Source: Arthrobacter sp. PGP41 (lineage in GTDB: Bacteria > Actinomycetota > Actinomycetes > Actinomycetales > Micrococcaceae). Taken from it: DNA of 64,000 nucleotides. The stretch covers positions 310,001 to 374,000 of the forward strand of contig NZ_CP026514.1 in NCBI RefSeq assembly GCF_002953935.1, written 5' to 3'. Made by a program: the position numbers and the translations under genes. The notes under the pieces were generated by a model. It did not search any database. It saw only the letters and a list, made by a program, of their open reading frames with translations, and was not told the origin of the DNA. Of the stretch, positions 1 through 64,000 are shown one piece after another (within the stretch, counting starts at the first letter, position 1; each line of letters starts with the position of its first letter).

Positions 1-1
1 C

Positions 2-259
2 CCGGTGACGTCCACCAAGGGGCACACCGGGCACCTGCTCGGCGGCGCGGGGGCGCTGGCCGCCGTCGTGGTGGTGGAAGCCCTGCGCACCGGGATGCTG
101 CCCGGGACACTGAACGTTGAGGCGCAGGACCCCGAGGTGGACCTAAACGTGGTCACCGAAGAAGTCCGCCAGCTCCAGCCCGGAACTCCTCCGGCCGGGC
201 TGGTGGACGCCTTCGGTTTCGGCGGGCACAGCGTTGCCCTGGTGATCACTGGCGCTTAG
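2..259 (+). CDS. fabF: beta-ketoacyl-ACP synthase (FabF-like), C-terminal part only
   Basis: The last 85 or so residues of a ketosynthase; the gene begins before the window. The segment STKGHTGHLLGGAGA carries the conserved Lys and the second active-site His of the thiolase fold, and FGFGGHS near the end matches the usual FGFGGTN turn, with His-Ser in place of Thr-Asn. The enzyme family condenses malonyl-ACP with acyl-ACP in fatty-acid elongation in the cytoplasm. A Nudix gene rather than other fab genes lies downstream, so this could be a second FabF-like paralogue instead of the one in the main fatty-acid operon. The family call is firm; the exact role is inferred. Confidence 0.8.
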   Translation, partial: PVTSTKGHTGHLLGGAGALAAVVVVEALRTGMLPGTLNVEAQDPEVDLNVVTEEVRQLQPGTPPAGLVDAFGFGGHSVALVITGA

Positions 260-367
260 GCCCTGCAAAACGGACTTGTCCGGCGCAATACGCACCCTGG
301 CGCTCGCAGGTGCAGAGACCAGTAGCGGGTGTCCGAAGCGCAGCCATCGGAAGAGGCAGGGCAAGCC

Positions 368-841
368 TTAGGCCTGCGCGCGGACGAGCTTCACCAGGGC
401 CTCAAGGACCGGCAGTTGGCCCTTCACCAGCTTGAGCCTGGCTTCAACTTCCGGGAACCAGCGGGCATCGTCGATTTCCGGGTATTGCTGGATGCGGCCT
501 GAACCTTTGGGCCACTCCAGCGGAAAGGTGTTGCTGACGATCCCTTCCGGTTGGAAGTCATGCTCGGCTGCAAATACGGTGATGAGTTTGCCCGAGGGCT
601 GTTTGAACTCGCCGAGTAGCCGGTAGTCCGCAGCGGGCGCGGGAGTTCCCATCTCCTCTGCGAACTCGCGCAGGGCCGCGTCCAGCGGGTCCTCGCCTGC
701 GGAGTATTCACCCTTGGGGACGGACCAGGCCTGCGCGTCCTTGCGGGCCCAGAACGGGCCGCCCATGTGGGCAATCCACACCTCCAGCAGGCCCGGTGCC
801 GCCTGCCTGTACAGCAGGATGCCTGCACTCGTAACGGGCAT
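368..841 (-). CDS. Nudix (MutT-type) hydrolase
   Basis: A 157-residue protein with a full Nudix box at about residues 50-72: Gly, five residues, Glu, seven residues, then REFAEEMG. This motif binds Mg2+ for cleavage of nucleoside-diphosphate-X compounds. Early residues (AGILLYR, then WSVPKGEY) are typical of small NTP-pyrophosphohydrolases of the DR1025/MutT kind. I chose the ATG at 841 because GGGAGG lies just upstream; a longer frame from 868 has no such site. The substrate is not evident. The gene stands alone and faces away from the small unknown gene at 960. Confidence 0.88.
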   Translation of the reverse strand: MPVTSAGILLYRQAAPGLLEVWIAHMGGPFWARKDAQAWSVPKGEYSAGEDPLDAALREFAEEMGTPAPAADYRLLGEFKQPSGKLITVFAAEHDFQPEGIVSNTFPLEWPKGSGRIQQYPEIDDARWFPEVEARLKLVKGQLPVLEALVKLVRAQA

Positions 842-959
842 TTGTCCTCCCGGGGATGGATGTTCCATAACGAACAGAAGATGCCGTCCAACGTTAACCT
901 GCAGTTCACGGCCCTGGTTTAGGTTATTCCTTCAGGCACTCTGCTCGAAGGGACCCGTC

Positions 960-1229
960 ATGGCCAGTATCGCTGAGGTTTTGGGTCGGCTTACGCCGGA
1001 AGAACTTGAAGAGCTTCGCAGCCTTGGTCCGCAGGGCCACTTGCCGCGGCACCTGGTGGATGCCCTGGACCGGGCAGCTGGCGGGCCGGGCTCCGGCCGC
1101 GGCTACTACGTACCCACCGGAAATGTCACTGCCACGGGCGGGCCGCTGCTGGTGCTGCGCAGCGACGTGTCCGGGTGGCTTTTCAATGTTCACCGGGACG
1201 ACCCCGATTCCTTGCCGCAGCACGGCTAG
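960..1229 (+). CDS. small conserved-looking protein of unknown function
   Basis: An 89-residue protein starting MASIAEVLG at an ATG preceded by GAAGGGAC. The N-terminal third (LTPEELEELRSLGPQGHLP) looks helical and is followed by a segment rich in Gly and beta-formers (YYVPTGNVTATGGPLLVLR). I see no signal peptide, membrane span or catalytic motif. Its stop codon directly abuts the stop of radA on the other strand, with no base between them. A longer frame open upstream from 714 runs across the Nudix gene and is not credible. Confidence 0.6.
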   Translation: MASIAEVLGRLTPEELEELRSLGPQGHLPRHLVDALDRAAGGPGSGRGYYVPTGNVTATGGPLLVLRSDVSGWLFNVHRDDPDSLPQHG

Positions 1230-2603
1230 TTACCCGATCAGCAGGCTCAGGGCCTCGGTCAGGTGTTCAACTTCGCGCACTGAAAAACCGGCCGGTATGG
1301 GGCCGGGCCCCGCATGGCTCGCGGGGACCACGGCGTGCGTAAACCCGAGGCGGTGGGCCTCCTGGATGCGCTGGTTGATGCCCGGAACCGGACGGACCTC
1401 GCCGGCCAGGCCCACTTCTCCAAAGGCAATGAGCCGGATGGGCAGCGGTTTGCGGGCCTTGGCCGAGGCCACGGCCAGGGCAATGGCAAGGTCCGTGGCA
1501 GGTTCGCTGAGCTTCACCCCGCCCACCGTGGCCACGTAGGAGTCGTCCTTGTGCAGGAGTGTTCCCGCGCGCTGCTGCAGCACGGCGAGCAGCATGGAAA
1601 CCCGCGAACTGTCCAGCCCGCTGGTGGCCCGGCGGGGCTGCGAGTTGGGACTTTCCGCGAGCAGTGACTGAACCTCGGCCAGCAGGGGCCGCCGGCCTTC
1701 CATGGTCACGGTGATGCAGGTTCCGGAAACCGGGTCCTTGGTGCGGCTGACAAAAAGCCCGCTGGGGTCGGCGAGGCCTTCAATGCCGTTCTCGTTCAGG
1801 TCGAAGCAGCCGACGTCGTCGGTGGGCCCGTAACGGTTCTTGACCGCGCGCAGCATACGCAGCCGGGAATGGCGTTCGCCCTCGAACTGGCACACCACAT
1901 CCACCAGGTGCTCCAGCAGCCGCGGCCCGGCGATGGAGCCGTCCTTGGTCACATGTCCCACCAGCAGGGTTGTCATGTTCCGGCGCTTGGCCGCGGCAAT
2001 GATGGACGCGGCAACCTCCCGGACCTGGGACACGCCTCCGGCGCTGCCGTCAACATCGGCGCTGCTGAGGGTCTGCACCGAGTCCACGATCAGGAGCCGC
2101 GGCTCGATCTTCTCCACCTGCCCCAGCGCCTGGCCCAGGTCCGTTTCCGCGGAGAGATAGAGCGATTCAGCCACGGCGTCGATCCGCTCCGCGCGGAGCT
2201 TCACCTGCGCCGCGGATTCCTCCCCGGTCACGTACAGCACGTCCTGGGCCGTCCGGGCGAACTTGGCGGCCACGTCCAGCAGCAGCGTGGACTTTCCGAC
2301 GCCGGGCTCCCCGGCCAGCAGGATGACGGCGCCCGGAACCAGGCCTCCGCCCAGCACCCGGTCCAGTTCATCAACGCCCGTGGGCAGGAACGCGGCCGTG
2401 GTGGCGTCCACCTCGGCAATCCGGCGGGCGGGCTCAAGGACTGTTGTGGCCGCCGTCGTACGCGCCACGGCGGTGCCGGTTTCCTCAACGGTGCCCCACG
2501 CCTGGCACTCGCCGCAGCGGCCAACCCATTTGACCGTGGTCCAGCCGCACTCGGCGCACTTGTAGGGGGGCGCCTTGGATGCCCGGGAAGTCTTCGTAGC
2601 CAT
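1230..2603 (-). CDS. radA: DNA repair protein RadA (Sms)
   Basis: A 457-residue RadA. Order of parts: C4 zinc finger (C16, C19, C30, C33), RecA-like ATPase with Walker A GEPGVGKST near residue 100, the RadA signature KNRYG (KNRFG in most family members) near 255, and a Lon-protease-like C-terminal domain. RadA is a hexameric branch-migration helicase that works with RecA in recombinational repair. The start MATKTSRASKAP at 2603 matches known family N-termini; the frame is open to 2729 but the extra 42 residues are low-complexity. In related genomes radA is single-copy; nothing here suggests an operon partner. Confidence 0.96.
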   Translation of the reverse strand: MATKTSRASKAPPYKCAECGWTTVKWVGRCGECQAWGTVEETGTAVARTTAATTVLEPARRIAEVDATTAAFLPTGVDELDRVLGGGLVPGAVILLAGEPGVGKSTLLLDVAAKFARTAQDVLYVTGEESAAQVKLRAERIDAVAESLYLSAETDLGQALGQVEKIEPRLLIVDSVQTLSSADVDGSAGGVSQVREVAASIIAAAKRRNMTTLLVGHVTKDGSIAGPRLLEHLVDVVCQFEGERHSRLRMLRAVKNRYGPTDDVGCFDLNENGIEGLADPSGLFVSRTKDPVSGTCITVTMEGRRPLLAEVQSLLAESPNSQPRRATSGLDSSRVSMLLAVLQQRAGTLLHKDDSYVATVGGVKLSEPATDLAIALAVASAKARKPLPIRLIAFGEVGLAGEVRPVPGINQRIQEAHRLGFTHAVVPASHAGPGPIPAGFSVREVEHLTEALSLLIG

Positions 2604-2683
2604 GCGTCCAACCCTAGCGGCGGGCTCCGACATTCCAGGCCGCCGCCCTGCGGCAGGGCCACCAACTCCAGCCGGGAAAGCAC

Positions 2684-2713
2684 TTGCCCCGAATCCGCTG
2701 CCGCCTGTATAGT
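2684..2713 (+). promoter_or_regulatory. promoter of the beta-glucoside operon
   Basis: TTGCCC at 2684-2689 and TATAGT at 2708-2713 are separated by 18 bp. The predicted start near 2719 places the antiterminator target at the very beginning of the leader RNA, as expected for BglG/LicT control. Confidence 0.6.
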
Positions 2714-2738
2714 CGATCCCCGAAGGCAATTTCGCCTA

Positions 2739-2770
2739 CAGGATTGTTACTCGGAAACGGGGCAAGACCT
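2739..2770 (+). promoter_or_regulatory. ribonucleic antiterminator (RAT) site
   Basis: The leader contains GGATTGTTACTCGGAAACGG followed by GGCAAGACC. This matches the conserved RAT element bound by BglG/SacY/LicT proteins (GGATTGTTACT...GGCAAAACCT) almost base for base. Its 3' half overlaps the 5' arm of the terminator at 2764, so the two structures exclude each other. The cognate antiterminator is encoded at the end of the same operon (6243-7121). Confidence 0.92.
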
Positions 2771-2805
2771 GAGAAGCACACTACGTGCGTCTCGGGTCTT
2801 TTTTT
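2764..2805 (+). terminator. leader terminator overlapping the RAT
   Basis: Arms AAGACCTGAGA (2764-2774) and TCTCGGGTCTT (2790-2800) pair over 11 bp with one mismatch; an inner GCAC/GTGC extends the hairpin; a run of seven T follows at 2799-2805. It should stop transcription before the PTS gene unless the RAT is stabilised by antiterminator protein. Confidence 0.9.
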
Positions 2806-2834
2806 GTGCCCAAAAATAGACAGAGAGGTCTGAC

Positions 2835-6216
<3,382 letters not shown>

Positions 6217-6242
6217 CCGCTCAACGACGAAAGGAGGACGAC

Positions 6243-7121
6243 GTGGAAGTCTTGCGCGTTTTCAACAACAACGTCGTCCTCGCCCGCGCCGCCAATGGGG
6301 GAGAGGTCATCCTCACCGGCCGGGGCCTCGGTTTCCAGGCCAAACCCGGCCGGAAGGTGGACGAAGCCAAGGTGGTGCGGGTGTTCGTCCCGGAGGATGG
6401 CCGCAACGCGGACAACTTTGGTTCACTGGTGGCGGCCATCCCGCCCGAACACCTGGCCCTAGCCGACCAGGCACTGGAAATCGCCCGCGGCGGGATGGAC
6501 GGGCCGCTGAACTCCACCACCGTGGTGGCGCTTGCGGACCACCTGAGCTTCGCCATCAAGCGGCTGCGGCAGGGCCTGAACATCGAGTACCCGCTGCGGG
6601 CCGAAGTGGCCCACCTTTATCCGGACGAGCTGCGGATGGCGCAGCAGATCGTGGATTTCGTGAACGCCCGGCTGGAGGACCCGTTGCCCGGCGACGAGGC
6701 AGTGGCAGTGGCACTGCACTTGGTGAACGCGGGCTTTGCCAGCGGGGACCTGTCCTACACGTATCAGATGACCGGCGTCTTCGCGCAGCTCTTTGAGGTC
6801 CTGGAGCAGGCCTATGGGCGGGCCTTTGACCGGGAAACCGTCAACGCTGCCCGCTTCATCACCCATCTGCGCTACTTTTTCGTCCGCGCCCACACCGGCC
6901 GGCAACTGGCCGAAGGGGCAACGGGGCTGGGCTCTGCCATCCGGCAGGCCTACCCCGATGCCTTCGGCACCGCCCTCAAGCTGCAGGCCGTCCTGGAACT
7001 GCGGCTCGGCGAGCCGCTGACTGAGGACGAGGTGACCTACCTGACCCTGCACGTCGCCCGGATGGCCGACGACCTGCGGCTGCAGGACGCAGCATTGCAG
7101 GCCCGTCCCCCGGCCAAATAG
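6243..7121 (+). CDS. licT: BglG/LicT-family transcription antiterminator
   Basis: A 292-residue regulator. Residues 1-55 form the RNA-binding CAT domain (VFNNNVVLA, ILTGRGLGFQ); two PRD domains follow, each with conserved His residues (for example in HLSFAIKRL, HLYPDEL, HLRYFFVRA and YLTLHVARM) that are phosphorylated by PTS proteins. When active it binds the RAT at 2739-2770 and lets transcription pass the leader terminator. The GTG at 6243 has a strong AAGGAGG site. Being the last gene of the operon it controls, it forms a positive autoregulatory loop. Confidence 0.95.
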   Translation: MEVLRVFNNNVVLARAANGGEVILTGRGLGFQAKPGRKVDEAKVVRVFVPEDGRNADNFGSLVAAIPPEHLALADQALEIARGGMDGPLNSTTVVALADHLSFAIKRLRQGLNIEYPLRAEVAHLYPDELRMAQQIVDFVNARLEDPLPGDEAVAVALHLVNAGFASGDLSYTYQMTGVFAQLFEVLEQAYGRAFDRETVNAARFITHLRYFFVRAHTGRQLAEGATGLGSAIRQAYPDAFGTALKLQAVLELRLGEPLTEDEVTYLTLHVARMADDLRLQDAALQARPPAK

Positions 7122-7134
7122 GGCCACCGGGGCG

Positions 7135-8262
7135 CTACAGCGCGGGCAGCACGTCCCGGGCCTCGCGCGCGTCCATGCCCGTGGCCTCCAGCAGGTCCAC
7201 CATCAGCGGCCGGTACAGCATCACCACCGTTTCGCCCTCCAGCCGCTGCACTTCCAGGAGCTTGGGGTGCAGGCGCAGGGCGATCTCGCTGAGGTCCCCG
7301 CGGGCGGTGCGCATGTGGGCGCGGCGGACGCCGTCGTGCGTTTCCGCCAAGCCGAGCGAAAGCTCCTCAATGGCGGCAGCGGTTTCCTGCAGGACCTCCG
7401 CGATGTTCTCCGTGGCTTCATCCGAAAGCGCCGCATGGTTGATGGCGCTGGTCAGCCGCCGCGCGAAGACGCGGCTGTTCCGGAGCGCCAGGTCGATGAA
7501 GTCCAGCGACTGTTGCAGCTGGTCCAGTTCCTCCCGGTGCCTTCGGTAGGCGGGCGCCAGCCTGGCCACCTCTCCGGAGGTGCGCAGCGACTGGCGCATG
7601 GCGTCCACCAGCGGCTGGCAGTTCCTTCCCCGGATCAGGGCGTGCCAGGCCTGGGTGGAATCGCTGTTGTCCAGGGCGTTTGCGCACTCGCGCAGCACCT
7701 CGGCAAGCTCGTGGAGGAGTTTCTTCACGTCCTTGCGGGGTTCGCGGCGCGGATCCTTGGGGACGAGGATGGTTACCAGCAGGGCGAACAGCCCGCCCAC
7801 CACGGCGTCGATGCTCCGCGTGAACGGCCCGCCGGCCGGTGCGGGGAGCAGGACAACCAGCAGCGACTGCAGCCCCAGCTGGGTGGTGAAGATATTGCCG
7901 CTGTCCAGGAAGCGGGCCAGCAGGATGGAGAAAAGAAGGACGACGGCGGCCTGCCAGATCCCGGGGCCCAGCCAGTGAAGGAGCAGGTCGCCCACCGCAA
8001 TGCCGATGGTGCAGCCCAGGCCAACCTCCACCACCCGCCGCAACCGCGGCTCCCGGGAGAAACCGAGGGCAATAAGGGAGGACGTGGCCGCGAACAGGGG
8101 GCCGGAATGTCCCAGCACATACTCCGCGAAAGCGTAGGCTCCCACGGCGCACACGGTCATCTGGACCGCAGGGAGCAGGGAGTTCCGGCTGCGGATCAGG
8201 CCTGTGCGGAAGCGCCCGCGCAGGAACCGCCTGCCTGCTGAGAGTCCTGCTGCGGGAGCCAT
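7135..8262 (-). CDS. FUSC-family (aromatic acid exporter-like) membrane protein
   Basis: A 375-residue protein with four to six hydrophobic spans in its first 150 residues (LLPAVQMTVCAVGAYAFAEY, and a span with LLFSILLARFLDSG) followed by a long, mostly helical cytoplasmic part with coiled-coil character (for example HREELDQLQQSLDFIDLALR). This layout fits FUSC/ArAE proteins, some of which export aromatic acids; here the substrate is unknown. I chose ATG 8262; the frame is open to 8355. It converges with licT, leaving 13 bp. Confidence 0.75.
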   Translation of the reverse strand: MAPAAGLSAGRRFLRGRFRTGLIRSRNSLLPAVQMTVCAVGAYAFAEYVLGHSGPLFAATSSLIALGFSREPRLRRVVEVGLGCTIGIAVGDLLLHWLGPGIWQAAVVLLFSILLARFLDSGNIFTTQLGLQSLLVVLLPAPAGGPFTRSIDAVVGGLFALLVTILVPKDPRREPRKDVKKLLHELAEVLRECANALDNSDSTQAWHALIRGRNCQPLVDAMRQSLRTSGEVARLAPAYRRHREELDQLQQSLDFIDLALRNSRVFARRLTSAINHAALSDEATENIAEVLQETAAAIEELSLGLAETHDGVRRAHMRTARGDLSEIALRLHPKLLEVQRLEGETVVMLYRPLMVDLLEATGMDAREARDVLPAL

Positions 8263-8377
8263 GCCGTCCAGTGTATTTGCTGCCCGCCCCGTTTTATTTC
8301 CGGTGCGCAGCGCCTTACGGTGGAACATGTGATCTGCGCAATGGTGACCGGGCATTTGTAAACGAATATCCCGCCGC

Positions 8378-8420
8378 CGTTAATCCTCCGTTAACCTTGG
8401 GCAGCCCATCCCGTTACCTG
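8378..8420 (+). promoter_or_regulatory. PHO-box-like direct repeats upstream of pstS
   Basis: Two adjacent 11-bp units, CGTTAATCCTC (8378-8388) and CGTTAACCTTG (8389-8399), plus a further CGTTACCTG at 8412-8420, about two helical turns after the second. Directly repeated 11-nt units are how PhoP boxes are built in actinomycetes. The last unit lies just before a possible -10 (TAACTT, 8428-8433). PhoP binding is inferred from the pattern and location. Confidence 0.6.
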
Positions 8421-8519
8421 CGGACCCTAACTTCGATGAAGGTACAAAAAGTACGCATCGCGCAGCAGGGTTCTCCGTCCCTGACCGCAACTGAAAAAAC
8501 CCTGGAAGGGGTACATCTA

Positions 8520-9641
8520 GTGAAGGCACTCCGCTTCGGCCGCCACGCGGCTATCGCTGTTATCGCAGCCGGCGCTCTCGCGCTTACCTCCTGCGGTTCA
8601 GACAACGCCACGAACACCTCGCCCACCGGCAACCAGACTTCTGCAGGCCCCAAGGTCACCGGCACCCTGACCGGCATCGGCGCATCCTCCACAGGCGCAG
8701 CCATGGACGCGTGGAAGGCAGGCTTCGCCTCCGCAAACCAGGGCGCCACCGTGCAGTACTCCCCGGACGGCTCCGGTGCGGGCCGCAAGGCCATCATTGA
8801 CGGCTCGGCCCAGTTCGCCGGTTCGGATGCCTACCTCAAGGACGAAGAGCTCGAGGCCTCCAAGGCTGTATGCGGTCCCGACGGCGCCATCAACATCCCG
8901 GTCTACATCTCCCCGATCGCCGTGGCCTTCAACCTCCCCGGAATCACGGACCTGAAGCTGGACGCAACCACGGTTGCCAAGATTTTCCGCGGCGAAATCG
9001 CCAAGTGGAACGATCCCGCCATCGCCGCCCTGAACGAGGGCGTCAACCTGCCGGACCTCAAGGTCACCCCGGTAAACCGTTCGGATGACTCCGGCACCAC
9101 CACCAACTTCACCGACTACCTGGCCTCCGCAGCACCCGAGGTCTGGACGGACAAGTCCTCCGGCGTGTGGCCTGCCACCCTGCAGGGCGAAAACGCCAAG
9201 GGCACCTCCGGTGTAGTCAAGACCGTCACCGACACCCCCGGCGCCGTGACCTACGCTGACGACTCAGCTGTGGGCGGCAAGCTCGGCACCGCCTCCATCA
9301 AGGTGGGCAACGAGTTCGTCAAGATCTCCTCCGACGCCGCAGCCAAGGCCGTCGAGGCAGGCAAGGCCGTTGAAGGCCGTTCAACCAATGACGTCGCCAT
9401 CAAGCTGGACCGCAAGACCACCGCATCGGGTGCCTACCCGGTGGTGCTGGTTTCCTACCACGTGGTCTGCAGCACCTACGACAAGCAGGAAACCGTTGAC
9501 CTGGTCAAGGCCTTCGAAAACTACGTAGTGTCCGAGGAAGGCCAGCAGGCCGCCGCGGATTCCGCCAAGTCGGCCCCGCTTTCCTCTACCCTTGCAGAGA
9601 AGGCAGCAGCGGCTATCGACTCCATCAAGGTCAAGTCCTAA
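8520..9641 (+). CDS. pstS: phosphate-binding lipoprotein PstS
   Basis: A 373-residue secreted lipoprotein; the signal sequence ends in the lipobox LTSC (Cys about residue 27), so it is anchored to the outer face of the membrane. It captures phosphate for the PstCAB transporter. Family features include GIGASSTGAAMDAWKAGF near the start, GSGAGRKAIIDG and the phosphate-loop-like NRSDDSGTTTNF. The GTG at 8520 is preceded by GGAAGGGG at proper spacing. An open frame reaches back to 8271 but contains no better start. PHO-box-like repeats lie 100-140 bp upstream, and a strong hairpin follows the gene. Confidence 0.96.
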   Translation: MKALRFGRHAAIAVIAAGALALTSCGSDNATNTSPTGNQTSAGPKVTGTLTGIGASSTGAAMDAWKAGFASANQGATVQYSPDGSGAGRKAIIDGSAQFAGSDAYLKDEELEASKAVCGPDGAINIPVYISPIAVAFNLPGITDLKLDATTVAKIFRGEIAKWNDPAIAALNEGVNLPDLKVTPVNRSDDSGTTTNFTDYLASAAPEVWTDKSSGVWPATLQGENAKGTSGVVKTVTDTPGAVTYADDSAVGGKLGTASIKVGNEFVKISSDAAAKAVEAGKAVEGRSTNDVAIKLDRKTTASGAYPVVLVSYHVVCSTYDKQETVDLVKAFENYVVSEEGQQAAADSAKSAPLSSTLAEKAAAAIDSIKVKS

Positions 9642-9660
9642 TAAGCCGCTCTGAAACCGG

Positions 9661-9693
9661 GTTCCCCGCCTGCCGAAAGGCAGTGCGGGGAAC
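9661..9693 (+). terminator. strong hairpin between pstS and pstC
   Basis: Arms GTTCCCCGC-CTGCC (9661-9674) and GGCAG-T-GCGGGGAAC (9679-9693) pair over 14 bp around a GAAA tetraloop, with one bulged T. No T-run follows. Such a structure can protect the upstream mRNA 3' end or partly terminate, giving more PstS than transporter subunits. Confidence 0.75.
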
Positions 9694-9748
9694 TTGGCAT
9701 TGGGCAACGCATCTTTCCTGAATCAGCTACCGACCGAAGGGCCGTCGA

Positions 9749-10681
9749 ATGACCGCCACCCCCCTGACAAGTACCCAGAGCGCCGGGCGCGCCGGGGACA
9801 AAATCTTCTCGGGCGCCGCGCTGGCCGCTGGCTGCCTCATTCTTGCCGTCCTCTTCGGCGTCGCACTCTTCCTGGTTGTCCAGGCAATCCCCGCGCTGAC
9901 CGCCCCGGCCGACAAAATCCAGGGCGGCGCCGGCTTCTTCGCCTACATCTGGCCTATCGTGATCGGCACGCTCATCGCTGCGGTCATCGCCTTGGTCATT
10001 GCCACACCCATCGCCATCGGCGTCGCACTGTTCATCTCGCACTTCGCCCCCCGCGGACTCGCTTCCGGCCTGGGCTACGTGGTGGACCTGCTGGCCGCCA
10101 TCCCGTCCGTCATCTACGGCGCCTGGGGCGCGGCCTTCCTGGCGAGGGAAATCTCGCCCGCCTACAACTGGCTGGCCGCCAACATGGGCTGGCTGCCGAT
10201 CTTCCAGGGTCCGGCTTCCGCAACAGGAAAGACCATCCTGACCGCCGGCATCGTCCTGTCTGTGATGGTCCTCCCTATCATCACCTCCCTGTCCCGCGAG
10301 ATCTTCCTCCAGACCCCCAAGCTGCATGAGGAAGCTGCGCTCGCCCTGGGCGCCACGCGTTGGGAAATGATCAAGATGTCCGTCCTGCCGTTTGCCCGGC
10401 CGGGCATCATCAGCGCCGTCATGCTGGGCCTGGGCCGTGCACTCGGCGAGACCATGGCCGTTGCCCTGGTGCTGTCCTCCGGCGCACTCACCGCCAGCCT
10501 GATCCAGTCCGGCAACCAGACCATCGCCGCGGAAATCGCCCTGAACTTTCCGGAGGCCAGCGGCCTCAAGGTCAGCACCCTCATCGCTGCCGGCCTGGTC
10601 CTCTTCGTCATCACCCTGGCCGTGAACATGATCGCGCGCTGGATCATCACCCGGCACAAAGAATTCTCGGGAGCCAACTAA
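9749..10681 (+). CDS. pstC: phosphate ABC transporter permease PstC
   Basis: A 310-residue inner-membrane protein with about six spans, starting with a long hydrophobic helix (residues 23-50). The EAA loop that docks PstB is visible (EEAALALGATRWEMIKMSVL, then GLGRALGETMAVALV). It forms the phosphate channel together with PstA. The ATG has CGAAGGG upstream. Its stop codon is directly followed by the pstA start with no gap. Confidence 0.96.
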   Translation: MTATPLTSTQSAGRAGDKIFSGAALAAGCLILAVLFGVALFLVVQAIPALTAPADKIQGGAGFFAYIWPIVIGTLIAAVIALVIATPIAIGVALFISHFAPRGLASGLGYVVDLLAAIPSVIYGAWGAAFLAREISPAYNWLAANMGWLPIFQGPASATGKTILTAGIVLSVMVLPIITSLSREIFLQTPKLHEEAALALGATRWEMIKMSVLPFARPGIISAVMLGLGRALGETMAVALVLSSGALTASLIQSGNQTIAAEIALNFPEASGLKVSTLIAAGLVLFVITLAVNMIARWIITRHKEFSGAN

Positions 10682-11794
10682 ATGACCTCCACGCTTACCC
10701 CTGTGCGCAGCAAGCGTTCGGCACTTACCAAAGGCCAGTTGCCCAAGTATGCGCCATACGTCGTCCTTGCCGCTGCGCTGATCCTGGGTGCTGCCATCAT
10801 GGCCTTGGTGGGCTTCAACCCCGTCGGCTGGGGCATCGTCTCGGCGTTGCTGTTTGCCATCGGGCTGGTGTCCTGGAGTGCAGCCGTGGAAGGCTCCCGC
10901 AAGGCAAAGGACAAGCTGGCCACCTGCCTGGTGGTGGGGTCCTTCCTCATCGCCCTTCTGCCGCTCATTTCAGTGATCTGGACTGTCCTGGTCAACGGTG
11001 TTCCCGGACTCCTCAACCCGGGATTCCTGACAAGGTCCATGAACGGGGTCACCGGTGTCTACGACAACCGGGCAGTGGAGGAAGGCGCCCCGGTCCTGGG
11101 CGGTATCTACCACGCGCTGATCGGCACCATCCAGATCACCATCCTGGCCACGGTCATTTCGGTGCCGGTGGGCCTGCTGACTGCCATCTATTTGGTGGAG
11201 TACGGCAACGACGGCCGGCTGGCCCGCGCCATCACGTTCTTCGTTGACGTCATGACCGGCATTCCGTCCATCGTGGCGGGCCTCTTTGCGGCGGCCTTCT
11301 TCTTCGCCGTTGTGGGCCCCGGCACCAAAACCGGCGCCGTTGCCGCCGTCGCGCTTTCCGTGCTCATGATCCCCGTGGTGGTGCGTTCCAGCGAGGAGAT
11401 GCTGAAGATCGTTCCGAACGAACTGCGTGAAGCCGCGTACGCCCTGGGCGTGCGCAAGTGGCGGACCATCGTCAAGGTTGTCATCCCGACGGCGATCTCC
11501 GGTATTGCCTCGGGCGTCACCCTGGCGATCGCCCGCGTCATCGGTGAGACGGCACCCATCCTGGTTACCGCGGGGTTCGCCACCAGCATCAACTCCAACG
11601 TGTTCAGCGGCTGGATGGCTTCGCTGCCCACGTTCATCTACACCCAGATCCTGAACCCCACATCGCCGGCCAACCCGGACCCGTCCTCCCAGCGCGCCTG
11701 GGGGGCGGCCCTGGTGCTGATCATCCTGGTGATGGTCCTCAACCTCGGCGCCCGGCTGATCGCCCGGGTCTTCGCCCCCAAGACGGGCCGCTGA
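10682..11794 (+). CDS. pstA: phosphate ABC transporter permease PstA
   Basis: A 370-residue permease, longer than the typical 280-300 residues because of an N-terminal extension with two extra hydrophobic segments (about residues 24-60) before the conserved core. The core has the EAA loop (LREAAYALGVRKWRTIVKVV, GETAPILVTAGF). It pairs with PstC. Such extended PstA proteins are common in actinobacteria. Expression is coupled to pstC by direct abutment. An 81-bp gap containing a short TTCCGG/CCGGAA hairpin separates it from pstB. Confidence 0.95.
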   Translation: MTSTLTPVRSKRSALTKGQLPKYAPYVVLAAALILGAAIMALVGFNPVGWGIVSALLFAIGLVSWSAAVEGSRKAKDKLATCLVVGSFLIALLPLISVIWTVLVNGVPGLLNPGFLTRSMNGVTGVYDNRAVEEGAPVLGGIYHALIGTIQITILATVISVPVGLLTAIYLVEYGNDGRLARAITFFVDVMTGIPSIVAGLFAAAFFFAVVGPGTKTGAVAAVALSVLMIPVVVRSSEEMLKIVPNELREAAYALGVRKWRTIVKVVIPTAISGIASGVTLAIARVIGETAPILVTAGFATSINSNVFSGWMASLPTFIYTQILNPTSPANPDPSSQRAWGAALVLIILVMVLNLGARLIARVFAPKTGR

Positions 11795-11875
11795 CTGTTT
11801 TCAGGCCACCGTCCCTTCCGGTCCTTCCCGCCGGAACCTAGACTTCAATTCATACCCAGTTAGTGAAGGAACACC

Positions 11876-12655
11876 ATGTCTAAGCGCATCGACGTCAAGG
11901 ACCTGAACGTGTACTACGGCGATTTCCTCGCCGTGGAGGACGTCACCATCAACATCGAGGCCAAGTCCGTCACCGCGTTCATCGGACCCTCGGGCTGCGG
12001 AAAGTCCACCTTCCTGCGAACCCTGAACCGCATGCACGAGGTCCTTCCCGGCGCGCGCGTGGAGGGCGAGGTCCTGCTCGACGGCGACAACCTGTACGGC
12101 CCGGGCGTTGACCCCGTGACTGTCCGCTCGCAGATCGGCATGGTGTTCCAGCGGCCCAACCCGTTCCCCACCATGTCCATCCGGGACAATGTGCTGGCAG
12201 GCGTGAAGCTGAACAACAAGAAGATCTCCAAGGGCGAGGCCGACGTCCTGGTGGAGCGCTCGCTGAAGGGCGCAAACCTGTGGAACGAGGTTAAGGACCG
12301 CCTGGAGAAGCCGGGCTCGGGCCTTTCCGGCGGGCAGCAGCAGCGCCTGTGCATCGCCCGTGCCATCGCCGTGGAGCCGCAGGTGATCCTCATGGACGAG
12401 CCGTGTTCGGCGCTGGACCCCATCTCCACCTTGGCCATCGAGGACCTCATCAATGAGCTCAAGGACCAGTACACGGTGGTGATCGTGACGCACAACATGC
12501 AGCAGGCAGCCCGCGTCTCGGACCGGACCGCTTTCTTCAACATTGCAGGCACCGGAAAACCCGGCAAGCTGATCGAGGTCGGAGACACGCACACCATCTT
12601 CAGCAACCCCACCCAGAAGGCCACGGAGGACTACGTCTCCGGCCGCTTCGGATAA
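11876..12655 (+). CDS. pstB: phosphate ABC transporter ATP-binding protein PstB
   Basis: A 259-residue ATPase that drives PstCA. Walker A is GPSGCGKST (about residues 37-45), the signature [14 protein letters not shown] is near 150, Walker [14 protein letters not shown] near 170, and the H-loop is in [33 protein letters not shown] near the C-terminus is typical for PstB. The ATG has GTGAAGGAACACC before it. It is the last gene of the pst operon; no phoU follows directly. Confidence 0.97.
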
Positions 12656-12684
12656 CCCGCCGGCATAAACAAGGCGCAACAAGA

Positions 12685-12725
12685 AGCCCGGGCGGGAATC
12701 CATCCTGCCCGGGTTTCTGCTTTCT
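12685..12725 (+). terminator. terminator after pstB
   Basis: CCCGGGC (12687-12693) pairs with GCCCGGG (12707-12713), extended inward by GGGA/TCCT and outward by AG/TT pairs, followed by a T-rich stretch (TTTCTGCTTTCT). Confidence 0.85.
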
Positions 12726-12828
12726 CCTGCCGGGGCGGCTTCAGAACGCGTGTTGTCCAAGGCCCCGCCATTTAGTAAGCTCAGCTAGATACTTGTCTAA
12801 CTAGTAAATTGCAGGCTTAGGAGCTTTC

Positions 12829-13149
12829 TTGACACAGACGGGGCATGGCCTTGTGGGCCATCACTTCAAAGTTTCCGGAAATCCCGGACGGGAAGATCCG
12901 GCAGGGATGGCCGTCAGGAGAGAAGCAGCAGGCGGGGAGCACCTCTCCGCGGTCTGGCGCACCAGCTCCTACCTGGAGAGCGTCCAGTGGGAACTCGATG
13001 CCGCCCACGAATCCCTTAGGGAAGCTGTCCAAGAGGCAGCCAGCTCCGGAGTGGACCACGGCGCGCTCCTCCAGGCGGCGAACATGACGTCCCAGGAACT
13101 GGAAGCGGCCCTGCTGGACGCCCCGTCCGCCTGGCCGGCAGGGATTTAG
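12829..13149 (+). CDS. small protein of unknown function
   Basis: A 106-residue protein. The likely start is TTG at 12829 with AGGAG five bases upstream. The N-terminal half is Gly/Arg-rich and may be disordered; the C-terminal half (about residues 45-100) is helical, with LREAVQEAASSGVDHGALLQ followed by MTSQELEAALLDAP, a pattern that resembles a small helix-turn-helix, but no family is recognised. Upstream, at 12784-12812, the DNA is AT-rich with TAGATACTTGTCTA, a possible operator. It converges with the next gene with one base between stops. Confidence 0.55.
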   Translation: MTQTGHGLVGHHFKVSGNPGREDPAGMAVRREAAGGEHLSAVWRTSSYLESVQWELDAAHESLREAVQEAASSGVDHGALLQAANMTSQELEAALLDAPSAWPAGI

Positions 13150-13150
13150 C

Positions 13151-13558
13151 CTACTCCGGAACTTCAAGCTGGAAACCGCACCGGCAGCGCAGGACCCGCG
13201 TGGGCAGCGAGACCATGTTCAGGGCACCTCCGTTGTTGCTGCTGCGGTAGCAGAGCCGTTCGACCTCGAACTCGGCTTCTTCCATGGGAAACCCGCAGTG
13301 GATGTACTCATCGCCGAACAGGATGACCTGCGCCATCCAGCGCACCTGGTGCAGCGCCGCCGCCACATCCCGTGCATAAGCGAGGTGTTCCTGGAACAGC
13401 CGGCAGTCGTTGCAGGTGTAGGCAACGGTGACCAGGTCCCCGTTGGCTGCCCCCATCGCCCTGATGGCGTGGATGGTTAATCGATGTTCGGTCCCGCAGG
13501 TTTCGCAGCGCAGCTGCCGCGGCTGGGGCAGGGAACGCCGGGGATTCGAAGTAGACAT
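13151..13558 (-). CDS. putative zinc-ribbon protein of unknown function
   Basis: A 135-residue protein with three cysteine pairs: CETC (about residues 18-21), CNDC (about 49-52) and CRC near 125, plus HCGF. The spacing suggests one or two zinc ribbons. The middle section is helical (YARDVAAALHQVRWMAQVIL). There is no signal peptide. Its function is unknown. It ends one base from the convergent gene before it. Confidence 0.65.
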   Translation of the reverse strand: MSTSNPRRSLPQPRQLRCETCGTEHRLTIHAIRAMGAANGDLVTVAYTCNDCRLFQEHLAYARDVAAALHQVRWMAQVILFGDEYIHCGFPMEEAEFEVERLCYRSSNNGGALNMVSLPTRVLRCRCGFQLEVPE

Positions 13559-13760
13559 GATGCCTGATCATTTCCGCGAGGTGCATCCATGCCGCCGATA
13601 TGCTGCAGCGGCCCAGTCCGCGGCCCTGCACCCGGCGGCGGATGTCCGGCCCCGGAAATCGTGAGCACGGGATTCCGGAGACTTACTCTCGAATCTACGT
13701 CACCGTGATCAGCGTGTACAGGGGAACCTAAAACCCGCATGACGCCGGGACGTACCAGGT

Positions 13761-14774
13761 TCAGCCAGCCACCGGGGTGAGCGCCAAAGCCAGCACGAAT
13801 GCCAGTGCAGCCGTGGCGGCGGGGGTGAGGACCCAGAGCCCCACGATCCGGATCACCAGCTTCCGGTTAGTCACGGAAAAATGCTGGTTCTCTCCCGCCC
13901 CGAGGACCGCCGAAGTCACAGTGTGTGTGGTGGACAACGGCCAATGGAGCCCAATGGCACCCACAAAAAGCATTACGGCGCTGAAAGTCTGGGCCACAGA
14001 CCCGCGCAGCGGATCCACCCGGGTAATTCTGTACCCGATTGTGTGCGAGATCCGCCAGCCGCCGAACATGGTCCCGGCGGCGATCATCACCGCTGTCAGC
14101 AGCATCACCCACAGGGGCAACGAGCCGCCGTCGGCATACCCGGCCGCCAACAGCGCCAGCAGCAGCACGGCGCTCACCCGCTGCCCGTCCTGCAGGCCGT
14201 GTCCGAAAGCCACGGCCCCGGCCGCCACTGCCTGGCTCCGGCGGAAGCGGTGGTTGACCACATTGGGCTGGGAGTAGCGGGCGGCCCAGGTGGCCGGATA
14301 CACCAGCATGAAGGCGCCGCTGTACGCGACGAGCGGGGACAGCACCAGCGGAAGTACTACCTGGAAGAGCAGGGACTGGTCCACCCCTCCGACGCCGGTG
14401 CCGCCCACCGCCAGGCTGGCCAGTCCGGCGCCGGCAAGTCCGCCCACCAGGGCATGGGTGGATGAGGCGGGGATGCCGCGCCACCACAGCAAAATTCCCC
14501 ATGCGCACGCGCTGGCCAGCCCGGCCACCAGGATGCTGAGGCCCTGCGGCCCCGGAGGAAGGCTGATCCATGCCCGGCTGATGGCCACAGCCAGGCCGGC
14601 GCTCAGGAGGGCGCCAACGAAGTTGAAGAAGGCTGCCAGCAGCACTGCGACGCTGGGGGTGAGTGCCCTTGTGCGGACCGCAAGCGCGACCGAGGTGGAC
14701 GCGTCACGGAAGCCGTTGAGGAAGGCGAACGCCGCAGACAGCAGGACCACCATGCCGAAGATGACCGCTGTCAC
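13761..14774 (-). CDS. pit: low-affinity inorganic phosphate transporter (PiT family)
   Basis: A 337-residue membrane protein with about ten spans. Both PiT signature repeats are present: NGFRDAS near residue 20 with SSTHALVGGLAGAG near 105, and HGLQDGQR near 190 with STTHTVTSAVLGAG near 285. These form the two inverted halves of the SLC20/PiT fold that symports phosphate with protons or cations. The start is a GTG at 14774, one base after the stop of the DUF47 gene, so the two are co-translated. It provides a second phosphate uptake route close to pstSCAB; no PHO-box-like repeat is visible before this pair. Confidence 0.93.
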   Translation of the reverse strand: MTAVIFGMVVLLSAAFAFLNGFRDASTSVALAVRTRALTPSVAVLLAAFFNFVGALLSAGLAVAISRAWISLPPGPQGLSILVAGLASACAWGILLWWRGIPASSTHALVGGLAGAGLASLAVGGTGVGGVDQSLLFQVVLPLVLSPLVAYSGAFMLVYPATWAARYSQPNVVNHRFRRSQAVAAGAVAFGHGLQDGQRVSAVLLLALLAAGYADGGSLPLWVMLLTAVMIAAGTMFGGWRISHTIGYRITRVDPLRGSVAQTFSAVMLFVGAIGLHWPLSTTHTVTSAVLGAGENQHFSVTNRKLVIRIVGLWVLTPAATAALAFVLALALTPVAG

Positions 14775-14775
14775 C

Positions 14776-15393
14776 TCAGGATTCCTTGACGATGAGGCTG
14801 CCTACCTGGGTGGCGATCCGCCGCATGTCCTTGGTGACTTCCACCAGCTGGTTGGCGATGTCCCGGTTACGGGAATACTGCGCCCACTTCATGTCCGCGA
14901 TCATGTCCGCCACCCATACGCGGTGGGTGCGTTCGGCGCGCTTGGTGAGGCGGAGGATTTCGATCCAGTAATCCTCGAGGTCATCGAGGTTGTTGAGCCG
15001 GCGCATGGCATCCACGGTCAGTTCAGCCTGCCGGCTGATGATCTCCAGCTGGTCTGCGGCCCGCTTGGGCAGCCGCTCCAGCTTGTAGAGGGCCACCAGC
15101 TCCGCAGCCGCGTCCATCTTCTCCATCGCCTCGTTGAGGTAGCGGGAGAGCGCGTACATGTCCTCGCGGGGTAGGGGATTCACGAAACTGGACCGCATAT
15201 GCGTCAGGAGGGCGAAGTGCAGCTCCGCGGACTTCGCCTCGTGGTTGTGCATGTCCTCTACCAGCTTGTCGTGTTCAGCTGCAGGGACGCCAAGAATTTC
15301 AGCCAGGGTGGCGGCTGCCAGCACAATCTGCTGGGCCAACTGGGAAAGGAGGTCCAGCCCGGCGGGCTCCTGGGGGAAAAGGCGCAGCTTCAC
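14776..15393 (-). CDS. DUF47 (PhoU-like) partner of PiT
   Basis: A 205-residue, almost entirely helical cytoplasmic protein with the DUF47 pattern: FPQEP near the start, then HNHEAKSAELHFALLTHM with acidic metal-binding positions, LPREDMYALSRYLNEAMEKM, and a second half repeating the same helical layout. DUF47 proteins are PhoU relatives that almost always sit beside PiT transporters and are thought to regulate them. The start is GTG 15393. Confidence 0.9.
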   Translation of the reverse strand: MKLRLFPQEPAGLDLLSQLAQQIVLAAATLAEILGVPAAEHDKLVEDMHNHEAKSAELHFALLTHMRSSFVNPLPREDMYALSRYLNEAMEKMDAAAELVALYKLERLPKRAADQLEIISRQAELTVDAMRRLNNLDDLEDYWIEILRLTKRAERTHRVWVADMIADMKWAQYSRNRDIANQLVEVTKDMRRIATQVGSLIVKES

Positions 15394-15709
15394 GTGTTTA
15401 CCGGTCTCCGGGGAAAAGTACGGGCGGGGTGTTGCTGCCGTGTGACTTGACCCCGGCGCGCAACTGAGCCAACTCTACCGGCCCGTAACTTGGCGCCTGG
15501 AAACAGGCCCGGAATGTCCGGAAAGACGGGAGGAAAAGTGGCAGAAAAATGGTGCCGAACCGGATACGCCTCTCGGCGGTAGGCCGCTCTAGGCGGCTAA
15601 TTGTTGAAGCCCGGGGGTTTCGCGGCTCGGCACCGATTTCAGTTTTCTACTTTGCCTGGCGCAAGTCAATCTTGACAGATTGGGCAACGGCGGGGCAGGC
15701 GGGCCGGTT
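15394..15709. other. intergenic stretch without a gene
   Basis: A 316-bp gap between the start of the DUF47-PiT pair and the end of the next minus-strand gene. I see no open frame with a ribosome site. CAATCT-TGAC-AGATTG at 15667-15682 is a perfect short inverted repeat just past the stop of the 15710-16369 gene and may be a weak terminator for it. Confidence 0.4.
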
Positions 15710-16369
15710 TCAGTCGAGTTCGCCCAGCCGCCACGCATTCGCCGCATGCTCCAGGTCCTCAGCGGTTTTCACAAGCTGGTGCGAGTTCCGGGTGAGTTTG
15801 CTGGCGTGTGCTTCGTTGCCGTGCTCGGCACCGTCGGCGATGGTCGCCTGGCCGAGTGCCACAACCCGGCAAAAGGCTGCGGAACGTTCCAGCGCGACGT
15901 CGAACTCGCCGTCGAACGCGCCGGAGAGGATGGCATCCGCCATGGCCCGCATCTCATCGGCGCCCGGCGGTTCGGCCGCTCCGGCCACCACGTTGGACAC
16001 CTGGGCTGTGTCCTTGCCGGCCCGGAAGTACACGGAAATGCGCTCGGGGTCCTGGACCGTGGCGGCACGCAGGGCGTAGAGGCGCCATAACGCGCCGGGC
16101 AGTGAACGCGCCGGACTTTCGGCCCACATTTCCGCGATGGCCTCCAGCCCCTGCTCGTCGGCGAGCTTCACCAGGCGCTCAGTGACCACGGGATCGTCAC
16201 TGTCGCGGCCGTGGCGGACCAAGGCCTGGGCCGCGAGGTGGGCCGCCTCAGACACCCGCGCGGGATCCGCGCCCCCGGTAAAGGGCTCGAAGTCGATGGG
16301 AGCGAAGGGCTTGGGCTTATGGTGCCGGTTCGCGCCGCCGTAAGGACTGGATCCTGCTTGCTCACTCAT
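15710..16369 (-). CDS. conserved actinobacterial protein of unknown function
   Basis: A 219-residue protein. The first 35 residues are polar and Pro/Gly-rich (KPKPFAPIDFEPFTGGADP); the rest is helical, Ala-rich and without membrane spans or an obvious active site. From memory, similar proteins in Arthrobacter are sometimes labelled RNA polymerase beta subunit, but nothing in the sequence supports that: there is no double-psi barrel or catalytic motif. The start at 16369 (MSEQAGSS) is the first ATG. The function is unknown. Confidence 0.7.
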   Translation of the reverse strand: MSEQAGSSPYGGANRHHKPKPFAPIDFEPFTGGADPARVSEAAHLAAQALVRHGRDSDDPVVTERLVKLADEQGLEAIAEMWAESPARSLPGALWRLYALRAATVQDPERISVYFRAGKDTAQVSNVVAGAAEPPGADEMRAMADAILSGAFDGEFDVALERSAAFCRVVALGQATIADGAEHGNEAHASKLTRNSHQLVKTAEDLEHAANAWRLGELD

Positions 16370-16558
16370 GCCCCCACGCTACTCCTGTGCCAAGGCGGAA
16401 ATCGAGCATCCGTTGCTGTTGGCGGTCGCAGGATTCCGCGGCCGACGGCGGACGGGCAGCTTCGTGCGAACGCGCCGGAACCATGGGTTAGAGTATTAAC
16501 GTCCAGAAATGGATTGGGCCGAGTTGGCCAGCGCTTACGGCGTTGCACCATCCGGCGG

Positions 16559-16631
16559 GGGCCTTTAGCTCAGTTGGTAGAGCATCGGACTTTTAATCCG
16601 TGGGTCGTGGGTTCGAGCCCCACAGGGCCCA
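16559..16631 (+). tRNA. tRNA-Lys (anticodon TTT)
   Basis: A 73-nt cloverleaf: acceptor GGGCCTT/AGGGCCC with discriminator A, D-arm GCTC/GAGC, anticodon loop CTTTTAA (anticodon TTT), T-arm GTGGG-TTCGAGC-CCCAC. CCA is not encoded. The outermost anticodon-stem pair is T-T, otherwise the structure is regular. Confidence 0.96.
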
Positions 16632-16651
16632 CTCTTCTAGCGAAGAGTGGA

Positions 16652-16692
16652 AACCCCCGGTTCCTTGCACCAGCAGGGAACCGGGGGTTTTT
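16652..16692 (+). terminator. terminator after tRNA-Lys
   Basis: AACCCCCGGTTCC (16652-16664) pairs perfectly with GGAACCGGGGGTT (16677-16689), followed by a T-run: a 13-bp stem. Confidence 0.93.
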
Positions 16693-17174
16693 CCTTGACT
16701 TCATGCAGGATTCGAGCATCAGGGGCCGGTGTCATTATCAGAAGTCGTTCGCACTGAATGTCCGGAATCGGAACGCGCCCAGGCTCGTTCAGGCATCCTC
16801 AGAAGTGGAGATCAATTCCGGCAGATGAGTGTTTTACCGTAGGGACACCTGGGCTGTTGGCCACGTTGAATGTCGTGAAATTGATTTGGGTGACTTTCAG
16901 GCCGCACCGGACCTTGGCGTTGATCCGCATGACCGTCTTCCGGCAATCGGATGTCAACAGTCCCGTGCAGCAGGGGGCTTGGAAAACCGCCCACAAGGTC
17001 CTCGTGCCGTCCTGGCACGGAAGGTCCGCCGGAAGTCAATCGGCGCCCGAATATTCAAATAAGATTATGCACGCATTCAGAGTTATGCCCGTCACACTTC
17101 GGGTGGAGCTCCTGCGACGTGGTGCGGATCGATGACCCGATTGCCGCCGCGCGCTTAGGGAAAGGGAGAACGTT
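16693..17174. other. non-coding or decayed stretch after the tRNA
   Basis: About 480 bp downstream of the tRNA-Lys terminator. Frames are short, overlapping and lack ribosome sites. Parts are unusually AT-rich for this genome (for example around 17045-17090, GAATATTCAAATAAGATTATG). I find no recognisable gene. It is the left edge of an accessory patch that runs to about 20.4 kb. Confidence 0.5.
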
Positions 17175-17303
17175 ATGTCCGAAACTGCCGCCTTGGACGT
17201 CATGGCCGTTTCATATGGATCTGCAGCCATTCATCACCTTGGGTGCCGCCTGGTTTGGACAAAATGTACTGGCTTCGGGATCACGGCCGGGGAAAGCCTG
17301 TGA
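17175..17303 (+). CDS. possible small leader protein, 42 residues
   Basis: A short frame beginning MSETAALDVMAVSYG at an ATG with AGGGAGAA eight to ten bases upstream, the best ribosome site in this patch. Its TGA overlaps the GTG of the next gene by four bases (GTGA at 17300-17303), so it may couple translation into the alpha-CTD-like protein. No homology is recognised. It could also be the worn 5' end of an older gene. Confidence 0.35.
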   Translation: MSETAALDVMAVSYGSAAIHHLGCRLVWTKCTGFGITAGESL

Positions 17304-17650
17304 ACGCCTCACCCCGGGAACGGGAGCTCGCCCGGTTTCGCCCTGTCACTGAACTCGCCCTCCCCTCAAGAGCAACAAATGCTCTGCTTCGGAACGGAGT
17401 GCGCTCGGTGGGACAATTGATCGCCCGGTCAAAAGAGGACCTCATGACAGAGATCATGGGTCTTGGGGAAGGAATGCTTAAGGTCATCGAGGCCTCACTC
17501 GCCCTGGAAAACCTTTCGCTCGCACCAACGGATAAACCTTCTGTGGCGTTTGCCCAGGTACCACCACGCCGCGGTCGGAGCCGATCCAAGACCGATCGCC
17601 ACGTCACCAACCACAAGGCATGGATCGGGCCAAGGGACGACAATCCCTGA
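17300..17650 (+). CDS. free-standing RNA polymerase alpha-CTD-like protein
   Basis: A 116-residue protein whose residues 10-70 align with the C-terminal domain of RNA polymerase alpha: FRPVTELALPSRATNALLRN corresponds to the segment with E. coli Arg265 and Asn268 (here in SRATN), followed by GVRSVGQLIARSKEDL and GLGEGMLKVIEASL, the second helix-hairpin-helix half. Lys298/Ser299 of the E. coli domain are not conserved. The tail is basic (PPRRGRSRSKTDRH). No N-terminal alpha domain is present. It could bind UP-element-like or minor-groove DNA; that role is inferred. The GTG start is chosen because of the four-base overlap with the preceding small frame; starts at 17243 or 17264 are possible. 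Confidence 0.6.
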   Translation: MNASPRERELARFRPVTELALPSRATNALLRNGVRSVGQLIARSKEDLMTEIMGLGEGMLKVIEASLALENLSLAPTDKPSVAFAQVPPRRGRSRSKTDRHVTNHKAWIGPRDDNP

Positions 17651-17654
17651 CCTG

Positions 17655-17840
17655 GGAGGGAGGTCTTTCACGCTCCGGCCCGGGCGGTCCAGCCTGCACA
17701 CCCACAGCGTGTCACGTTCGCGCAGATTGTCCAGCGCCTGGTTGAGGCGGGGGCATTAGGGCTTGGCGCCGCTGATCGTGTCTTTGTAGACCTTGTCGCA
17801 CCCGGCCTTCTGTAGGGCGTCGCTCGACTGTCCCCGCATG
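17655..17840 (-). pseudogene. serine recombinase (resolvase/invertase) remnant
   Basis: Read on the minus strand, the DNA gives DALQKAGCDKVYKDTISGAK, a stop, then a stretch ending LRERDTLWVCRLDRPGRSVK DL. This is the familiar part of the catalytic domain of Tn3-type resolvases after the active Ser. An in-frame TAA interrupts it, and both the catalytic N-terminus and the DNA-binding C-terminus are missing. It is a fossil of a mobile element. Confidence 0.7.
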
Positions 17841-17947
17841 GATCAACCAACCACGGGAAACCACCAAGGAGAAGCAGACCAGCTCCCGTTGGTGCCGTCC
17901 AGCCTGAAAAATTCCGCCGTCAAACCCCGGGAGCTTGCACCGGGATC

Positions 17948-18301
17948 CTAGAGTTGTAAGCCAAAGGTACGCATCTGTTCTCGGCCTTCTTCGGTGATTC
18001 GATCCGGTCCCCAGGGCGGCATCCAGACCCAGTTTAAACGCCATTCCTGGACAACGCCGTTCATCGCTCTGCCAACCTGCTCCTCGATGACCTCGGCCAA
18101 AGGGCAGGCCGCCGAGGTCAACGTCATTGTGATCACCACTGCGCTGCCCTCCCCATACTCAAGACTGTAAAGGAGCCCGAGATCGACGACATTGGCTCCC
18201 AGCTCCGGGTCAAAGACCTCCTTGAGGGCTTCCTCCACATCCTCAAGGGGCATCGGGGCGGAGTTTGCTGCAGTTCTCGGGCTGATCTCTGTCTCAGACA
18301 C
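17948..18301 (-). CDS. DUF59 / SufT-like iron-sulfur assembly factor
   Basis: A 117-residue protein of the MIP18/DUF59 family. Landmarks are LEDVEEALKEVFDPELGANV, VDLGLLYSL, the conserved Cys in TSAACPLAEVIEEQ, and WRLNWVWMPPWGP, which closely matches SufT at the end of actinobacterial suf operons. It helps iron-sulfur cluster maturation in the cytoplasm. It is away from any suf genes here, so it is probably an accessory paralogue. The GTG start at 18301 has AAGGA just upstream and lies inside the end of another small frame. An iron-box-like palindrome is 270 bp upstream. Confidence 0.82.
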   Translation of the reverse strand: MSETEISPRTAANSAPMPLEDVEEALKEVFDPELGANVVDLGLLYSLEYGEGSAVVITMTLTSAACPLAEVIEEQVGRAMNGVVQEWRLNWVWMPPWGPDRITEEGREQMRTFGLQL

Positions 18302-18494
18302 TGTTCCTTCTTATGCCGTGGCACACCGCTACCGCCCAGCGACCGCAGCCCGGCGGACGGCTACGCAAGGCGCCGGCCGCCCACTTCTGCAGTTCCTGCA
18401 GTCTGAACCTGAAATTGAGCAGCTCCCAGCAGGGTGTCCGCCCCGCGAGAGTCGTCTGCACGGCGGGGACAAGATCCGCGTCGAGTGTCTTCAA
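18294..18494 (-). CDS. possible small protein coupled to the DUF59 gene
   Basis: A 66-residue frame starting at TTG 18494 with GGAAG seven bases upstream (LKTLDADLVPAVQ...). Its stop overlaps the DUF59 start by eight bases, which suggests coupling. It has a basic C-terminus with two Cys. I recognise no family, and composition gives no strong sign of selection, so it may be a decayed gene. Confidence 0.3.
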   Translation of the reverse strand: MKTLDADLVPAVQTTLAGRTPCWELLNFRFRLQELQKWAAGALRSRPPGCGRWAVAVCHGIRRNSV

Positions 18495-18565
18495 ACAGGC
18501 ACTTCCATTACGTCATGCGCTTGTTCATGTAGCTCAAAGACTCCTGCTACAGTCTACCGCGGAAG

Positions 18566-18584
18566 CAAGGTAAGCCTTACCTAA
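18566..18584. promoter_or_regulatory. iron box (DtxR/IdeR-type), site 1
   Basis: CAAGGTAAGCCTTACCTAA matches the IdeR/DtxR consensus TTAGGTTAGGCTAACCTAA at 14 of 19 positions and contains the palindrome AGGTAAG-C-CTTACCT. It lies upstream of the minus-strand pair ending in the DUF59 gene. Confidence 0.65.
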
Positions 18585-18975
18585 GCAACCGCTATCCTGT
18601 GATCATAGTTTGAAAGCGGCTCCTTGAAAACACGCATCTGACGCTTCGTTAATGGGGCCGACGCAAGTAACCGGGACAAGCCGGGCGGATATGGCCTACC
18701 CGTAGCCGGTGGGGCCGAGTTGGGCCAGTTCACCACGGTGACGGCCCCGAATGGTGCCTTCCTGGGCGTACACCATGGCAATTTCAGGCGTCCCTGGGTC
18801 CCATCCCTACTGCAGTCGCGTTTATGGGGCAAAGCCGCGTCGCCGGAATGGTGTCCTCCGGCGGTCTGTTGACGTCTTCGTCCCCAGCGTGCACGGCGCA
18901 GGACGTGCGGAGATGGCCTCGCAGAGAGATCGACGGCTGCCCCGCCGAGCGCGTGCCGCATCCCCGAATGGACAA

Positions 18976-18994
18976 ATAGGTAAGGCTTCCCTAA
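18976..18994 (+). promoter_or_regulatory. iron box (DtxR/IdeR-type), site 2
   Basis: ATAGGTAAGGCTTCCCTAA matches the IdeR/DtxR consensus at 15 of 19 positions; the extended inverted repeat AGGTAAGG/CCTAACCT spans 18978-18997. It is about 25 bp before the bfd start, so it may be a binding site controlling bfd-bfr by iron. Confidence 0.65.
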
Positions 18995-19021
18995 CCTTGA
19001 ACTCCGAGGAAGGAGGGCGCC

Positions 19022-19225
19022 ATGATCGTCTGTCACTGCAAGGTAGTCAGCGACCGTGACATCCAGGCTGCCCTCGCTGACTGCGCCGGCTCGGTCGGGG
19101 CCGTCTGCCGCAGCACCGGGGCCGCCCAGGACTGCGGTTCCTGCATCTTTACGGTGAAGGCACTGGTGTGCCAGTATCGAGAGCAAGAACAAGCATTCCT
19201 GGAGGTCGACGGTGCAGCCAGCTAG
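19022..19225 (+). CDS. bfd: bacterioferritin-associated ferredoxin
   Basis: A 67-residue [2Fe-2S] protein with the Bfd cysteine pattern: CHC at residues 4-6 and CGSC near residues 39-42. Bfd docks on bacterioferritin and passes electrons through its haem to release stored iron. The ATG has AGGAAGGAGG upstream, a very strong site. An iron box lies just before it. The last 14 bases overlap the start of bfr, and the pair forms an iron store/release module flanked by mobile-element remains. Confidence 0.92.
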   Translation: MIVCHCKVVSDRDIQAALADCAGSVGAVCRSTGAAQDCGSCIFTVKALVCQYREQEQAFLEVDGAAS

Positions 19226-19703
19226 CCCACGGATCACAGAGCTCCTCAACGACGCGCTCACCTTGGAGCTCACCGTCACGAACACCTACTTCCTCCACGC
19301 CCGGATGCTCGACAACTGGGGCCTCAGCGCACTCGGCAAGGTCTTCTATGAACTGTCCATCGACGAGATGCGCGACGCCGACGACCTGATCAACCGGATC
19401 CTCATGTTCGACGGCCATCCCAACGTGCAGAAGCTGGGAGCCATCACCGTCGGCGAGACGGCGCAAGAGATGCTCTCCCTCGCGCTCGTCAGCGAGAAGG
19501 CGGCCGTTACGCAGTTCAACGCCTCGGCGAAGGAGTGCCGCGAGCTCGGTGACCATGGCACCGCCGCGGTTTTCGAGGACATGGTCCGCGACGAGGAGAA
19601 GCACGCCGACTGGTTTGAGGGGCAGCTCGACGCGATCGAACGCGTCGGCGTCGAGGCGTACCTCGCCCAGCACATCGCGGCCGGCACCGGCCCGCAGGGC
19701 TGA
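19212..19703 (+). CDS. bfr: bacterioferritin with altered ferroxidase ligand
   Basis: A 163-residue four-helix ferritin starting at GTG 19212, with GGAGG inside the end of bfd. Aligned by eye with E. coli Bfr, the ferroxidase ligands Glu18 (LTLEL), Glu51 (IDEM), Glu94 (LVSEK), Glu127 and His130 (DEEKHADW) are kept, as is the haem ligand Met52 (DEMRDAD). His54 of E. coli, however, is Asp here. Bacterioferritins form 24-subunit shells storing ferric mineral. The substitution would change one iron site and might slow or alter oxidation; that is inference. It sits directly after bfd. Confidence 0.92.
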   Translation: MQPASPRITELLNDALTLELTVTNTYFLHARMLDNWGLSALGKVFYELSIDEMRDADDLINRILMFDGHPNVQKLGAITVGETAQEMLSLALVSEKAAVTQFNASAKECRELGDHGTAAVFEDMVRDEEKHADWFEGQLDAIERVGVEAYLAQHIAAGTGPQG

Positions 19704-20401
19704 CCCGGCCGGCTGCCGGTCACTCGACGCGGGAATCGGCGCGAAGTTAAGACCAAGCAGCGCCCTCTCTCTTTATGCCGAAGTATTCGCCATCAACACG
19801 ACGCTGACCAGCAATTTCACGGAACCATCGGCATAACCCGGACATCAAGATAATCGATGTGCAGACGTCTGCATAATATCGAGCAGGTCAATGCCGACCT
19901 GAAGGACAGCGCGCTGGCACATATGCCCTCAAGCGTTTGTGCCGTTAAAACGGCTTGGTTCGTTGCCGCGTCATGGCCTACAACCTCCGCCTGCGCCGCC
20001 GGGATCCCCGCTGCCGGGCCCTTCGGCAAGGCCCGTACCGGAACGATCCGCCGCAAACCCACCCACATCCGGCCAGGATCGCCGCCGCGCCCGACGCATC
20101 CGGATTCACCCGGGCGGATCGGTGGATCAAGGCTTAGTGCAGAGGACTTTGGACATTCAGTGCAGTCTGCTTCTGAAAGTGACATCCCGGCGTTCCCAAG
20201 CTTCTTCGCGGTTCCTAACCCTGAGGGCGCGGATTCGCGAACAAGCCCAGGACTGCCTGCCTAGTCGCCCACGGCCTCAGCGGCCTCGGTGCCAAGCTTG
20301 GCTCGGGCGGGGTGGGATCATCTGTCCTGTTTGTACCCGCTCGGGGTGTTTGTCAGTCGTGCCGGAAGCTGCAATCCTCTCCGCGCAGGCAGAATAGGCA
20401 C
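19704..20401. other. gap with transposase debris before the LacI gene
   Basis: About 700 bp with no intact gene. Its middle is the IS1380-like fossil listed separately. The rest (19704-19856 and 20141-20401) shows no gene, terminal repeat or clear promoter that I can support. Confidence 0.5.
19857..20140 (+). pseudogene. IS1380-like transposase C-terminal remnant
   Basis: Three reading frames in succession carry pieces of an IS1380-family transposase tail: IEQVNADLKDSALAHMPSS and VKTAWFVAAS, then MAYNLR, then FGKARTGTIRRK and a piece resembling RRIRIHPGG. At least two frameshifts are needed to join them and the N-terminal two thirds are missing. It marks the right side of the iron-gene patch. 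Confidence 0.7.
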
Positions 20402-21427
20402 ATGGCAAAAAGCAGCAAGGGGCGGATGCCGCGCCTTGAAGACGTGGCGGACAGGGCCGGGGTCTCCCACCAGACGGTCTCCCGGGTGGTCAACAACCAT
20501 CCCAATGTCAGCAGAGCGACGCGAGCGAAGGTGGAGGCCGCAATCGCCGAGCTGGGGTACCGCCGGAATACCGCCGCCCGTAGCCTGGTGACCCGGCGAT
20601 CGCAGACCATCGGCGTCCTGGCCAATGAACTGTCCCAGTACGGTCCGGCCAACACGCTCCTCGGAGTTGAACAGGCCGCCCGGAACGCCGGCTATTTTGT
20701 CAGCATCGCAGCCCTCCGCGAGGTCGGCAGGGATGCCATTTCCGCCGCCGTCAACCACTTCATGGACCAGGCCGTCGACGGAATCGCGGTGCTGGTGCCG
20801 CACGCCGACACCCTGCTGGCCCTGGAAGAAATGCGGCTGACCGTGCCGGTGGTGGCGGTGGGATCCCTCGGCAGCAGCAGCGTCAGCGGCGCCATGGTGG
20901 ACCAGCGCCGCGGCGCCCAGCTCGCCGTCGAGCACCTGATCAGCCGGGGCCACCGCCGGATCGGCCACATTGCCGGGCCGCAGGACTGGACGGACGGTTC
21001 CGAGCGCGCCGAAGGCTGGCGCGAGGCACTCAGGGCTGCCGATCTGGCCGACGACCTCCTGGTGCAGGGCGACTGGAGCGCCGGCAGCGGATACGAGGCC
21101 GGCCGGCAGCTCGCGGCCGGGCGGACCGCGACGGCGCTCTTCGTGGGCAACGACCAGATGGCCCTGGGCGTACTGCGCGCCTTCGCGGAAGCGGGGGTCC
21201 GGGTGCCCGACGACGTCTCCGTGGTGGGGTTCGACGACCAGCCGGAATCGGGGTACTTCACCCCGCCGCTCACCACGGTGCGGCAGGACTTCGAGGAGCT
21301 GGGCCGGCGCTGCATGGACATCATGCTCAAGGAGATCGAAGCCGGCGCCGGCGTCAGCTCCACTGTGGTCACGCCGGAACTGGTCCTCCGGGCGAGCACA
21401 GCCCCGCCCGCGGCCAAAAAATCCTGA
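20402..21427 (+). CDS. LacI-family transcriptional regulator
   Basis: A 341-residue regulator. Residues 10-60 form the LacI helix-turn-helix and hinge (LEDVADRAGVSHQTVSRVVN, then ELGYRRNTAARSL); the rest is a periplasmic-binding-protein-like sugar-sensing domain (VPVVAVGS, GHRRIGHIAGP, VVGFDDQPESGYFTPPLTTV). The ATG at 20402 is chosen because it begins just before the conserved domain; the ribosome site is weak (AATAGG). No sugar genes are adjacent, so its targets are unknown; the arabinose genes 4 kb downstream have their own LacI protein. Confidence 0.9.
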   Translation: MAKSSKGRMPRLEDVADRAGVSHQTVSRVVNNHPNVSRATRAKVEAAIAELGYRRNTAARSLVTRRSQTIGVLANELSQYGPANTLLGVEQAARNAGYFVSIAALREVGRDAISAAVNHFMDQAVDGIAVLVPHADTLLALEEMRLTVPVVAVGSLGSSSVSGAMVDQRRGAQLAVEHLISRGHRRIGHIAGPQDWTDGSERAEGWREALRAADLADDLLVQGDWSAGSGYEAGRQLAAGRTATALFVGNDQMALGVLRAFAEAGVRVPDDVSVVGFDDQPESGYFTPPLTTVRQDFEELGRRCMDIMLKEIEAGAGVSSTVVTPELVLRASTAPPAAKKS

Positions 21428-21524
21428 ACAAATTTCCATGCAAGTGCATCCAACCTTGATGCTGCGCCGGTAGTAGGGGTGTAAGCAAAAACGCCCGTAC
21501 GGCGGGCCGATCAAGGAGAAGGAC

Positions 21525-22358
21525 ATGCGCAACAGGATTTTTACAGCAGGCGCCGGTGCGGCGGCAATCGCGGCAGCCATAGCTCTCGCCGGCCCTGCCC
21601 ACGCTGCGGAGGGGGATGCACAGTTGTCCGTCCTCCACGGCGTACCGGGCTTGACCGTGGATGTCTGGGTCAACGGGGACCGGACCCTGGACGACTTCAC
21701 CCCCGGCAGCCTGGCCGGCCCGCTGGCACTGCCGCCAGGGGCCTACGAACTCGCCATAACCGCCTCGGATGCCGCCGACGCGTCCGCGGCCGTCATAGGC
21801 CCGGTCAGTGTCACGCTGGCCGCCAACGGCAACTACACCGCCGTCGCCAACCTCGACGCAGCAGGCAACCCCACCGCCAACCTCTTCACCAACAACGTTT
21901 CCCGGATCGAGGCCGGCAAGGGCAAGCTGACCGTCCGGCACACCGCCGCAGCTCCCGCCGTGGACGTCCTCGCCGGCGGCGCCGCGGTAGTGTCCAACCT
22001 CGCCAACCCGAACGAACAGACCCTCACGCTTGACCCCGGCACCGTTTCGGCTGCAGTCGCTGCCGCCGGAACCACGGCACCGGTCATCGGTCCGGCCGAC
22101 GTCACGATCGCCGAGGGTTCGCACACCATCGTGTACGCCTGGGGCAGCCTGGCGGACAAGAACCTCCAGCTGGCCGTGCAGACCATCGAGGGCCTGCACT
22201 CCGCTCCCGCCTCGGTGCCGGGAGCCCGTGACGGCTCCGGCGATGCTGCGTCGACTGACCCGGCGGCACTCACGGTTGGTTTCGGCGCCGCAGCGCTGGC
22301 CCTGCTCCTCGGCGGCCTAGGCGTAGCCCGTACCGTTGCCGCCCGCCGGGCAGGGTAA
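21525..22358 (+). CDS. secreted DUF4397-domain protein
   Basis: A 277-residue exported protein. A signal peptide (residues 1-27, ending AHA) is followed by two DUF4397 units of about 90 residues each: the first starts LSVLHGVPGLTVDVWVNG, the second LTVRHTAAAPAVDVLAGG. A Gly/Ser/Asp-rich linker, a C-terminal hydrophobic helix (about 250-268) and an Arg-rich tail complete it. That layout resembles a sortase sorting signal but there is no LPXTG. AAGGAGAAGG precedes the ATG. The sortase, sigma and anti-sigma genes follow, so it is the likely client of that system. In mycobacteria SigK/RskA similarly control secreted antigens. Confidence 0.85.
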   Translation: MRNRIFTAGAGAAAIAAAIALAGPAHAAEGDAQLSVLHGVPGLTVDVWVNGDRTLDDFTPGSLAGPLALPPGAYELAITASDAADASAAVIGPVSVTLAANGNYTAVANLDAAGNPTANLFTNNVSRIEAGKGKLTVRHTAAAPAVDVLAGGAAVVSNLANPNEQTLTLDPGTVSAAVAAAGTTAPVIGPADVTIAEGSHTIVYAWGSLADKNLQLAVQTIEGLHSAPASVPGARDGSGDAASTDPAALTVGFGAAALALLLGGLGVARTVAARRAG

Positions 22359-22367
22359 ATCCCCACT

Positions 22368-22399
22368 GGCGGCCGCCCGGTGGAAGCCGGGCGGCCGCC
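22368..22399 (+). terminator. hairpin after the DUF4397 gene
   Basis: GGCGGCCGCCCGG (22368-22380) and CCGGGCGGCCGCC (22387-22399) pair perfectly over 13 bp with a 6-base loop. It lacks a T-run, as many actinobacterial terminators do. Confidence 0.75.
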
Positions 22400-22407
22400 C
22401 CCTTGTC

Positions 22408-22434
22408 CCATCAGTTGCTTGTTCCATCAGCTGC
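22408..22434 (+). repeat. 11-bp direct repeat before the sortase operon
   Basis: CCATCAGTTGC (22408-22418) and CCATCAGCTGC (22424-22434) differ at one base and start 16 bp apart. They lie in the promoter region of the sortase-sigma-anti-sigma operon and may be regulator or sigma contacts. CCATC recalls the -35 of mycobacterial SigK promoters. Confidence 0.35.
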
Positions 22435-22474
22435 AGGTTCCCGCCCGGGCGCGGACATGAGAAAGGCCGGAAAG

Positions 22475-23248
22475 ATGGACCCGAGACAGCACGGTGGCAG
22501 GGCAAACGCCGGCCACGCAAACGTTGCGCAGGCCAACGCCGGACAGATAAAGACAGCCACGACGACGGCAGGCGAGTGCCGCCGTCGTCCTTCTGTTTTT
22601 TCTGCGGCCGGGATCCTGTTCGCGGCCGCACTGCTGCTTGCCGGCTGCGCAGCGGGCTCCTCCAAGCCCGCCCCATCCTCCCCGCCGGCCGCCAGCCAGG
22701 CAGCTGCGCCGGGGCCGGCCCAGCCGGAAACCCCGGCGGCCGCCGGGGCTGCGCCGGTTCCGGACCTTCCTGTGCGGCCCGCCATTCCGGAATCAGCGGC
22801 AGCGGAGCCTTACCCGGCCTGGTTCACCGTGGCAGGGACTTCCATCGACATGCCCCTGGTGCCGGTGGGAGTTGCGAACGGCGGGGCGATGGAAATCCCG
22901 GACGCCTTCGACCGGGCGGGCTGGTACCGGTTCGGCCCGCCCCCGGGATCCGCGGCCGGTACTGCCGTCATTGCCGGGCACATCGACACGAAATCGGACA
23001 ACGCACCGTTCTCGCAGCTGAAGACGGTGGCCCCAGGAACCCTGGTGCAGGTGGGGCGCCAAGGTGCCCCTGCCCTGAACTACCGGGTGGTCACGGTGGA
23101 GTTGATGGCCAAGGACAAATTTGACGGAGATTCCGTGTTCCGGCGCACGGGTCCGCATGAACTCAAGGTGGTCACCTGCGGCGGCGAATGGCTGGACGAA
23201 CGAATGGACTACAGCGACAATGTGATTGTCACCGCGGTCCTTGAGTGA
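22475..23248 (+). CDS. class F sortase
   Basis: A membrane-anchored transpeptidase of about 257 residues. A hydrophobic segment ends in LLLAGC, which could serve as membrane anchor or lipobox; a Pro/Ala-rich linker of about 60 residues follows; then the sortase barrel with catalytic His in VIAGHIDT, Cys in VTCGG and Arg in DERMDYSDN. All three catalytic residues are present. Start choice is uncertain: ATG 22475 follows AAAGG at 8 bp, while ATGs at 22403 and 22457 are also in frame. Its stop overlaps the sigma-factor start (GTGA). The probable client is the adjacent DUF4397 protein. Confidence 0.88.
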   Translation: MDPRQHGGRANAGHANVAQANAGQIKTATTTAGECRRRPSVFSAAGILFAAALLLAGCAAGSSKPAPSSPPAASQAAAPGPAQPETPAAAGAAPVPDLPVRPAIPESAAAEPYPAWFTVAGTSIDMPLVPVGVANGGAMEIPDAFDRAGWYRFGPPPGSAAGTAVIAGHIDTKSDNAPFSQLKTVAPGTLVQVGRQGAPALNYRVVTVELMAKDKFDGDSVFRRTGPHELKVVTCGGEWLDERMDYSDNVIVTAVLE

Positions 23249-23877
23249 ACGGTGATGCTGCCTTGAATCTCGCCACCGACGCCGCGAAGGAGCCACGTTT
23301 GGCAACTCCCGACCAGGCTTCGCGGGGTTGGGAAGATGAGCTCACATCCTCCTTCCTGGCCGGAGACGAACGCGCCCTGGCCGCTGCCTACCGTGAATTC
23401 GCGCCGCTGGTGCACACCCTTGCAGTGCGTTCCCTGCCGGACCGCTCGGCGGCGGACGATGTCACCCAGGAGGTCTTCATCCGCGTATGGCGCTCCCGGA
23501 GCACCTTCAATCCACAGGTTGCCAGGCTTCCCGCCTGGATCGTGGGCATTACCCGGAACGTCATCTCGGACACCCTGTCCGCCTCGGCCCGGGAAACGCG
23601 GAAGGCCCTCGCGGTGGCGGGAGCCGGCCTGGCGGATGAAGCCGGGAGCGGCCTTGAAGATGCAGAACTCCTGGCTGACAGGATTCTCCTGGACGGGGAA
23701 CTGGACAGGCTCGGCGAACCCCAGGGCTCCATCATGAAGCTTGCCTTCTACGATGACCTGACCCATGAGCAGATTTCGAGGAAACTTGGCCTGCCCCTTG
23801 GTACCGTCAAAAGCCACATCCGCCGCAGCTTGTCCCACCTGAGGAACAGATTGGAGGTAAACCATGCCGCACCTTGA
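23245..23877 (+). CDS. ECF RNA polymerase sigma factor (SigK-like)
   Basis: A 210-residue ECF sigma factor. Region 2 shows DDVTQEVFIRVWRSRSTF (about residues 70-90) and AWIVGITRNVISD; region 4 is DDLTHEQISRKLGLPLGTV with SHIRRSLSHLR. The GTG at 23245 overlaps the sortase stop by four bases. The next gene encodes an RskA-type anti-sigma, so by analogy this is a SigK-type factor held inactive at the membrane and released by regulated proteolysis. Targets are likely the operon itself and the DUF4397 gene. Confidence 0.9.
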   Translation: MNGDAALNLATDAAKEPRLATPDQASRGWEDELTSSFLAGDERALAAAYREFAPLVHTLAVRSLPDRSAADDVTQEVFIRVWRSRSTFNPQVARLPAWIVGITRNVISDTLSASARETRKALAVAGAGLADEAGSGLEDAELLADRILLDGELDRLGEPQGSIMKLAFYDDLTHEQISRKLGLPLGTVKSHIRRSLSHLRNRLEVNHAAP

Positions 23878-24685
23878 TCCGGAAGAGTTGAGCCTCCTTG
23901 CCCTGTACGACGACTGGGACGACGGCGGCAGCCGGGAACACCTGCGGGTCTGCCCTGAGTGCGCCGCAGACTTCGCTGCCCTTCGCCGGGCTGTGGAGGC
24001 GGTAAAGACGACGCCGGACGCCGGCAGCCTGGAGCGCCCCGGCCCCCACGTGTGGGCCGGGATCCATCGGGAACTGGGCCTGTCCGAGTCCGTGCAGGAG
24101 GATCCGCTGGCCAGCGCCGGGCCGGCGGCGGCGGAACGCCCGGCTCCTGCCGAACGTCAAGCAGTTGCCGGCCGTGAGGAGACAGCCCGCGGGCAGTCTG
24201 CGGCGGAGCCTGTTTCCCTGCAGGACAGGGCTGGAACCCGCCCCGCCGAGCGCCGAACCACAGCCTGGTGGCAGCGCCCGGGAACCTGGATGGCCGCTGC
24301 CGCAGCGGCAGTCCTGGTCACCGCAGGTGCTGTGTGGTCGCTCAACCAGGCGCCCCGGCCGCTTGCGGAGGCGGACCTGGCGCCACTTGCCCAGTTCTCC
24401 GCCGCCGGTTCGGCAAAGGTGGTGGAGGCGGCGGACGGCTCCCGTGCCTTGGAGATACAGCTCAGCAAGGACGAGGCGAAGGGCTACCAGGAAGTCTGGC
24501 TGATCGCCCCCGACCTCTCACGGCTGGTGAGCCTGGGCGTGCTGAATTCCGAATCGGGGACCTTCCAACTGCCTGCCGGCCTGGAACTCTCGGAGTACCC
24601 CATTGTTGACGTCTCTGACGAACCCGTGGACGGCAACCCGGCCCATTCAAGCGTTAGCATCGCCAGGGGCACGCTCAATACCTGA
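23864..24685 (+). CDS. RskA-like anti-sigma factor
   Basis: A 273-residue protein with an N-terminal zinc-binding anti-sigma domain (HLRVCPECAADF: His-x3-Cys-x2-Cys), a variable linker, one membrane span at about residues 142-160 (WMAAAAAAVLVTAGAVWSL), and an extracytoplasmic RskA/anti-sigma-K domain (YQEVWLIAPDLSRLVSLGVL, ending PVDGNPAHSSVSIARG). It should hold the preceding sigma factor at the membrane. AGG at proper spacing precedes the ATG, which lies inside the end of the sigma gene (14-bp overlap). Its 3' end overlaps the convergent gene by 39 bp. Confidence 0.92.
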   Translation: MPHLDPEELSLLALYDDWDDGGSREHLRVCPECAADFAALRRAVEAVKTTPDAGSLERPGPHVWAGIHRELGLSESVQEDPLASAGPAAAERPAPAERQAVAGREETARGQSAAEPVSLQDRAGTRPAERRTTAWWQRPGTWMAAAAAAVLVTAGAVWSLNQAPRPLAEADLAPLAQFSAAGSAKVVEAADGSRALEIQLSKDEAKGYQEVWLIAPDLSRLVSLGVLNSESGTFQLPAGLELSEYPIVDVSDEPVDGNPAHSSVSIARGTLNT

Positions 24686-25186
24686 GCGGCCTCTCCGCTG
24701 CGCCGCGGACAGCAAGGTGGTCCCTGTGGTGGCCAAAACCGTGGCCACCAGTGCGGCTGCCACGTGGAGGTGCAGCATCAGGTGCGGGGAGTGGGTGGCG
24801 GCGGCTCCTTCCGCGGCAGGTGCTGCGGGGGCCGGCACCTGCGGGGTTGGCGCCCCGCCATGATGGCCGGGAAGGGAAAAGCCGCTGGCCGTTGAGAACG
24901 CTTCGAAGGCCACGTGCAGCAGCTGCTGCACCAGCCCTGCGGCGAGCAGCACAGCCCACCCGGGCGGCCGGCGGCCGCGGGCAATCGAGGCGGCCATCGA
25001 CCCGGCCATGCCCAGCAGGGCAGCCAGAGCGGTAACGATGAGGAGCCCGGGCGCCTGTCCGCCGGCCGCCAGGTGGGCGGACAGTCCCAGCCCGGCAGAG
25101 AGCGGGCCGGAGAGCCACGCAGGGGAGCTGCCCCGGGCGGCACCGACTGACCCCGCCATCTCCGGCGCCGTTTGTGCACCCTCCAT
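24647..25186 (-). CDS. His-rich membrane protein of unknown function
   Basis: A 179-residue protein with about four hydrophobic segments and a cluster of His residues: LVQQLLHVAFEAF, LPGHHGG and HSPHLMLHLHVAAALVATVL. The His-containing helices could bind a metal, but no family is recognised with certainty. The N-terminus is soluble and Gly/Ser-rich. The last 39 bp overlap, tail to tail, the end of the anti-sigma gene. The ATG at 25186 is preceded by GGGAGGGGCGCC. Confidence 0.6.
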   Translation of the reverse strand: MEGAQTAPEMAGSVGAARGSSPAWLSGPLSAGLGLSAHLAAGGQAPGLLIVTALAALLGMAGSMAASIARGRRPPGWAVLLAAGLVQQLLHVAFEAFSTASGFSLPGHHGGAPTPQVPAPAAPAAEGAAATHSPHLMLHLHVAAALVATVLATTGTTLLSAAQRRGRSGIERAPGDANA

Positions 25187-25252
25187 GGCGCCCCTCCCAT
25201 AGTTCCTTTTGCAATCTTCCTGCCCTTACCCCGTTTCGCAGGGTCTACGCTG

Positions 25253-25282
25253 TTGACTTCGTTCTTGTTAGCGCTCACAATT
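25253..25282 (+). promoter_or_regulatory. araBDA promoter with overlapping LacI-type operator
   Basis: TTGACT (25253-25258), 17 bp, CACAAT (25276-25281). The palindrome TTGTTAGCGCTCACAA (25265-25280), centred on GCGC, covers the spacer and -10, so a bound LacI-family repressor would block RNA polymerase. Confidence 0.75.
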
Positions 25283-25326
25283 GTGCTCAGGCCGCGAAAC
25301 TGCGGCAGCTATGGAGGAAGCTTCTT

Positions 25327-27084
25327 ATGGACGCAGTGGGTGCCCCGGACACATTTGTTGTCGGCGTAGACTACGGAACGCTCTCGGGCCGCGCAGTAGT
25401 GGTGCGGGTTCGCGACGGCAAGGAACTCGGCAGCGGTGTGTATGACTATCCGCATGCCGTGGTGACGGATCGCCTCCCGGAGGATGTGACGGGCCGCGGC
25501 GCGGACGGAAGAACCGTGCGGCTTCCCGGCGAATGGGCCCTCCAGGTGCCCAACGACTACCGGGAGGTCCTGCGCAAAGCTGTTCCCGCAGCCCTTGCCG
25601 AGGCGGGGATTGACCCGGCCGCCGTCGTCGGAATTGCCACGGACTTCACCGCCTGCACCATGGTGCCGGCTACAGCGGACGGTACACCGCTGAACGAGGT
25701 GCCAGGGTTTGAAAACCGTCCGCACGCCTACGTCAAGCTCTGGCGCCACCACGCGGCGCAGCCACAGGCGGACCGCATCAACCGGCTGGCAGCCGAGCGC
25801 GGCGAAGACTGGCTGTCCCGCTACGGCGGGCTCATTTCCTCCGAATGGGAGTTTGCCAAGGGCCTGCAGCTCCTTGAAGAAGATCCGGAAGCCTACGCGG
25901 CAATGGACCACTGGGTTGAGGCAGCCGACTGGATCGTCTGGCAGCTGTGCGGCCGGTACGTCCGCAACGCGTGCACCGCCGGCTACAAGGGCATTTACCA
26001 GGACGGGCGCTACCCGTCACGGGATTTCCTGGCCGCGCTGAACCCGGCGTTCAAGGACTTTGTCAACACCAAGCTCGAACACACCATCGGCCGGCTGGGT
26101 GAATCCGCCGGGTACCTGACTGCCGAAGCCGCTTCCTGGACCGGCCTGCCGGAGGGCATCGCCGTGGCCGTGGGCAACGTTGACGCCCACGTTACCGCCC
26201 CGGCGGCGAAGGCAGTTGATCCCGGCCAGCTGGTGGCCATCATGGGCACCTCCACCTGCCACGTCATGAACGGGGCCGAACTACGTGAAGTGCCCGGGAT
26301 GTGCGGGGTGGTGGACGGCGGCATCGTGGACGGACTCTGGGGCTACGAGGCCGGCCAGTCCGGCGTTGGGGACATCTTCGGCTGGTTCACCAAGTACGGC
26401 GTGCCGCCGGAATACCACCGGGCGGCCGAAGCGGCGGGCCTGGGAATCCACGAATACCTCACTGAACTGGCTTCTCGGCAGGCCATCGGCGAGCACGGAC
26501 TGATCGCCCTGGACTGGCACTCGGGCAACCGCTCGGTCCTCGTGGACCACGAGCTCTCCGGCATCGTGGTGGGCCAGACCCTGGCCACGCGCCCGGAGGA
26601 CACCTACCGCGCACTGCTGGAAGCCACCGCCTTCGGCACCCGCACCATCGTGGACGCTTTCCGCGACGCCGGCGTCCCCGTGAAGGAGTTCATCGTGGCC
26701 GGCGGCCTGCTCAAGAACCCGCTCCTCATGCAGATCTATGCGGACGCCACCGGCCTGCAGCTTTCCACCATCGGGTCCGCCCAGGGCCCGGCACTGGGAT
26801 CGGCCATCCACGCGGCCGTGGCCGCCGGCGCCTACCCGGACATCCGGGAAGCGGCAGCTGCCATGGGCTCCGAACCAGGCGAGGTGTACACCCCAATTCC
26901 GGAAAACGTGGCTGCTTACGAGGAACTGTTCCAGGAATACAAGACCCTGCACGACTACTTCGGCCGCGGCGCAAACGACGTGATGCACCGGCTCAAGGCC
27001 ATCCAGCGCAGGGCTGCCGGAGCAGTGCTTCCCGGCACCACGGCAGGACCCGCTGTCCGCGCCACGGCAGGGGTTTCCGCGTGA
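25327..27084 (+). CDS. araB: L-ribulokinase
   Basis: A 585-residue FGGY-family kinase that converts L-ribulose to L-ribulose-5-phosphate. It has the N-terminal ATPase fold (FVVGVDYGTLSGRAVVV), the AraB-typical WRHHAAQ and SEWEFAKGLQLLEEDPEAY, MGTSTCH, and FIVAGGLLKNPLLMQIYADA at the C-terminal lobe. The ATG follows GGAGGAAG. A frame open from 25174 is only the leader. It is first in araBDA and overlaps araD by four bases. Confidence 0.95.
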   Translation: MDAVGAPDTFVVGVDYGTLSGRAVVVRVRDGKELGSGVYDYPHAVVTDRLPEDVTGRGADGRTVRLPGEWALQVPNDYREVLRKAVPAALAEAGIDPAAVVGIATDFTACTMVPATADGTPLNEVPGFENRPHAYVKLWRHHAAQPQADRINRLAAERGEDWLSRYGGLISSEWEFAKGLQLLEEDPEAYAAMDHWVEAADWIVWQLCGRYVRNACTAGYKGIYQDGRYPSRDFLAALNPAFKDFVNTKLEHTIGRLGESAGYLTAEAASWTGLPEGIAVAVGNVDAHVTAPAAKAVDPGQLVAIMGTSTCHVMNGAELREVPGMCGVVDGGIVDGLWGYEAGQSGVGDIFGWFTKYGVPPEYHRAAEAAGLGIHEYLTELASRQAIGEHGLIALDWHSGNRSVLVDHELSGIVVGQTLATRPEDTYRALLEATAFGTRTIVDAFRDAGVPVKEFIVAGGLLKNPLLMQIYADATGLQLSTIGSAQGPALGSAIHAAVAAGAYPDIREAAAAMGSEPGEVYTPIPENVAAYEELFQEYKTLHDYFGRGANDVMHRLKAIQRRAAGAVLPGTTAGPAVRATAGVSA

Positions 27085-27794
27085 GCGCCGGGAAGGCGGC
27101 GGGAACCGGAATCCTGGAAACCATCGCCCGCGTCAGGGAAGAAGTCTGTGCCCTGCACGCCGAGCTGACCCGGTACGAACTGGTGGTATGGACTGCGGGC
27201 AACGTCTCGGCCCGCGTCCCCGGCCACGAGCTGATGGTCATCAAGCCCTCCGGCGTCTCCTACCAGGACCTCACCCCGGACCAGATGGTGGTCACCGACC
27301 TCTACGGCGCACCCGTGGATGGCGATGCAACAGGCGCGTGGGTCAATCCGCCGCTCTCGCCGTCGTCGGACACTGCTGCCCACGCGTACGTCTACCGCCA
27401 CATGCCCGAAGTGGGCGGGGTGGTGCACACGCACTCCACCTACGCCACCGCGTGGGCGGCCCGCGGCGAGGCCATCCCCTGCGTGCTCACCATGATGAGC
27501 GATGAATTCGGCGGGTCCATCCCGGTGGGGCCGTTCGCGCTGATCGGCGACGATTCGATCGGCCACGGCATCGTGGAGACGCTCAAGAACTCCAACTCCC
27601 CGGCCGTTTTGATGCAGAACCATGGCCCCTTCGCCATCGGCAAGGACGCCCGCTCCGCCGTGAAGGCCGCCGTGATGTGCGAGGAAGTGGCCCGCACCGT
27701 CCACATCGCCCGGCAGCTGGGCGAGCCGATCGCTATCGACCAGGGCTCCATCGACTCCCTCTACGCCCGCTACCAGAACGTTTACGGCCAGTAA
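27081..27794 (+). CDS. araD: L-ribulose-5-phosphate 4-epimerase
   Basis: A 237-residue class II aldolase-fold epimerase that makes D-xylulose-5-phosphate from L-ribulose-5-phosphate. Metal ligands are in [12 protein letters not shown], with a third His in [12 protein letters not shown]; the substrate-binding GNVSAR and [14 protein letters not shown] are present. The GTG start overlaps the araB stop (GTGA). Length is normal for the family (about 230). Confidence 0.95.
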
Positions 27795-27841
27795 CAGCCA
27801 GCGGCCACACGATGGCCCCCACACGTATTTCAGGAGAACCC

Positions 27842-29362
27842 ATGAGCACCGCAGCAAACACCTCCCTTGACGGCTTTGAGGTCTGGTTCCTCACCGGCAG
27901 CCAGCACCTCTACGGCGAGGACGTCCTCAAGCAGGTGGCCGCGCAGTCGCAGGAAATCGCCAACCAGCTCAACGCTTCCTCCGTAGTTCCGGTGCGGATC
28001 GTCTGGAAACCGGTCCTGACGGACCCGGACGCCATCCGCCGCACCGCGCTGGAGGCCAACTCGGACGATTCCGTCATCGGCGTCACGGCCTGGATGCACA
28101 CGTTCAGCCCGGCCAAGATGTGGATCCAGGGCCTGGACCTCCTCCGCAAGCCGTTGCTGCACCTGCATACCCAGGCAAACCGGGACCTGCCCTGGGCGGA
28201 TATCGATTTCGACTTCATGAACCTGAACCAGGCCGCGCACGGAGACCGCGAGTTCGGCTACATCCAGTCCCGCCTGGGCATCGCCCGGAAGACCGTCGTC
28301 GGGCACGTGTCCAACCCGGAAGTGGCCCGGCAGGTGGGGTCCTGGCAGCGCGCCGCCGCCGGCTGGGCAGCCGTCCGCACGCTCAGGCTGACCCGCTTCG
28401 GCGACAACATGCGCAACGTCGCCGTCACCGAAGGCGACAAGACTGAGGCGGAGCTGCGCTTCGGCGTCGCGGTTAACACCTGGTCCGTCAACGAGCTGGC
28501 CGAGGCCGTGCACGGCGCGGCGGAGTCCGACGTCGATGCCCTCGTGGCCGAATATGGGGACCTTTACGACGTGGTGCCGGAGCTCCGCGCAGGCGCACCG
28601 CGGCACGATTCCCTGCGGTACGGCGCCCGGATCGAACTGGGCCTGCGCAGCTTCCTGGAAGCCAACGGCTCAGCGGCGTTCACCACGTCCTTCGAGGACC
28701 TCGGCTCCCTCCGCCAGCTCCCCGGGCTGGCGGTGCAGCGGCTCATGGCCGCCGGGTACGGCTTCGGCGCCGAGGGCGACTGGAAGACAGCCATCCTGGT
28801 CCGGGCCGCGAAAGTGATGGGCGCGGGCCTGCCCGGCGGCGCCTCGCTCATGGAGGACTACACCTACCACCTGGAACCCGGCGCAGAAAAAATCCTGGGC
28901 GCGCACATGCTGGAGGTCTGCCCCTCGCTGACCGCCGGCAAGCCCAGGCTGGAGATCCACCCCCTGGGCATCGGCGGCAAGGAAGACCCCGTGCGCCTGG
29001 TGTTCGACGCCGATGCCTCCGCGGGCGTCGTCGTCGCCCTTTCGGACATGCGGGACAGGTTCCGCCTGGTGGCCAACGCCGTCGAGGTTGTGCCCCTGGA
29101 CCAGCCGCTGCCCAACCTGCCCGTGGCCCGCGCCCTGTGGCAGCCCAAGCCGGACTTCGCCACCTCCGCCGCCGCCTGGCTCACCGCCGGCGCCGCGCAC
29201 CACACAGTGCTCTCCACCCAGGTAGGCATGGACGTGTTCGAGGACTTTGCCGAAATCGCAAAGACCGAGCTGCTTACCATCGACGAGGGAACCACCATTC
29301 GCCAGTTCAAGAAGGACCTGAACTGGAACGCCGCCTACTACAAGCTGGCCGGCGGCATCTAG
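27842..29362 (+). CDS. araA: L-arabinose isomerase
   Basis: A 506-residue isomerase converting L-arabinose to L-ribulose with Mn2+. The N-terminus [14 protein letters not shown] and the segment [15 protein letters not shown] are diagnostic; the active-site Glu residues lie in FGAEGDWK and in the region with [13 protein letters not shown], with His in EICPSLT-like MLEVCPSL and [20 protein letters not shown] precedes the ATG. It is the last gene of araBDA, 47 bp after araD. Confidence 0.96.
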
Positions 29363-29386
29363 CGGGTCCTTGGGCTGCCGGCCTGG

Positions 29387-30331
29387 CTAGTGGCCGAAGT
29401 GGGCACGGGGCGGACCCTCGGGCAACCGCTCGAGGATGTCCTCCGCCACCAGGCGTACCTTGATGTTCCGGTGGCTGGACGCCTTGGCGAGGATGGCAAA
29501 TGCCTCGTGGTAGGAGCACCGGTTCTGCGCCATGATCACTCCGCAGGCGACATTGATTGATGTCCGGCTGTCCAGCGCCGAGCGCAGGTCGGTGGCCATT
29601 GACCTCGCCGAGTGGAGGCTGATGGCCATTCCGAGGCTTTGCGCGGCAAGCCCGGCGAAGGTGCGGGCTTCGGCGATGACCTGCAGCGGGAAGGCCTTGG
29701 CGTCCTGGGCGAAGAATGCCAAGGCCGCGCCTATGCCCCCGTAAGCGGTTCCGTCCGCAGCCCCGCTTTCCGCATAGTCGGTTGCCACCCGGAGCCGTAC
29801 CCCCATTGCGCTGCCGAACCCTGCCAGCTGCAGCTGGGTGGAATACCGCGGCCACCGGAAGTCCCCGTTCCGCTGGAGCACCGCCACGGGATGGCCGCCT
29901 GAAAGGACCTCGTTGACCGGGCCCTCCTTGGCTTCCCGCTCCCACTCCAAAAGATGGACCACGTCGTCCGACGTGCCGGTAGCGGCTGGATTCCTCTTGG
30001 GCTGGTGCACCAGGACCCCGCACTCTATCCGGAGCCCCGTGGCCCGCACCACTGTCCGGACGGTCGCGGCCGCCAGAAGGTCGAGGGAATCATGCAGGCT
30101 GTGGGTGCCGGTCACCAGATCAAGCACCAGCCCGTCCGGGCTGCCGGACTCAGCCGGCCTTCCGGCGGGCCGGGCCGGTGCCTGCCGCTGGTCGACGCCC
30201 TGCCGGGAACGAAGAGGGCCGGCGACGGCTGGGGGAGAGGCCTTGGTCTCAAAGGCCTCCTCGTCGCCGGCCCCGCTTAATACCCGCGTCCGATGGACCG
30301 GGAAACCCGCGCTTACCTGCTGTGCGTGCAT
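29387..30331 (-). CDS. GAF-ANTAR regulator
   Basis: A 314-residue protein with an N-terminal polar tail (1-65), a GAF sensor domain (about 70-235) and a C-terminal ANTAR RNA-binding domain (about 245-305: LRSALDSRTSINVACGVIMA, then CSYHEAFAILAKASSHRNIK). ANTAR proteins bind paired hairpins in mRNA leaders and cause antitermination; the GAF signal is unknown. The ATG at 30331 is used. It interrupts the arabinose genes and faces away from the GH51 gene. A second protein of the same architecture is at 55978. Confidence 0.88.
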   Translation of the reverse strand: MHAQQVSAGFPVHRTRVLSGAGDEEAFETKASPPAVAGPLRSRQGVDQRQAPARPAGRPAESGSPDGLVLDLVTGTHSLHDSLDLLAAATVRTVVRATGLRIECGVLVHQPKRNPAATGTSDDVVHLLEWEREAKEGPVNEVLSGGHPVAVLQRNGDFRWPRYSTQLQLAGFGSAMGVRLRVATDYAESGAADGTAYGGIGAALAFFAQDAKAFPLQVIAEARTFAGLAAQSLGMAISLHSARSMATDLRSALDSRTSINVACGVIMAQNRCSYHEAFAILAKASSHRNIKVRLVAEDILERLPEGPPRAHFGH

Positions 30332-30492
30332 TGCCGTCTCACACCCCCTAGTGAGCCAAGTCCTACAAGCCTGAACACGTCTTGTCTCTGAGAAAAAAGT
30401 AGTTGGGCCGCAGGTCCCGGCGAACGCGTAAGAGGTACCCGACTTTGAGATTAGGTACTACTTGGATGGCCGCCTCCATGACCAGGCAGTGC

Positions 30493-30540
30493 TTGACTCC
30501 TGCCGCCGCAGCACGAACAATGATTTCTATAACGTTGTAA
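30493..30540 (+). promoter_or_regulatory. promoter and operator of the arabinofuranosidase gene
   Basis: TTGACT (30493-30498), 17 bp, AACAAT (30516-30521). The palindrome-like TATAACGTTGTA (30528-30539), centred on AACGTT, lies at the predicted transcription start, as for LacI-family repression. Confidence 0.65.
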
Positions 30541-30564
30541 AAATGATGAGACAAGGACGTTTTA

Positions 30565-32091
30565 ATGACCGCCACAGAACCTGCCGCAGCCAAAATCACC
30601 ATGGATCCAGCCTTCGTGGTGGGTCCGGTCCGCCGGCGTACTTTCGGTGCCTTTGTTGAGCACCTTGGCCGTTGTGTGTACACCGGCATTTTCGAGCCGG
30701 AACACCGCAACGCCGACGAGGACGGGTTCCGCCGGGACGTGCTCGAGCTGACCCGGGAACTGGGGGTGTCCACGGTCCGCTATCCCGGCGGCAACTTCGT
30801 CTCCGGATACCGCTGGGAGGACGGCGTGGGCCCGGCGGACCAGCGGCCCGTCCGGCTGGACCTGGCCTGGCACTCCACCGACCCCAACCTGGTGGGGGTG
30901 GACGAGTTCGCCAAGTGGTCCGCCAAGGCCGGCGTCGAGCCCATGATGGCCGTGAACCTGGGCACCCGCGGCACGCAGGAGGCGCTTGACCTGCTGGAGT
31001 ACTGCAACATCGACGGCGGCACCACCTTCTCGGACCAGCGCCGGGCCAACGGTGCGGAGGACGGCTATGGCATCAGGATGTGGTGCCTTGGCAATGAAAT
31101 GGACGGGCCCTGGCAGATCGGGCACAAAAACGCGCTGGAGTACGGGCGCCTGGCAGCGGACACCGCCCGCGGCATGCGCATGATCGAACCGGACCTGGAG
31201 CTTGTGGCATGCGGCAGCTCCGGACCCGCCATGCCCACTTTCGGGGAGTGGGAGCGCGTGGTCCTTTCCGAAACCTACGAGCTGGTGGACCTCATCTCCG
31301 CCCACCAATACTTTGAAGACTTCGGCGACCTGCAGGAACACCTTTCCGCCGGGCACCGGATGGAGGCGTTTATCCAGGACATCGTCAGCCACATCGACCA
31401 CGTGAAGTCCGTAAAGAAGTCCGCCAAGCAGGTGAACATCTCCTTCGACGAGTGGAACGTCTGGCACATGACCCGCGACGAGTCCAAGGTGCCCACCGGC
31501 AAGGATTGGCCCGTGGCCCCCGTCCTGCTTGAGGACACCTACACGGTGGCGGATGCCGTCGTCGTTGGCGATCTCCTGGTCACCCTGCTCAGGAACACGG
31601 ACCGCGTCCACTCGGCCAGCCTGGCCCAGCTGGTCAATGTGATCGCCCCGATCATGACCGAGCCGGGCGGCCGCGCCTGGAAGCAGACCACGTTCCACCC
31701 GTTCGCGCTCACCTCCCGCCACGCTTCCGGAACCGTGCTGCAGCTCGCCGTCGAGTCCCCGCGGGTCAGCGGCGGCAAGACGGCCGACTTTGCCGCAGTG
31801 TCCGCCGTCGCAACCCATGACGCCGAAAAAGGCGAGGCGGTTGTCTTTGCCGTCAACCGCTCGGCCACGGACGTGATCGGTTTGGACGCCGCTTTGTCCG
31901 GGCTGGGCAGCGTGCGCGTGGTGGAGGCGCTCACCTACACGAACAAGGACCCGTACTGGCAGGCAACCGCTGACGACTCAACATCAGTCCTGCCGGCCGA
32001 AAACGTCACGGTGAAGGCCGACGGCGGCCGCCTCACAGCCGAGCTCCCGGCAGTGTCCTGGTCCATGATCCGGCTGGCGGTGGGGCAGTAG
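30565..32091 (+). CDS. alpha-L-arabinofuranosidase, GH51
   Basis: A 508-residue GH51 enzyme that releases L-arabinose from arabinan or arabinoxylan side chains. The start of the catalytic domain is typical (RRTFGAFVEHLGRCVYTGIF). The acid/base Glu is in WCLGNEMDGPWQIGH and the nucleophile Glu in NISFDEWNVWH. There is no signal peptide, so it acts inside the cell on imported arabino-oligosaccharides. CAAGGA lies before the ATG. The product feeds AraA-AraB-AraD upstream. Confidence 0.95.
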   Translation: MTATEPAAAKITMDPAFVVGPVRRRTFGAFVEHLGRCVYTGIFEPEHRNADEDGFRRDVLELTRELGVSTVRYPGGNFVSGYRWEDGVGPADQRPVRLDLAWHSTDPNLVGVDEFAKWSAKAGVEPMMAVNLGTRGTQEALDLLEYCNIDGGTTFSDQRRANGAEDGYGIRMWCLGNEMDGPWQIGHKNALEYGRLAADTARGMRMIEPDLELVACGSSGPAMPTFGEWERVVLSETYELVDLISAHQYFEDFGDLQEHLSAGHRMEAFIQDIVSHIDHVKSVKKSAKQVNISFDEWNVWHMTRDESKVPTGKDWPVAPVLLEDTYTVADAVVVGDLLVTLLRNTDRVHSASLAQLVNVIAPIMTEPGGRAWKQTTFHPFALTSRHASGTVLQLAVESPRVSGGKTADFAAVSAVATHDAEKGEAVVFAVNRSATDVIGLDAALSGLGSVRVVEALTYTNKDPYWQATADDSTSVLPAENVTVKADGGRLTAELPAVSWSMIRLAVGQ

Positions 32092-32167
32092 CCGCCAGCC
32101 AAACTCCTGCCGGGCCGGGGCGGGGACGGCATGACGGCGGCGGCCCGGGGATGGGAGGATGGACCGC

Positions 32168-32743
32168 ATGGAATTGCACATCACGGGGGATCCCGCCGCG
32201 GACAAATTGCTGAGCGAGGACGCCTTCGCACTGCTGACCGGCATGCTGCTGGACCAGCAGGTCACAATGGAGTCCGCGTTCGCGGGACCGGAGAAGATCA
32301 GGACCAGGATCGGGTCAATGAAACCCGAGGCCATCGCCGCGCAGGAGCCGCAGGCCTTCGTGGAGATGTTCAAGGAACGGCCCGCCGTGCACCGCTTCCC
32401 CGGCTCAATGGCCGCACGCGTGCAGGCCCTCGCCGAAACGGTGCAAGACGAGTGGGACGGGGACGCCACCGCCATTTGGACCAGGGGCAACCCGGACGGC
32501 GCGGAGGTGCTTCGCCGGCTGAAGGCGCTGCCCGGCTTCGGGGAGCAGAAAGCCAAAATCTTCCTGGCGCTGCTCGGCAAGCAGTGCGGGCTGCAGGCGC
32601 AGGGCTGGCGGGAAGCTGCCGGGCACTACGGCGAGGAGGGCTCGTACCTCTCCGTGGCCGACATCGTGGACCCGGAGTCCCTCGCCAAGGTGCGGGCCAG
32701 CAAGCAGGCTGCGAAGGCGGCCGCCAAGGCAGCAAAGGCCTGA
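32168..32743 (+). CDS. HhH-GPD-type base-excision repair protein
   Basis: A 191-residue protein of the HhH-GPD fold. It has LLTGMLLDQQVTMESAFAGP near the start and the helix-hairpin-helix RLKALPGFGEQKAKIFLALL near residue 120; these match a compact actinobacterial glycosylase-like family. The usual catalytic Lys/Asp pair is not obvious, so enzymatic activity is uncertain. The tail is Ala/Lys-rich. ATG 32168 is nine bases after GGGAGG; the ATG at 32159 touches that site. Confidence 0.8.
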   Translation: MELHITGDPAADKLLSEDAFALLTGMLLDQQVTMESAFAGPEKIRTRIGSMKPEAIAAQEPQAFVEMFKERPAVHRFPGSMAARVQALAETVQDEWDGDATAIWTRGNPDGAEVLRRLKALPGFGEQKAKIFLALLGKQCGLQAQGWREAAGHYGEEGSYLSVADIVDPESLAKVRASKQAAKAAAKAAKA

Positions 32744-32778
32744 CCGGCCGTTCCCCTCGCGGCCGTTCGCCCCTGCCC

Positions 32779-32824
32779 TGGCCGACGGCGGCACTAGCCC
32801 TTGGCCCGACGGCGGCACTGGCCC
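32779..32824 (+). repeat. short tandem duplication
   Basis: Two near-identical units of about 23 bp (32779-32800 and 32801-32824) share GACGGCGGCACT and GGCCC ends. They lie between the repair gene and the LacI gene; no role is evident. Confidence 0.5.
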
Positions 32825-32859
32825 CTGGCAGCGTTGGTTGCGGCACCCACGCCATCTTC

Positions 32860-32871
32860 TGCAACGATGTA
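32860..32871 (+). promoter_or_regulatory. possible autoregulatory operator of the LacI gene
   Basis: TGCAACGATGTA matches TATAACGTTGTA upstream of the GH51 gene at 9 of 12 positions and lies 36 bp before the regulator gene. The shared sequence suggests one regulator for both promoters; this is inference. Confidence 0.35.
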
Positions 32872-32907
32872 TGGCAGGAACCGGCTGAACCACACGAAGG
32901 AGCCATG

Positions 32908-33912
32908 ATGGCGGTCACCATGAACGACGTTGCGAGGGTGGCGGGAGTGTCGCTCAAGACCGTTTCCAACGTGCTCAATGACTACGAGTTCATCCGGCCC
33001 GCCACCAGGCAGCGGGTCCTGGACGCCATCGCGGAGCTGGGCTATGAGGCCAACCTGACCGCCCGCAGCCTCCGGTCCGGCAAAACCAGGATGCTGGGGC
33101 TGGTCCTCTCCGACCTTTCGGCCCCCTACTATGCGGAACTGGCGTCAAGGCTGATGAAGGCGGCGTCCCGGCGCGGATACCGGGTCCTGGTGGAACAGTC
33201 GGACGCGGTGGGTGAAGCGGAACTGAACGCCCTGCAGGGGCCGTTCCGCCAGCTCACCGACGGGCTGCTGTTCACCCCCCTGATGGTTGACGCGGACAGC
33301 ATCGCCGCCCGCCTCGGCAAGAAGCCCCTGGTCCTGCTGGGCGAACACATTTTGGATCCCCGGTTCGACCTGGTCACCATGAAGAACGGGGAAGCGGCTG
33401 CCGCCCTGACCACCCACCTGCTGGCCGGCGGCCGCCGCCGGATTGCCGTGGTTGGTGCCTACCCAGGGGAGTCGGCGGGCAGCGCCGGGCTGCGGCTCAG
33501 CGGCTACCGAACGGCGCTGGACCATGCAGGAATCCCGTTTGATCCGGCACTGATAGCGCCCTGCGAGTGGCGGCGGGACGGCGGAGCGGCGGCCGTGGCC
33601 GGGCTCCTGGACAGCGGCGTGGAGTTCGACGCCGTCTTCGGCCTGAACGATGTCCTCGCCCTGGGAGCCATGCACGAGCTGCTGATCCGCGGCGTGCGGA
33701 TTCCGCAGGAGGTTGCCGTGGCGGGCTTCGACGACATCGACGAGGCCCGGTTCGCCGCACCCTCGCTGACCACCGTCTCGCCCGGCATGGAGGAAATTGC
33801 GGAACGCTCCATCGGCCTGCTCATCGACCGGATCGAGGGGCTGGCCATGGAGGAACAGGGTGTGCAGGTCGAGGCCGGCTTCCAGTTGAAAGTGCGCGAG
33901 TCGGCCCCGTAG
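32908..33912 (+). CDS. LacI-family regulator, probable arabinose/arabinoside control
   Basis: A 334-residue regulator with an N-terminal LacI helix-turn-helix (MNDVARVAGVSLKTVSNVLN) and a sugar-sensing core (RRRIAVVGAYPGESAG, VFGLNDVLALGAM, VAGFDDIDEARFAAPSLTTV). ATG 32908 is five bases after AAGGAG; the adjacent ATG 32905 is only two bases away. It sits downstream of araBDA and the GH51 gene, so it is a natural candidate to bind the palindromes at 25265 and 30528. Those two operators have different centres (GCGC and ACGT), so one may belong to another regulator. Confidence 0.88.
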   Translation: MAVTMNDVARVAGVSLKTVSNVLNDYEFIRPATRQRVLDAIAELGYEANLTARSLRSGKTRMLGLVLSDLSAPYYAELASRLMKAASRRGYRVLVEQSDAVGEAELNALQGPFRQLTDGLLFTPLMVDADSIAARLGKKPLVLLGEHILDPRFDLVTMKNGEAAAALTTHLLAGGRRRIAVVGAYPGESAGSAGLRLSGYRTALDHAGIPFDPALIAPCEWRRDGGAAAVAGLLDSGVEFDAVFGLNDVLALGAMHELLIRGVRIPQEVAVAGFDDIDEARFAAPSLTTVSPGMEEIAERSIGLLIDRIEGLAMEEQGVQVEAGFQLKVRESAP

Positions 33913-33964
33913 GGGTTGTACCTGCCGAGGTTTCGACGGCAAGGCACGGGGTACGTTTCCGGAC

Positions 33965-34516
33965 ATGATTGCACTTCTTGTCATCGACATGCAGAACGCG
34001 TACTTCGAGGCGCCCGAACTTGCAGCGCAGCAGGAACAGCTGGTGGCGTCCTGCAACAGGCTGCTGGAGGCCTTCAAAGCGAACGGCCACAAGGCCCTGA
34101 TGGTGGGGACGGAGCACGAGCGGGACAAGTCAACCTGGACGCTGAACATGCTCGACGACGACCAGGGCTTCGTATTCCGCGGCACCGAGCAGGCCCAGGC
34201 AGTGCCGGGGCTCGCCCTCGACGGCCTGCCGCAGCTGAACAAAACCCGGGACAGTGCCTTCGTGGGCACCAACCTCCTGTCCCGGCTGCGCAACTGGGGC
34301 GCGGATGAGGTGGTCCTCGCCGGAGTCTCCACCCACAACTGCATCGCCCAGACCGGCGCAGACGCGTTCGCGCACAACATCCGGGTCACCTACGCCAAGG
34401 ACGCGATGGCATCCGAGGACAGCCAGGACGCCGCGGACATGCTGCGCATCCTCTCCACCAGCTACCGCCAGCCAGTCCAGTCCATCGAGGAGATCCTGGC
34501 CAGGCTCACCAGGTGA
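33965..34516 (+). CDS. isochorismatase-family cysteine hydrolase
   Basis: A 183-residue hydrolase with the complete catalytic triad of the family: Asp in LLVIDMQNAY (residue 8), Lys in LNKTRDSAF (about 93) and Cys in GVSTHNCIAQT (about 125). Members hydrolyse isochorismate, nicotinamide or other amides; the substrate is unknown here. No signal peptide. Its position just before the urease operon may hint at nitrogen release from an amide, but a 123-bp gap with a GlnR-like box separates it from ureA. Confidence 0.88.
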   Translation: MIALLVIDMQNAYFEAPELAAQQEQLVASCNRLLEAFKANGHKALMVGTEHERDKSTWTLNMLDDDQGFVFRGTEQAQAVPGLALDGLPQLNKTRDSAFVGTNLLSRLRNWGADEVVLAGVSTHNCIAQTGADAFAHNIRVTYAKDAMASEDSQDAADMLRILSTSYRQPVQSIEEILARLTR

Positions 34517-34558
34517 GCCTCCCGCCGTCGGAGCCTCGCCTGGACCGGAGAGCCGCCC

Positions 34559-34585
34559 ATAACAAAGCCGAAACGTAGCCGAAAC
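34559..34585 (+). promoter_or_regulatory. GlnR-like box upstream of the urease operon
   Basis: ATAAC-N6-GAAAC-N6-GAAAC (34559-34585). Half-sites repeat every 11 bp, as in the actinobacterial GlnR box (GTnAC-n6-GaAAC units). It is 54 bp before ureA, followed by a weak -10 (TACTGT, 34596-34601), consistent with activated nitrogen-responsive expression. Binding is inferred. Confidence 0.55.
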
Positions 34586-34639
34586 GTCCGCCACCTACTG
34601 TGGGTCCCACGCCGTCCGCTGGCTGCCGAAGGGACCCTC

Positions 34640-34942
<303 letters not shown>

Positions 34943-34953
34943 AGGGGCAGGCC

Positions 34954-35298
34954 ATGATCCCAGGAGAGTACGTCCTCCGGCCGGAGCCGGTGACGGCAAA
35001 CGCCGGGCGGACGGCGATCGAGGTCGCCGTGACCAACACCGGCGACCGGCCCGTGCAGGTGGGCTCGCACTTCCACTTTGCCGAGGCCAACGCCGCGCTG
35101 GCCTTCGACCGGGAAGCCGCCTACGGGCGCCGCCTGGACATCCCCGCCGGGACGGCTGCGCGTTTTGAACCAGGGGACTCCCGGAGCGTTCGGCTGATTG
35201 AACTGGCCGGCACCCGCGAGGTGTACGGGCTCAGCAACGCCGTCAACGGGCCGCTGTCCGGCCGTGCCAAGGAACACTCGACGGAGGGTGCCAAGTGA
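34954..35298 (+). CDS. ureB: urease subunit beta
   Basis: A 114-residue UreB with the usual beta fold: [38 protein letters not shown], and [15 protein letters not shown]. It is a structural urease subunit. AAGGGG precedes the ATG, 11 bp after ureA. Its stop overlaps the ureC GTG start by four bases. Confidence 0.97.
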
Positions 35299-37067
35299 GT
35301 TTCGAGATTCCCCGCCGGCAGTATGCGGACCTGTACGGTCCGACGACGGGCGACGCCATCCGCCTGGCGGACACCGAGCTGTTCCTCGAGATCGAGGACG
35401 ACCTCACCGTCTATGGCGAAGAGGTGGTGTTCGGCGGGGGCAAGGTGATACGGGACGGCATGGGCCAGAACGGCCAGGCGGTCCGCGACAGTGTCGGTTC
35501 CGGCGGCGTTGGTTCCGGCGGCGGGGTGCCCGACACCGTGATCACCAACGCCGTCATCCTGGACTACACCGGCATCTACAAGGCCGACGTCGCCCTCAAG
35601 GACGGGCACATCTTCAAGATCGGCAAGGCCGGTAACCCGCAGATCACCGACGGCGTCACCATCACCATCGGCGCCAGCACCGAAATCATCGCCGGCGAAC
35701 GCAAGATCCTCACCGCCGGCGGCGTTGACACCCACATCCATTTCATCTCCCCGGACCAGATCCCGACGGCGCTGGCCAGCGGCGTGACCACCATGATCGG
35801 CGGCGGCACCGGTCCCGCCGAGGGCACCAAGGCCACCACCGTGACGCCCGGGAAGTGGCACATCCAGCGGATGCTGCAGGCGGCCGAGGGGTTCCCCATG
35901 AACATCGGCCTGTTCGGCAAGGGCCACGCGTCCGCCGTCGAACCCCTGGCCGAGCAGATCCGCGCCGGTGCCATCGGACTGAAGGTCCACGAGGACTGGG
36001 GGTCCACCACCTCCTCGATCGACACTTCCCTGACTGTGGCCGACGAGTACGACGTCCAGGTGGCAATCCACACGGACACGCTCAATGAGTGCGGCTTCGT
36101 GGAGGACACCATCCGCGCCATCAACGGGCGCGTCATCCACACCTTCCATACCGAGGGAGCCGGCGGCGGGCACGCGCCGGACATCATCAGGATTGCCGGG
36201 ATGCCCAACGTCCTGCCGGCCTCCACCAACCCCACCCTTCCCTACACGCGCAACACCATCGAAGAGCACCTGGACATGCTGATGGTGTGCCACCACCTCA
36301 ACCCGGACATTCCCGAGGACGTGGCCTTCGCCGATTCCCGGATCCGTGCCGAGACCATCGCGGCCGAGGACGTACTGCAGGACCTCGGCGTCTTCTCCAT
36401 CACGTCGTCGGACTCCCAGGCGATGGGGCGCATTGGCGAGGTGATCACCCGCACGTGGCAGGTGGCGGACAAGATGAAGAAGCAGCGAGGTGTCCTGGAA
36501 GACCCCCGCGGGGACAGCGCTGCCGGCACACACGGCAGCGCGGGCAGCGACAACTTCCGCCTCAAGCGCTACGTGGCCAAGTACACGATCAACCCCGCCA
36601 TCGCCCAGGGGATCGCGGACTCCGTAGGCTCGGTGGAGGTGGGCAAGTTCGCCGACCTGGTGCTGTGGGACCCGGCCTTCTTCGGCGTCAAGCCCGAACT
36701 GGTCCTCAAGGGCGGCCAGATCGCCTACGCGCTGATGGGGGACGCCAACGCCTCCATCCCCACCCCGCAGCCGCGCACCATGCGGCCCATGTTCGGAGCC
36801 TTCGGGAAGGCGGTGCAGCAGTGCTCCATCACCTTCCTGTCCAAGGCAGCCATCGACGCCGGCGTCCCCGGGGAACTCGGGCTGGAGAAGGTCGTCCGGC
36901 CCGTCTCCGGCATCCGCACCCTCACGAAGGCCGACCTCAAATACAACGACGCCACACCTGACATCCAGGTGGACCCGGAAACCTACCAGGTGACGGTCGA
37001 CGGAGAGGACGTCACCTGCGATCCGGCCGACGTGCTGCCCATGGCCCAGCGCTACTTCCTCTTCTGA
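35295..37067 (+). CDS. ureC: urease subunit alpha (catalytic)
   Basis: A 590-residue UreC, slightly longer than the usual 567-573. It holds the dinickel centre: metal-binding His in [14 protein letters not shown], carbamylated Lys in [11 protein letters not shown], and the mobile-flap Cys in MLMVCHHLN. Two low-complexity insertions explain the length: a Gly/Ser stretch near residue 65-80 ([14 protein letters not shown]) and another near 400 ([11 protein letters not shown]). Urease splits urea to ammonia and carbamate. The start is GTG 35295 inside the end of ureB. Confidence 0.97.
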
Positions 37068-37093
37068 TTTCTTCCAAGCCCTCGGAGAACCAA

Positions 37094-37573
37094 GTGATCA
37101 TCGACAAAGTCCTCGGCAACCTGCACGAACTGCCGGACCCGCACACCTACGCGGGCCTGCACCAGGAAAAAGTGGTCCTCCCCAGTGCCCAGCTGGTCAA
37201 ACGCATCCAGCGCGCCACCACGGACCACGGAAAGGAGATAGGCATCCGGCTGCCGGCCGGCTCCGGCGACCTGCGCGACGGCGACATCCTGCACGTCGCT
37301 GAAACCAACATGATCGTGGTGTCCGTCCTGCCCACCGACGTCCTGGTGATCGCGCCGCGCTCCGTCTACGAAATGGGTGTCGTAGCCCATTCCCTGGGCA
37401 ACCGGCACCTGCAGGCACAGTTCTTCGACGCTGCCTCGGAGTACGGGGCTGACGTCATGGTGTGCGCCTACGACCACACCGTCGAGGACTACCTCCGCCA
37501 CAATGCCGTGCCCTACTCCCGCCAGGACCGCGTCATGCCTGTGCCTTTCCGCCATGCTGAGCACAGTCACTAA
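37094..37573 (+). CDS. ureE: urease accessory nickel chaperone UreE
   Basis: A 159-residue UreE that brings nickel to the urease assembly complex. The GTG start begins VIIDKVLGNLHEL; the central segment VVSVLPTDVLVIAPRS and GVVAHSLGNRHLQAQF with its metal-binding His are typical. The C-terminus ends in HAEHSH, a short His cluster. The last 20 bases overlap the start of ureF. Confidence 0.93.
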   Translation: MIIDKVLGNLHELPDPHTYAGLHQEKVVLPSAQLVKRIQRATTDHGKEIGIRLPAGSGDLRDGDILHVAETNMIVVSVLPTDVLVIAPRSVYEMGVVAHSLGNRHLQAQFFDAASEYGADVMVCAYDHTVEDYLRHNAVPYSRQDRVMPVPFRHAEHSH

Positions 37574-38234
37574 GTATCAGCTGGCGCTGCAGCAGCTTAC
37601 TGACTCTGCGCTTCCTACAGGGGCTTTTGCGCACTCTCTTGGGTTTGAGACTTACGTCGACGCTGGGGTCGTTTTTGATGAGGGGTCCTTCCGGGTGTGG
37701 CTCGGTGCTTTCATCGGGCAGCAGTTGACCTATTCCGACGGGCTGGCTGTCCGGTTCCTCTATGAGGGGGTTGATGTTCTTGAGCTCGATGCCCTGCTTT
37801 CCGCCTCTCTTTTGCCGCGGCAGGTTCGGGAGGCTTCCGTCAAGATGGGGACCCGGTTGCTGGAAATCGGGGCGGAGGTCTTTCCCTCGGCGGAGCTGGA
37901 ACTGTTCCGGGACCTGGTGGCCACCGGCCGGGCCGCCGGGCACCAGCCGCTGGCGTTCGCCGTCGTCGCCCGATCACTCGGGGTGCCGCTCCAGGAGGCG
38001 CTCGCCGCCTACCTGTTCGCCACGGTCACGTCCCTGGCGCAAAACGCCGTCCGCGCCATCCCGCTGGGCCAGAATGCAGGCCAGCGGCTGCTTCGCCAGG
38101 CGGCCGACGACGTTGCTGCCGCCGTCGAACGCATCCAGCACCTGACGCCGGACGACTTCGGGGCCGTAAGCCCCGGACTGGAAATTTCGCAAATGCGGCA
38201 CGAACGCCAACGTGCCCGGATGTTCATGAGCTAA
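37554..38234 (+). CDS. ureF: urease accessory protein UreF
   Basis: A 226-residue helical UreF, part of the UreDFG GTP-dependent activation complex. Signature: [20 protein letters not shown], later [22 protein letters not shown]. The start ATG 37554 lies within ureE. The first ~90 codons use many T-ending codons (CTT, GTT, GAT, TTT), unlike the C-ending codons of flanking genes; the second half returns to normal usage. Confidence 0.94.
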
Positions 38235-38263
38235 CAGTGCTTTTGAATTCAAAGGAGGACATC

Positions 38264-38881
38264 ATGGCTGAACCCATCAAAATCGGCATCGGCGGGCCCG
38301 TGGGGGCGGGCAAGACCCAGCTTGTGGAGCGGCTCACCCGGCACATGAGCGGGGAGGTCTCCATGGCCGCCATCACCAATGACATCTACACCATAGAAGA
38401 CGCCAAAATCCTCGCCGCCAACGGCATCCTGCCCGCGGACCGGATCATCGGCGTCGAAACCGGCGGCTGCCCGCATACCGCCATCCGCGAAGACACTTCC
38501 ATGAACACCGCCGCCATCGGGGAACTCAAAGCGCGGCATCCGGACCTGCAGGTCATCTTCGTCGAATCCGGCGGAGACAACCTCTCGGCCACCTTCAGCC
38601 CGGAACTCGTCGACTTCTCCATTTACATCATCGATGTGGCCCAGGGCGAAAAGATCCCCCGCAAAGCCGGCCAGGGCATGATCAAGTCCGATCTCTTCAT
38701 CATCAACAAAACCGACCTCGCTCCCCACGTCGGGGCGGACCTCGCTGTCATGGAACGGGATTCCAAAGAGTTCCGCGGAGCCAAGCCGTTCTGCTTCACC
38801 AACCTCAAGACCGACGAAGGGCTGGACAAAGTCATCGATTGGATACGCCATGACGTCCTGATGCTTGACCTGGCGCAATGA
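38264..38881 (+). CDS. ureG: urease accessory GTPase UreG
   Basis: A 205-residue SIMIBI-class GTPase that powers nickel insertion. P-loop [11 protein letters not shown] (residues 8-18), [19 protein letters not shown] [15 protein letters not shown], and [10 protein letters not shown] for guanine recognition are all present; the nickel-binding Cys-Pro-His motif is in [19 protein letters not shown] precedes the ATG. Its stop overlaps ureD by four bases. Confidence 0.97.
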
Positions 38882-39732
38882 GCACGACGGCGGCCCGGTC
38901 ACCGATGGGCCGGCTTGAGCTTGGCGTGAGTTTCCGGGGCGGCAGGTCCGTTGCCTCCCGCCAGTTCCATCAGGGTGCCCTGCGGGTGGTGCGGCCGCAC
39001 TACCTGGATGACTCGGGACAGGTTTGCTATGTCGTCGTGAATCCTGGCGGGGCCTATCTCGGGGCGGACCTCTTCGTGCTTGATGTCGAGGTCTGTGAGG
39101 GCGCTGACCTGCTGCTCACCACGCAGTCCGCCACCAAGGTTTACCGGACACCCGGGTCCTTCGCCGAGCAGCGGATGGCTGTCCGGCTGGGGGAGGGGGC
39201 CCGGCTGGAGCTGGTGCCGGACCAGCTCATTGCCTACCGGGAGGCCAGCTACCGGCAGCGGACGCACATTACTGTTCGGCCGTCGTCGAGCCTTGCCATG
39301 GCCGAGGTGGTGACCCCGGGCTGGTCTCCGGACGGTGCTGCCTTCCGGTTCGAGGAAGTGCGGCTGCGGAACGAGATCCACGTCAGGACGGAAGGCGCCA
39401 CCCAGCTGCTGGCGCTGGACAACCTGCTCATCCGGCCGCCGTCGGGGGATGTCACAGGGCTTGGCTTCATGGAAGGCTTCAGCCACCTGGGCTCGCTGAT
39501 CGTGGTGGACCCGCGCGTGGACCAGGCGCTCGCAGATGAGCTGCACGGCGTCACGTCGGACAATGCCCTGACCGGCATCTCCCTCACCCGCACAATCGCC
39601 GGAACCACGGGCCTGGTCCTCCGTGCGTTGTCGAACAGTACCGGGGAACTGAACCGCCTCCTTGGGTCCTGCACCGCGCTCCTCCGGGAGCGGTGGCACG
39701 GGCAGGGACCACTGAACCTGAGGAAACACTGA
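38878..39732 (+). CDS. ureD: urease accessory protein UreD (UreH)
   Basis: A 284-residue beta-helical scaffold that binds apo-urease and, with UreF and UreG, delivers nickel. Family segments visible: [35 protein letters not shown] and [20 protein letters not shown]. The ATG overlaps the ureG stop (ATGA) and its own stop TGA overlaps the nickel permease ATG by one base, so the order ureABCEFGD-permease is one unit. Confidence 0.93.
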
Positions 39733-40811
39733 TGACTGCCCTCGGCAACATCACCACGCTGTACCGGGACCGGGAAGCGCTGCCGCTGCGGACCCGCCTG
39801 CTGTGGATGTTCGGTGCCGTGGCCGCGCTGCATGCAGCCGCCGTCGTGCTCCTGCTCGCCGGGAACGCAGGCAAAGCAGGCGGAACCGGGGCGCAGGCAC
39901 TCACCTGGGGGCTGGTCCTGACCGCCTACCTCTCCGGCGTGAAGCACAGCTACGACTGGGACCACCTCGCGGCCATCGACAACTCCACCCGCAAATTCGT
40001 GGCGCAGCGGCAGGACCCGGTGAGTGTCGGCTTCGCGTTCAGCCTCGGCCACAGCTCCGTGGTGACGCTGGCCGGCGTGCTGGTGATCGCGGGCGCCGCC
40101 GTGGTGGGGGAGTTGATGCAGGAAGGGTCCGCCGGCAACCTGGTGCTCGGGCTGGTGGGCAGCGGCATGTCCGGACTGTTCCTGCTGGCCATGGGCCTGT
40201 TCAACGGTTCAGCGTTTGCCCGCTCGGCCCGCGCCTACCGCCGGGCACGGACCGGGGCCGCGATCAATCCGCAGGACCTCGCGCCGCAGGGACTGGTTGC
40301 CCGCCTCCTTGCCCGGCCGCTGGCCAGGGTGCGGCGGCCGCGGAACATCTATGTGATCGGCTTCCTGTTCGGGCTGGGCTTCGACACCGCCACCACCGTC
40401 GGACTGTTGATGATCACCACCGCGGCCTCGCTGGCCGGGGTGCCCGCGTTCGCCTTGCTGGCGCTGCCCCTCGCTTTCGCGGCCGCCATGACCCTGTGCG
40501 ACTCCCTCAACGGGATGGCCATGATGCGGATGTACCGCTCGGCCCTCGACGATCCGCAGCGGAAACTCGGCTTTAACGCGCTCGTCACCGGAATCTCGGC
40601 TGTCTCCGCCCTGTTTATCGCGGTCATCACCCTGGGCGGCTTCGCCGACACAGCCTTCGCGCTGGAGGACCCCTTGACGGCGTGGCTGGGATCCGTTGAC
40701 CTGGGCGACGCCGGCCTGCTGTTGGTGGCGCTGCTGGTGACCGTCTGGGCAGCAGCAGCCTTGAAGGCACGGACGCAGGATAGTAAGACGCACGGCCGGC
40801 CTGCCCCTTAG
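39732..40811 (+). CDS. nickel/cobalt permease (NiCoT, HoxN/NixA type)
   Basis: A 359-residue membrane protein with about eight spans. NiCoT signatures are present but varied: KHSYDWDHLAAIDN in place of the usual HAxDADHIAAID, FAFSLGHSSVV, and LFGLGFDTATT. The key His and Asp ligands of helix II (HSYDWDH) are kept. Placement directly after ureD (one-base overlap) indicates nickel supply for urease. The start ATG 39732 is fixed by that overlap. Confidence 0.92.
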   Translation: MTALGNITTLYRDREALPLRTRLLWMFGAVAALHAAAVVLLLAGNAGKAGGTGAQALTWGLVLTAYLSGVKHSYDWDHLAAIDNSTRKFVAQRQDPVSVGFAFSLGHSSVVTLAGVLVIAGAAVVGELMQEGSAGNLVLGLVGSGMSGLFLLAMGLFNGSAFARSARAYRRARTGAAINPQDLAPQGLVARLLARPLARVRRPRNIYVIGFLFGLGFDTATTVGLLMITTAASLAGVPAFALLALPLAFAAAMTLCDSLNGMAMMRMYRSALDDPQRKLGFNALVTGISAVSALFIAVITLGGFADTAFALEDPLTAWLGSVDLGDAGLLLVALLVTVWAAAALKARTQDSKTHGRPAP

Positions 40812-40812
40812 C

Positions 40813-40848
40813 TTGCTGCACGTGCCGGCGCGGCGGCCCGTGCAGCAA
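40813..40848. terminator. bidirectional hairpin after the urease-nickel operon
   Basis: TTGCTGCACG (40813-40822) and CGTGCAGCAA (40839-40848) pair perfectly over 10 bp. It lies between two convergent genes and can serve both strands. Confidence 0.7.
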
Positions 40849-40854
40849 TGCGGC

Positions 40855-41313
40855 TCAGGCGGCTACCCGGCCCCTGCCCTTGGCATGCGTCCGGTTCTTA
40901 CCGGGAACGGGCCGGGAACGTTTTCCATAGGGCCCGGAAAGGACCTGTCCGCCGTCGGGCACTGTTGCGTCCGCTTCCAGGTGGGCGCCGTGCTCAATCG
41001 TCACGCTTGAGCCGATCCGGGAATGGCTCCCGATGTGGACCCGGTTACCCACCACGGCGCCGCGGCCAATCCGCACTCCGTCGCCGATCACCGTCCGCTC
41101 GCCCACCGTCGCGTCGCGGTCAATCCAGCTGCCGTGCCCGATCCTGCACCCCGGGCCGATCCGGGCGCCGCTCTCCACGTACGTCATGGCGCCAATCCGG
41201 GCGCTCTCGGCCACAACGGCGCCGGGCCCAACAAGCCCGCCGCCGTTGGCGTGCCGGACGTACCGGGTGACCTTCCCGGCGTCGTCTTCCACTGATACAA
41301 ACTTCGCGGTCAT
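40855..41313 (-). CDS. left-handed beta-helix (hexapeptide repeat) protein
   Basis: A 152-residue protein built of hexapeptide repeats from about residue 28 to 122 ([IVL]-G-x4 periodicity: ARIGAMTYVESGARIGPGCR continues for about six coils), then a basic tail (KRSRPVPGKNRTHAKGRGR). Such helices form trimeric acyltransferases or carbonic-anhydrase-like proteins, but no acceptor-binding domain is seen. GAGGG precedes the ATG. Substrate unknown. Confidence 0.75.
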   Translation of the reverse strand: MTAKFVSVEDDAGKVTRYVRHANGGGLVGPGAVVAESARIGAMTYVESGARIGPGCRIGHGSWIDRDATVGERTVIGDGVRIGRGAVVGNRVHIGSHSRIGSSVTIEHGAHLEADATVPDGGQVLSGPYGKRSRPVPGKNRTHAKGRGRVAA

Positions 41314-41404
41314 TCAATCCCTCGTTCGAATGAGCGGAACTTTCCGCACATTCAGTTAACGGCGCGGAACTCAGGAGGATTCCCGAACGGCGTAGACCAG
41401 TCCG

Positions 41405-43708
41405 CTACGGTAGGTCCTCTCCGGGCTGTGCATCTTCGTCCTGCTCAGGGGCTTCTTCTGTCAGCTGCAGGACGGTTCCGTGGAAGGCGGGCAGTTCGAG
41501 GAAGAAACTGTGCAGGTCATCCACCTGGCCAACAGCGTCGCCGCTGAAGAGGTCGTGGACGGCGGCCCCCGGCACCAGGTGGCTGGACTGGATGCTGCCG
41601 GCAATGTCCTGGTCCGAGAAGTTCAGCACGGTGACCCCCAGGGCCCCGCTCTCCAGCCGGATGACCATCACCAGCAGCCCGCGGTTGGAAACGTCCGGAA
41701 CATCGAGCAGGGCCCCTGTGGCTATGCCGCTTTCTTCGCGCACAGCCAGGATCCGCTGGAGCCTGCTGGCGTAGGAGTCCGGGTTCTTGAGCTGCTCGGG
41801 GAGCGGGCCGTAAAGGCTGCGCGCCCGGGGCATGCCGGAGGAGGACACTTCCGCGTCCGGGCTGGTGCCCATGATGTCGTGGGCCCCGCGGTTGATCCAG
41901 CGGGTGTCGCCCTGGGCGGTGAGTTCCTCGACGCTCTTCCGGTCCAGCGCGGTGATGCCGGCCAGGTCCCAGCCGGAAAGGGCGAAGACCCCCGGCTGGA
42001 GGGCGTTGAACATCGAGAGGAGGATGTGCACATCCAGGACCTGCGCTTCCTCTTCGGAAGTGATGGCATCGGGGTCCCGGATTCCCAGCGCGGCCATGAT
42101 GAAGCTGACCGATGTGCAGGCGATGCCGTTCGTAGTGAACACCGCGTTGTAGGGTGCGTTCTCGCCGGTGAGCCGCTCGCGCATGGTCTGCTGCACCTGC
42201 TCGGCAAGCTGCGCCCCGGTGAGCTCCTGCCCGTTGAGCTCGAACATCTCGTCCCGGTGTCCGGCAGCAAAATGCATCAGCTCGTAGGTCAGCTCATCAT
42301 GGTTCTGCAGCGCATGCACCAGCGAAGCCTGGTCCACGCCGATTTCCATTGACAGGCGCAGTGTGAGCCGCAAGAGCTCTGTGTCCGCGGTGACAAGCGC
42401 GTAGTGGTAGGCCGGCCTGGTGATGAAGTCGTACGAAAGGTCGGGGCCTGCTTCGGAGGTCGCCTTGATGTCGTCGATGGTCAGGTTCAGCTCCTGGAAG
42501 GAGAACCCGCCCACCTTCCGGATCATGGAGCCGATGAGCTGGTTGGCCGCCTCGGACAGCGGATGCCCCTCGGACCAGCCCGGCTGCTCCTCGGCACTCT
42601 TTTCCACACCGAGGAATCCGTTGGCGTCCAGCCTGAGCGCACCGGTGCCCAGGTCAACCAGGGAATGCAGCGCATCGCCCACCACCAGGCGCATCCCGGC
42701 GAACGTGGGGTCCAGCCAGTTGATGGACGGCTGTCCTGCCTTGAAGTAGTGCAGGTAAACCCAGCGGCGCGTCTTCCCGGTGGTGTCAACGATCGGCCGG
42801 GTTGCGCTCCAGTTCGTTTCCTTGACGCCGGGCTCATAGAAGATGACCCGCTGCAGCCGGCCGATGATGTACCCGGCCTTCTGCAAAGCCTGCTCGGCGT
42901 CCGGGCTCAGGTTTACCGAGTCCTGCCCTTCGGGGACGTCCGGCAGCAGGTGCCAGTCCTCCTCCGGGATATCCACCATGTGGTAGATCCCCGGGTAGTC
43001 CCGGAAGTTCATTTCGGCGAGGCGGAAGTCCGCTCCCTTGCCGGTGTGCCCCGGAACGATGTCGTCGATGATGGTCCCGCCATGGTCGGCAGCAACCTCG
43101 CACATCCGGCGGAATTCATCCTCAGTGCCGAACACGGGATCAATCGCCATGCTGATCCTGTCGAAGTGGCCGTCCACGCTGGGTGTCTGGGACCAGCCGC
43201 TGATGCCGCCCGCCAGTTTGACCGGGCCGGTGTGGATGGCGCGGATACCTATTTGGCTGAAGGCTTCCCACATGGCCGGATCGCCGAGGGCCGAGAGGAA
43301 GGACTGGCTGGACCTGGTGATGAAGGACAGGGGATATGCGGTGAACCATACGGGTGCGCGTTCAACGGCGGCCCGGGGATTCGGATGGGCGTAGGAGTTC
43401 TGCCACATGCTGGCTTGCCCTGAGAGCTGCCGGGCCAGCGTATTGGCGTCGCCCAGCATCGCCTGGTTCCGCAGCCATTCGACGTAGGCCGTATTGCGTC
43501 CATCGAATTCGAAGGAGGGCCTGGTGGCAAAGTATTGGCGGCGGCGGGCGGTGGGGCGCAGCGCCTTGGGCCGGGCAGGATAGAACTGCTCGTCGAAATT
43601 GACGTCCGGCTCCACCGAGGGTTCAACAGTTGCCGAAGTAGCTTCCTGGTCATCACCCGCAACGGTCTCCGCTTCATAAACACCGTCGCTGGCCATCGGT
43701 TCCCGCAT
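41405..43708 (-). CDS. GH13 alpha-amylase-family enzyme, trehalose-synthase-like
   Basis: A 767-residue protein with a GH13 barrel. Catalytic residues by motif: nucleophile Asp in [12 protein letters not shown], acid/base Glu in [11 protein letters not shown], stabilising Asp in [11 protein letters not shown]. The first conserved GH13 region is altered ([11 protein letters not shown] rather than DxVxNH). A polar N-terminal tail (1-45) and a C-terminal beta domain (about 670-750) flank the barrel. It is nearest to trehalose synthase/maltose glucosyltransferase relatives but longer than TreS (~600), so the reaction is uncertain. GAGGA precedes the ATG. No signal peptide. Confidence 0.82.
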
Positions 43709-43832
43709 ACAGTCCTCTTTCTACACGTTGATTCCGCGGTCCCAAGGCGCGCCGCCTGACACCCTTCCCATAGTCCCAGTACCCGGGGGTGCCGAGACTA
43801 TTCGGGCGAACTACGAAACTACCAAGAAATGG

Positions 43833-44492
43833 CTAGGCCACAAGATTGGCCGCGGCAGTGTCCATATGTTCCCGGATGGTTTTCCGGGCCAGCGAGGCGT
43901 CGCCGGTTTCGATGGCCGCCACAATATCGTGGTGGCGGTCCACGCTCATGTTCTTAACGCCCTTTTCGAGCCCGGCGAACATGATGGACATCCTGATGGA
44001 CCCTTCCAGCGCTTCCCAGGTGTGCAGGAGTGTCTCGTTGCCCGTGAGCCGGCACAGCGTACGGTGGAATTCCAGGTCGGATTCGACGCGCTGCTGCAGG
44101 CCTTCCTCCTCGGCTGCCTTCATCGCGTCGATGGCCGAGCGGAGGGATGAGATGACGTTTTGGCGGTCCGGCAGTTCACAGAGCGTGCGGGCGGCCAGTG
44201 CTTCCAGGGCGGCGCGAACGGTGTAGATGTCGCGGATTTCTTTTTCGTCCAGGTGCCGGACGGAGAGCCTGCCACGGGGCCCGGCAGAGACCAGGCCTTC
44301 CTGTTCCAGCTGGCGCAGGGCTTCGCGCAGGGTTCCCCGGCTGATCTGCAGCATCTCGGAGAGTTCGGTTTCCACCAGGTGGCGGCCCGGTTCAAGTTCT
44401 CCGCTGGTGATTGCGGCGCGCAGGGCCGAGAGTGCCTGTTCGCGCAGGCTCTTTTTTTGCAGTCCCAGCAGCGGGGCGGTCAGTCCGGCCAT
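43833..44492 (-). CDS. GntR-family regulator (FCD subfamily), number 1
   Basis: A 219-residue repressor: winged helix at about residues 10-75 (LREQALSALRAAITSGELEP, ISRGTLREALRQLEQEGLV), then an all-helical FCD ligand domain with metal-binding Asp/His positions (ESDLEFHRTLCRLTGN, DRHHDIVAAIETGD). Start ATG 44492 is chosen over 44564. The palindrome CGACTGT-TT-ACAGTCG lies 26 bp upstream and similar sites lie between the MHS transporter and the isomerase gene, so this protein very likely controls itself and that divergent promoter. Confidence 0.88.
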   Translation of the reverse strand: MAGLTAPLLGLQKKSLREQALSALRAAITSGELEPGRHLVETELSEMLQISRGTLREALRQLEQEGLVSAGPRGRLSVRHLDEKEIRDIYTVRAALEALAARTLCELPDRQNVISSLRSAIDAMKAAEEEGLQQRVESDLEFHRTLCRLTGNETLLHTWEALEGSIRMSIMFAGLEKGVKNMSVDRHHDIVAAIETGDASLARKTIREHMDTAAANLVA

Positions 44493-44517
44493 GGCCTCTG
44501 TCCTCAATGTTGTAAGT

Positions 44518-44533
44518 CGACTGTTTACAGTCG
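44518..44533. promoter_or_regulatory. GntR operator, autoregulatory copy
   Basis: CGACTGT-TT-ACAGTCG is a 7-bp perfect inverted repeat with a 2-bp centre, 26 bp upstream of the regulator start. It matches sites at 47914, 47958 and 47985. Confidence 0.75.
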
Positions 44534-44553
44534 GTAGTAGTTTCGATAGTACG

Positions 44554-44597
44554 GCAGAAAGCACGGCGCCGGCCGGGTCCGGTGCCGTGCTTTCTGC
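44554..44597 (-). terminator. terminator of the MHS-transketolase operon
   Basis: A 19-bp stem with a single G-T pair (44554-44572 with 44579-44597; six-base loop). It separates the transketolase genes from the GntR gene on the same strand. Confidence 0.85.
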
Positions 44598-44612
44598 GGT
44601 GCGGGGCGGATG

Positions 44613-45632
44613 CTAGCCGAGTTCGGCGAGGACCTTTGCCACGATGCGGTCCACGGCCAGGCCGTAGCGGTCGTGCAGGGTGGGCAGTGCGCCGGCGTCC
44701 AGGAACTGGTCCGGTAGTGCCACGGGCACCACGCGCTTGCCGAGCCCTGCTGTGACCACCGCGGAGGCGACGGTTTCGAACAGGCCGCCCACCACTGAGT
44801 GGTTCTCGAGGGTGACGGCGAGCCGGTCGGTGTTGATCTCGGCGAGGACGGTTTCGGCGTCGAACGGCTTGATGGTGGGGGTGTGCACGACGGCGACGTC
44901 CACGTTGTGTGCCGCCAGGGCCTTTGCTGCCTGCAGGGCCCGCATGGTCATCAGCCCGGAGGAGATGAAGACGACGTCGTTGCCGCCGCGCAGCACCTTG
45001 GCCTTGCCGAGTTCGAACGTGTAGCCGTACTCGTCCAGCACGGTGGGCACGTTGCCGCGCAGCAGGCGCAGGTACGTGGGCCCGTCGCTGGCAGCCAGTT
45101 GGGGGACCGCCTGCTCGATGTCCACCGAGTCGCACGGGTCCACGATGGTCAGGTTGGGCATGCCGCGGAAGATCGCCATGTCCTCGGTGGCCTGGTGGCT
45201 GGGGCCGTACCCGGTGGTCAGGCCGGGCAGGCCGCCCACGATGTTGACGTTCAGGTTCGGCTCGGCCGCGTCCAGGCACAGGAAGTCATAGGCGCGGCGG
45301 GCAGCGAACACCGAGTACGTGGACGCGAACGGCACGAGCCCGGTTTCGGCCAGGCCGGCGGCGGCACCGAGGAGCAGCTGCTCGGCCATGCCCATCTGGA
45401 AGAACCGTTCCGGGAAGGCTTTGGCGAAGATGTGCATGTCCGTGTACTTGCCCAGGTCCGCCGTCAGGCCAACGATCTTGTCATTTTCCTGGGCGGCCTT
45501 GACCAGCGCGTGCCCGAACGGGGCGGAGCTGGTTTTCTGGCCGGGGTCGGCGAAGGAGGCGATCATCGCCGAGGTCTTCAGCTTCGGCTTCGCCGCTGTT
45601 GCGGTGTCGGGGGCCTCGGTGGTGGTGCTCAT
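44613..45632 (-). CDS. transketolase, C-terminal subunit
   Basis: A 339-residue protein covering the pyrimidine-binding (TPP) and C-terminal domains. The Glu that activates thiamine diphosphate is in FQMGMAEQLLLGAAAGLA; GYGPSHQATEDMAIFRGMPN is typical. With the next gene it makes a split transketolase that moves two-carbon units between sugars. The ATG at 45632 follows GAAAGG. It overlaps the N-terminal subunit gene by four bases. Confidence 0.92.
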   Translation of the reverse strand: MSTTTEAPDTATAAKPKLKTSAMIASFADPGQKTSSAPFGHALVKAAQENDKIVGLTADLGKYTDMHIFAKAFPERFFQMGMAEQLLLGAAAGLAETGLVPFASTYSVFAARRAYDFLCLDAAEPNLNVNIVGGLPGLTTGYGPSHQATEDMAIFRGMPNLTIVDPCDSVDIEQAVPQLAASDGPTYLRLLRGNVPTVLDEYGYTFELGKAKVLRGGNDVVFISSGLMTMRALQAAKALAAHNVDVAVVHTPTIKPFDAETVLAEINTDRLAVTLENHSVVGGLFETVASAVVTAGLGKRVVPVALPDQFLDAGALPTLHDRYGLAVDRIVAKVLAELG

Positions 45633-46531
45633 GCTGAAGCCTTTCCTTCGTATCCGGCGGTGAGCTGCTCGCGGCAGATTTGCCATTCGTGTTCGTCGAT
45701 ACGCATGAAGTGTGCCTTCTCGCGCTCCTCCAGCAGCGGCACTCCGCGGCCCACCTTCGTGTCGCACAGGATCACCGAGGGACGTCCGACGGCGGCGGCC
45801 TGGGCCGCTGCATTGTCGAACGCCGCCAGCAGCGCGCCGACGTCGTTCCCGTCCACCCGCTGCGTGTACCAGCCGAAGGACTCCCATTTCTCGGTCACCG
45901 GCTCGGTGCGGAGCACTGTGTCCGTCTTGCCGTCCGCCTGCAGGGCGTTGATGTCCACCATCGCGGTGAGGTTGCCCAGCTGGTGGTGGTGCGCACCCAT
46001 GGCAGCCTCCCAGGTGGAGCCCTCGTCCAGTTCACCGTCGGAGAGGAAATTGAAGACGCGGGCGCTGGAGCCCTGGTAGCGCAGGCCCAGGGCCATGCCC
46101 ACGGCAATGGTGAGGCCGTGCCCCAGGGAGCCGCCCGAGATTTCCATTCCCGGCGTGTAGGTGGACATCCCGGACATCGGCAGCCGCGAATCATCCGAAC
46201 CGTAGGTTTCCAGCTCTTCGACCGGGACGATCCCGGCCTCGGCGAGGGCGGCGTAGTGGCCAATTGCGTAGTGCCCGGTGGAAAGCAGGAACCTGTCCCT
46301 GGCCTCCCAGTGCGGATCCTCCGCCCGGAAGCGGAGCTGGTCTCCGTAGACCGCGGCCAGCATGTCCGCGGCTCCCAGGGCCTGGCCGACATAGCCCTGG
46401 CCCTGGACCTCGCCCATGTTCAGGGCATGGTGGCGGATGCGGTAGGCCGCGGCGCTGACCTGCGCCAACCGGTCCTGGACGATTCCTGCGGGCATTGCCG
46501 ACTCCGTGTTCGATTCGTGGGTGATGGTCAT
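45629..46531 (-). CDS. transketolase, N-terminal subunit
   Basis: A 300-residue thiamine diphosphate-binding subunit: GYVGQALGAADMLAAVY near the start, GGSLGHGLTIAVGMALG, and the TPP/Mg motif SDGELDEGSTWEAAMGA ending at DINALQADG (variant of GDG...NN). Split transketolases are common in dedicated sugar pathways rather than in the general pentose phosphate route. The ATG overlaps the MHS transporter stop by one base (TAATG). Confidence 0.92.
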   Translation of the reverse strand: MTITHESNTESAMPAGIVQDRLAQVSAAAYRIRHHALNMGEVQGQGYVGQALGAADMLAAVYGDQLRFRAEDPHWEARDRFLLSTGHYAIGHYAALAEAGIVPVEELETYGSDDSRLPMSGMSTYTPGMEISGGSLGHGLTIAVGMALGLRYQGSSARVFNFLSDGELDEGSTWEAAMGAHHHQLGNLTAMVDINALQADGKTDTVLRTEPVTEKWESFGWYTQRVDGNDVGALLAAFDNAAAQAAAVGRPSVILCDTKVGRGVPLLEEREKAHFMRIDEHEWQICREQLTAGYEGKASA

Positions 46532-47868
46532 TAGACAGTTACCGGATGCGGGGTGCTTTTGCTGGCCTCATCAGCCAGCTGGCGTTCGCGCTTGCCCCAG
46601 GTCTCCCTGGTGACGAGGGCGGCCCAGAGGCCGATGGCTGCGTAGAAGCTGAAGAGGAGCGCCGGGCCCATCCAGCCGAGGGCTACGAACAGCAGGGTGG
46701 TGACGAAGGGCGTGAAGCCGGAGACCATGGCTGAGATCTGGTAAGCCAGGGACGCTCCGGAGGAGCGGGTCTTGGCCTGGAACAGTTCCGGGAACCACGG
46801 GCCCTGGGCGCCGGCAAGCGAGTTCTGGCAGACGGCGTAGGAGATAACGATCGTGGCAATGACGAAGATGAACAGTCCGGTGTTCACCATCAGGAACATG
46901 GGAATGCCGAACAGGGCAGCGAAGGCTGTGGACCAGATGTACAGGGGCCGGCGGCCGATGCGGTCCGTGAGGCGGGCCCATGCCATGGTGGCGAAAATGC
47001 CGATGAACGAGGCGATGCAGAGGGCCACGAGGGTTTCGGTCTTGTTTGCGAGCTGCTGGGTGTGCAGGTAGGAAATCATGTACGTGACGGACACCGCGTA
47101 GCCTGCAGTCTCGGCGATGCGCAGGCCGATGCCGCGGACAATGCTCCGCCAGTCGGTCCTGATGACCTCGGTGATGGGCGACTTCACAATGGAGCCGCTC
47201 TCCTTGACCTCGTCGAAGACGGGGGACTCCGGCACCTTGGAGCGGATGATCAGGCCGACGGCCACCAGCACGATGCTTGCGAGGAACGGAACACGCCACG
47301 CCAGTTCACCGCCGAGGTTAACGCTGACCAGGAAGACGAGGTTGGCCAGGAGGAGGCCCACGGGGAAGCCTGCCTGCACAATGCCCGTGTACTTGCCCTT
47401 GGACTTCCAGGGCGCATGTTCGTAGCTCATGAGGATGGCGCCGCCCCATTCCGCGCCGAAGGCGAGGCCCTGCACGATGCGGACAAACACCAGCAGCGCG
47501 GGAGCCAGCAGGCCAACCTGTTCGTAGGTGGGCAGCAGGCCGATAAGGAACGTGGCCACACCCATCAGGATCAGGGAGGCAACCAGGACGGGCTTGCGGC
47601 CCACCTTGTCACCGAGGTGGCCGCCGATGATGCCGCCGATGGGGCGGGCGGCGAAGCCGACGCCGAGGGTGGCGAATGCTGCGAGCGTTCCTGTTACGGG
47701 ATCGCCTGTGGGGAAGAAGGCTGTTCCGAAATAAAGGGCCGCAGCGGTGCCGAATCCGATGAAGTCGTAGGTTTCAATGACGGCGCCCACTCCGGAGCCG
47801 ATGGCGACGCGCTTAGCATCCTTGGTGCCGTGAACGTGTCCACGCATTTTTAGAGCTTCGTTGCTCAT
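46531..47868 (-). CDS. MHS-family MFS transporter
   Basis: A 445-residue, 12-span permease of the metabolite:H+ symporter group (ShiA/KgtP-like): AIGSGVGAVIETYDFIGFGT at the start, GHLGDKVGRKPVLVASLI in the first cytoplasmic loop, and ARLTDRIGRRPLYIWS in the second half. Relatives carry organic acids or polyols. First gene of the operon with split transketolase; AAAGGG precedes the ATG. Regulated from the divergent region with three GntR-type sites. Confidence 0.9.
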   Translation of the reverse strand: MSNEALKMRGHVHGTKDAKRVAIGSGVGAVIETYDFIGFGTAAALYFGTAFFPTGDPVTGTLAAFATLGVGFAARPIGGIIGGHLGDKVGRKPVLVASLILMGVATFLIGLLPTYEQVGLLAPALLVFVRIVQGLAFGAEWGGAILMSYEHAPWKSKGKYTGIVQAGFPVGLLLANLVFLVSVNLGGELAWRVPFLASIVLVAVGLIIRSKVPESPVFDEVKESGSIVKSPITEVIRTDWRSIVRGIGLRIAETAGYAVSVTYMISYLHTQQLANKTETLVALCIASFIGIFATMAWARLTDRIGRRPLYIWSTAFAALFGIPMFLMVNTGLFIFVIATIVISYAVCQNSLAGAQGPWFPELFQAKTRSSGASLAYQISAMVSGFTPFVTTLLFVALGWMGPALLFSFYAAIGLWAALVTRETWGKRERQLADEASKSTPHPVTV

Positions 47869-47913
47869 GGTGTTTCCCTTTCGAAAAGCGGTCCGAGGGG
47901 GTTCGGCCGCTGT

Positions 47914-47995
47914 CGACTGTTAACAAATGATATCCCCAGTGTGACGTGCCTCATGCCGACTGTCAACAGTCAATGTTGGAAGTTGACTGTTAACA
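47914..47995. promoter_or_regulatory. divergent control region with three GntR sites
   Basis: Sites: CGACTGTTAACA (47914-47925), GACTGT-CA-ACAGTC (47958-47971) and GACTGTTAACA (47985-47995). They share the palindrome found before the GntR gene. For the minus strand, TTGACA (47966-47961) and CACACT (47943-47938) are 17 bp apart; site 2 overlaps that -35. Confidence 0.8.
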
Positions 47996-48011
47996 ATGAA
48001 AGGCCTACAGT
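47983..48011 (+). promoter_or_regulatory. promoter of the isomerase-SDR-kinase operon
   Basis: TTGACT (47983-47988), 17 bp, TACAGT (48006-48011). GntR site 3 overlaps the -35 element, giving a clear repression geometry. Confidence 0.7.
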
Positions 48012-48051
48012 GATTCACATCACCCCCCGCTCATCCAGAGGATCAACGACG

Positions 48052-48876
48052 ATGTTCAACTCCCGGCTCGGCTGCTCATCCATCAGCTTCAGGCACCAGG
48101 ACCTGCCGGCCGCCCTGCGGACCATCAGCGGCCTGGGCTTTGAAGAGATCGATCTCGGCGCCCTCCCCGGCGTATGCGATCACGTCCCGTACAACCTGGA
48201 CGCACCTGCCGTTGAGGCGGTAACAGCCGAGGTTGCCGCCTCCGGGCTGCGGGTCCGTTCCGTCAACGGGGATATCGGTGACCTCAATGCCGTACTCGAC
48301 GCCGGACAGCAGGCAGCCCGCGAGCGGCACTTGGAGGCGCTGCTGACCCTCACGCGGAATACCGGCGCGAAGGCGCTCGTCCTCCCGTGCGGTGCCCTCA
48401 GCCACGAACCTGTCCGGAGCCTTGGGGAGGACCTGGACCTTATTGCCGCCCAGCTCACCCACGCGGGTCAGCGCGCGGCGGAGTTCGGCGTCGAACTCTG
48501 GACAGAGTCCCTGCATTTCCTGCGCTTCTGCTGGAACCTCGAACGCGCGGAAGTGCTGGCACAGCGGCTGGCGGGCACCGGCGTCGGAATTGTCATGGAC
48601 TTCAGCCATATCGTCGCCGCCGGCGAAGACCCGCTGGAGTACCTCGAACGGCGCAAGGGCAGTATTTCCCACGTCCATCTCCGGGATGCCGTGCCGGGCA
48701 ACATCAACCTCAGCATCGGCAACGGCAACGCCGATTTTGCCGCAGGGCTGCGCCGCCTTGCGGCGGACGGCTACGGGGGGCACTTCTCGCTGGAACTCGA
48801 AACCAGGGACGTCACCCACGACGAACGCCCCGCAGCGGCAGCCAAAGCCGCGAGCTTCATCACTGACCTCATCTGA
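48052..48876 (+). CDS. sugar phosphate isomerase/epimerase (TIM barrel)
   Basis: A 274-residue xylose-isomerase-like TIM barrel of the hydroxypyruvate isomerase/tagatose epimerase superfamily. Metal/active-site carboxylates and His are in LWTESLHFLRF, VMDFSHIVAAGEDP, SHVHLRDAVPGN and FSLELETRD. N-terminus GCSSISFRHQDLPAALRTI is normal. The substrate is unknown; the context suggests a ketotetrose, ketopentose or their acids. Start ATG 48052; AGAGGA is 10 bp upstream. It is first of the plus-strand operon facing the MHS-transketolase operon. Confidence 0.85.
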   Translation: MFNSRLGCSSISFRHQDLPAALRTISGLGFEEIDLGALPGVCDHVPYNLDAPAVEAVTAEVAASGLRVRSVNGDIGDLNAVLDAGQQAARERHLEALLTLTRNTGAKALVLPCGALSHEPVRSLGEDLDLIAAQLTHAGQRAAEFGVELWTESLHFLRFCWNLERAEVLAQRLAGTGVGIVMDFSHIVAAGEDPLEYLERRKGSISHVHLRDAVPGNINLSIGNGNADFAAGLRRLAADGYGGHFSLELETRDVTHDERPAAAAKAASFITDLI

Positions 48877-48921
48877 CCATCGACACCCACTTCAACAATC
48901 CAAACGATTCAAGGGAGCATC

Positions 48922-49695
48922 ATGACCACCATCCAGCGCACCGCCGTACTCACCGGGGCAACCTCGGACCGGGGCATCGGCATCACCACCGCCCGCCGCT
49001 ACGCACGCCAGGGCTGGGCGGTGGTGATCCTGGACCTCGATGGCGAGAAGTCCGCCAAGGTCGCCGCCGAAATCGGCAATGAATTCAACGTCCCCGCCTT
49101 CGGCCACGAGATCGACGTCGCCTACGAAGCGTCCGTCACCGCAGCCCAGGCCGCCGTCGCCGCCGAGGTCGCTTCCGGCAACCTTCCGCCGGTAGGCGCG
49201 CTGGCCAACATCGCCGGCATCACTTCGCCTGTCCCGTTCCTGGAAACCACCCTTGAGCTCTGGCACAAGGTCATGGATGTCAACGCCACCGGCACGTACC
49301 TGGTCACCAAGGCATTCCTGCCGGACATGATCAGCAACGGCTGGGGACGCATCGTGAACATGTCCTCGGTCTCCGCCCAGCGGGGCGGCGGCGTGTTCGG
49401 CAAGGTTCCCTACTCCGCCGCGAAGGCCGCCATCCTGGGCTTCACCAAGGCACTGGCCCGCGAGCTCGGCACCACCGGTGTGACCGTCAACGCCATCACC
49501 CCCGGCGCCGTGGACACCAACATCCGCGTGGGCAGCACCGAGGAGCAGGAGGCCGCCATCAATGCCGGCATCCCGCTGGGCCGGAACGCCACCACTGAGG
49601 AAGTTGCCGCGGTGATCACGTTCCTTTCCTCCGAGGACTCGGCCTACCTCACCGGCACCACCATCGACATCAACGGCGGCAGCCACATCCACTAG
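48922..49695 (+). CDS. short-chain dehydrogenase/reductase, copy 1
   Basis: A 257-residue classical SDR: NAD(P)-binding TGATSDRGIG (residues 11-20), the NAG-like ANIAGIT, catalytic Ser in MSSVSAQRGGG and YSAAK (Tyr-x3-Lys). An acidic residue after beta-2 (ILDLDGEK) favours NAD. It is a close paralogue of the SDR at 54430, sharing ISAQRGGG/VSAQRGGG and the GVTVNAI segment. It probably oxidises a polyol to a ketose in this pathway. Between the isomerase and the kinase genes. Confidence 0.92.
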   Translation: MTTIQRTAVLTGATSDRGIGITTARRYARQGWAVVILDLDGEKSAKVAAEIGNEFNVPAFGHEIDVAYEASVTAAQAAVAAEVASGNLPPVGALANIAGITSPVPFLETTLELWHKVMDVNATGTYLVTKAFLPDMISNGWGRIVNMSSVSAQRGGGVFGKVPYSAAKAAILGFTKALARELGTTGVTVNAITPGAVDTNIRVGSTEEQEAAINAGIPLGRNATTEEVAAVITFLSSEDSAYLTGTTIDINGGSHIH

Positions 49696-49757
49696 GGAGC
49701 CGTAGCCACCCAGCGAACCCTTAGTCCCGCCCAGGAACCCACGGCAGAGAGCACATC

Positions 49758-51506
49758 ATGACAAAAATCTTCAACGATCCCTCGGAGTTTGCCGAGGAGG
49801 CCCTGGCGGGGTTCTGCGACGTCCACGGGGACCTGGTGCGCCAGGTCCCCGGCGGTGCCGTGCGGCGCTTCCGGCCCCCGCAGCCCAAGGTTGCCGTCCT
49901 CGCGGGCGGCGGGTCGGGACACTACCCGGCCTTCGCCGGCATCATCGGACCGGGATTTGCAGACGGCGCAGTGGTGGGCAACATCTTCACGTCCCCTTCG
50001 GCGCAGCAGGCGTACGCCGTGGCGAAGGCGGCTGAGTCCGGCGCAGGCGTTGTGTTTACCTACGGTAACTATGCCGGCGACGTCATGAACTTCGGCATGG
50101 CCAGCGAGCGCCTGGCTGCAGAGGGCATTGCCGTGGAGAACGTCCTGGTGACTGACGACATCGCCAGCGCACCGCCGTCGGAATCCGCCAAGCGCCGCGG
50201 CATCGCCGGTGACTTTACCGTCTTCAAGGTGATGGGGGCCGCAGCCGAGGCCGGCGCGGACCTCGCCGAAGTGGCACGCCTGGGCCGCAAGGCCAATGAC
50301 CGGACCCGCACCATCGGCAGCGCGTTCTCCGGCTGCACCTTCCCGGGCGCGGAATCGCCGCTGTTCTCCCTGCCCGACGGGCAGATGGGGCTGGGCCTGG
50401 GCATACACGGCGAGCCGGGACTGTTCGACACCGCGCTGCCGTCCGCAAAGGAGCTTGGCCGTGAACTGGTGGCACGCGTGCTCGCTGAAACGCCGCCCGG
50501 CGCCGGCGAACGGATGGCGGTCATCCTCAACGGGCTCGGCTCCACCAAGCACGAGGAGCTCTTCGTTCTCTGGGGCACCGTGGCGCCGCTGCTCCGCGCC
50601 GCAGGGTACACCCTGGTGATGCCCGAAGTCGGGGAACTCGTCACCAGCCTCGACATGGCCGGGGTATCGCTCACTGTCACCTGGCTGGACGAGGAACTGG
50701 AACCGCTGTGGCTTGCCCCGGCGGAAACACCCGCCTACCGCCGTGGCAACGCGGTCCGGGAGGCCGGCACCGTGGCGGCCGGAGGAACGTCCGACGACGA
50801 TGCGGCTTCTGCCCCGTTTGTTGCCACCGACGCCTCCCGGCAGTTTGCCGCCGCGGGCTTTGCCGCGCTGGAAGCCACGCAGTCCCTCCTGCACGACGCA
50901 GAGGAGCGGCTCGGCAGGATGGACGCCATTGCCGGAGACGGTGACCACGGGCGCGGCATGGTGCGCGGGATCGACGCCGCTGCCGCGGCTGCATCCGCTG
51001 CCCTCGGGCAGGGCGCCGGAGCGGGCGATGTGCTGGCAGCCGCCGGTGATGCCTGGGCCGACAAGGCGGGCGGAACGTCCGGCGTCCTGTGGGGAGCCGG
51101 ATTGCGGGCTTTTGGCGAATCCCTGGGAAACAGTTCAGCGCCGGAACCCGGGCAGCTGGCAGCGGCGGTCAGGGCATTCGCGGACCGGATCGTGCAGCTG
51201 GGGAAGGCGGAGGCAGGCGACAAGACCATGGTGGACGCGTTGCTGCCGTTCGCCTCTTCCTTCGCCGGGCTGGTGGCAGCAGGCGTGGAACCGGGCCGGG
51301 CGTGGGAGGACGCGGCCCGCGCCGCGACGGCGGCCGCCGAGGCGACAGCCGGCCTGCTGCCGCTCAAGGGCCGCGCCCGCCCTTTGGCGGAAAAGAGCCT
51401 GGGTGCACCGGATCCCGGAGCAACCTCGCTGGCCATGATCTTCACCGTCATGGGCCCGCACCTCACCGCCGCCGTATCCAGCGAATCTGTGGGAGCACGG
51501 CAATGA
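49758..51506 (+). CDS. dihydroxyacetone kinase-family protein (DhaK-DhaL fusion)
   Basis: A 582-residue ATP-dependent kinase with DhaK (1-330) and DhaL (about 375-580). DhaK binds the ketose covalently through His in LGLGIHGEPG; GGGSGHYPAFAG and GNYAGDVMNF are also present. DhaL has the metal/ATP motif DAIAGDGDHGRGM and GGTSGVLWG. Members of this fused type phosphorylate dihydroxyacetone or L-/D-erythrulose. With the RpiB-type gene directly after it, an erythrulose kinase role is attractive but not proven. It could equally recycle dihydroxyacetone made by the transketolase. Confidence 0.92.
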   Translation: MTKIFNDPSEFAEEALAGFCDVHGDLVRQVPGGAVRRFRPPQPKVAVLAGGGSGHYPAFAGIIGPGFADGAVVGNIFTSPSAQQAYAVAKAAESGAGVVFTYGNYAGDVMNFGMASERLAAEGIAVENVLVTDDIASAPPSESAKRRGIAGDFTVFKVMGAAAEAGADLAEVARLGRKANDRTRTIGSAFSGCTFPGAESPLFSLPDGQMGLGLGIHGEPGLFDTALPSAKELGRELVARVLAETPPGAGERMAVILNGLGSTKHEELFVLWGTVAPLLRAAGYTLVMPEVGELVTSLDMAGVSLTVTWLDEELEPLWLAPAETPAYRRGNAVREAGTVAAGGTSDDDAASAPFVATDASRQFAAAGFAALEATQSLLHDAEERLGRMDAIAGDGDHGRGMVRGIDAAAAAASAALGQGAGAGDVLAAAGDAWADKAGGTSGVLWGAGLRAFGESLGNSSAPEPGQLAAAVRAFADRIVQLGKAEAGDKTMVDALLPFASSFAGLVAAGVEPGRAWEDAARAATAAAEATAGLLPLKGRARPLAEKSLGAPDPGATSLAMIFTVMGPHLTAAVSSESVGARQ

Positions 51507-51523
51507 ATACTGAAGGACGAACC

Positions 51524-51994
51524 ATGGGACTGAGACTTGTTGTAGGCGCGGACGAAGCGGGAGTCGACTACAAGGACAAGGTCCTTGAGGACCTCCGGCA
51601 GGATCCCAGGGTCAGTGAAGTGATCGACATTGGCGTCAACCGGTCCGATGCTCCGAATGACTTCACCAGGCCGTATCCGTACGTGGGAATCGCGGCGGGC
51701 GAAATGATCAGGGATGGCGTCGCGGACCGGGCCATCCTCTTCTGCGGCACCGGAATCGGCGTGGCCATCGCGGCGAACAAGGTGGAAGGAATCAGGGCCA
51801 CCGCCGCCCACGATTCCTTCTCCGTGGAACGCTCCATCCTGTCCAACGACTGCCAGGTCCTCACCATGGGCCAGCGCGTGGTGGGCATCGAACTCGCCCG
51901 CCGGCTGGCCAAAGAGTGGATCGGTTACACCTTCGATCCGGCCTCCGCGTCTGCGGGAAAGGTCAAGGTCCTCACGGACTTCGAGGCCTGCTAA
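51524..51994 (+). CDS. RpiB-family sugar phosphate isomerase
   Basis: A 156-residue RpiB/LacAB-type isomerase with the active-site Cys in LFCGTGIGVAIAANK and the phosphate-binding region HDSFSVERS and TMGQRVVG. The family interconverts aldose and ketose phosphates; members in tetritol pathways turn erythrulose-4-phosphate into erythrose-4-phosphate. Start ATG 51524 follows GAAGGA; an in-frame ATG at 51503 overlaps the kinase stop (ATGA) and is also possible. Last gene before the second regulator. Confidence 0.9.
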   Translation: MGLRLVVGADEAGVDYKDKVLEDLRQDPRVSEVIDIGVNRSDAPNDFTRPYPYVGIAAGEMIRDGVADRAILFCGTGIGVAIAANKVEGIRATAAHDSFSVERSILSNDCQVLTMGQRVVGIELARRLAKEWIGYTFDPASASAGKVKVLTDFEAC

Positions 51995-52101
51995 GCCCTG
52001 CCCTGCTGCAGGAAACAGGCCACGATGGTGATCAGGGCGGCAATCGACAGTAAAGTTTAGAGGGCCCGCACCAGCGGGCAACGCCAAAGGCAGGAGCCAG
52101 G

Positions 52102-52815
52102 ATGGGCCGCAGGACACTCGTTGACGATCTCGTCGACGGCCTGCTTGACGACATCCTGGCGGGCAAGCTGAAACCGCACGATGCCATCCCTCCCGAAGGG
52201 GACATAGCAAAGGCCTACGACGTCAGCAGGCTCACGGTCCGCGAGGCCCTCAAGGCGCTGAGGGCGCAGAACATCCTTTACGTCAAGGCGGGGCGCGGAA
52301 CCTTCGTGAACCCGTCGGACAACTGGACCGGGCTGGACGCGATCTTCAAGGCCGCCTCGCATGGAAACGGCGCGGACCAGGTGTCGGTGGGGCTGATCGA
52401 AATGCGGCGCATGGTGGAAACAGGTGCGGCGTCCCTGGCGGCCAAGCGCCATACTCCCGAGCATGCCCGGCAAATGGCGCAGTGCATCGCGGATATGAAG
52501 CGCTTCCAGGAGGCCGGGGACCTGGACCGCTTCGTCGAAGCCGATATCGCGTTCCACGATGCTGTGCTCAGGGCCTCCGGGAATCCCTTCGTGCGGGCCC
52601 TCTTCGCGCAGTTGGGACAACTGCTCTACATGACCCGGCGCGAGACCTCGGCCGTGCCCGAGATCCAGCTTCATGCGATTGAGTACCACCAGAAGGTCAT
52701 GGAGAGCATCGTCAGTGGTGACGCCGAACTTTCCCGCCGGGTCATGGATGACCATATGGAGCAGACGTACCGCGATTACGAGCGCTACGTCCAGCACCCC
52801 GAACCGCAGGGCTAG
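52102..52815 (+). CDS. GntR-family regulator (FCD subfamily), number 2
   Basis: A 237-residue regulator: winged helix (LVDDLVDGLLDDILAGKLKP, YDVSRLTVREALKALRAQ) and FCD domain (EADIAFHDAVLRASGNP, IEYHQKVMESIVSGD). GGAG precedes the ATG. It sits between the kinase/isomerase genes and a second transporter-SDR pair; the GATGT-CAG-ACATC palindrome ahead of the transporter is its likely operator. Confidence 0.9.
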   Translation: MGRRTLVDDLVDGLLDDILAGKLKPHDAIPPEGDIAKAYDVSRLTVREALKALRAQNILYVKAGRGTFVNPSDNWTGLDAIFKAASHGNGADQVSVGLIEMRRMVETGAASLAAKRHTPEHARQMAQCIADMKRFQEAGDLDRFVEADIAFHDAVLRASGNPFVRALFAQLGQLLYMTRRETSAVPEIQLHAIEYHQKVMESIVSGDAELSRRVMDDHMEQTYRDYERYVQHPEPQG

Positions 52816-52879
52816 GTCGCTGGCGCCCCCGCCCCGGCGATGCGCCATCCCCGGTGGGCGGCGCCCCTTTCCACTCGGC

Positions 52880-52909
52880 TTGACGTAATCCGGATCACCC
52901 TTCTATGAT
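52880..52909 (+). promoter_or_regulatory. promoter of the second transporter-SDR operon
   Basis: TTGACG (52880-52885), 18 bp, TATGAT (52904-52909). Strong match to housekeeping consensus. Confidence 0.75.
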
Positions 52910-52930
52910 CTTTCTCATGTTGCTTCGTCA

Positions 52931-52943
52931 GATGTCAGACATC
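52931..52943 (+). promoter_or_regulatory. candidate FCD-GntR operator
   Basis: GATGT-CAG-ACATC is a perfect 5-bp inverted repeat with a 3-bp centre, about 15 bp past the predicted transcription start. It differs from the GACTGT-type sites of the first GntR regulator. Confidence 0.6.
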
Positions 52944-53031
52944 AGACCCAATGGGCAGCAGAAGGAATATCCCCATTTCCCTCGGACGCGCCGCCCCCAA
53001 CGCGCCGCGTCCGCCAGATAGAAGGTCGACG

Positions 53032-54402
53032 ATGACTTCACTCTCCATGCCGTCCGCAGGACTGGGCGAACTCGGCGAGCGCACGCTCCGCAAGGTCCGC
53101 CGCCGCGTCATGCCGCTGATTGTCCTGCTTTACTTCATTGCCTACCTTGACCGCAATAACGTAGGTTTCGCCAAACTCACCATGAGCGAGGACATCGGCC
53201 TCACCGCCGCTGCCTACGGCCTTGGCGCCGGCATCTTCTTCCTCGGCTACGCACTGCTGGAAGTTCCCAGCAATGCTGGAATGTACCGCTTCGGCGCCCG
53301 CAAGTGGCTGGCCAGGATCCTTATCACGTGGGGCATCTTTGCCACCGCCATGGCGCTGGTCAACGGCGAAAGCACCTACTACATCATCCGCTTCCTGCTG
53401 GGTGCAGCCGAGGCCGGGTTCTTCCCCGCGATCCTCTTCTACCTGACCCTGTGGTTCCCCGCCGCCCAGCGCGTCACCGTCCTGGGAATCTTCATCCTGG
53501 CCCAGCCCATTTCCAACGCACTCGGCGCCCCGGTCTCCGGCCTGCTGCTGCAGATGGACGGCATCATGGGACTCCACGGCTGGCAGTGGCTCTACATCAT
53601 CGAGGGCATCCCCGCCATTCTGCTTGGCCTGCTGACCCCGATGCTGATGACCGACCGTCCCCGTGACGCCAAATGGCTCAACACTGAAGAACGCGAATGG
53701 CTCGCCACCACCATGGACGCCGAGCTTGCCGCCAAATCCAAGGTCGGCAGCCACAACTTCCTGGCCGGCCTCAAGGACAAGCGCACGCTGACCTACTCGG
53801 CCCTGTACTTCGGCCTGGTCTGCGGCATCTACGGCCTCGGCCTCTGGATGCCCACCATCGTGGCCGCCCTTGGCAAGTTCTCCACCACCGAGGTGGGCTT
53901 CATTGTCCTCATTCCCTACTCCATTGCCGCAGTCTTTGTGTACTTCTGGAGCCGGCGGGCGGACCGCACGGGCAAGCGCGCCTGGCACTCCTCCGTCAGC
54001 ATGGTGCTGGCCGGCATGGGCCTGCTGGCCGCGGGCTACCTGCTCCCGGTCAACCCCATCCTTGCCCTCATCGCCCTGACCGCTGCGGCGATGGGCATCT
54101 ACGGCGCTATTGCACCGTTCCTGTCCATGCCGTCCGCCGCGCTCACCGGAGCAGCTGCTGCCTCCGGACTGGCGCTGGTGAACTCCCTTGGCAACCTCGG
54201 CGGCTTTGTGGCCCCGTACGCCGTGGGCCTGCTCAAGGACGCCACCGGCAACAACCAGAGCGGCCTGCTCTTCCTGTCCTTCTGCCTGTGCGTCACGGCA
54301 GTGGCCACGTACTTCTACGCCCGGAAGCGGCCTGAGGGCGACGCCGCCCTGGACCCCGCAGTTGCCGCTGCGGCAGAAGTCAACGCAGCCAAAGTCTCCT
54401 GA
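53032..54402 (+). CDS. MFS transporter, ACS (anion:cation symporter) type
   Basis: A 456-residue, 12-span permease. The start LIVLLYFIAYLDRNNVGFAK is the ACS-family signature; GLGAGIFFLGYALLEVPSN and GAAEAGFFPAILFYLTLWFP follow. Relatives carry hexuronates, tartrate, phthalate or sugar acids. ATG 53032 follows GAAGG; the frame is open to 52951. It is transporter number two in this catabolic block and is followed by the second SDR. Confidence 0.9.
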   Translation: MTSLSMPSAGLGELGERTLRKVRRRVMPLIVLLYFIAYLDRNNVGFAKLTMSEDIGLTAAAYGLGAGIFFLGYALLEVPSNAGMYRFGARKWLARILITWGIFATAMALVNGESTYYIIRFLLGAAEAGFFPAILFYLTLWFPAAQRVTVLGIFILAQPISNALGAPVSGLLLQMDGIMGLHGWQWLYIIEGIPAILLGLLTPMLMTDRPRDAKWLNTEEREWLATTMDAELAAKSKVGSHNFLAGLKDKRTLTYSALYFGLVCGIYGLGLWMPTIVAALGKFSTTEVGFIVLIPYSIAAVFVYFWSRRADRTGKRAWHSSVSMVLAGMGLLAAGYLLPVNPILALIALTAAAMGIYGAIAPFLSMPSAALTGAAAASGLALVNSLGNLGGFVAPYAVGLLKDATGNNQSGLLFLSFCLCVTAVATYFYARKRPEGDAALDPAVAAAAEVNAAKVS

Positions 54403-54429
54403 CCCCGAACCCTGACGAAAGATACACCT

Positions 54430-55203
54430 GTGACAACCACCCCATTTCCCGCTGAACGAACCGTCGTACTGACCGGGGCTGCCTCTGCCCGCGGCATCGG
54501 CCGGGCCACGGCGGACCTGATGGCCAGCGAGGGCTGGTCCATCGCGATCCTCGACATCAACGCCGAAGATGCCAAAGACGCGGCTGCGGAGATCGGATCC
54601 AACCGTGCAGTGAAGGCCATTGGAGTCGGCGCGGATGTTTCCGACGCGGCCTCCGTGGACCGGGCCATTAGCGAAATCGAAGACTCGCTGCCGCCGATCG
54701 TTGCCCTCGCCAACCTTGCCGGCATCAGCTCGCCCACAACCTTCATGGAAACCAGCGTGGAGGAGTGGGACAAGGTATTCGCGATCAACATGCGCGGAAC
54801 GTTTATCGTGTCCCAACGAGTCCTCAAGGGAATGATTGAGCGCAAGCTTGGACGCATCGTGAGCATTTCCTCGATTTCCGCCCAGCGCGGCGGCGGCACC
54901 TACTCCAAGGTGGCCTACAGCGCCTCCAAGGCCGGAATCATCGGCTTCACCAGGGCCCTTGCCCGTGAAGTGGGGGAGTTCGGCGTTACCGTCAATGCGA
55001 TCGCACCGGGTCCCATCGACACAGACATCATGGGCGGCACCCTCACCGAGGAACGCAAGGCCCAGATGTCCGAGGGCATCATGATGGGAAGGGTGGGTAC
55101 CCGCGAGGAAGTGGCCGCCCTCATTTCCTTCCTGCTCGGGAAGGACGCTGGCTACATCACCGCAGCGACCTACGACATCAACGGCGGCCTGCAGGTCAGC
55201 TGA
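54430..55203 (+). CDS. short-chain dehydrogenase/reductase, copy 2
   Basis: A 257-residue SDR, paralogous to the one at 48922: TGAASARGIG cofactor motif, ANLAGIS, catalytic ISSISAQRGGG and YSASK, GVTVNAIAPGPIDTDIMGG, and NGGLQVS end. The acidic ILDINAED suggests NAD. GTG start at 54430. It may act on a stereoisomer of the substrate of copy 1. The transporter gene before it is 27 bp away. Confidence 0.92.
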   Translation: MTTTPFPAERTVVLTGAASARGIGRATADLMASEGWSIAILDINAEDAKDAAAEIGSNRAVKAIGVGADVSDAASVDRAISEIEDSLPPIVALANLAGISSPTTFMETSVEEWDKVFAINMRGTFIVSQRVLKGMIERKLGRIVSISSISAQRGGGTYSKVAYSASKAGIIGFTRALAREVGEFGVTVNAIAPGPIDTDIMGGTLTEERKAQMSEGIMMGRVGTREEVAALISFLLGKDAGYITAATYDINGGLQVS

Positions 55204-55326
55204 CCGCACAACCGTGATTCACGGCAGCAGCGCCCCGGCGGGTTCCGTCCGGTGCGCTGCTGCCGTTCCCGTGCGTGGGCACCGGAGGGCTGGGCTTCCC
55301 GGTTGCCTGTTTCCTACACTGGGGTG

Positions 55327-55767
55327 ATGATCACAGTCACCGGAAGTGTGGAAACCAAACTGTCCGCTGAGAAGGCCTTTGCCTTCCTGAGCGCGTTCGA
55401 GAACACCAGTGAGTGGGACCCCAACACTCCGGTGATGGAAAAACTGACGCCCGGCCCGGTTGCGGTGGGGCACCGGTACCACGCCGAGTCCGAATTCCGT
55501 GGCAAGCGCCAGTCACTGGAGTACGAGGTCATCGAGCTGACGGAGAACCACATCAAGCTCCGTGGCGAGAACAAATCCGTCACGGCCTTCGACTCCATTG
55601 ACGTGAGTCCCGCCGCCCAGGGGTCTGTAGTGAAATACACCGCGGAGTTCAGCATCAAAGGGCCTGCCAAAATCGTCCAGCCGCTCCTGAAGCCTGCCTT
55701 TATGTCCCTGCGGGACCCGGCGCTGAACGGGATACGGGACACGCTCAACGCCTTGGCCGCCGCCTAG
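55327..55767 (+). CDS. SRPBCC (START/polyketide-cyclase-like) protein
   Basis: A 146-residue helix-grip protein: MITVTGSVETKLSAEKAFAF begins strand 1 and helix 1, FENTSEWDPNTPVMEKLTPG follows, and a long C-terminal helix ends it. Such proteins bind hydrophobic ligands or cofactors in a deep cavity; the ligand is unknown. The likely start is ATG 55327. It stands alone. Confidence 0.75.
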   Translation: MITVTGSVETKLSAEKAFAFLSAFENTSEWDPNTPVMEKLTPGPVAVGHRYHAESEFRGKRQSLEYEVIELTENHIKLRGENKSVTAFDSIDVSPAAQGSVVKYTAEFSIKGPAKIVQPLLKPAFMSLRDPALNGIRDTLNALAAA

Positions 55768-55977
55768 GCTTACACCGTTACACCGTTACGCCGTCAGCCG
55801 GCGGCCTTCGCAGACTCACCAAACACTGTGACATTCCCGGTGCGCGGGCATGCGTCTGTCATGGTGGACACATTATGACTATCCCGCGGGTAGGCTGGGA
55901 TTACCGTTCGGCAGTGAGCGGCCAAGGCGTTCTTTAATGGACTACATGGCCTTTGTGCTGTTCGGGAGGGGGAAGCA

Positions 55978-56730
55978 GTGGCTCACGCCGAAGCCGCGAA
56001 TGACGAGGTTTTCACTGACGTCGCGCTGCATCTTCAGGACCTGGTGCTGGACAGCCCCGATGTTGACCAGTTCCTTCAGGACCTGGCCAGCTATGCCGCG
56101 GGACGGTTCAGCAGCCCTGGCCGGGAAATTTTCTGCGGAGTCGCCGTCGAAAGGCACAAGAAGGCCACGGCCATCGCCGGCAGCGATCCCTGCATCCGCA
56201 TCCTCGACCAGTTCCAGGACAAGGACGGCGACGGTCCAGGCGTCACCGCCATGCGCACCTCGGACACGGTCCTGGTCGCCGATGTGAGCCAGGAAAAGCG
56301 GTGGCCCGCGTATGCGAGTGCCCTTTCCAGGGAGGGACTGTCCTCCGCAGTGAGCGTTCCGCTCGCGCTGGGCGAAGACATCCGTGGGGCACTCAGCCTG
56401 TACTGCGGGCAGCTGCAGGCATTCAGCAGCGAAGACATTGCCGCTGCCCGGGCCTTCTCCGGCCAGGTTTCAAAAAGCCTGCGGCTGGCCCTGCGGATCG
56501 GCAAGTTGCAGGACACCAGGGACAGCATGAGCGAGGCCATGAAATCGCGGACCGTGATCGACCTGGCCACAGGCGCCATCATGGCCCAAAGCCATTGCAG
56601 CCAGCACCAGGCGTTCAGCGTGCTGCTGCAGGCATCCAACACACGGAACATGAAGCTCAAGGACGTTGCCGCAACCGTGGTTGCGTCAATCCCCGGCAGT
56701 TCCGGAATCTCGACCTACTTCGACGAGTAG
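55978..56730 (+). CDS. GAF-ANTAR regulator, second copy
   Basis: A 250-residue protein with GAF (about 20-170) and ANTAR (about 180-240: MKSRTVIDLATGAIMAQSHC, then SVLLQASNTRNMKLKDVA). The architecture matches the protein at 29387 but with a shorter N-terminus. GTG 55978 has GGGAGGGGG upstream. RNA targets unknown. The 3' end overlaps the convergent small gene by 16 bp. Confidence 0.87.
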   Translation: MAHAEAANDEVFTDVALHLQDLVLDSPDVDQFLQDLASYAAGRFSSPGREIFCGVAVERHKKATAIAGSDPCIRILDQFQDKDGDGPGVTAMRTSDTVLVADVSQEKRWPAYASALSREGLSSAVSVPLALGEDIRGALSLYCGQLQAFSSEDIAAARAFSGQVSKSLRLALRIGKLQDTRDSMSEAMKSRTVIDLATGAIMAQSHCSQHQAFSVLLQASNTRNMKLKDVAATVVASIPGSSGISTYFDE

Positions 56731-57005
56731 GGTTCCTGCGAGTCGCTGCGTGCCAGGGCCAGCAGGGAGTCACTGAACGGCGCCCGGGACAGCAGTCCCG
56801 CTGCAGCACAATGCTCATTGACGGCCTGGGCCAAAGTGTCCCGGTCCTTTGGAGGAAGGGTTGCCAGCCCAGCGCTGTAGTCCCGGATTTCCTCCTCGGA
56901 AGCGTCGCCGCCGATGGCCAGGTGTTCCAGCCACAACTGCCCCATGTCCAGGCCGTGCTCCCGTATCACTGCGCCGGTCAGGGCCTGCTGGTCCGCTGCG
57001 TCCAC
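56715..57005 (-). CDS. small protein of unknown function
   Basis: A 96-residue acidic, helical protein starting VDAADQQALTGAV at GTG 57005, with AAAGGA seven bases upstream. Helices are LDMGQLWLEHLAIGG, SEEEIRDYSAGLATL and DRDTLAQAVNEHCAAAGL. No family recognised. The frame stays open far upstream but those residues are Arg-rich shadow. It overlaps the ANTAR gene by 16 bp, tail to tail. Confidence 0.6.
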   Translation of the reverse strand: MDAADQQALTGAVIREHGLDMGQLWLEHLAIGGDASEEEIRDYSAGLATLPPKDRDTLAQAVNEHCAAAGLLSRAPFSDSLLALARSDSQEPYSSK

Positions 57006-57104
57006 CGTTCCGTCCTTTCCTGGAAAGACTTTTGTCCCCAGTGGGGGTTCGGAGCGGCGGCGCTGCCGGATGGGCGGGGCGGTGACTCTTTTTCCTAAGC
57101 CCGG

Positions 57105-57216
57105 CAAATGCGGTGGGATTCCTGGAACCGTCCGTGTGGAATGGAAGCACGACGACGGCGCGTTCCACCTCGAGGCGACGGTACCTGGGGGAGTGGAGGC
57201 CGGCGTCGTACTAGCT
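57105..57216 (+). pseudogene. possible alpha-L-rhamnosidase (GH78) C-terminal remnant
   Basis: Between two minus-strand genes, the plus strand reads TVRVEWKHDDGAFHLEATVP after GIPG. This resembles the C-terminal beta-sandwich of GH78 rhamnosidases (GxVxVxWxxxxGxFxLxVTVP). No upstream domain is present. It looks like a decayed tail of a lost gene. Confidence 0.4.
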
Positions 57217-58062
57217 GCCCACGGCCAGGAGCCGCTGGATCTGCTCAGCGGCGTCGCTTTCCGGCGCCGGAGTGTAGACCACAAGATGGAGGTCGGGCCG
57301 GTCCGAGGGCGAGACCTGGTGGTGTTCCAGCCTGAGGACGCCCACCGACGGGTGGTGGAACAGCCGCTCGCGGGATTCGAAGCCCAGGATGTCGTACCGG
57401 TCCCAGCCCTCCTTGAATTCCGGACTCGTGTCCTTGAGCCGCTCCACCTGGTAGGCCACGTCCGGATCGCCGAGCCGCTGCCCGGCTTCTGCCCGGAATT
57501 CGGCAAGGAACCGCCTGCTGGTGACGTCCCAGTCGGGGAGCAGTTCACGGACATACGGGTCGGTGAAAACCAGCCACAGCAGGTTCCGTTCCGGGGCGGC
57601 CACGTTGGCGATGTTGGGGTACAGCGCGGCGTAGGCCCTGTTCCAGCCCGTGACGCTCCAGTCCGGGGCGAGCGCAAAGGCCGGGTTCGGGCCCAGGGCG
57701 TCGAGGAGCCGCTGGATGTGGGCTGGAGCGTCGGCAGCCGCCGGGCCTGCGGACACCGGCGCGGAATAGCCCGCGAGGGACAGGACGTAGGAGCGGCCGG
57801 TCTCCGAGAGGTGGAGGGTCCGGGCCACGGATTCCAGGACTTCCCGCGAGGGCCTGATCTCGCGGCCCTGCTCGAGCCACGTGTACCAAGTGACGCTCAC
57901 GCCGGAAAGGAAGGCCACTTCCTCCCGCCGCAGCCCCCGTTCCCGCCGGCGGGCCACGGGCGGCAGGCCGTACTCCGACCGCAGTGCCTGGTCGCGACGT
58001 GCCCGCAGGAAAAGACCGAGTTCCTTGCGCTTTTCGCCTGCCTCTTTCACGACATCCAACAC
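57211..58062 (-). CDS. XRE-type regulator with MmyB-like ligand domain
   Basis: A 283-residue protein: N-terminal helix-turn-helix (FLRARRDQ, RGLRREEVAFLSGVSVTWYT, LEQGREIRPS) and a C-terminal MmyB-like domain from about residue 110 (PNPAFALAPDWSVTGWNRAY, GFESRERLFHHPSVGVLRLE). Such regulators bind small ligands and usually control an adjacent gene; here no obvious partner is present except divergent ilvD. Start is GTG 58062 or GTG 58050; the ribosome site is poor. A palindrome ACTAGTA...TACTAGT overlaps the start. Confidence 0.85.
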   Translation of the reverse strand: MLDVVKEAGEKRKELGLFLRARRDQALRSEYGLPPVARRRERGLRREEVAFLSGVSVTWYTWLEQGREIRPSREVLESVARTLHLSETGRSYVLSLAGYSAPVSAGPAAADAPAHIQRLLDALGPNPAFALAPDWSVTGWNRAYAALYPNIANVAAPERNLLWLVFTDPYVRELLPDWDVTSRRFLAEFRAEAGQRLGDPDVAYQVERLKDTSPEFKEGWDRYDILGFESRERLFHHPSVGVLRLEHHQVSPSDRPDLHLVVYTPAPESDAAEQIQRLLAVGS

Positions 58063-58089
58063 TAGTACTCTGGTACTCCTGCTACTAGT
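58061..58089. promoter_or_regulatory. palindrome in the XRE-ilvD divergent region
   Basis: ACTAGTA (58061-58067) and TACTAGT (58083-58089) are inverted arms 22 bp apart centre to centre; GTACTC/GTACTC repeats lie between them. The site covers the regulator start and is probably its own operator. Confidence 0.55.
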
Positions 58090-58137
58090 ATCAACACTGT
58101 CTTCCGCCCGCGCGCCCGGAACGGCAGGATCGGTAGC

Positions 58138-60003
58138 ATGCCTCCTCTTCGTTCACGTACTGTCACCCACGGCCGCAACATGGCCGGCGCCCGCGCACTG
58201 CTGCGCGCCTCCGGCGTCGCTAACACGGACATCGGCAAGCCGATCATCGCCGTGGCCAACTCCTTCACCGAATTCGTCCCAGGCCACACCCACCTCGCCC
58301 CCGTGGGCCGGATCGTCTCCGACGCGATCCTCGCCGCCGGCGCCGTGCCGCGCGAGTTCAACACCATTGCCGTGGACGACGGCATCGCGATGGGCCACAG
58401 CGGCATGCTCTACTCGCTGCCATCGCGCGACCTGATCGCCGACTCCGTGGAGTACATGGTCAACGCCCACTGCGCCGACGCCCTGGTCTGCATCTCCAAC
58501 TGCGACAAGATCACCCCGGGCATGCTCATGGCGGCGCTGCGCCTGAACATCCCCGTTGTCTTCGTTTCCGGCGGACCCATGGAGGCCGGCCGCGTGACCC
58601 TGACCGACGGCTCCGTGCGCTCCCTGGACCTGGTGAACGCGATCGCCGACGCCGTGGACGAGTCCATCTCCGATGAAGACATCAACCTCATCGAAGAGAA
58701 CGCCTGCCCTACCTGCGGTTCCTGCTCCGGCATGTTCACCGCCAACTCCATGAACTGCCTCACCGAGGCCATCGGCCTGTCCCTGCCGGGCAACGGCTCC
58801 GTGCTGGCCACCCACACCGCGCGCAAGGCGCTGTATGAGAAGGCCGGCAGCACCGTCGTCGAGCTGGTGAAGCGCTATTACGACGGCGACGACGACTCCG
58901 TGCTGCCGCGCTCCATCGCCACCGCCAAGGCATTCGACAACGCCATGGCGCTGGATATTTCCATGGGCGGTTCCACCAACACCATCCTGCACCTGCTGGC
59001 CGCGGCCCAGGAGGCAGGCGTGGATTATGGACTGGCGGAGATGGATGCCAAGTCCCGCAAGGTGCCCTGTTTGGCAAAGGTGGCCCCGAACGTCGCCAAG
59101 GACAAGACCTACTACATGGAGGATGTGCACCGCGCCGGCGGCATCCCTGCCCTGCTGGGCGAGCTGAACCGCGGCGGCCTGCTGCACAAGGACGTCCACT
59201 CCGTGCACTCCGCCGACCTGGACGGCTGGCTGGACGACTGGGACATCCGCGGCGGCAAGGCAACCGAAGAAGCGAAGGCCCTGTGGCACGCGGCTCCCGG
59301 CGGCGTCCGCTCCTCCACCGCGTTCTCCCAGTCGAACGAGTGGACCTCCCTGGACACCGACGTCGCGGAAGGCTGCATCCGCTCCGTGGAACACGCGTAC
59401 TCCAAGGACGGCGGGCTGGCCGTGCTCCGCGGCAACGTGGCCATCGACGGCGCCGTGGTGAAGACCGCCGGCGTGGACGAGTCGATCTGGACCTTCTCCG
59501 GCCCGGCCGTGGTGTGCGAGTCCCAGGACGAGGCCGTGGAAAAGATCCTGAACAAGACCGTCAAGGAAGGCGACGTAGTGGTCATCCGCTACGAAGGCCC
59601 CCGTGGCGGTCCGGGCATGCAGGAAATGCTCTACCCGACGTCGTTCCTCAAGGGCCGCGGCCTGGGCAAGAAGTGCGCCCTGATTACGGACGGCCGCTTC
59701 TCCGGCGGCACCTCCGGCCTCTCGATCGGCCACATCTCCCCGGAGGCCGCCTCCGGCGGCACTATCGCCCTGGTGGAGAACGGCGACATCATCAGCATCA
59801 ACATCTCTCAGCGCTCAATGCAGCTGGAGGTCTCCGACGAGGTCCTTGCCGAGCGTCGCGAGAAACTGGAAGCCAATGGCGGTTACAAGGCCAAGAACCG
59901 GGACCGCCTGGTGTCCCCGGCCCTGCGCGCCTACGCCGCCATGGCTCTGTCTGCAGACAAGGGTGCGGTGCGGGATGTCTCGCTGGTGGAGAACCTCGTT
60001 TAG
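58138..60003 (+). CDS. ilvD: dihydroxy-acid dehydratase
   Basis: A 621-residue [Fe-S] dehydratase for the third common step of valine, isoleucine and pantothenate synthesis. Cluster Cys residues are in [12 protein letters not shown] and [41 protein letters not shown] and [20 protein letters not shown] are also conserved. The long form with three Cys fits a [4Fe-4S]-type enzyme. The ATG follows AGGATCGG. It is not beside ilvBNC here. The opposite strand has a long open frame that is only a GC-rich shadow. Confidence 0.96.
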
Positions 60004-60088
60004 GCCCTCCTGGGTTCTGGGGCGTCTTTACGGCTGGAAAGGTTGGCTAGTGTGGAAGCGCGCGAAGCCGGCGTGGAGGTCGTGGACG

Positions 60089-60247
60089 ATGACGGATCCG
60101 GTCCACGGGCACCTGAACCTCGCCGCGGGCATGCCCGAAGCATTGCCTGCGCTGGAATTCCTTGTGAAATGGGCTGGCTTCGGCCAAGGGGCGGTGAGCC
60201 TCGGCGTGAAGCGCCCGAAGCGCGCTTGCCTTGCGGGGGTCCTTTAG
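60089..60247 (+). CDS. possible small protein, 52 residues
   Basis: A short frame MTDPVHGHLNLAAGMPEALP... with GGAGG nine bases before its ATG. It ends in a basic stretch (GVKRPKRACLAGVL) and overlaps the stop of the next, convergent gene by four bases. No homologue is recognised. It may be chance or a remnant. Confidence 0.25.
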   Translation: MTDPVHGHLNLAAGMPEALPALEFLVKWAGFGQGAVSLGVKRPKRACLAGVL

Positions 60248-61017
60248 GAGTGGGCGATGTCCGCCGGGGGGCCCAACGGAGCGTTGCCCGCTCCGCCCTG
60301 GTTGCTTGACCAAATCTGGCCCATTTCTTCGGTGGACTGCTCCACAATCCTGCTCATCGCCGCGTGCGCTGCGCCCGCCTCGCCGCGCTGGATCGCGCTG
60401 GCCAGATCCACATGCAGCTGCAGGGCCTCGTGGTGCGGCAGGTGGGGCATCAGGCCATGCTCTGTCCGGCCCGTGAGGACCTCTGCCACAAGGTTTTGCA
60501 GCTGGGAAAACATTGCATTGCCGGAAGCTTTGAGTATTGCGGCATGGAACTCCACGTCCAGCCGGAGGAATTCCTCCTGGTCTCCGCGCTGGCCGGCGGC
60601 CCACAGCCTGGCCGCGAGGGAGACGAGCTCGCTGCCGGCATCCCAGGAGGCCCGTTCGGCGGCGAGGCGTGCAGCCTGCGGCTCGATGGCTCCGCGAAGT
60701 TCATTAAGGGACTGCAACTGCTCCAGCCGGCGGGCGGAAGCAAGGCGCCAGCGGATCACTTGCGGATCGTAGAGATTCCAGCACTCCTCAGGCTGCACAA
60801 CTGTCCCAAACCGCCGCCGGGATTCCAGCATGCCCTTTGATGACAGCACCCTGGCCGCTTCACGGACCACGGACCGGGATACGTTGTGCTGCCCCTCCAG
60901 CTCATCAAGCCGCAGGACGGAATGCGGGGCCCAGCGCCCATCGGCAATGCCGAGCCCCAGGCTTTCGACCAGCGCGGCATGCAGGTCGGTAGGAGACTCC
61001 GCCTTTGGGGTTTTCAT
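60244..61017 (-). CDS. GntR-family regulator (FCD subfamily), number 3
   Basis: A 257-residue regulator: winged helix (LHAALVESLGLGIADGRWAP, HNVSRSVVREAARVLSSKGM) and FCD domain (RLDVEFHAAILKASGNAMFS, HHEALQLHVDLASAIQRGE). It is divergent from the sugar ABC transporter operon, and inverted half-sites ATCATACGG/CCATATGAT lie between them, so it is the likely regulator of that uptake system. Start ATG 61017, with a weak ribosome site; it may be leaderless. Confidence 0.9.
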   Translation of the reverse strand: MKTPKAESPTDLHAALVESLGLGIADGRWAPHSVLRLDELEGQHNVSRSVVREAARVLSSKGMLESRRRFGTVVQPEECWNLYDPQVIRWRLASARRLEQLQSLNELRGAIEPQAARLAAERASWDAGSELVSLAARLWAAGQRGDQEEFLRLDVEFHAAILKASGNAMFSQLQNLVAEVLTGRTEHGLMPHLPHHEALQLHVDLASAIQRGEAGAAHAAMSRIVEQSTEEMGQIWSSNQGGAGNAPLGPPADIAHS

Positions 61018-61023
61018 AAATAA

Positions 61024-61077
61024 ATCATACGGCTCACTGGCAAGGGGTTGTCTAAGTCTGCCTTATTTCCATATGAT
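61024..61077 (+). promoter_or_regulatory. promoter and GntR half-sites before the ABC operon
   Basis: TTGTCT (61048-61053), 18 bp, TATGAT (61072-61077). ATCATACGG (61024-61032) and CCATATGAT (61069-61077) are inverted copies, 8 of 9 matching; the second covers the -10. Confidence 0.6.
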
Positions 61078-61158
61078 CGCTTCCAAGGCAGATGTAAAGA
61101 TGCATTTGTAGGGCGGCTGGACAGTGATGTCAGTCCTCAGAAAGCAAAGGGAGTCGTA

Positions 61159-62454
61159 ATGAAGCGACGTTCAATCGTGAAGTACGCGGCAGTCGCCGCA
61201 GCACTTTCGCTGGGGCTGACCGCCTGCAGCGGGGGCGGCGGCAGCACGGACGCCAAGGAATCAGGCACGGTGCGGGTGACGCTGGCCAACCACGTCTGGA
61301 CCGAAGGCATCAAGGCAGCCATTCCCGACTTTGAGAAGTCCAGCGGGCTCAAGGTGGAACTTACCCAGCTCGGCGAAGACCAGCTCTCGGACCAGTACAA
61401 CGTCAAGCTCAACGCGGGCAGCGATGAGATCGACGTGATGATGTACCGCCCGCTCCAGGAAGGCAAGGCATTCGCCAAGAACGGCTACCTTGCCGACCTG
61501 ACCGAAAAGGTGTCCTCCGATTCCGGTTGGGACTGGAAGGACTACCAGGAAGGCCCGGTCAAGGCCACCACCGCCGACGGCAAGGTCGTCGGCGTTCCGA
61601 TCATCACCGAGCGCGAGGTCCTCTACTACCGCAAGGATCTGCTGCAGGCCGCCGGCCTCCAGGTTCCCAAGACGATGGAGGAGCTCGAAGCGGCAGCCAA
61701 GGCCATCAAGGCGTCCAACCCCGACATTGCCGGCTTCGTGGCCCGCACCGGCAAGTCCGCGGCCGTCACCCAGTTCTCCAGCTTCCTTTACAGCTTCGGT
61801 GGCGACTTTACGGACGCCAGCGGAAAGTCTGCAGTCAACTCGGATGCAGCGAAGAAGGCCTACGGGTACTACGGCGGCCTGATCAGGAACTACGGCCCCG
61901 CCAATGTCAGCACCGACATGAGCTGGCCCGAGGCGATGGCAATCTTCACCCAGGGCAAGGCCGCCTTCTACACTGAGGCGGACTCGCTCTACAAGAACGC
62001 CACTGACCCGGCCAAGTCCAAGGTTGCGGACAAGGTCGGGTTCGCGCCACTGCCCGCAGGTCCTGCAGGGTCCAAGCCCTACAACATCCCGTCCTGGGGC
62101 CTTGCCGTCAACGAGGCGTCCAGCAACCAGGACAACGCGTGGAAATTCATCCAGTGGGCCACGGGCAAGGAACGCACCCTGGCCGCGCAGAAGGCCGGTG
62201 TCCCCGGACCCAGGACTTCCGTCTGGTCCAACGCCGAGGGAACCTCCACCTACCCCAAGGACCTCGCCGAAGCCATCGCCGTCAGCGCGAAAAACGGTGT
62301 TGGCCACGACCGTCCCCAGGTTGTCACCGTGGGCAAGGCCAGGGAAATCGTGGGCGAGCCCATCGTAGCCAGCATCACCGGCGCCGACCCCGCCGCCGCG
62401 GCTGACTCAGCCCACGAAGCCTTCCAGAAGTTCCTGGACGGCGAAAAGAAGTAA
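61159..62454 (+). CDS. sugar ABC transporter substrate-binding lipoprotein
   Basis: A 431-residue CUT1-type binding protein. The signal sequence ends in the lipobox LTAC (Cys about residue 22). The mature part has the usual family motifs: VRVTLANHVWTEGIKAAIPD, DEIDVMMYRPLQEGKAFAKN, WPEAMAIFTQGKAAFYTEAD and SKPYNIPSWGLAVNEASSNQ. The sugar is unknown. AGGGAG lies before ATG 61159. Upstream FCD GntR regulators often sense sugar acids or uronates, which is a hint only. Confidence 0.92.
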   Translation: MKRRSIVKYAAVAAALSLGLTACSGGGGSTDAKESGTVRVTLANHVWTEGIKAAIPDFEKSSGLKVELTQLGEDQLSDQYNVKLNAGSDEIDVMMYRPLQEGKAFAKNGYLADLTEKVSSDSGWDWKDYQEGPVKATTADGKVVGVPIITEREVLYYRKDLLQAAGLQVPKTMEELEAAAKAIKASNPDIAGFVARTGKSAAVTQFSSFLYSFGGDFTDASGKSAVNSDAAKKAYGYYGGLIRNYGPANVSTDMSWPEAMAIFTQGKAAFYTEADSLYKNATDPAKSKVADKVGFAPLPAGPAGSKPYNIPSWGLAVNEASSNQDNAWKFIQWATGKERTLAAQKAGVPGPRTSVWSNAEGTSTYPKDLAEAIAVSAKNGVGHDRPQVVTVGKAREIVGEPIVASITGADPAAAADSAHEAFQKFLDGEKK

Positions 62455-62483
62455 CGCAGCAGGCGCCTGCGTGCGCCACAGCC

Positions 62484-62517
62484 CGGCGGGACGGCAGACC
62501 CTGTCGCCGTCCCGCCG
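62484..62517 (+). terminator. hairpin between binding protein and permease genes
   Basis: CGGCGGGACGGC (62484-62495) and GCCGTCCCGCCG (62506-62517) pair perfectly over 12 bp with a 10-base loop and no T-run. It probably sets the binding protein above the permeases in amount. Confidence 0.75.
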
Positions 62518-62550
62518 CGGACCGCTCCCCCCCAACTCCTTAGGTGAACC

Positions 62551-63504
62551 ATGTCCGTAACGAACGCTCCCCGCAGCGCTCCCGCCCGCAGCGCCGGCCG
62601 CCCTCCCAGCCTTGGGGGGAACATCTCCGCCTGGTCCAACCGGCACCGCAAATGGCTCTTTGCGGCCCCCGCGATGATCTTCGTCGGCGTTCTGATTGTC
62701 TTCCCGCTGGTGTGGACCCTGTACCTGAGCCTCACCGATTCGCAGGGCTCGGTGCGCGCCGCCACGGAGTTCATCGGCCTTCAGAACTACCTCACTGTCC
62801 TCACTGACACCGAACGCTTCTGGCCTGCAGTGGGCCGCACGCTGACCTTCACGGGTGTCGCGCTGGTCTGCGAGGTTGTGCTCGGCATGGGCATCGCTCT
62901 GCTCCTATGGCGTCCCTTCCGCGGTGAAAAGTGGGTCCGCGTGGCCATCCTGCTTCCGCTGGTGGCCACCCCGGTTGCCGTCGGCATGATGTGGCGGCTG
63001 ATCTTCGATCCCAACATCGGCTTCGCCAACCAGTTGCTGGGAATGGTCGGCATTCCGCCGCAGCCCTGGCTTTCCGGCCAGGACACGGCCCTGGGCACAA
63101 CCATCTTCATGGACGTCTGGCAGTGGACCCCCATGGTGGTGCTGATCCTCCTGGCCGGGCTGACGTCCCTCTCCGATGAACCTGACGAGGCTGCCCGGGT
63201 GGATGGCGCGAACGCCTTCCAGCGCTTCTTCTACATCACGCTGCCCCTCATGATGCCCACCGTGATCGTTGCCATCCTGCTCCGCGGCATCGACGCCCTG
63301 AAGACCTTCGACATCCTGTACGCCACCAAGGGCAAAGGCGGCGGCTCCTTCAACGAAGTGGAAACCCTGAACGTCTATGCCTACGGACTGAGCTTCGACT
63401 ACAACCAGTACGGGCTGTCCTCCGCCGTCTTGATCCTGTTCTTCATGATCATCATCGGCTCCATGTGGCTGCTGACCATGCGCAAGAAAGCGGTAAGCAA
63501 ATGA
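62551..63504 (+). CDS. sugar ABC transporter permease 1 (MalF type)
   Basis: A 317-residue membrane protein with six spans after a polar N-terminal tail; the first is LFAAPAMIFVGVLIVFPLVW. The EAA loop that contacts the ATPase is DEAARVDGANAFQRFFYITL. Family length about 300. AGGTGAACC precedes the ATG. It overlaps permease 2 by four bases. Confidence 0.93.
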   Translation: MSVTNAPRSAPARSAGRPPSLGGNISAWSNRHRKWLFAAPAMIFVGVLIVFPLVWTLYLSLTDSQGSVRAATEFIGLQNYLTVLTDTERFWPAVGRTLTFTGVALVCEVVLGMGIALLLWRPFRGEKWVRVAILLPLVATPVAVGMMWRLIFDPNIGFANQLLGMVGIPPQPWLSGQDTALGTTIFMDVWQWTPMVVLILLAGLTSLSDEPDEAARVDGANAFQRFFYITLPLMMPTVIVAILLRGIDALKTFDILYATKGKGGGSFNEVETLNVYAYGLSFDYNQYGLSSAVLILFFMIIIGSMWLLTMRKKAVSK

Positions 63505-64000
63505 CCGTCCTGACCCCAACCCAAACAGCCGGAAAGCCCCAGGTGCTTCACCGCCGCCGGAAGCCCCTGTCCGTCAGGCTCTACAAGGTCTTCCGGGTTG
63601 CAGCCCTCATTGCCGTGGTGGTGTTCCTCCTCGCCCCGCTGTTCTGGATGTTCCTTGCCTCCCTCAAGACCAACGTGGACATCTATGACACCGGCAAGGC
63701 CCTGTTTTTCACGCCCACCGGCGAGAACTACGCCAACGTCCTGCAGCGGAACAACTACTTCGTCTTCATTTTCAACAGCTTCTGGGTGGCCTTCGTTTCC
63801 ACCGCACTGTCCATTGTGCTCGGAGTGCCTGCCGCATACGCGATGAGCCGCTTCACGATGCACCGCTCCGCCCTCGTGGTCCTGATGGCCCGCGTGATTC
63901 CCGGCGTGTCACTGCTGGTGCCCTGGTACTACGTGTTCTCCAACCTGCGGATGGTGGGCCGTTTCGAGGTGCTTATCCTCAGCCACATGTTCGTTGCCCT
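63501..64000 (+). CDS. sugar ABC transporter permease 2 (MalG type), truncated by window end
   Basis: The first ~166 residues of the partner permease: a polar start with RRRKPLSVRLYKVFRVAAL, a first span (IAVVVFLLAPLFWMFLASLK), NYANVLQRNNYFVFIFNSFW and VPAAYAMSRFTMHRSALVVL, typical of MalG-like proteins. The ATG overlaps the permease 1 stop (ATGA). The EAA loop lies beyond the window. The ATPase (MsiK-like) may be elsewhere, as is common in actinobacteria. Confidence 0.92.
   Translation, partial: MTVLTPTQTAGKPQVLHRRRKPLSVRLYKVFRVAALIAVVVFLLAPLFWMFLASLKTNVDIYDTGKALFFTPTGENYANVLQRNNYFVFIFNSFWVAFVSTALSIVLGVPAAYAMSRFTMHRSALVVLMARVIPGVSLLVPWYYVFSNLRMVGRFEVLILSHMFVA

Follow-up and report, generated by a model that had tools for sequence, protein, structure and literature searches.

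Threonate, a decay product of vitamin C, and erythronate are degraded by a pathway of the aldolase-DUF1537 type (LtnD/DenD-OtnI-OtnK-OtnC), in which OtnI is presumably an AP_endonuc_2-type TIM barrel. The M. smegmatis-type tetritol pathway employs EltD/DthD, LerK/DerK, LerI, and DerI. Further known systems are the apulose-4-phosphate transketolase pathway, the steps of apiose and apionate metabolism, and a sulfosugar pathway that combines a split transketolase with an RpiB-like isomerase, a reductase, and a TRAP transporter.

The Brucella version of the threonate/erythronate pathway is described in PMC10580937, where the known LtnD and DenD enzymes yield a 2-oxo acid. LerI and DerI jointly convert L-erythrulose 1-phosphate to erythrose 4-phosphate (PMC10733421), and M. 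smegmatis takes erythritol and threitol to the same product (PMC12780249). Transketolase can also form erythrulose from hydroxypyruvate and glycolaldehyde (PMC5836872).

The locus analyzed here lies in a 64,000-nucleotide stretch of Arthrobacter sp. PGP41 (the window) and overlaps with each of these systems only in part. With the threonate pathway it has in common a dehydrogenase, a permease, a kinase, and an AP_endonuc_2-type TIM barrel, but a DhaK-type kinase and a transketolase-like enzyme stand in for the characteristic components: neither a DUF1537 kinase nor an OtnC-type enzyme was found among the ten proteins scanned with Pfam. It shares a DAK-type kinase, an RpiB-type isomerase, and a short-chain dehydrogenase (SDR) with the tetritol pathway, but its constant part is a transketolase and a permease, and the ten proteins include no TpiA-type protein such as LerI. 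A split transketolase and a DhaK-type kinase are also found in the apulose-4-phosphate pathway, whose FGGY kinase has no counterpart among the ten proteins and whose phosphate-binding residues are largely lost here. As the initial annotation had stated, the gene set fits no one textbook pathway.

Results

The genes named in the initial annotation were all present where it had placed them (Table 1), as judged by a Pfam scan of ten of the proteins of 43833-55203 and, for RpiB, by solved relatives. The TIM barrel gene was missing from the title of that annotation.

Table 1. Features of the divergent unit and of the adjoining cassette
Feature	Position	Strand	Basis and remarks
GntR1, GntR/FCD regulator	43833..44564	-	Pfam GntR + FCD; start codon uncertain
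TkC, non-canonical split transketolase, C-terminal subunit (Pyr and C domains)	44613..45632	-	Pfam Transket_pyr + Transketolase_C
TkN, N-terminal (ThDP-binding) subunit of split transketolase, non-canonical	45629..46531	-	Pfam Transketolase_N
MFS1, permease of the metabolite:H+ symporter (MHS) type	46531..47868	-	Pfam MFS; TIGR00883
Divergent promoter region, three TGACTGTYRACA-type motifs	47869..48051	.	Motifs at 47915-47925, 47958-47972, 47984-47995
TIM, AP_endonuc_2 isomerase/epimerase-like, xylose-isomerase-like TIM barrel	~48052..48876	+	Pfam PF01261
SDR1, short-chain dehydrogenase	48922..49695	+	Pfam adh_short_C2
DhaKL, fused Dak1-Dak2 kinase	49758..51506	+	Pfam Dak1 + Dak2; NF011049
RpiB-type sugar-phosphate isomerase	51524..51994	+	Start at 51503 also possible; relatives 3qd5, 3sdw
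GntR2, GntR/FCD regulator of separate cassette	52102..52815	+	Pfam
MFS2 of separate cassette	52951..54402	+	Pfam MFS; start uncertain
SDR2 of separate cassette	54430..55203	+	Pfam SDR

The genes GntR1-TkC-TkN-MFS1 and, in the opposite direction, TIM-SDR1-DhaKL-RpiB form a conserved divergent unit of eight genes (43833-51994), in which the TkN and TkC reading frames overlap by 4 bases. The unit was intact in all 17 loci fetched from among 31 other full-length DhaKL orthologues, and the arrangement is therefore beyond chance. Among the best 80 of 438 related loci, a set skewed to Arthrobacter, 77 carried GntR1, TkN, TkC, MFS1, and SDR1 together. DhaKL and RpiB proved to be accessory, with presence in 53 and 49, respectively, of the 75 evaluable relatives, and the TIM barrel was absent from 12. 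The 22 loci without DhaKL (no match at 65% identity within 5.8-6.7 kb beyond SDR1) retained the SDR, transketolase, MFS, and GntR genes. The constant core is thus the SDR, the split transketolase, the permease, and the regulator, not the kinase and isomerase. In one relative (L136), an RpiB remnant adjoins SDR1.

The last three genes, GntR2-MFS2-SDR2 (52102-55203), are a cassette apart from the unit, and the single composite block reaching to 55203 that had been proposed therefore falls into two. Their order was kept in six other loci (L210-L215) and, minus GntR2, in L222, whereas next to the eight-gene unit they were seen in the window and, out of the 80 related loci, in L092 alone, a near-identical relative. 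Five of the six L210-L215 genomes were looked at, and in all five the transketolase cluster was on another contig or more than 500 kb away. One 11-kb pathway was accordingly set aside. The "duplicated sets" of the initial annotation hold by category but not by sequence: the two SDRs are 51% and the two regulators 24% identical, and MFS1 and MFS2 have no meaningful similarity. MFS2 scored 287.2 bits against the galactonate-transporter-like model TIGR00893 (cut-off, 395). Since the cassette lies within about 10 kb of a second type of DhaKL in three genomes, the earlier idea of a polyol role may still apply to it.

The two wings of the eight-gene unit are separated by a region with operator-like TGACTGTYRACA-type motifs. 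Counted as separate, nonoverlapping sites, two or more were present in 76 of the 78 corresponding promoter regions of relatives, and there were 217 sites in 16.2 kb of divergent promoter regions versus 10 in the remaining 1.57 Mb of the loci. GntR1 presumably binds the motif.

TkN/TkC resembles E. coli TktA and the Carboxydothermus hydrogenoformans enzyme (6yaj/6yak) in full-length homology, in its ThDP/Mg ligands, and in its catalytic Glu, and it is divided into N and C chains as in 6yak. We aligned a homology-chosen set of 33 TkN or 34 TkC subfamily sequences, taken from 18 annotated contexts, the window, and the best matches in L166-L177, L129, L104, and L153. In TktA numbering, the ThDP/Mg ligands D155 and N185 and the histidines H66 and H261 were kept in 33/33, and catalytic E411, H473, and R520 in 34/34. 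In contrast to TktA, the substrate histidines H26 and H100 were replaced by Tyr and Ser in 33/33 members and H461 by Leu in 34/34, each also in 80/80 further loci. S385 was gone in 34/34 (33 Tyr, 1 Trp), as was D469 (33 gap, 1 Arg), with the Trp and the Arg both coming from L177, a 48% relative placed in the set. R358 was not Arg in 33/34 members; it was Arg in L169 and Lys in L170. Of the canonical phosphate site (R358, S385, H461, and R520), R520 alone is thus generally kept.

Generic split transketolases, represented by the 26 next best TkN matches rather than by a random sample, had His at H26 and H100 in 26/26 and Arg at R358 in 25/26. They vary as well at H461 (His in 20/26), S385 (18/26), and D469 (17/26), and in this alignment the contrast with the subfamily is clean at H26, H100, and R358 only. 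The best NCBIfam transketolase model gave 200.0 bits for TkN and 224.9 for TkC, versus a cut-off of 488. The match to DXP synthase, a single-chain enzyme, scored 179.7 bits (cut-off, 465.95), and TkC R113, R192, and Y106 appear to match its presumed glyceraldehyde phosphate-holding residues. Judged by its residues, TkN/TkC is a ThDP enzyme related to transketolase with most of the sugar-phosphate site lost; our guess is that TkC R112 and TkN R277 could bind a carboxylate. The initial annotation was right to attach importance to the split transketolase, whose non-canonical nature was not visible to it. The idea that the unit holds surplus housekeeping genes was set aside, as a further transketolase is encoded at 2.18 Mb and RpiB at two other places in the genome.

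MFS1 scored 338.3 bits against TIGR00883, under the cut-off of 443.45. The AF2 model of TIM (mean pLDDT, 76.5) was closest to YcjR and to D-tagatose and L-ribulose 3-epimerases, and E152, D183, H209, and E248, presumably its metal ligands, were invariant in 23 sequences. Its identification as OtnI was unsupported, as none of six NCBIfam matches was OtnI-named (NCBIfam may have no such model), and a search of TIM homologues by name was uninformative. Both SDR1 (147.2 bits) and SDR2 (161.2 bits) fell below the 286-bit cut-off of the GolD/DthD model NF005309, so neither is recognized as a DthD-type dehydrogenase.

DhaKL exceeded the cut-off of NF011049 (753.6 versus 492 bits), and the closest solved structures to RpiB were 3qd5 and 3sdw. 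DhaKL and RpiB are 56-57% identical to their counterparts in a fuller tetritol-type locus at 2.36 Mb of the same genome (GntR, TIM, DhaKL, RpiB, 3HCDH, SDR, MFS, and TpiA). A TpiA-type protein is encoded in L034. The DhaK domain keeps its His and Asp motifs, and G replaces the K of the KNYTGD motif found in the genome's own DhaK (L001), as it does in the 2.36-Mb locus and in Shinella. With the roles that we assume for these residues, a free-standing dihydroxyacetone kinase was set aside, although this change is suggestive only.

Members of the TkN/TkC subfamily occur in Actinobacteria as well as in the Alpha-, Beta-, and Gammaproteobacteria. TkC matches of at least 60% identity occurred in 183 plasmid records, and matches at E <= 1e-100 in 14 of 394 sampled genomes of the class. 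Eighteen plasmid contexts were chosen for breadth from 190 records; the cluster included an oxidoreductase (SDR or NAD(P)-dependent) in 17 of these and a transporter in all 18 (TRAP in 11, MFS in 7). A TIM barrel was not seen in 14 of them, the gene table being incomplete; in Arthrobacter locus L185, a "hypothetical protein" adjoining SDR1 is the TIM barrel (at 61%). For four HIBADH-type partners in relatives, which belong to a different family from SDR1, the best model was that of L-threonate dehydrogenase (NF043037; 204.1, 236.7, 314.5, and 314.1 bits; cut-off, 350). A GntP permease is present in L174. Rhizobium has a lactonase-like protein downstream (NF052480, 110.9 bits versus 400), the Skermanella context has an additional annotated D-2-hydroxyacid dehydrogenase and tkt, and in the two E. 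coli genomes examined adhE and an RraA-like gene follow the module. The SDR, TIM, DhaK, and transketolase set recurs in Shinella and Salipiger with different TIM and DhaK sequences. The Azospirillum TRAP binding protein matches 4oan (408.6 bits) and that of Shinella matches 4p47, 4p9k, 7bbr, and 4pdh, structures whose ligands were weighed as a hint to the substrate and set aside. Known TRAP ligands include 2-acetolactate and pantoate/D-erythronate (PMC5812351), and structures with pantoate and erythronate exist (PMC11668362); 2-acetolactate would suit another conceivable reading, an acetyl-transferring one. The titles and abstract openings of the full-text literature searched, mostly without subscription papers, gave no description of the subfamily, which is a weak indication of novelty.

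Discussion

The sequences show which genes are present, their conservation and partner genes, the lost residues, and the motif; all substrates and products that follow we infer. We consider the chances about even that the eight-gene unit is a sugar-acid catabolic divergon in which the two-carbon unit comes from a keto-aldonate and not from a sugar phosphate. MFS1 would import an aldonate, and SDR1, elsewhere a threonate-dehydrogenase-like enzyme, would oxidize it to a keto-aldonate with a HOCH2-CO-CHOH- end, the TIM barrel shifting the keto group where required. TkN/TkC would cleave the bond beside the keto group, release a small oxo-acid, and transfer the two carbons to an acceptor; in the simplest case this would be glyceraldehyde 3-phosphate, and the product xylulose 5-phosphate. 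In the most likely specific case, threonate or erythronate would be converted via 3-oxotetronate to glyoxylate and xylulose 5-phosphate. DhaKL would phosphorylate a hydroxymethyl ketone, either 3-oxotetronate or the dihydroxyacetone formed by its decarboxylation, and RpiB would aid the recycling of phosphorylated sugars.

Several observations speak against the sugar-acid reading. Because LtnD and DenD give a 2-oxo acid, a 3-oxo donor requires an isomerase or another regiochemistry, yet the TIM barrel is absent in 12 of 75 loci and 14 of 18 plasmid contexts. No dehydrogenase rose above the threonate-dehydrogenase cut-off, glyoxylate does not account for the adhE and RraA-like neighbors in E. 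coli, and erythrulose phosphate would be a better match for RpiB.

That last point leads to tetritol/erythrulose catabolism, which the initial annotation had named first and which we regard as unlikely to be the main function. SDR1 would form erythrulose, DhaKL would phosphorylate it, TIM would epimerize, RpiB would yield erythrose 4-phosphate, and the transketolase would serve only in recycling. The resemblance of DhaKL and RpiB to proteins of the tetritol-type locus stands, the TIM model is like ketose 3-epimerases, and the described LerI/DerI and M. smegmatis routes lead to erythrose 4-phosphate. However, 22 of 75 evaluable relatives keep the core without DhaKL, the sugar-phosphate residues of the transketolase are lost, relatives have TRAP or GntP transporters, SDR1 reaches about half of the DthD cut-off, and the route fits the fuller 2.36-Mb locus better than the window unit.

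A branched C5 route is distinctly improbable. Here the transketolase would cleave free apulose or oxo-isoapionate, yielding dihydroxyacetone or hydroxypyruvate. DhaKL would then act on the dihydroxyacetone, or TIM would decarboxylate the oxo-acid to erythrulose. The loss of H26 could make room for a branched carbon, DhaKL would be a natural next step, and a D-2-hydroxyacid dehydrogenase and a lactonase-like protein lie near relatives. Against it, no gene of the unit was recognized as an apiose or apionate enzyme (without reference sequences), and an FGGY kinase, whose absence had been noted at the outset, is not among the ten proteins scanned. The cleavage of apulose phosphate proposed then is unsupported because the transketolase lacks three phosphate-site residues (R358, S385, and H461).

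There is very little probability that formaldehyde or glycolaldehyde is extended by two carbons through the transketolase, giving DhaKL dihydroxyacetone or erythrulose: this would account for DhaKL and RpiB jointly, and erythrulose synthesis by transketolase is known (PMC5836872), but the dedicated transporter in 18/18 plasmid contexts and the relatives without DhaKL would be unexplained. Most improbable is a sulfosugar-type pathway with sulfonate in place of phosphate and RpiB as a sulfo-tetrose isomerase, whose gene set is similar to that of TkN/TkC loci. Against it, the incomplete gene table of the 18 plasmid contexts lists no RpiB, and no sulfonate gene was noticed among the contexts read.

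Returning to the sugar-acid reading, we propose tentatively, at somewhat below even chances, that TkN/TkC is a distinct ThDP subfamily of keto-aldonate:aldose-phosphate glycolaldehyde transferases. It would provide soil, plant-associated, and enteric bacteria with a two-step entry of C4-C6 sugar acids to the pentose phosphate pathway without a DUF1537 kinase or aldolase, and in Arthrobacter this intermediate would also feed a branch with a kinase and an isomerase. Threonate would be the prime candidate substrate of such a transferase.

A natural subfamily has exchanged H26 and H100 yet kept the catalytic center, and a dehydrogenase, a transporter, and a regulator of its own accompany it. The loss of most of the parts that hold the sugar phosphate points to a possibly undescribed route of sugar-acid breakdown, perhaps common to a range of bacteria. 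If true, this would be a new cleavage step in sugar-acid catabolism, would give meaning to genes of rhizobia, Klebsiella, and some E. coli that now carry no label but "transketolase family protein", and would supply a natural starting point for transketolases acting on acids rather than sugar phosphates.

Results

The locus and its conserved core

All the genes named in the initial annotation were recovered from ORFs, Pfam, and NCBIfam, together with an additional gene for a TIM-barrel protein. They form two divergent wings, GntR1-TkC-TkN-MFS1 and TIM-SDR1-DhaKL-RpiB, in which TkN and TkC, the N- and C-terminal chains of a noncanonical split transketolase, overlap by 4 bases and MFS1 and TkN by 1 base. 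The duplication of gene sets proposed earlier held for the SDRs (51% identity) but not for the regulators (24%) or the permeases (no meaningful similarity).

The eight-gene unit is real and conserved. A search of the family with DhaKL gave a match in 112 of 295 genomes. Among the matches listed, group 1 comprised 32 full-length proteins at 68-100% identity (the window's included), alongside two partial matches at 75% and 87%, and the remainder, group 2, fell at about 50-62%. The eight genes had the same divergent order in all 17 other group 1 loci fetched (L035-L051); two group 2 loci (L052 and L053) contained DhaKL and RpiB only.

We then scanned named genomes with the TkC alignment and took the best 80 of 438 relatives. 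GntR1, TkC, TkN, MFS1, and SDR1 occurred together in 77 of these 80; the exceptions were two loci on short contigs (L153 and L159) and L104, where TkN/TkC lie next to other genes. Of the 75 loci evaluable beyond SDR1, 63 have TIM, 53 DhaKL, and 49 RpiB. DhaKL was not found in 22 of the 75, with 5.8-6.7 kb beyond SDR1 covered; one of these (L136) retains an RpiB remnant, and in three Rhodococcus loci (L129, L133, and L144) TIM, DhaKL, and RpiB were all not seen. Since the set of SDR, split transketolase, permease, and regulator is constant and DhaKL and RpiB are partly missing, that set is the core, and the kinase and isomerase genes are optional. The pathway first proposed was built on these optional genes and is at most a side branch.

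Motifs of the TGACTGTYRACA type lie between MFS1 and TIM (or SDR1). At least two separate sites were present in 76 of 78 such regions of relatives, 64 of which have three; of the remaining two regions, one has one site and one has none. The 16.2 kb of these regions held 217 sites versus 10 in the other 1.57 Mb, and the window has three in its divergent region and one more far from the cluster. Such a concentration makes joint control of both wings likely, with GntR1 presumably the controller.

Coordinates of features in the window and in other loci
Feature	Position	Remarks
Window	G000:C1:310001-374000	Genome of 4.27 Mb
Distant motif site	window 16952-16962	
Flanking gene	window 41405-43708 (-)	Amylase- or sucrose-phosphorylase-like glycoside protein, by eye only
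TIM-barrel gene	window 48052-48876	
RpiB	window 51524-51994	Best solved relatives 3qd5 and 3sdw
Flanking gene	window 58138-60003 (+)	Dihydroxyacid dehydratase-like, by eye only
2.36-Mb locus (L034, G000:C1:2354000-2372000)	about 3272-11663	GntR, TIM (334 aa), DhaKL, RpiB, 3HCDH protein, SDR, MFS, TpiA
E. coli chromosomal MFS-SDR-TkN-TkC-adhE-RraA	L206 5858-13191; L223 4858-12191	Beside fructose-asparagine type operon
TkN/TkC without usual partners	L104 around 4932-11017	ABC transporter set nearby, by eye
Single-frame relative (48%)	L177 9091-11118 (-)	C-part before N-part; residue pattern mostly shared; two SDRs downstream
Downstream of Salipiger cluster	L224 9362-13149	Second ThDP enzyme annotated acetolactate synthase, two dehydrogenases

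The transketolase substrate site

TkN and TkC were aligned with E. coli TktA (NC_000913.3) and with split transketolases of other genomes. Subfamily members, drawn from Actinobacteria and Proteobacteria, numbered 33 TkN and 34 TkC; generic split transketolases numbered 26. In the E. coli enzyme, we take H26 and H261 to contact the C3 hydroxyl, H100 and H473 the C1 hydroxyl, and R358, S385, H461, and R520 the phosphate. H26 is Tyr and H100 is Ser in all 33 subfamily TkN, whereas both are His in 26 of 26 generic proteins. R358 is retained in one subfamily TkC (L169) and is Lys in another (L170), the others having Pro, Ser, Gln, Ala, or Thr; 25 of the 26 generic proteins keep it. H461 is Leu in 34 of 34. 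S385 gives way to Tyr (33) or Trp (1), and D469 to a gap (33) or Arg (1). Because the generic set itself varies at these three positions (His in 20, Ser in 18, and Asp in 17), only H26, H100, and R358 separate the two sets cleanly. Among the best 80 of 438 relatives, Tyr, Ser, and Leu (H461) were each found in 80, and Arg at R358 in none. The subfamily keeps H66, D155, N185, and H261 (33/33) and E411, H473, and R520 (34/34), and new arginines, TkC R112 and TkN R277, mark it among other changes. The alignment indicates that the catalytic center is intact and the substrate site rebuilt. Copies from Salipiger, E. coli, and Agrobacterium larrymoorei have the same residue pattern.

Neighborhoods in distant genomes

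A tblastn search of plasmids returned 190 records, 183 at ≥60% identity, most commonly from Pantoea, Rhizobium, Bradyrhizobium, Paraburkholderia, Caballeronia, Sinorhizobium, Azospirillum, Agrobacterium, Shinella, and Acinetobacter; the residue pattern was tested in the aligned members. An SDR or NAD(P)-dependent oxidoreductase was in the cluster in 17 of 18 plasmid contexts (none adjacent in L196). Transporters were TRAP parts in 11 and MFS in 7, two of them MFS1-like and two MFS2-like at 40-47%. DhaK/DhaL occurred in one context (Shinella), a TIM barrel in four (three annotated, L185 by BLASTP), and annotated RpiB in none of the 18. TRAP transporters are described as carboxylate restricted (PMC4646407), with ethanolamine as an exception (PMC5812351). 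One Klebsiella aerogenes plasmid, pYD-K10_1 (L181; typed conjugative), carries the module with a Tn3-family transposase and an aminoglycoside phosphotransferase family gene nearby.

Among more distant Actinobacteria, profile matches show a GntP permease and a HIBADH-type dehydrogenase in L174, and inspection by eye shows one or both in L167, L169, and L171-L173. The best model for four HIBADH-type partners was L-threonate dehydrogenase, at 204.1, 236.7, 314.5, and 314.1 bits, all below the cutoff of 350. The Skermanella cluster has an extra annotated D-2-hydroxyacid dehydrogenase and tkt. The transketolase pair occurs in 3 of 5,426 E. coli genomes, and in the two of these that were read the order MFS-SDR-TkN-TkC continues with adhE and an RraA-like protein.

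Salipiger and Shinella combine SDR, TIM barrel, DhaK-type kinase, and split transketolase. Their TIM barrels gave no BLASTP match to the TIM barrel of the window, and identity to the DhaK-type kinase of the window is 38% and 41%; from this unlikeness, these functions were apparently recruited on more than one occasion. An AF2 model of the window's TIM barrel (23 sequences; mean pLDDT, 76.5; medium quality) had as first Foldseek matches the YcjR 3-keto-glucoside 4-epimerase and D-tagatose and L-ribulose 3-epimerases. E152, D183, H209, and E248 are invariant, and the modeled protein is likely an isomerase or epimerase.

The second cassette

GntR2-MFS2-SDR2 had been counted in the same block but is a separate cassette. 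Among the best 80 of 438 relatives, it adjoins the unit in only one, Pseudarthrobacter sp. GA104 (L092), whose matching genes are 96-99% identical to the window's. The same order recurs in six other loci (L210-L215), L222 has MFS2-SDR2 without GntR2, and six further MFS2 relatives (55-65%) adjoin only a distant SDR. The cassette may serve polyol or erythrulose use, since three genomes (G039, G177, and G018) have a second-type DhaKL about 10 kb or less away from it.

Discussion

That the module handles a sugar acid is, taken as a whole, about an even call. A four-carbon aldonate would be oxidized at the beta carbon to 3-oxotetronate, whose HOCH2-CO-CHOH- group is, on chemical grounds and by inference, a transketolase donor motif, and TkN/TkC would release glyoxylate from it. 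This four-carbon case agrees with the LtnD-like partners, the transporters, the Skermanella D-2-hydroxyacid dehydrogenase and tkt, and a lactonase-like protein of Rhizobium; the TIM barrel and kinase mirror OtnI/OtnK, which we count in its favor. Overall it is tentative and on balance somewhat unlikely. LtnD and DenD are described as producing the 2-oxo acid (PMC10580937), so the route would need an isomerase, and many clusters show none. Also left unexplained are adhE/RraA in E. coli; a five-carbon 4-oxo-acid yielding tartronate semialdehyde might fit these better.

The tetritol reading first proposed for the window unit suits the 2.36-Mb locus better. That locus resembles the known tetritol route in gene set and appears to be this genome's tetritol/erythrulose locus. 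The steps of the route are outlined in PMC10733421, and M. smegmatis is named for it in PMC12780249. An Erwinia plasmid (L207) has a similar set.

What is new is a transketolase subfamily whose substrate site has been rebuilt and which belongs to a portable, acid-type catabolic module.
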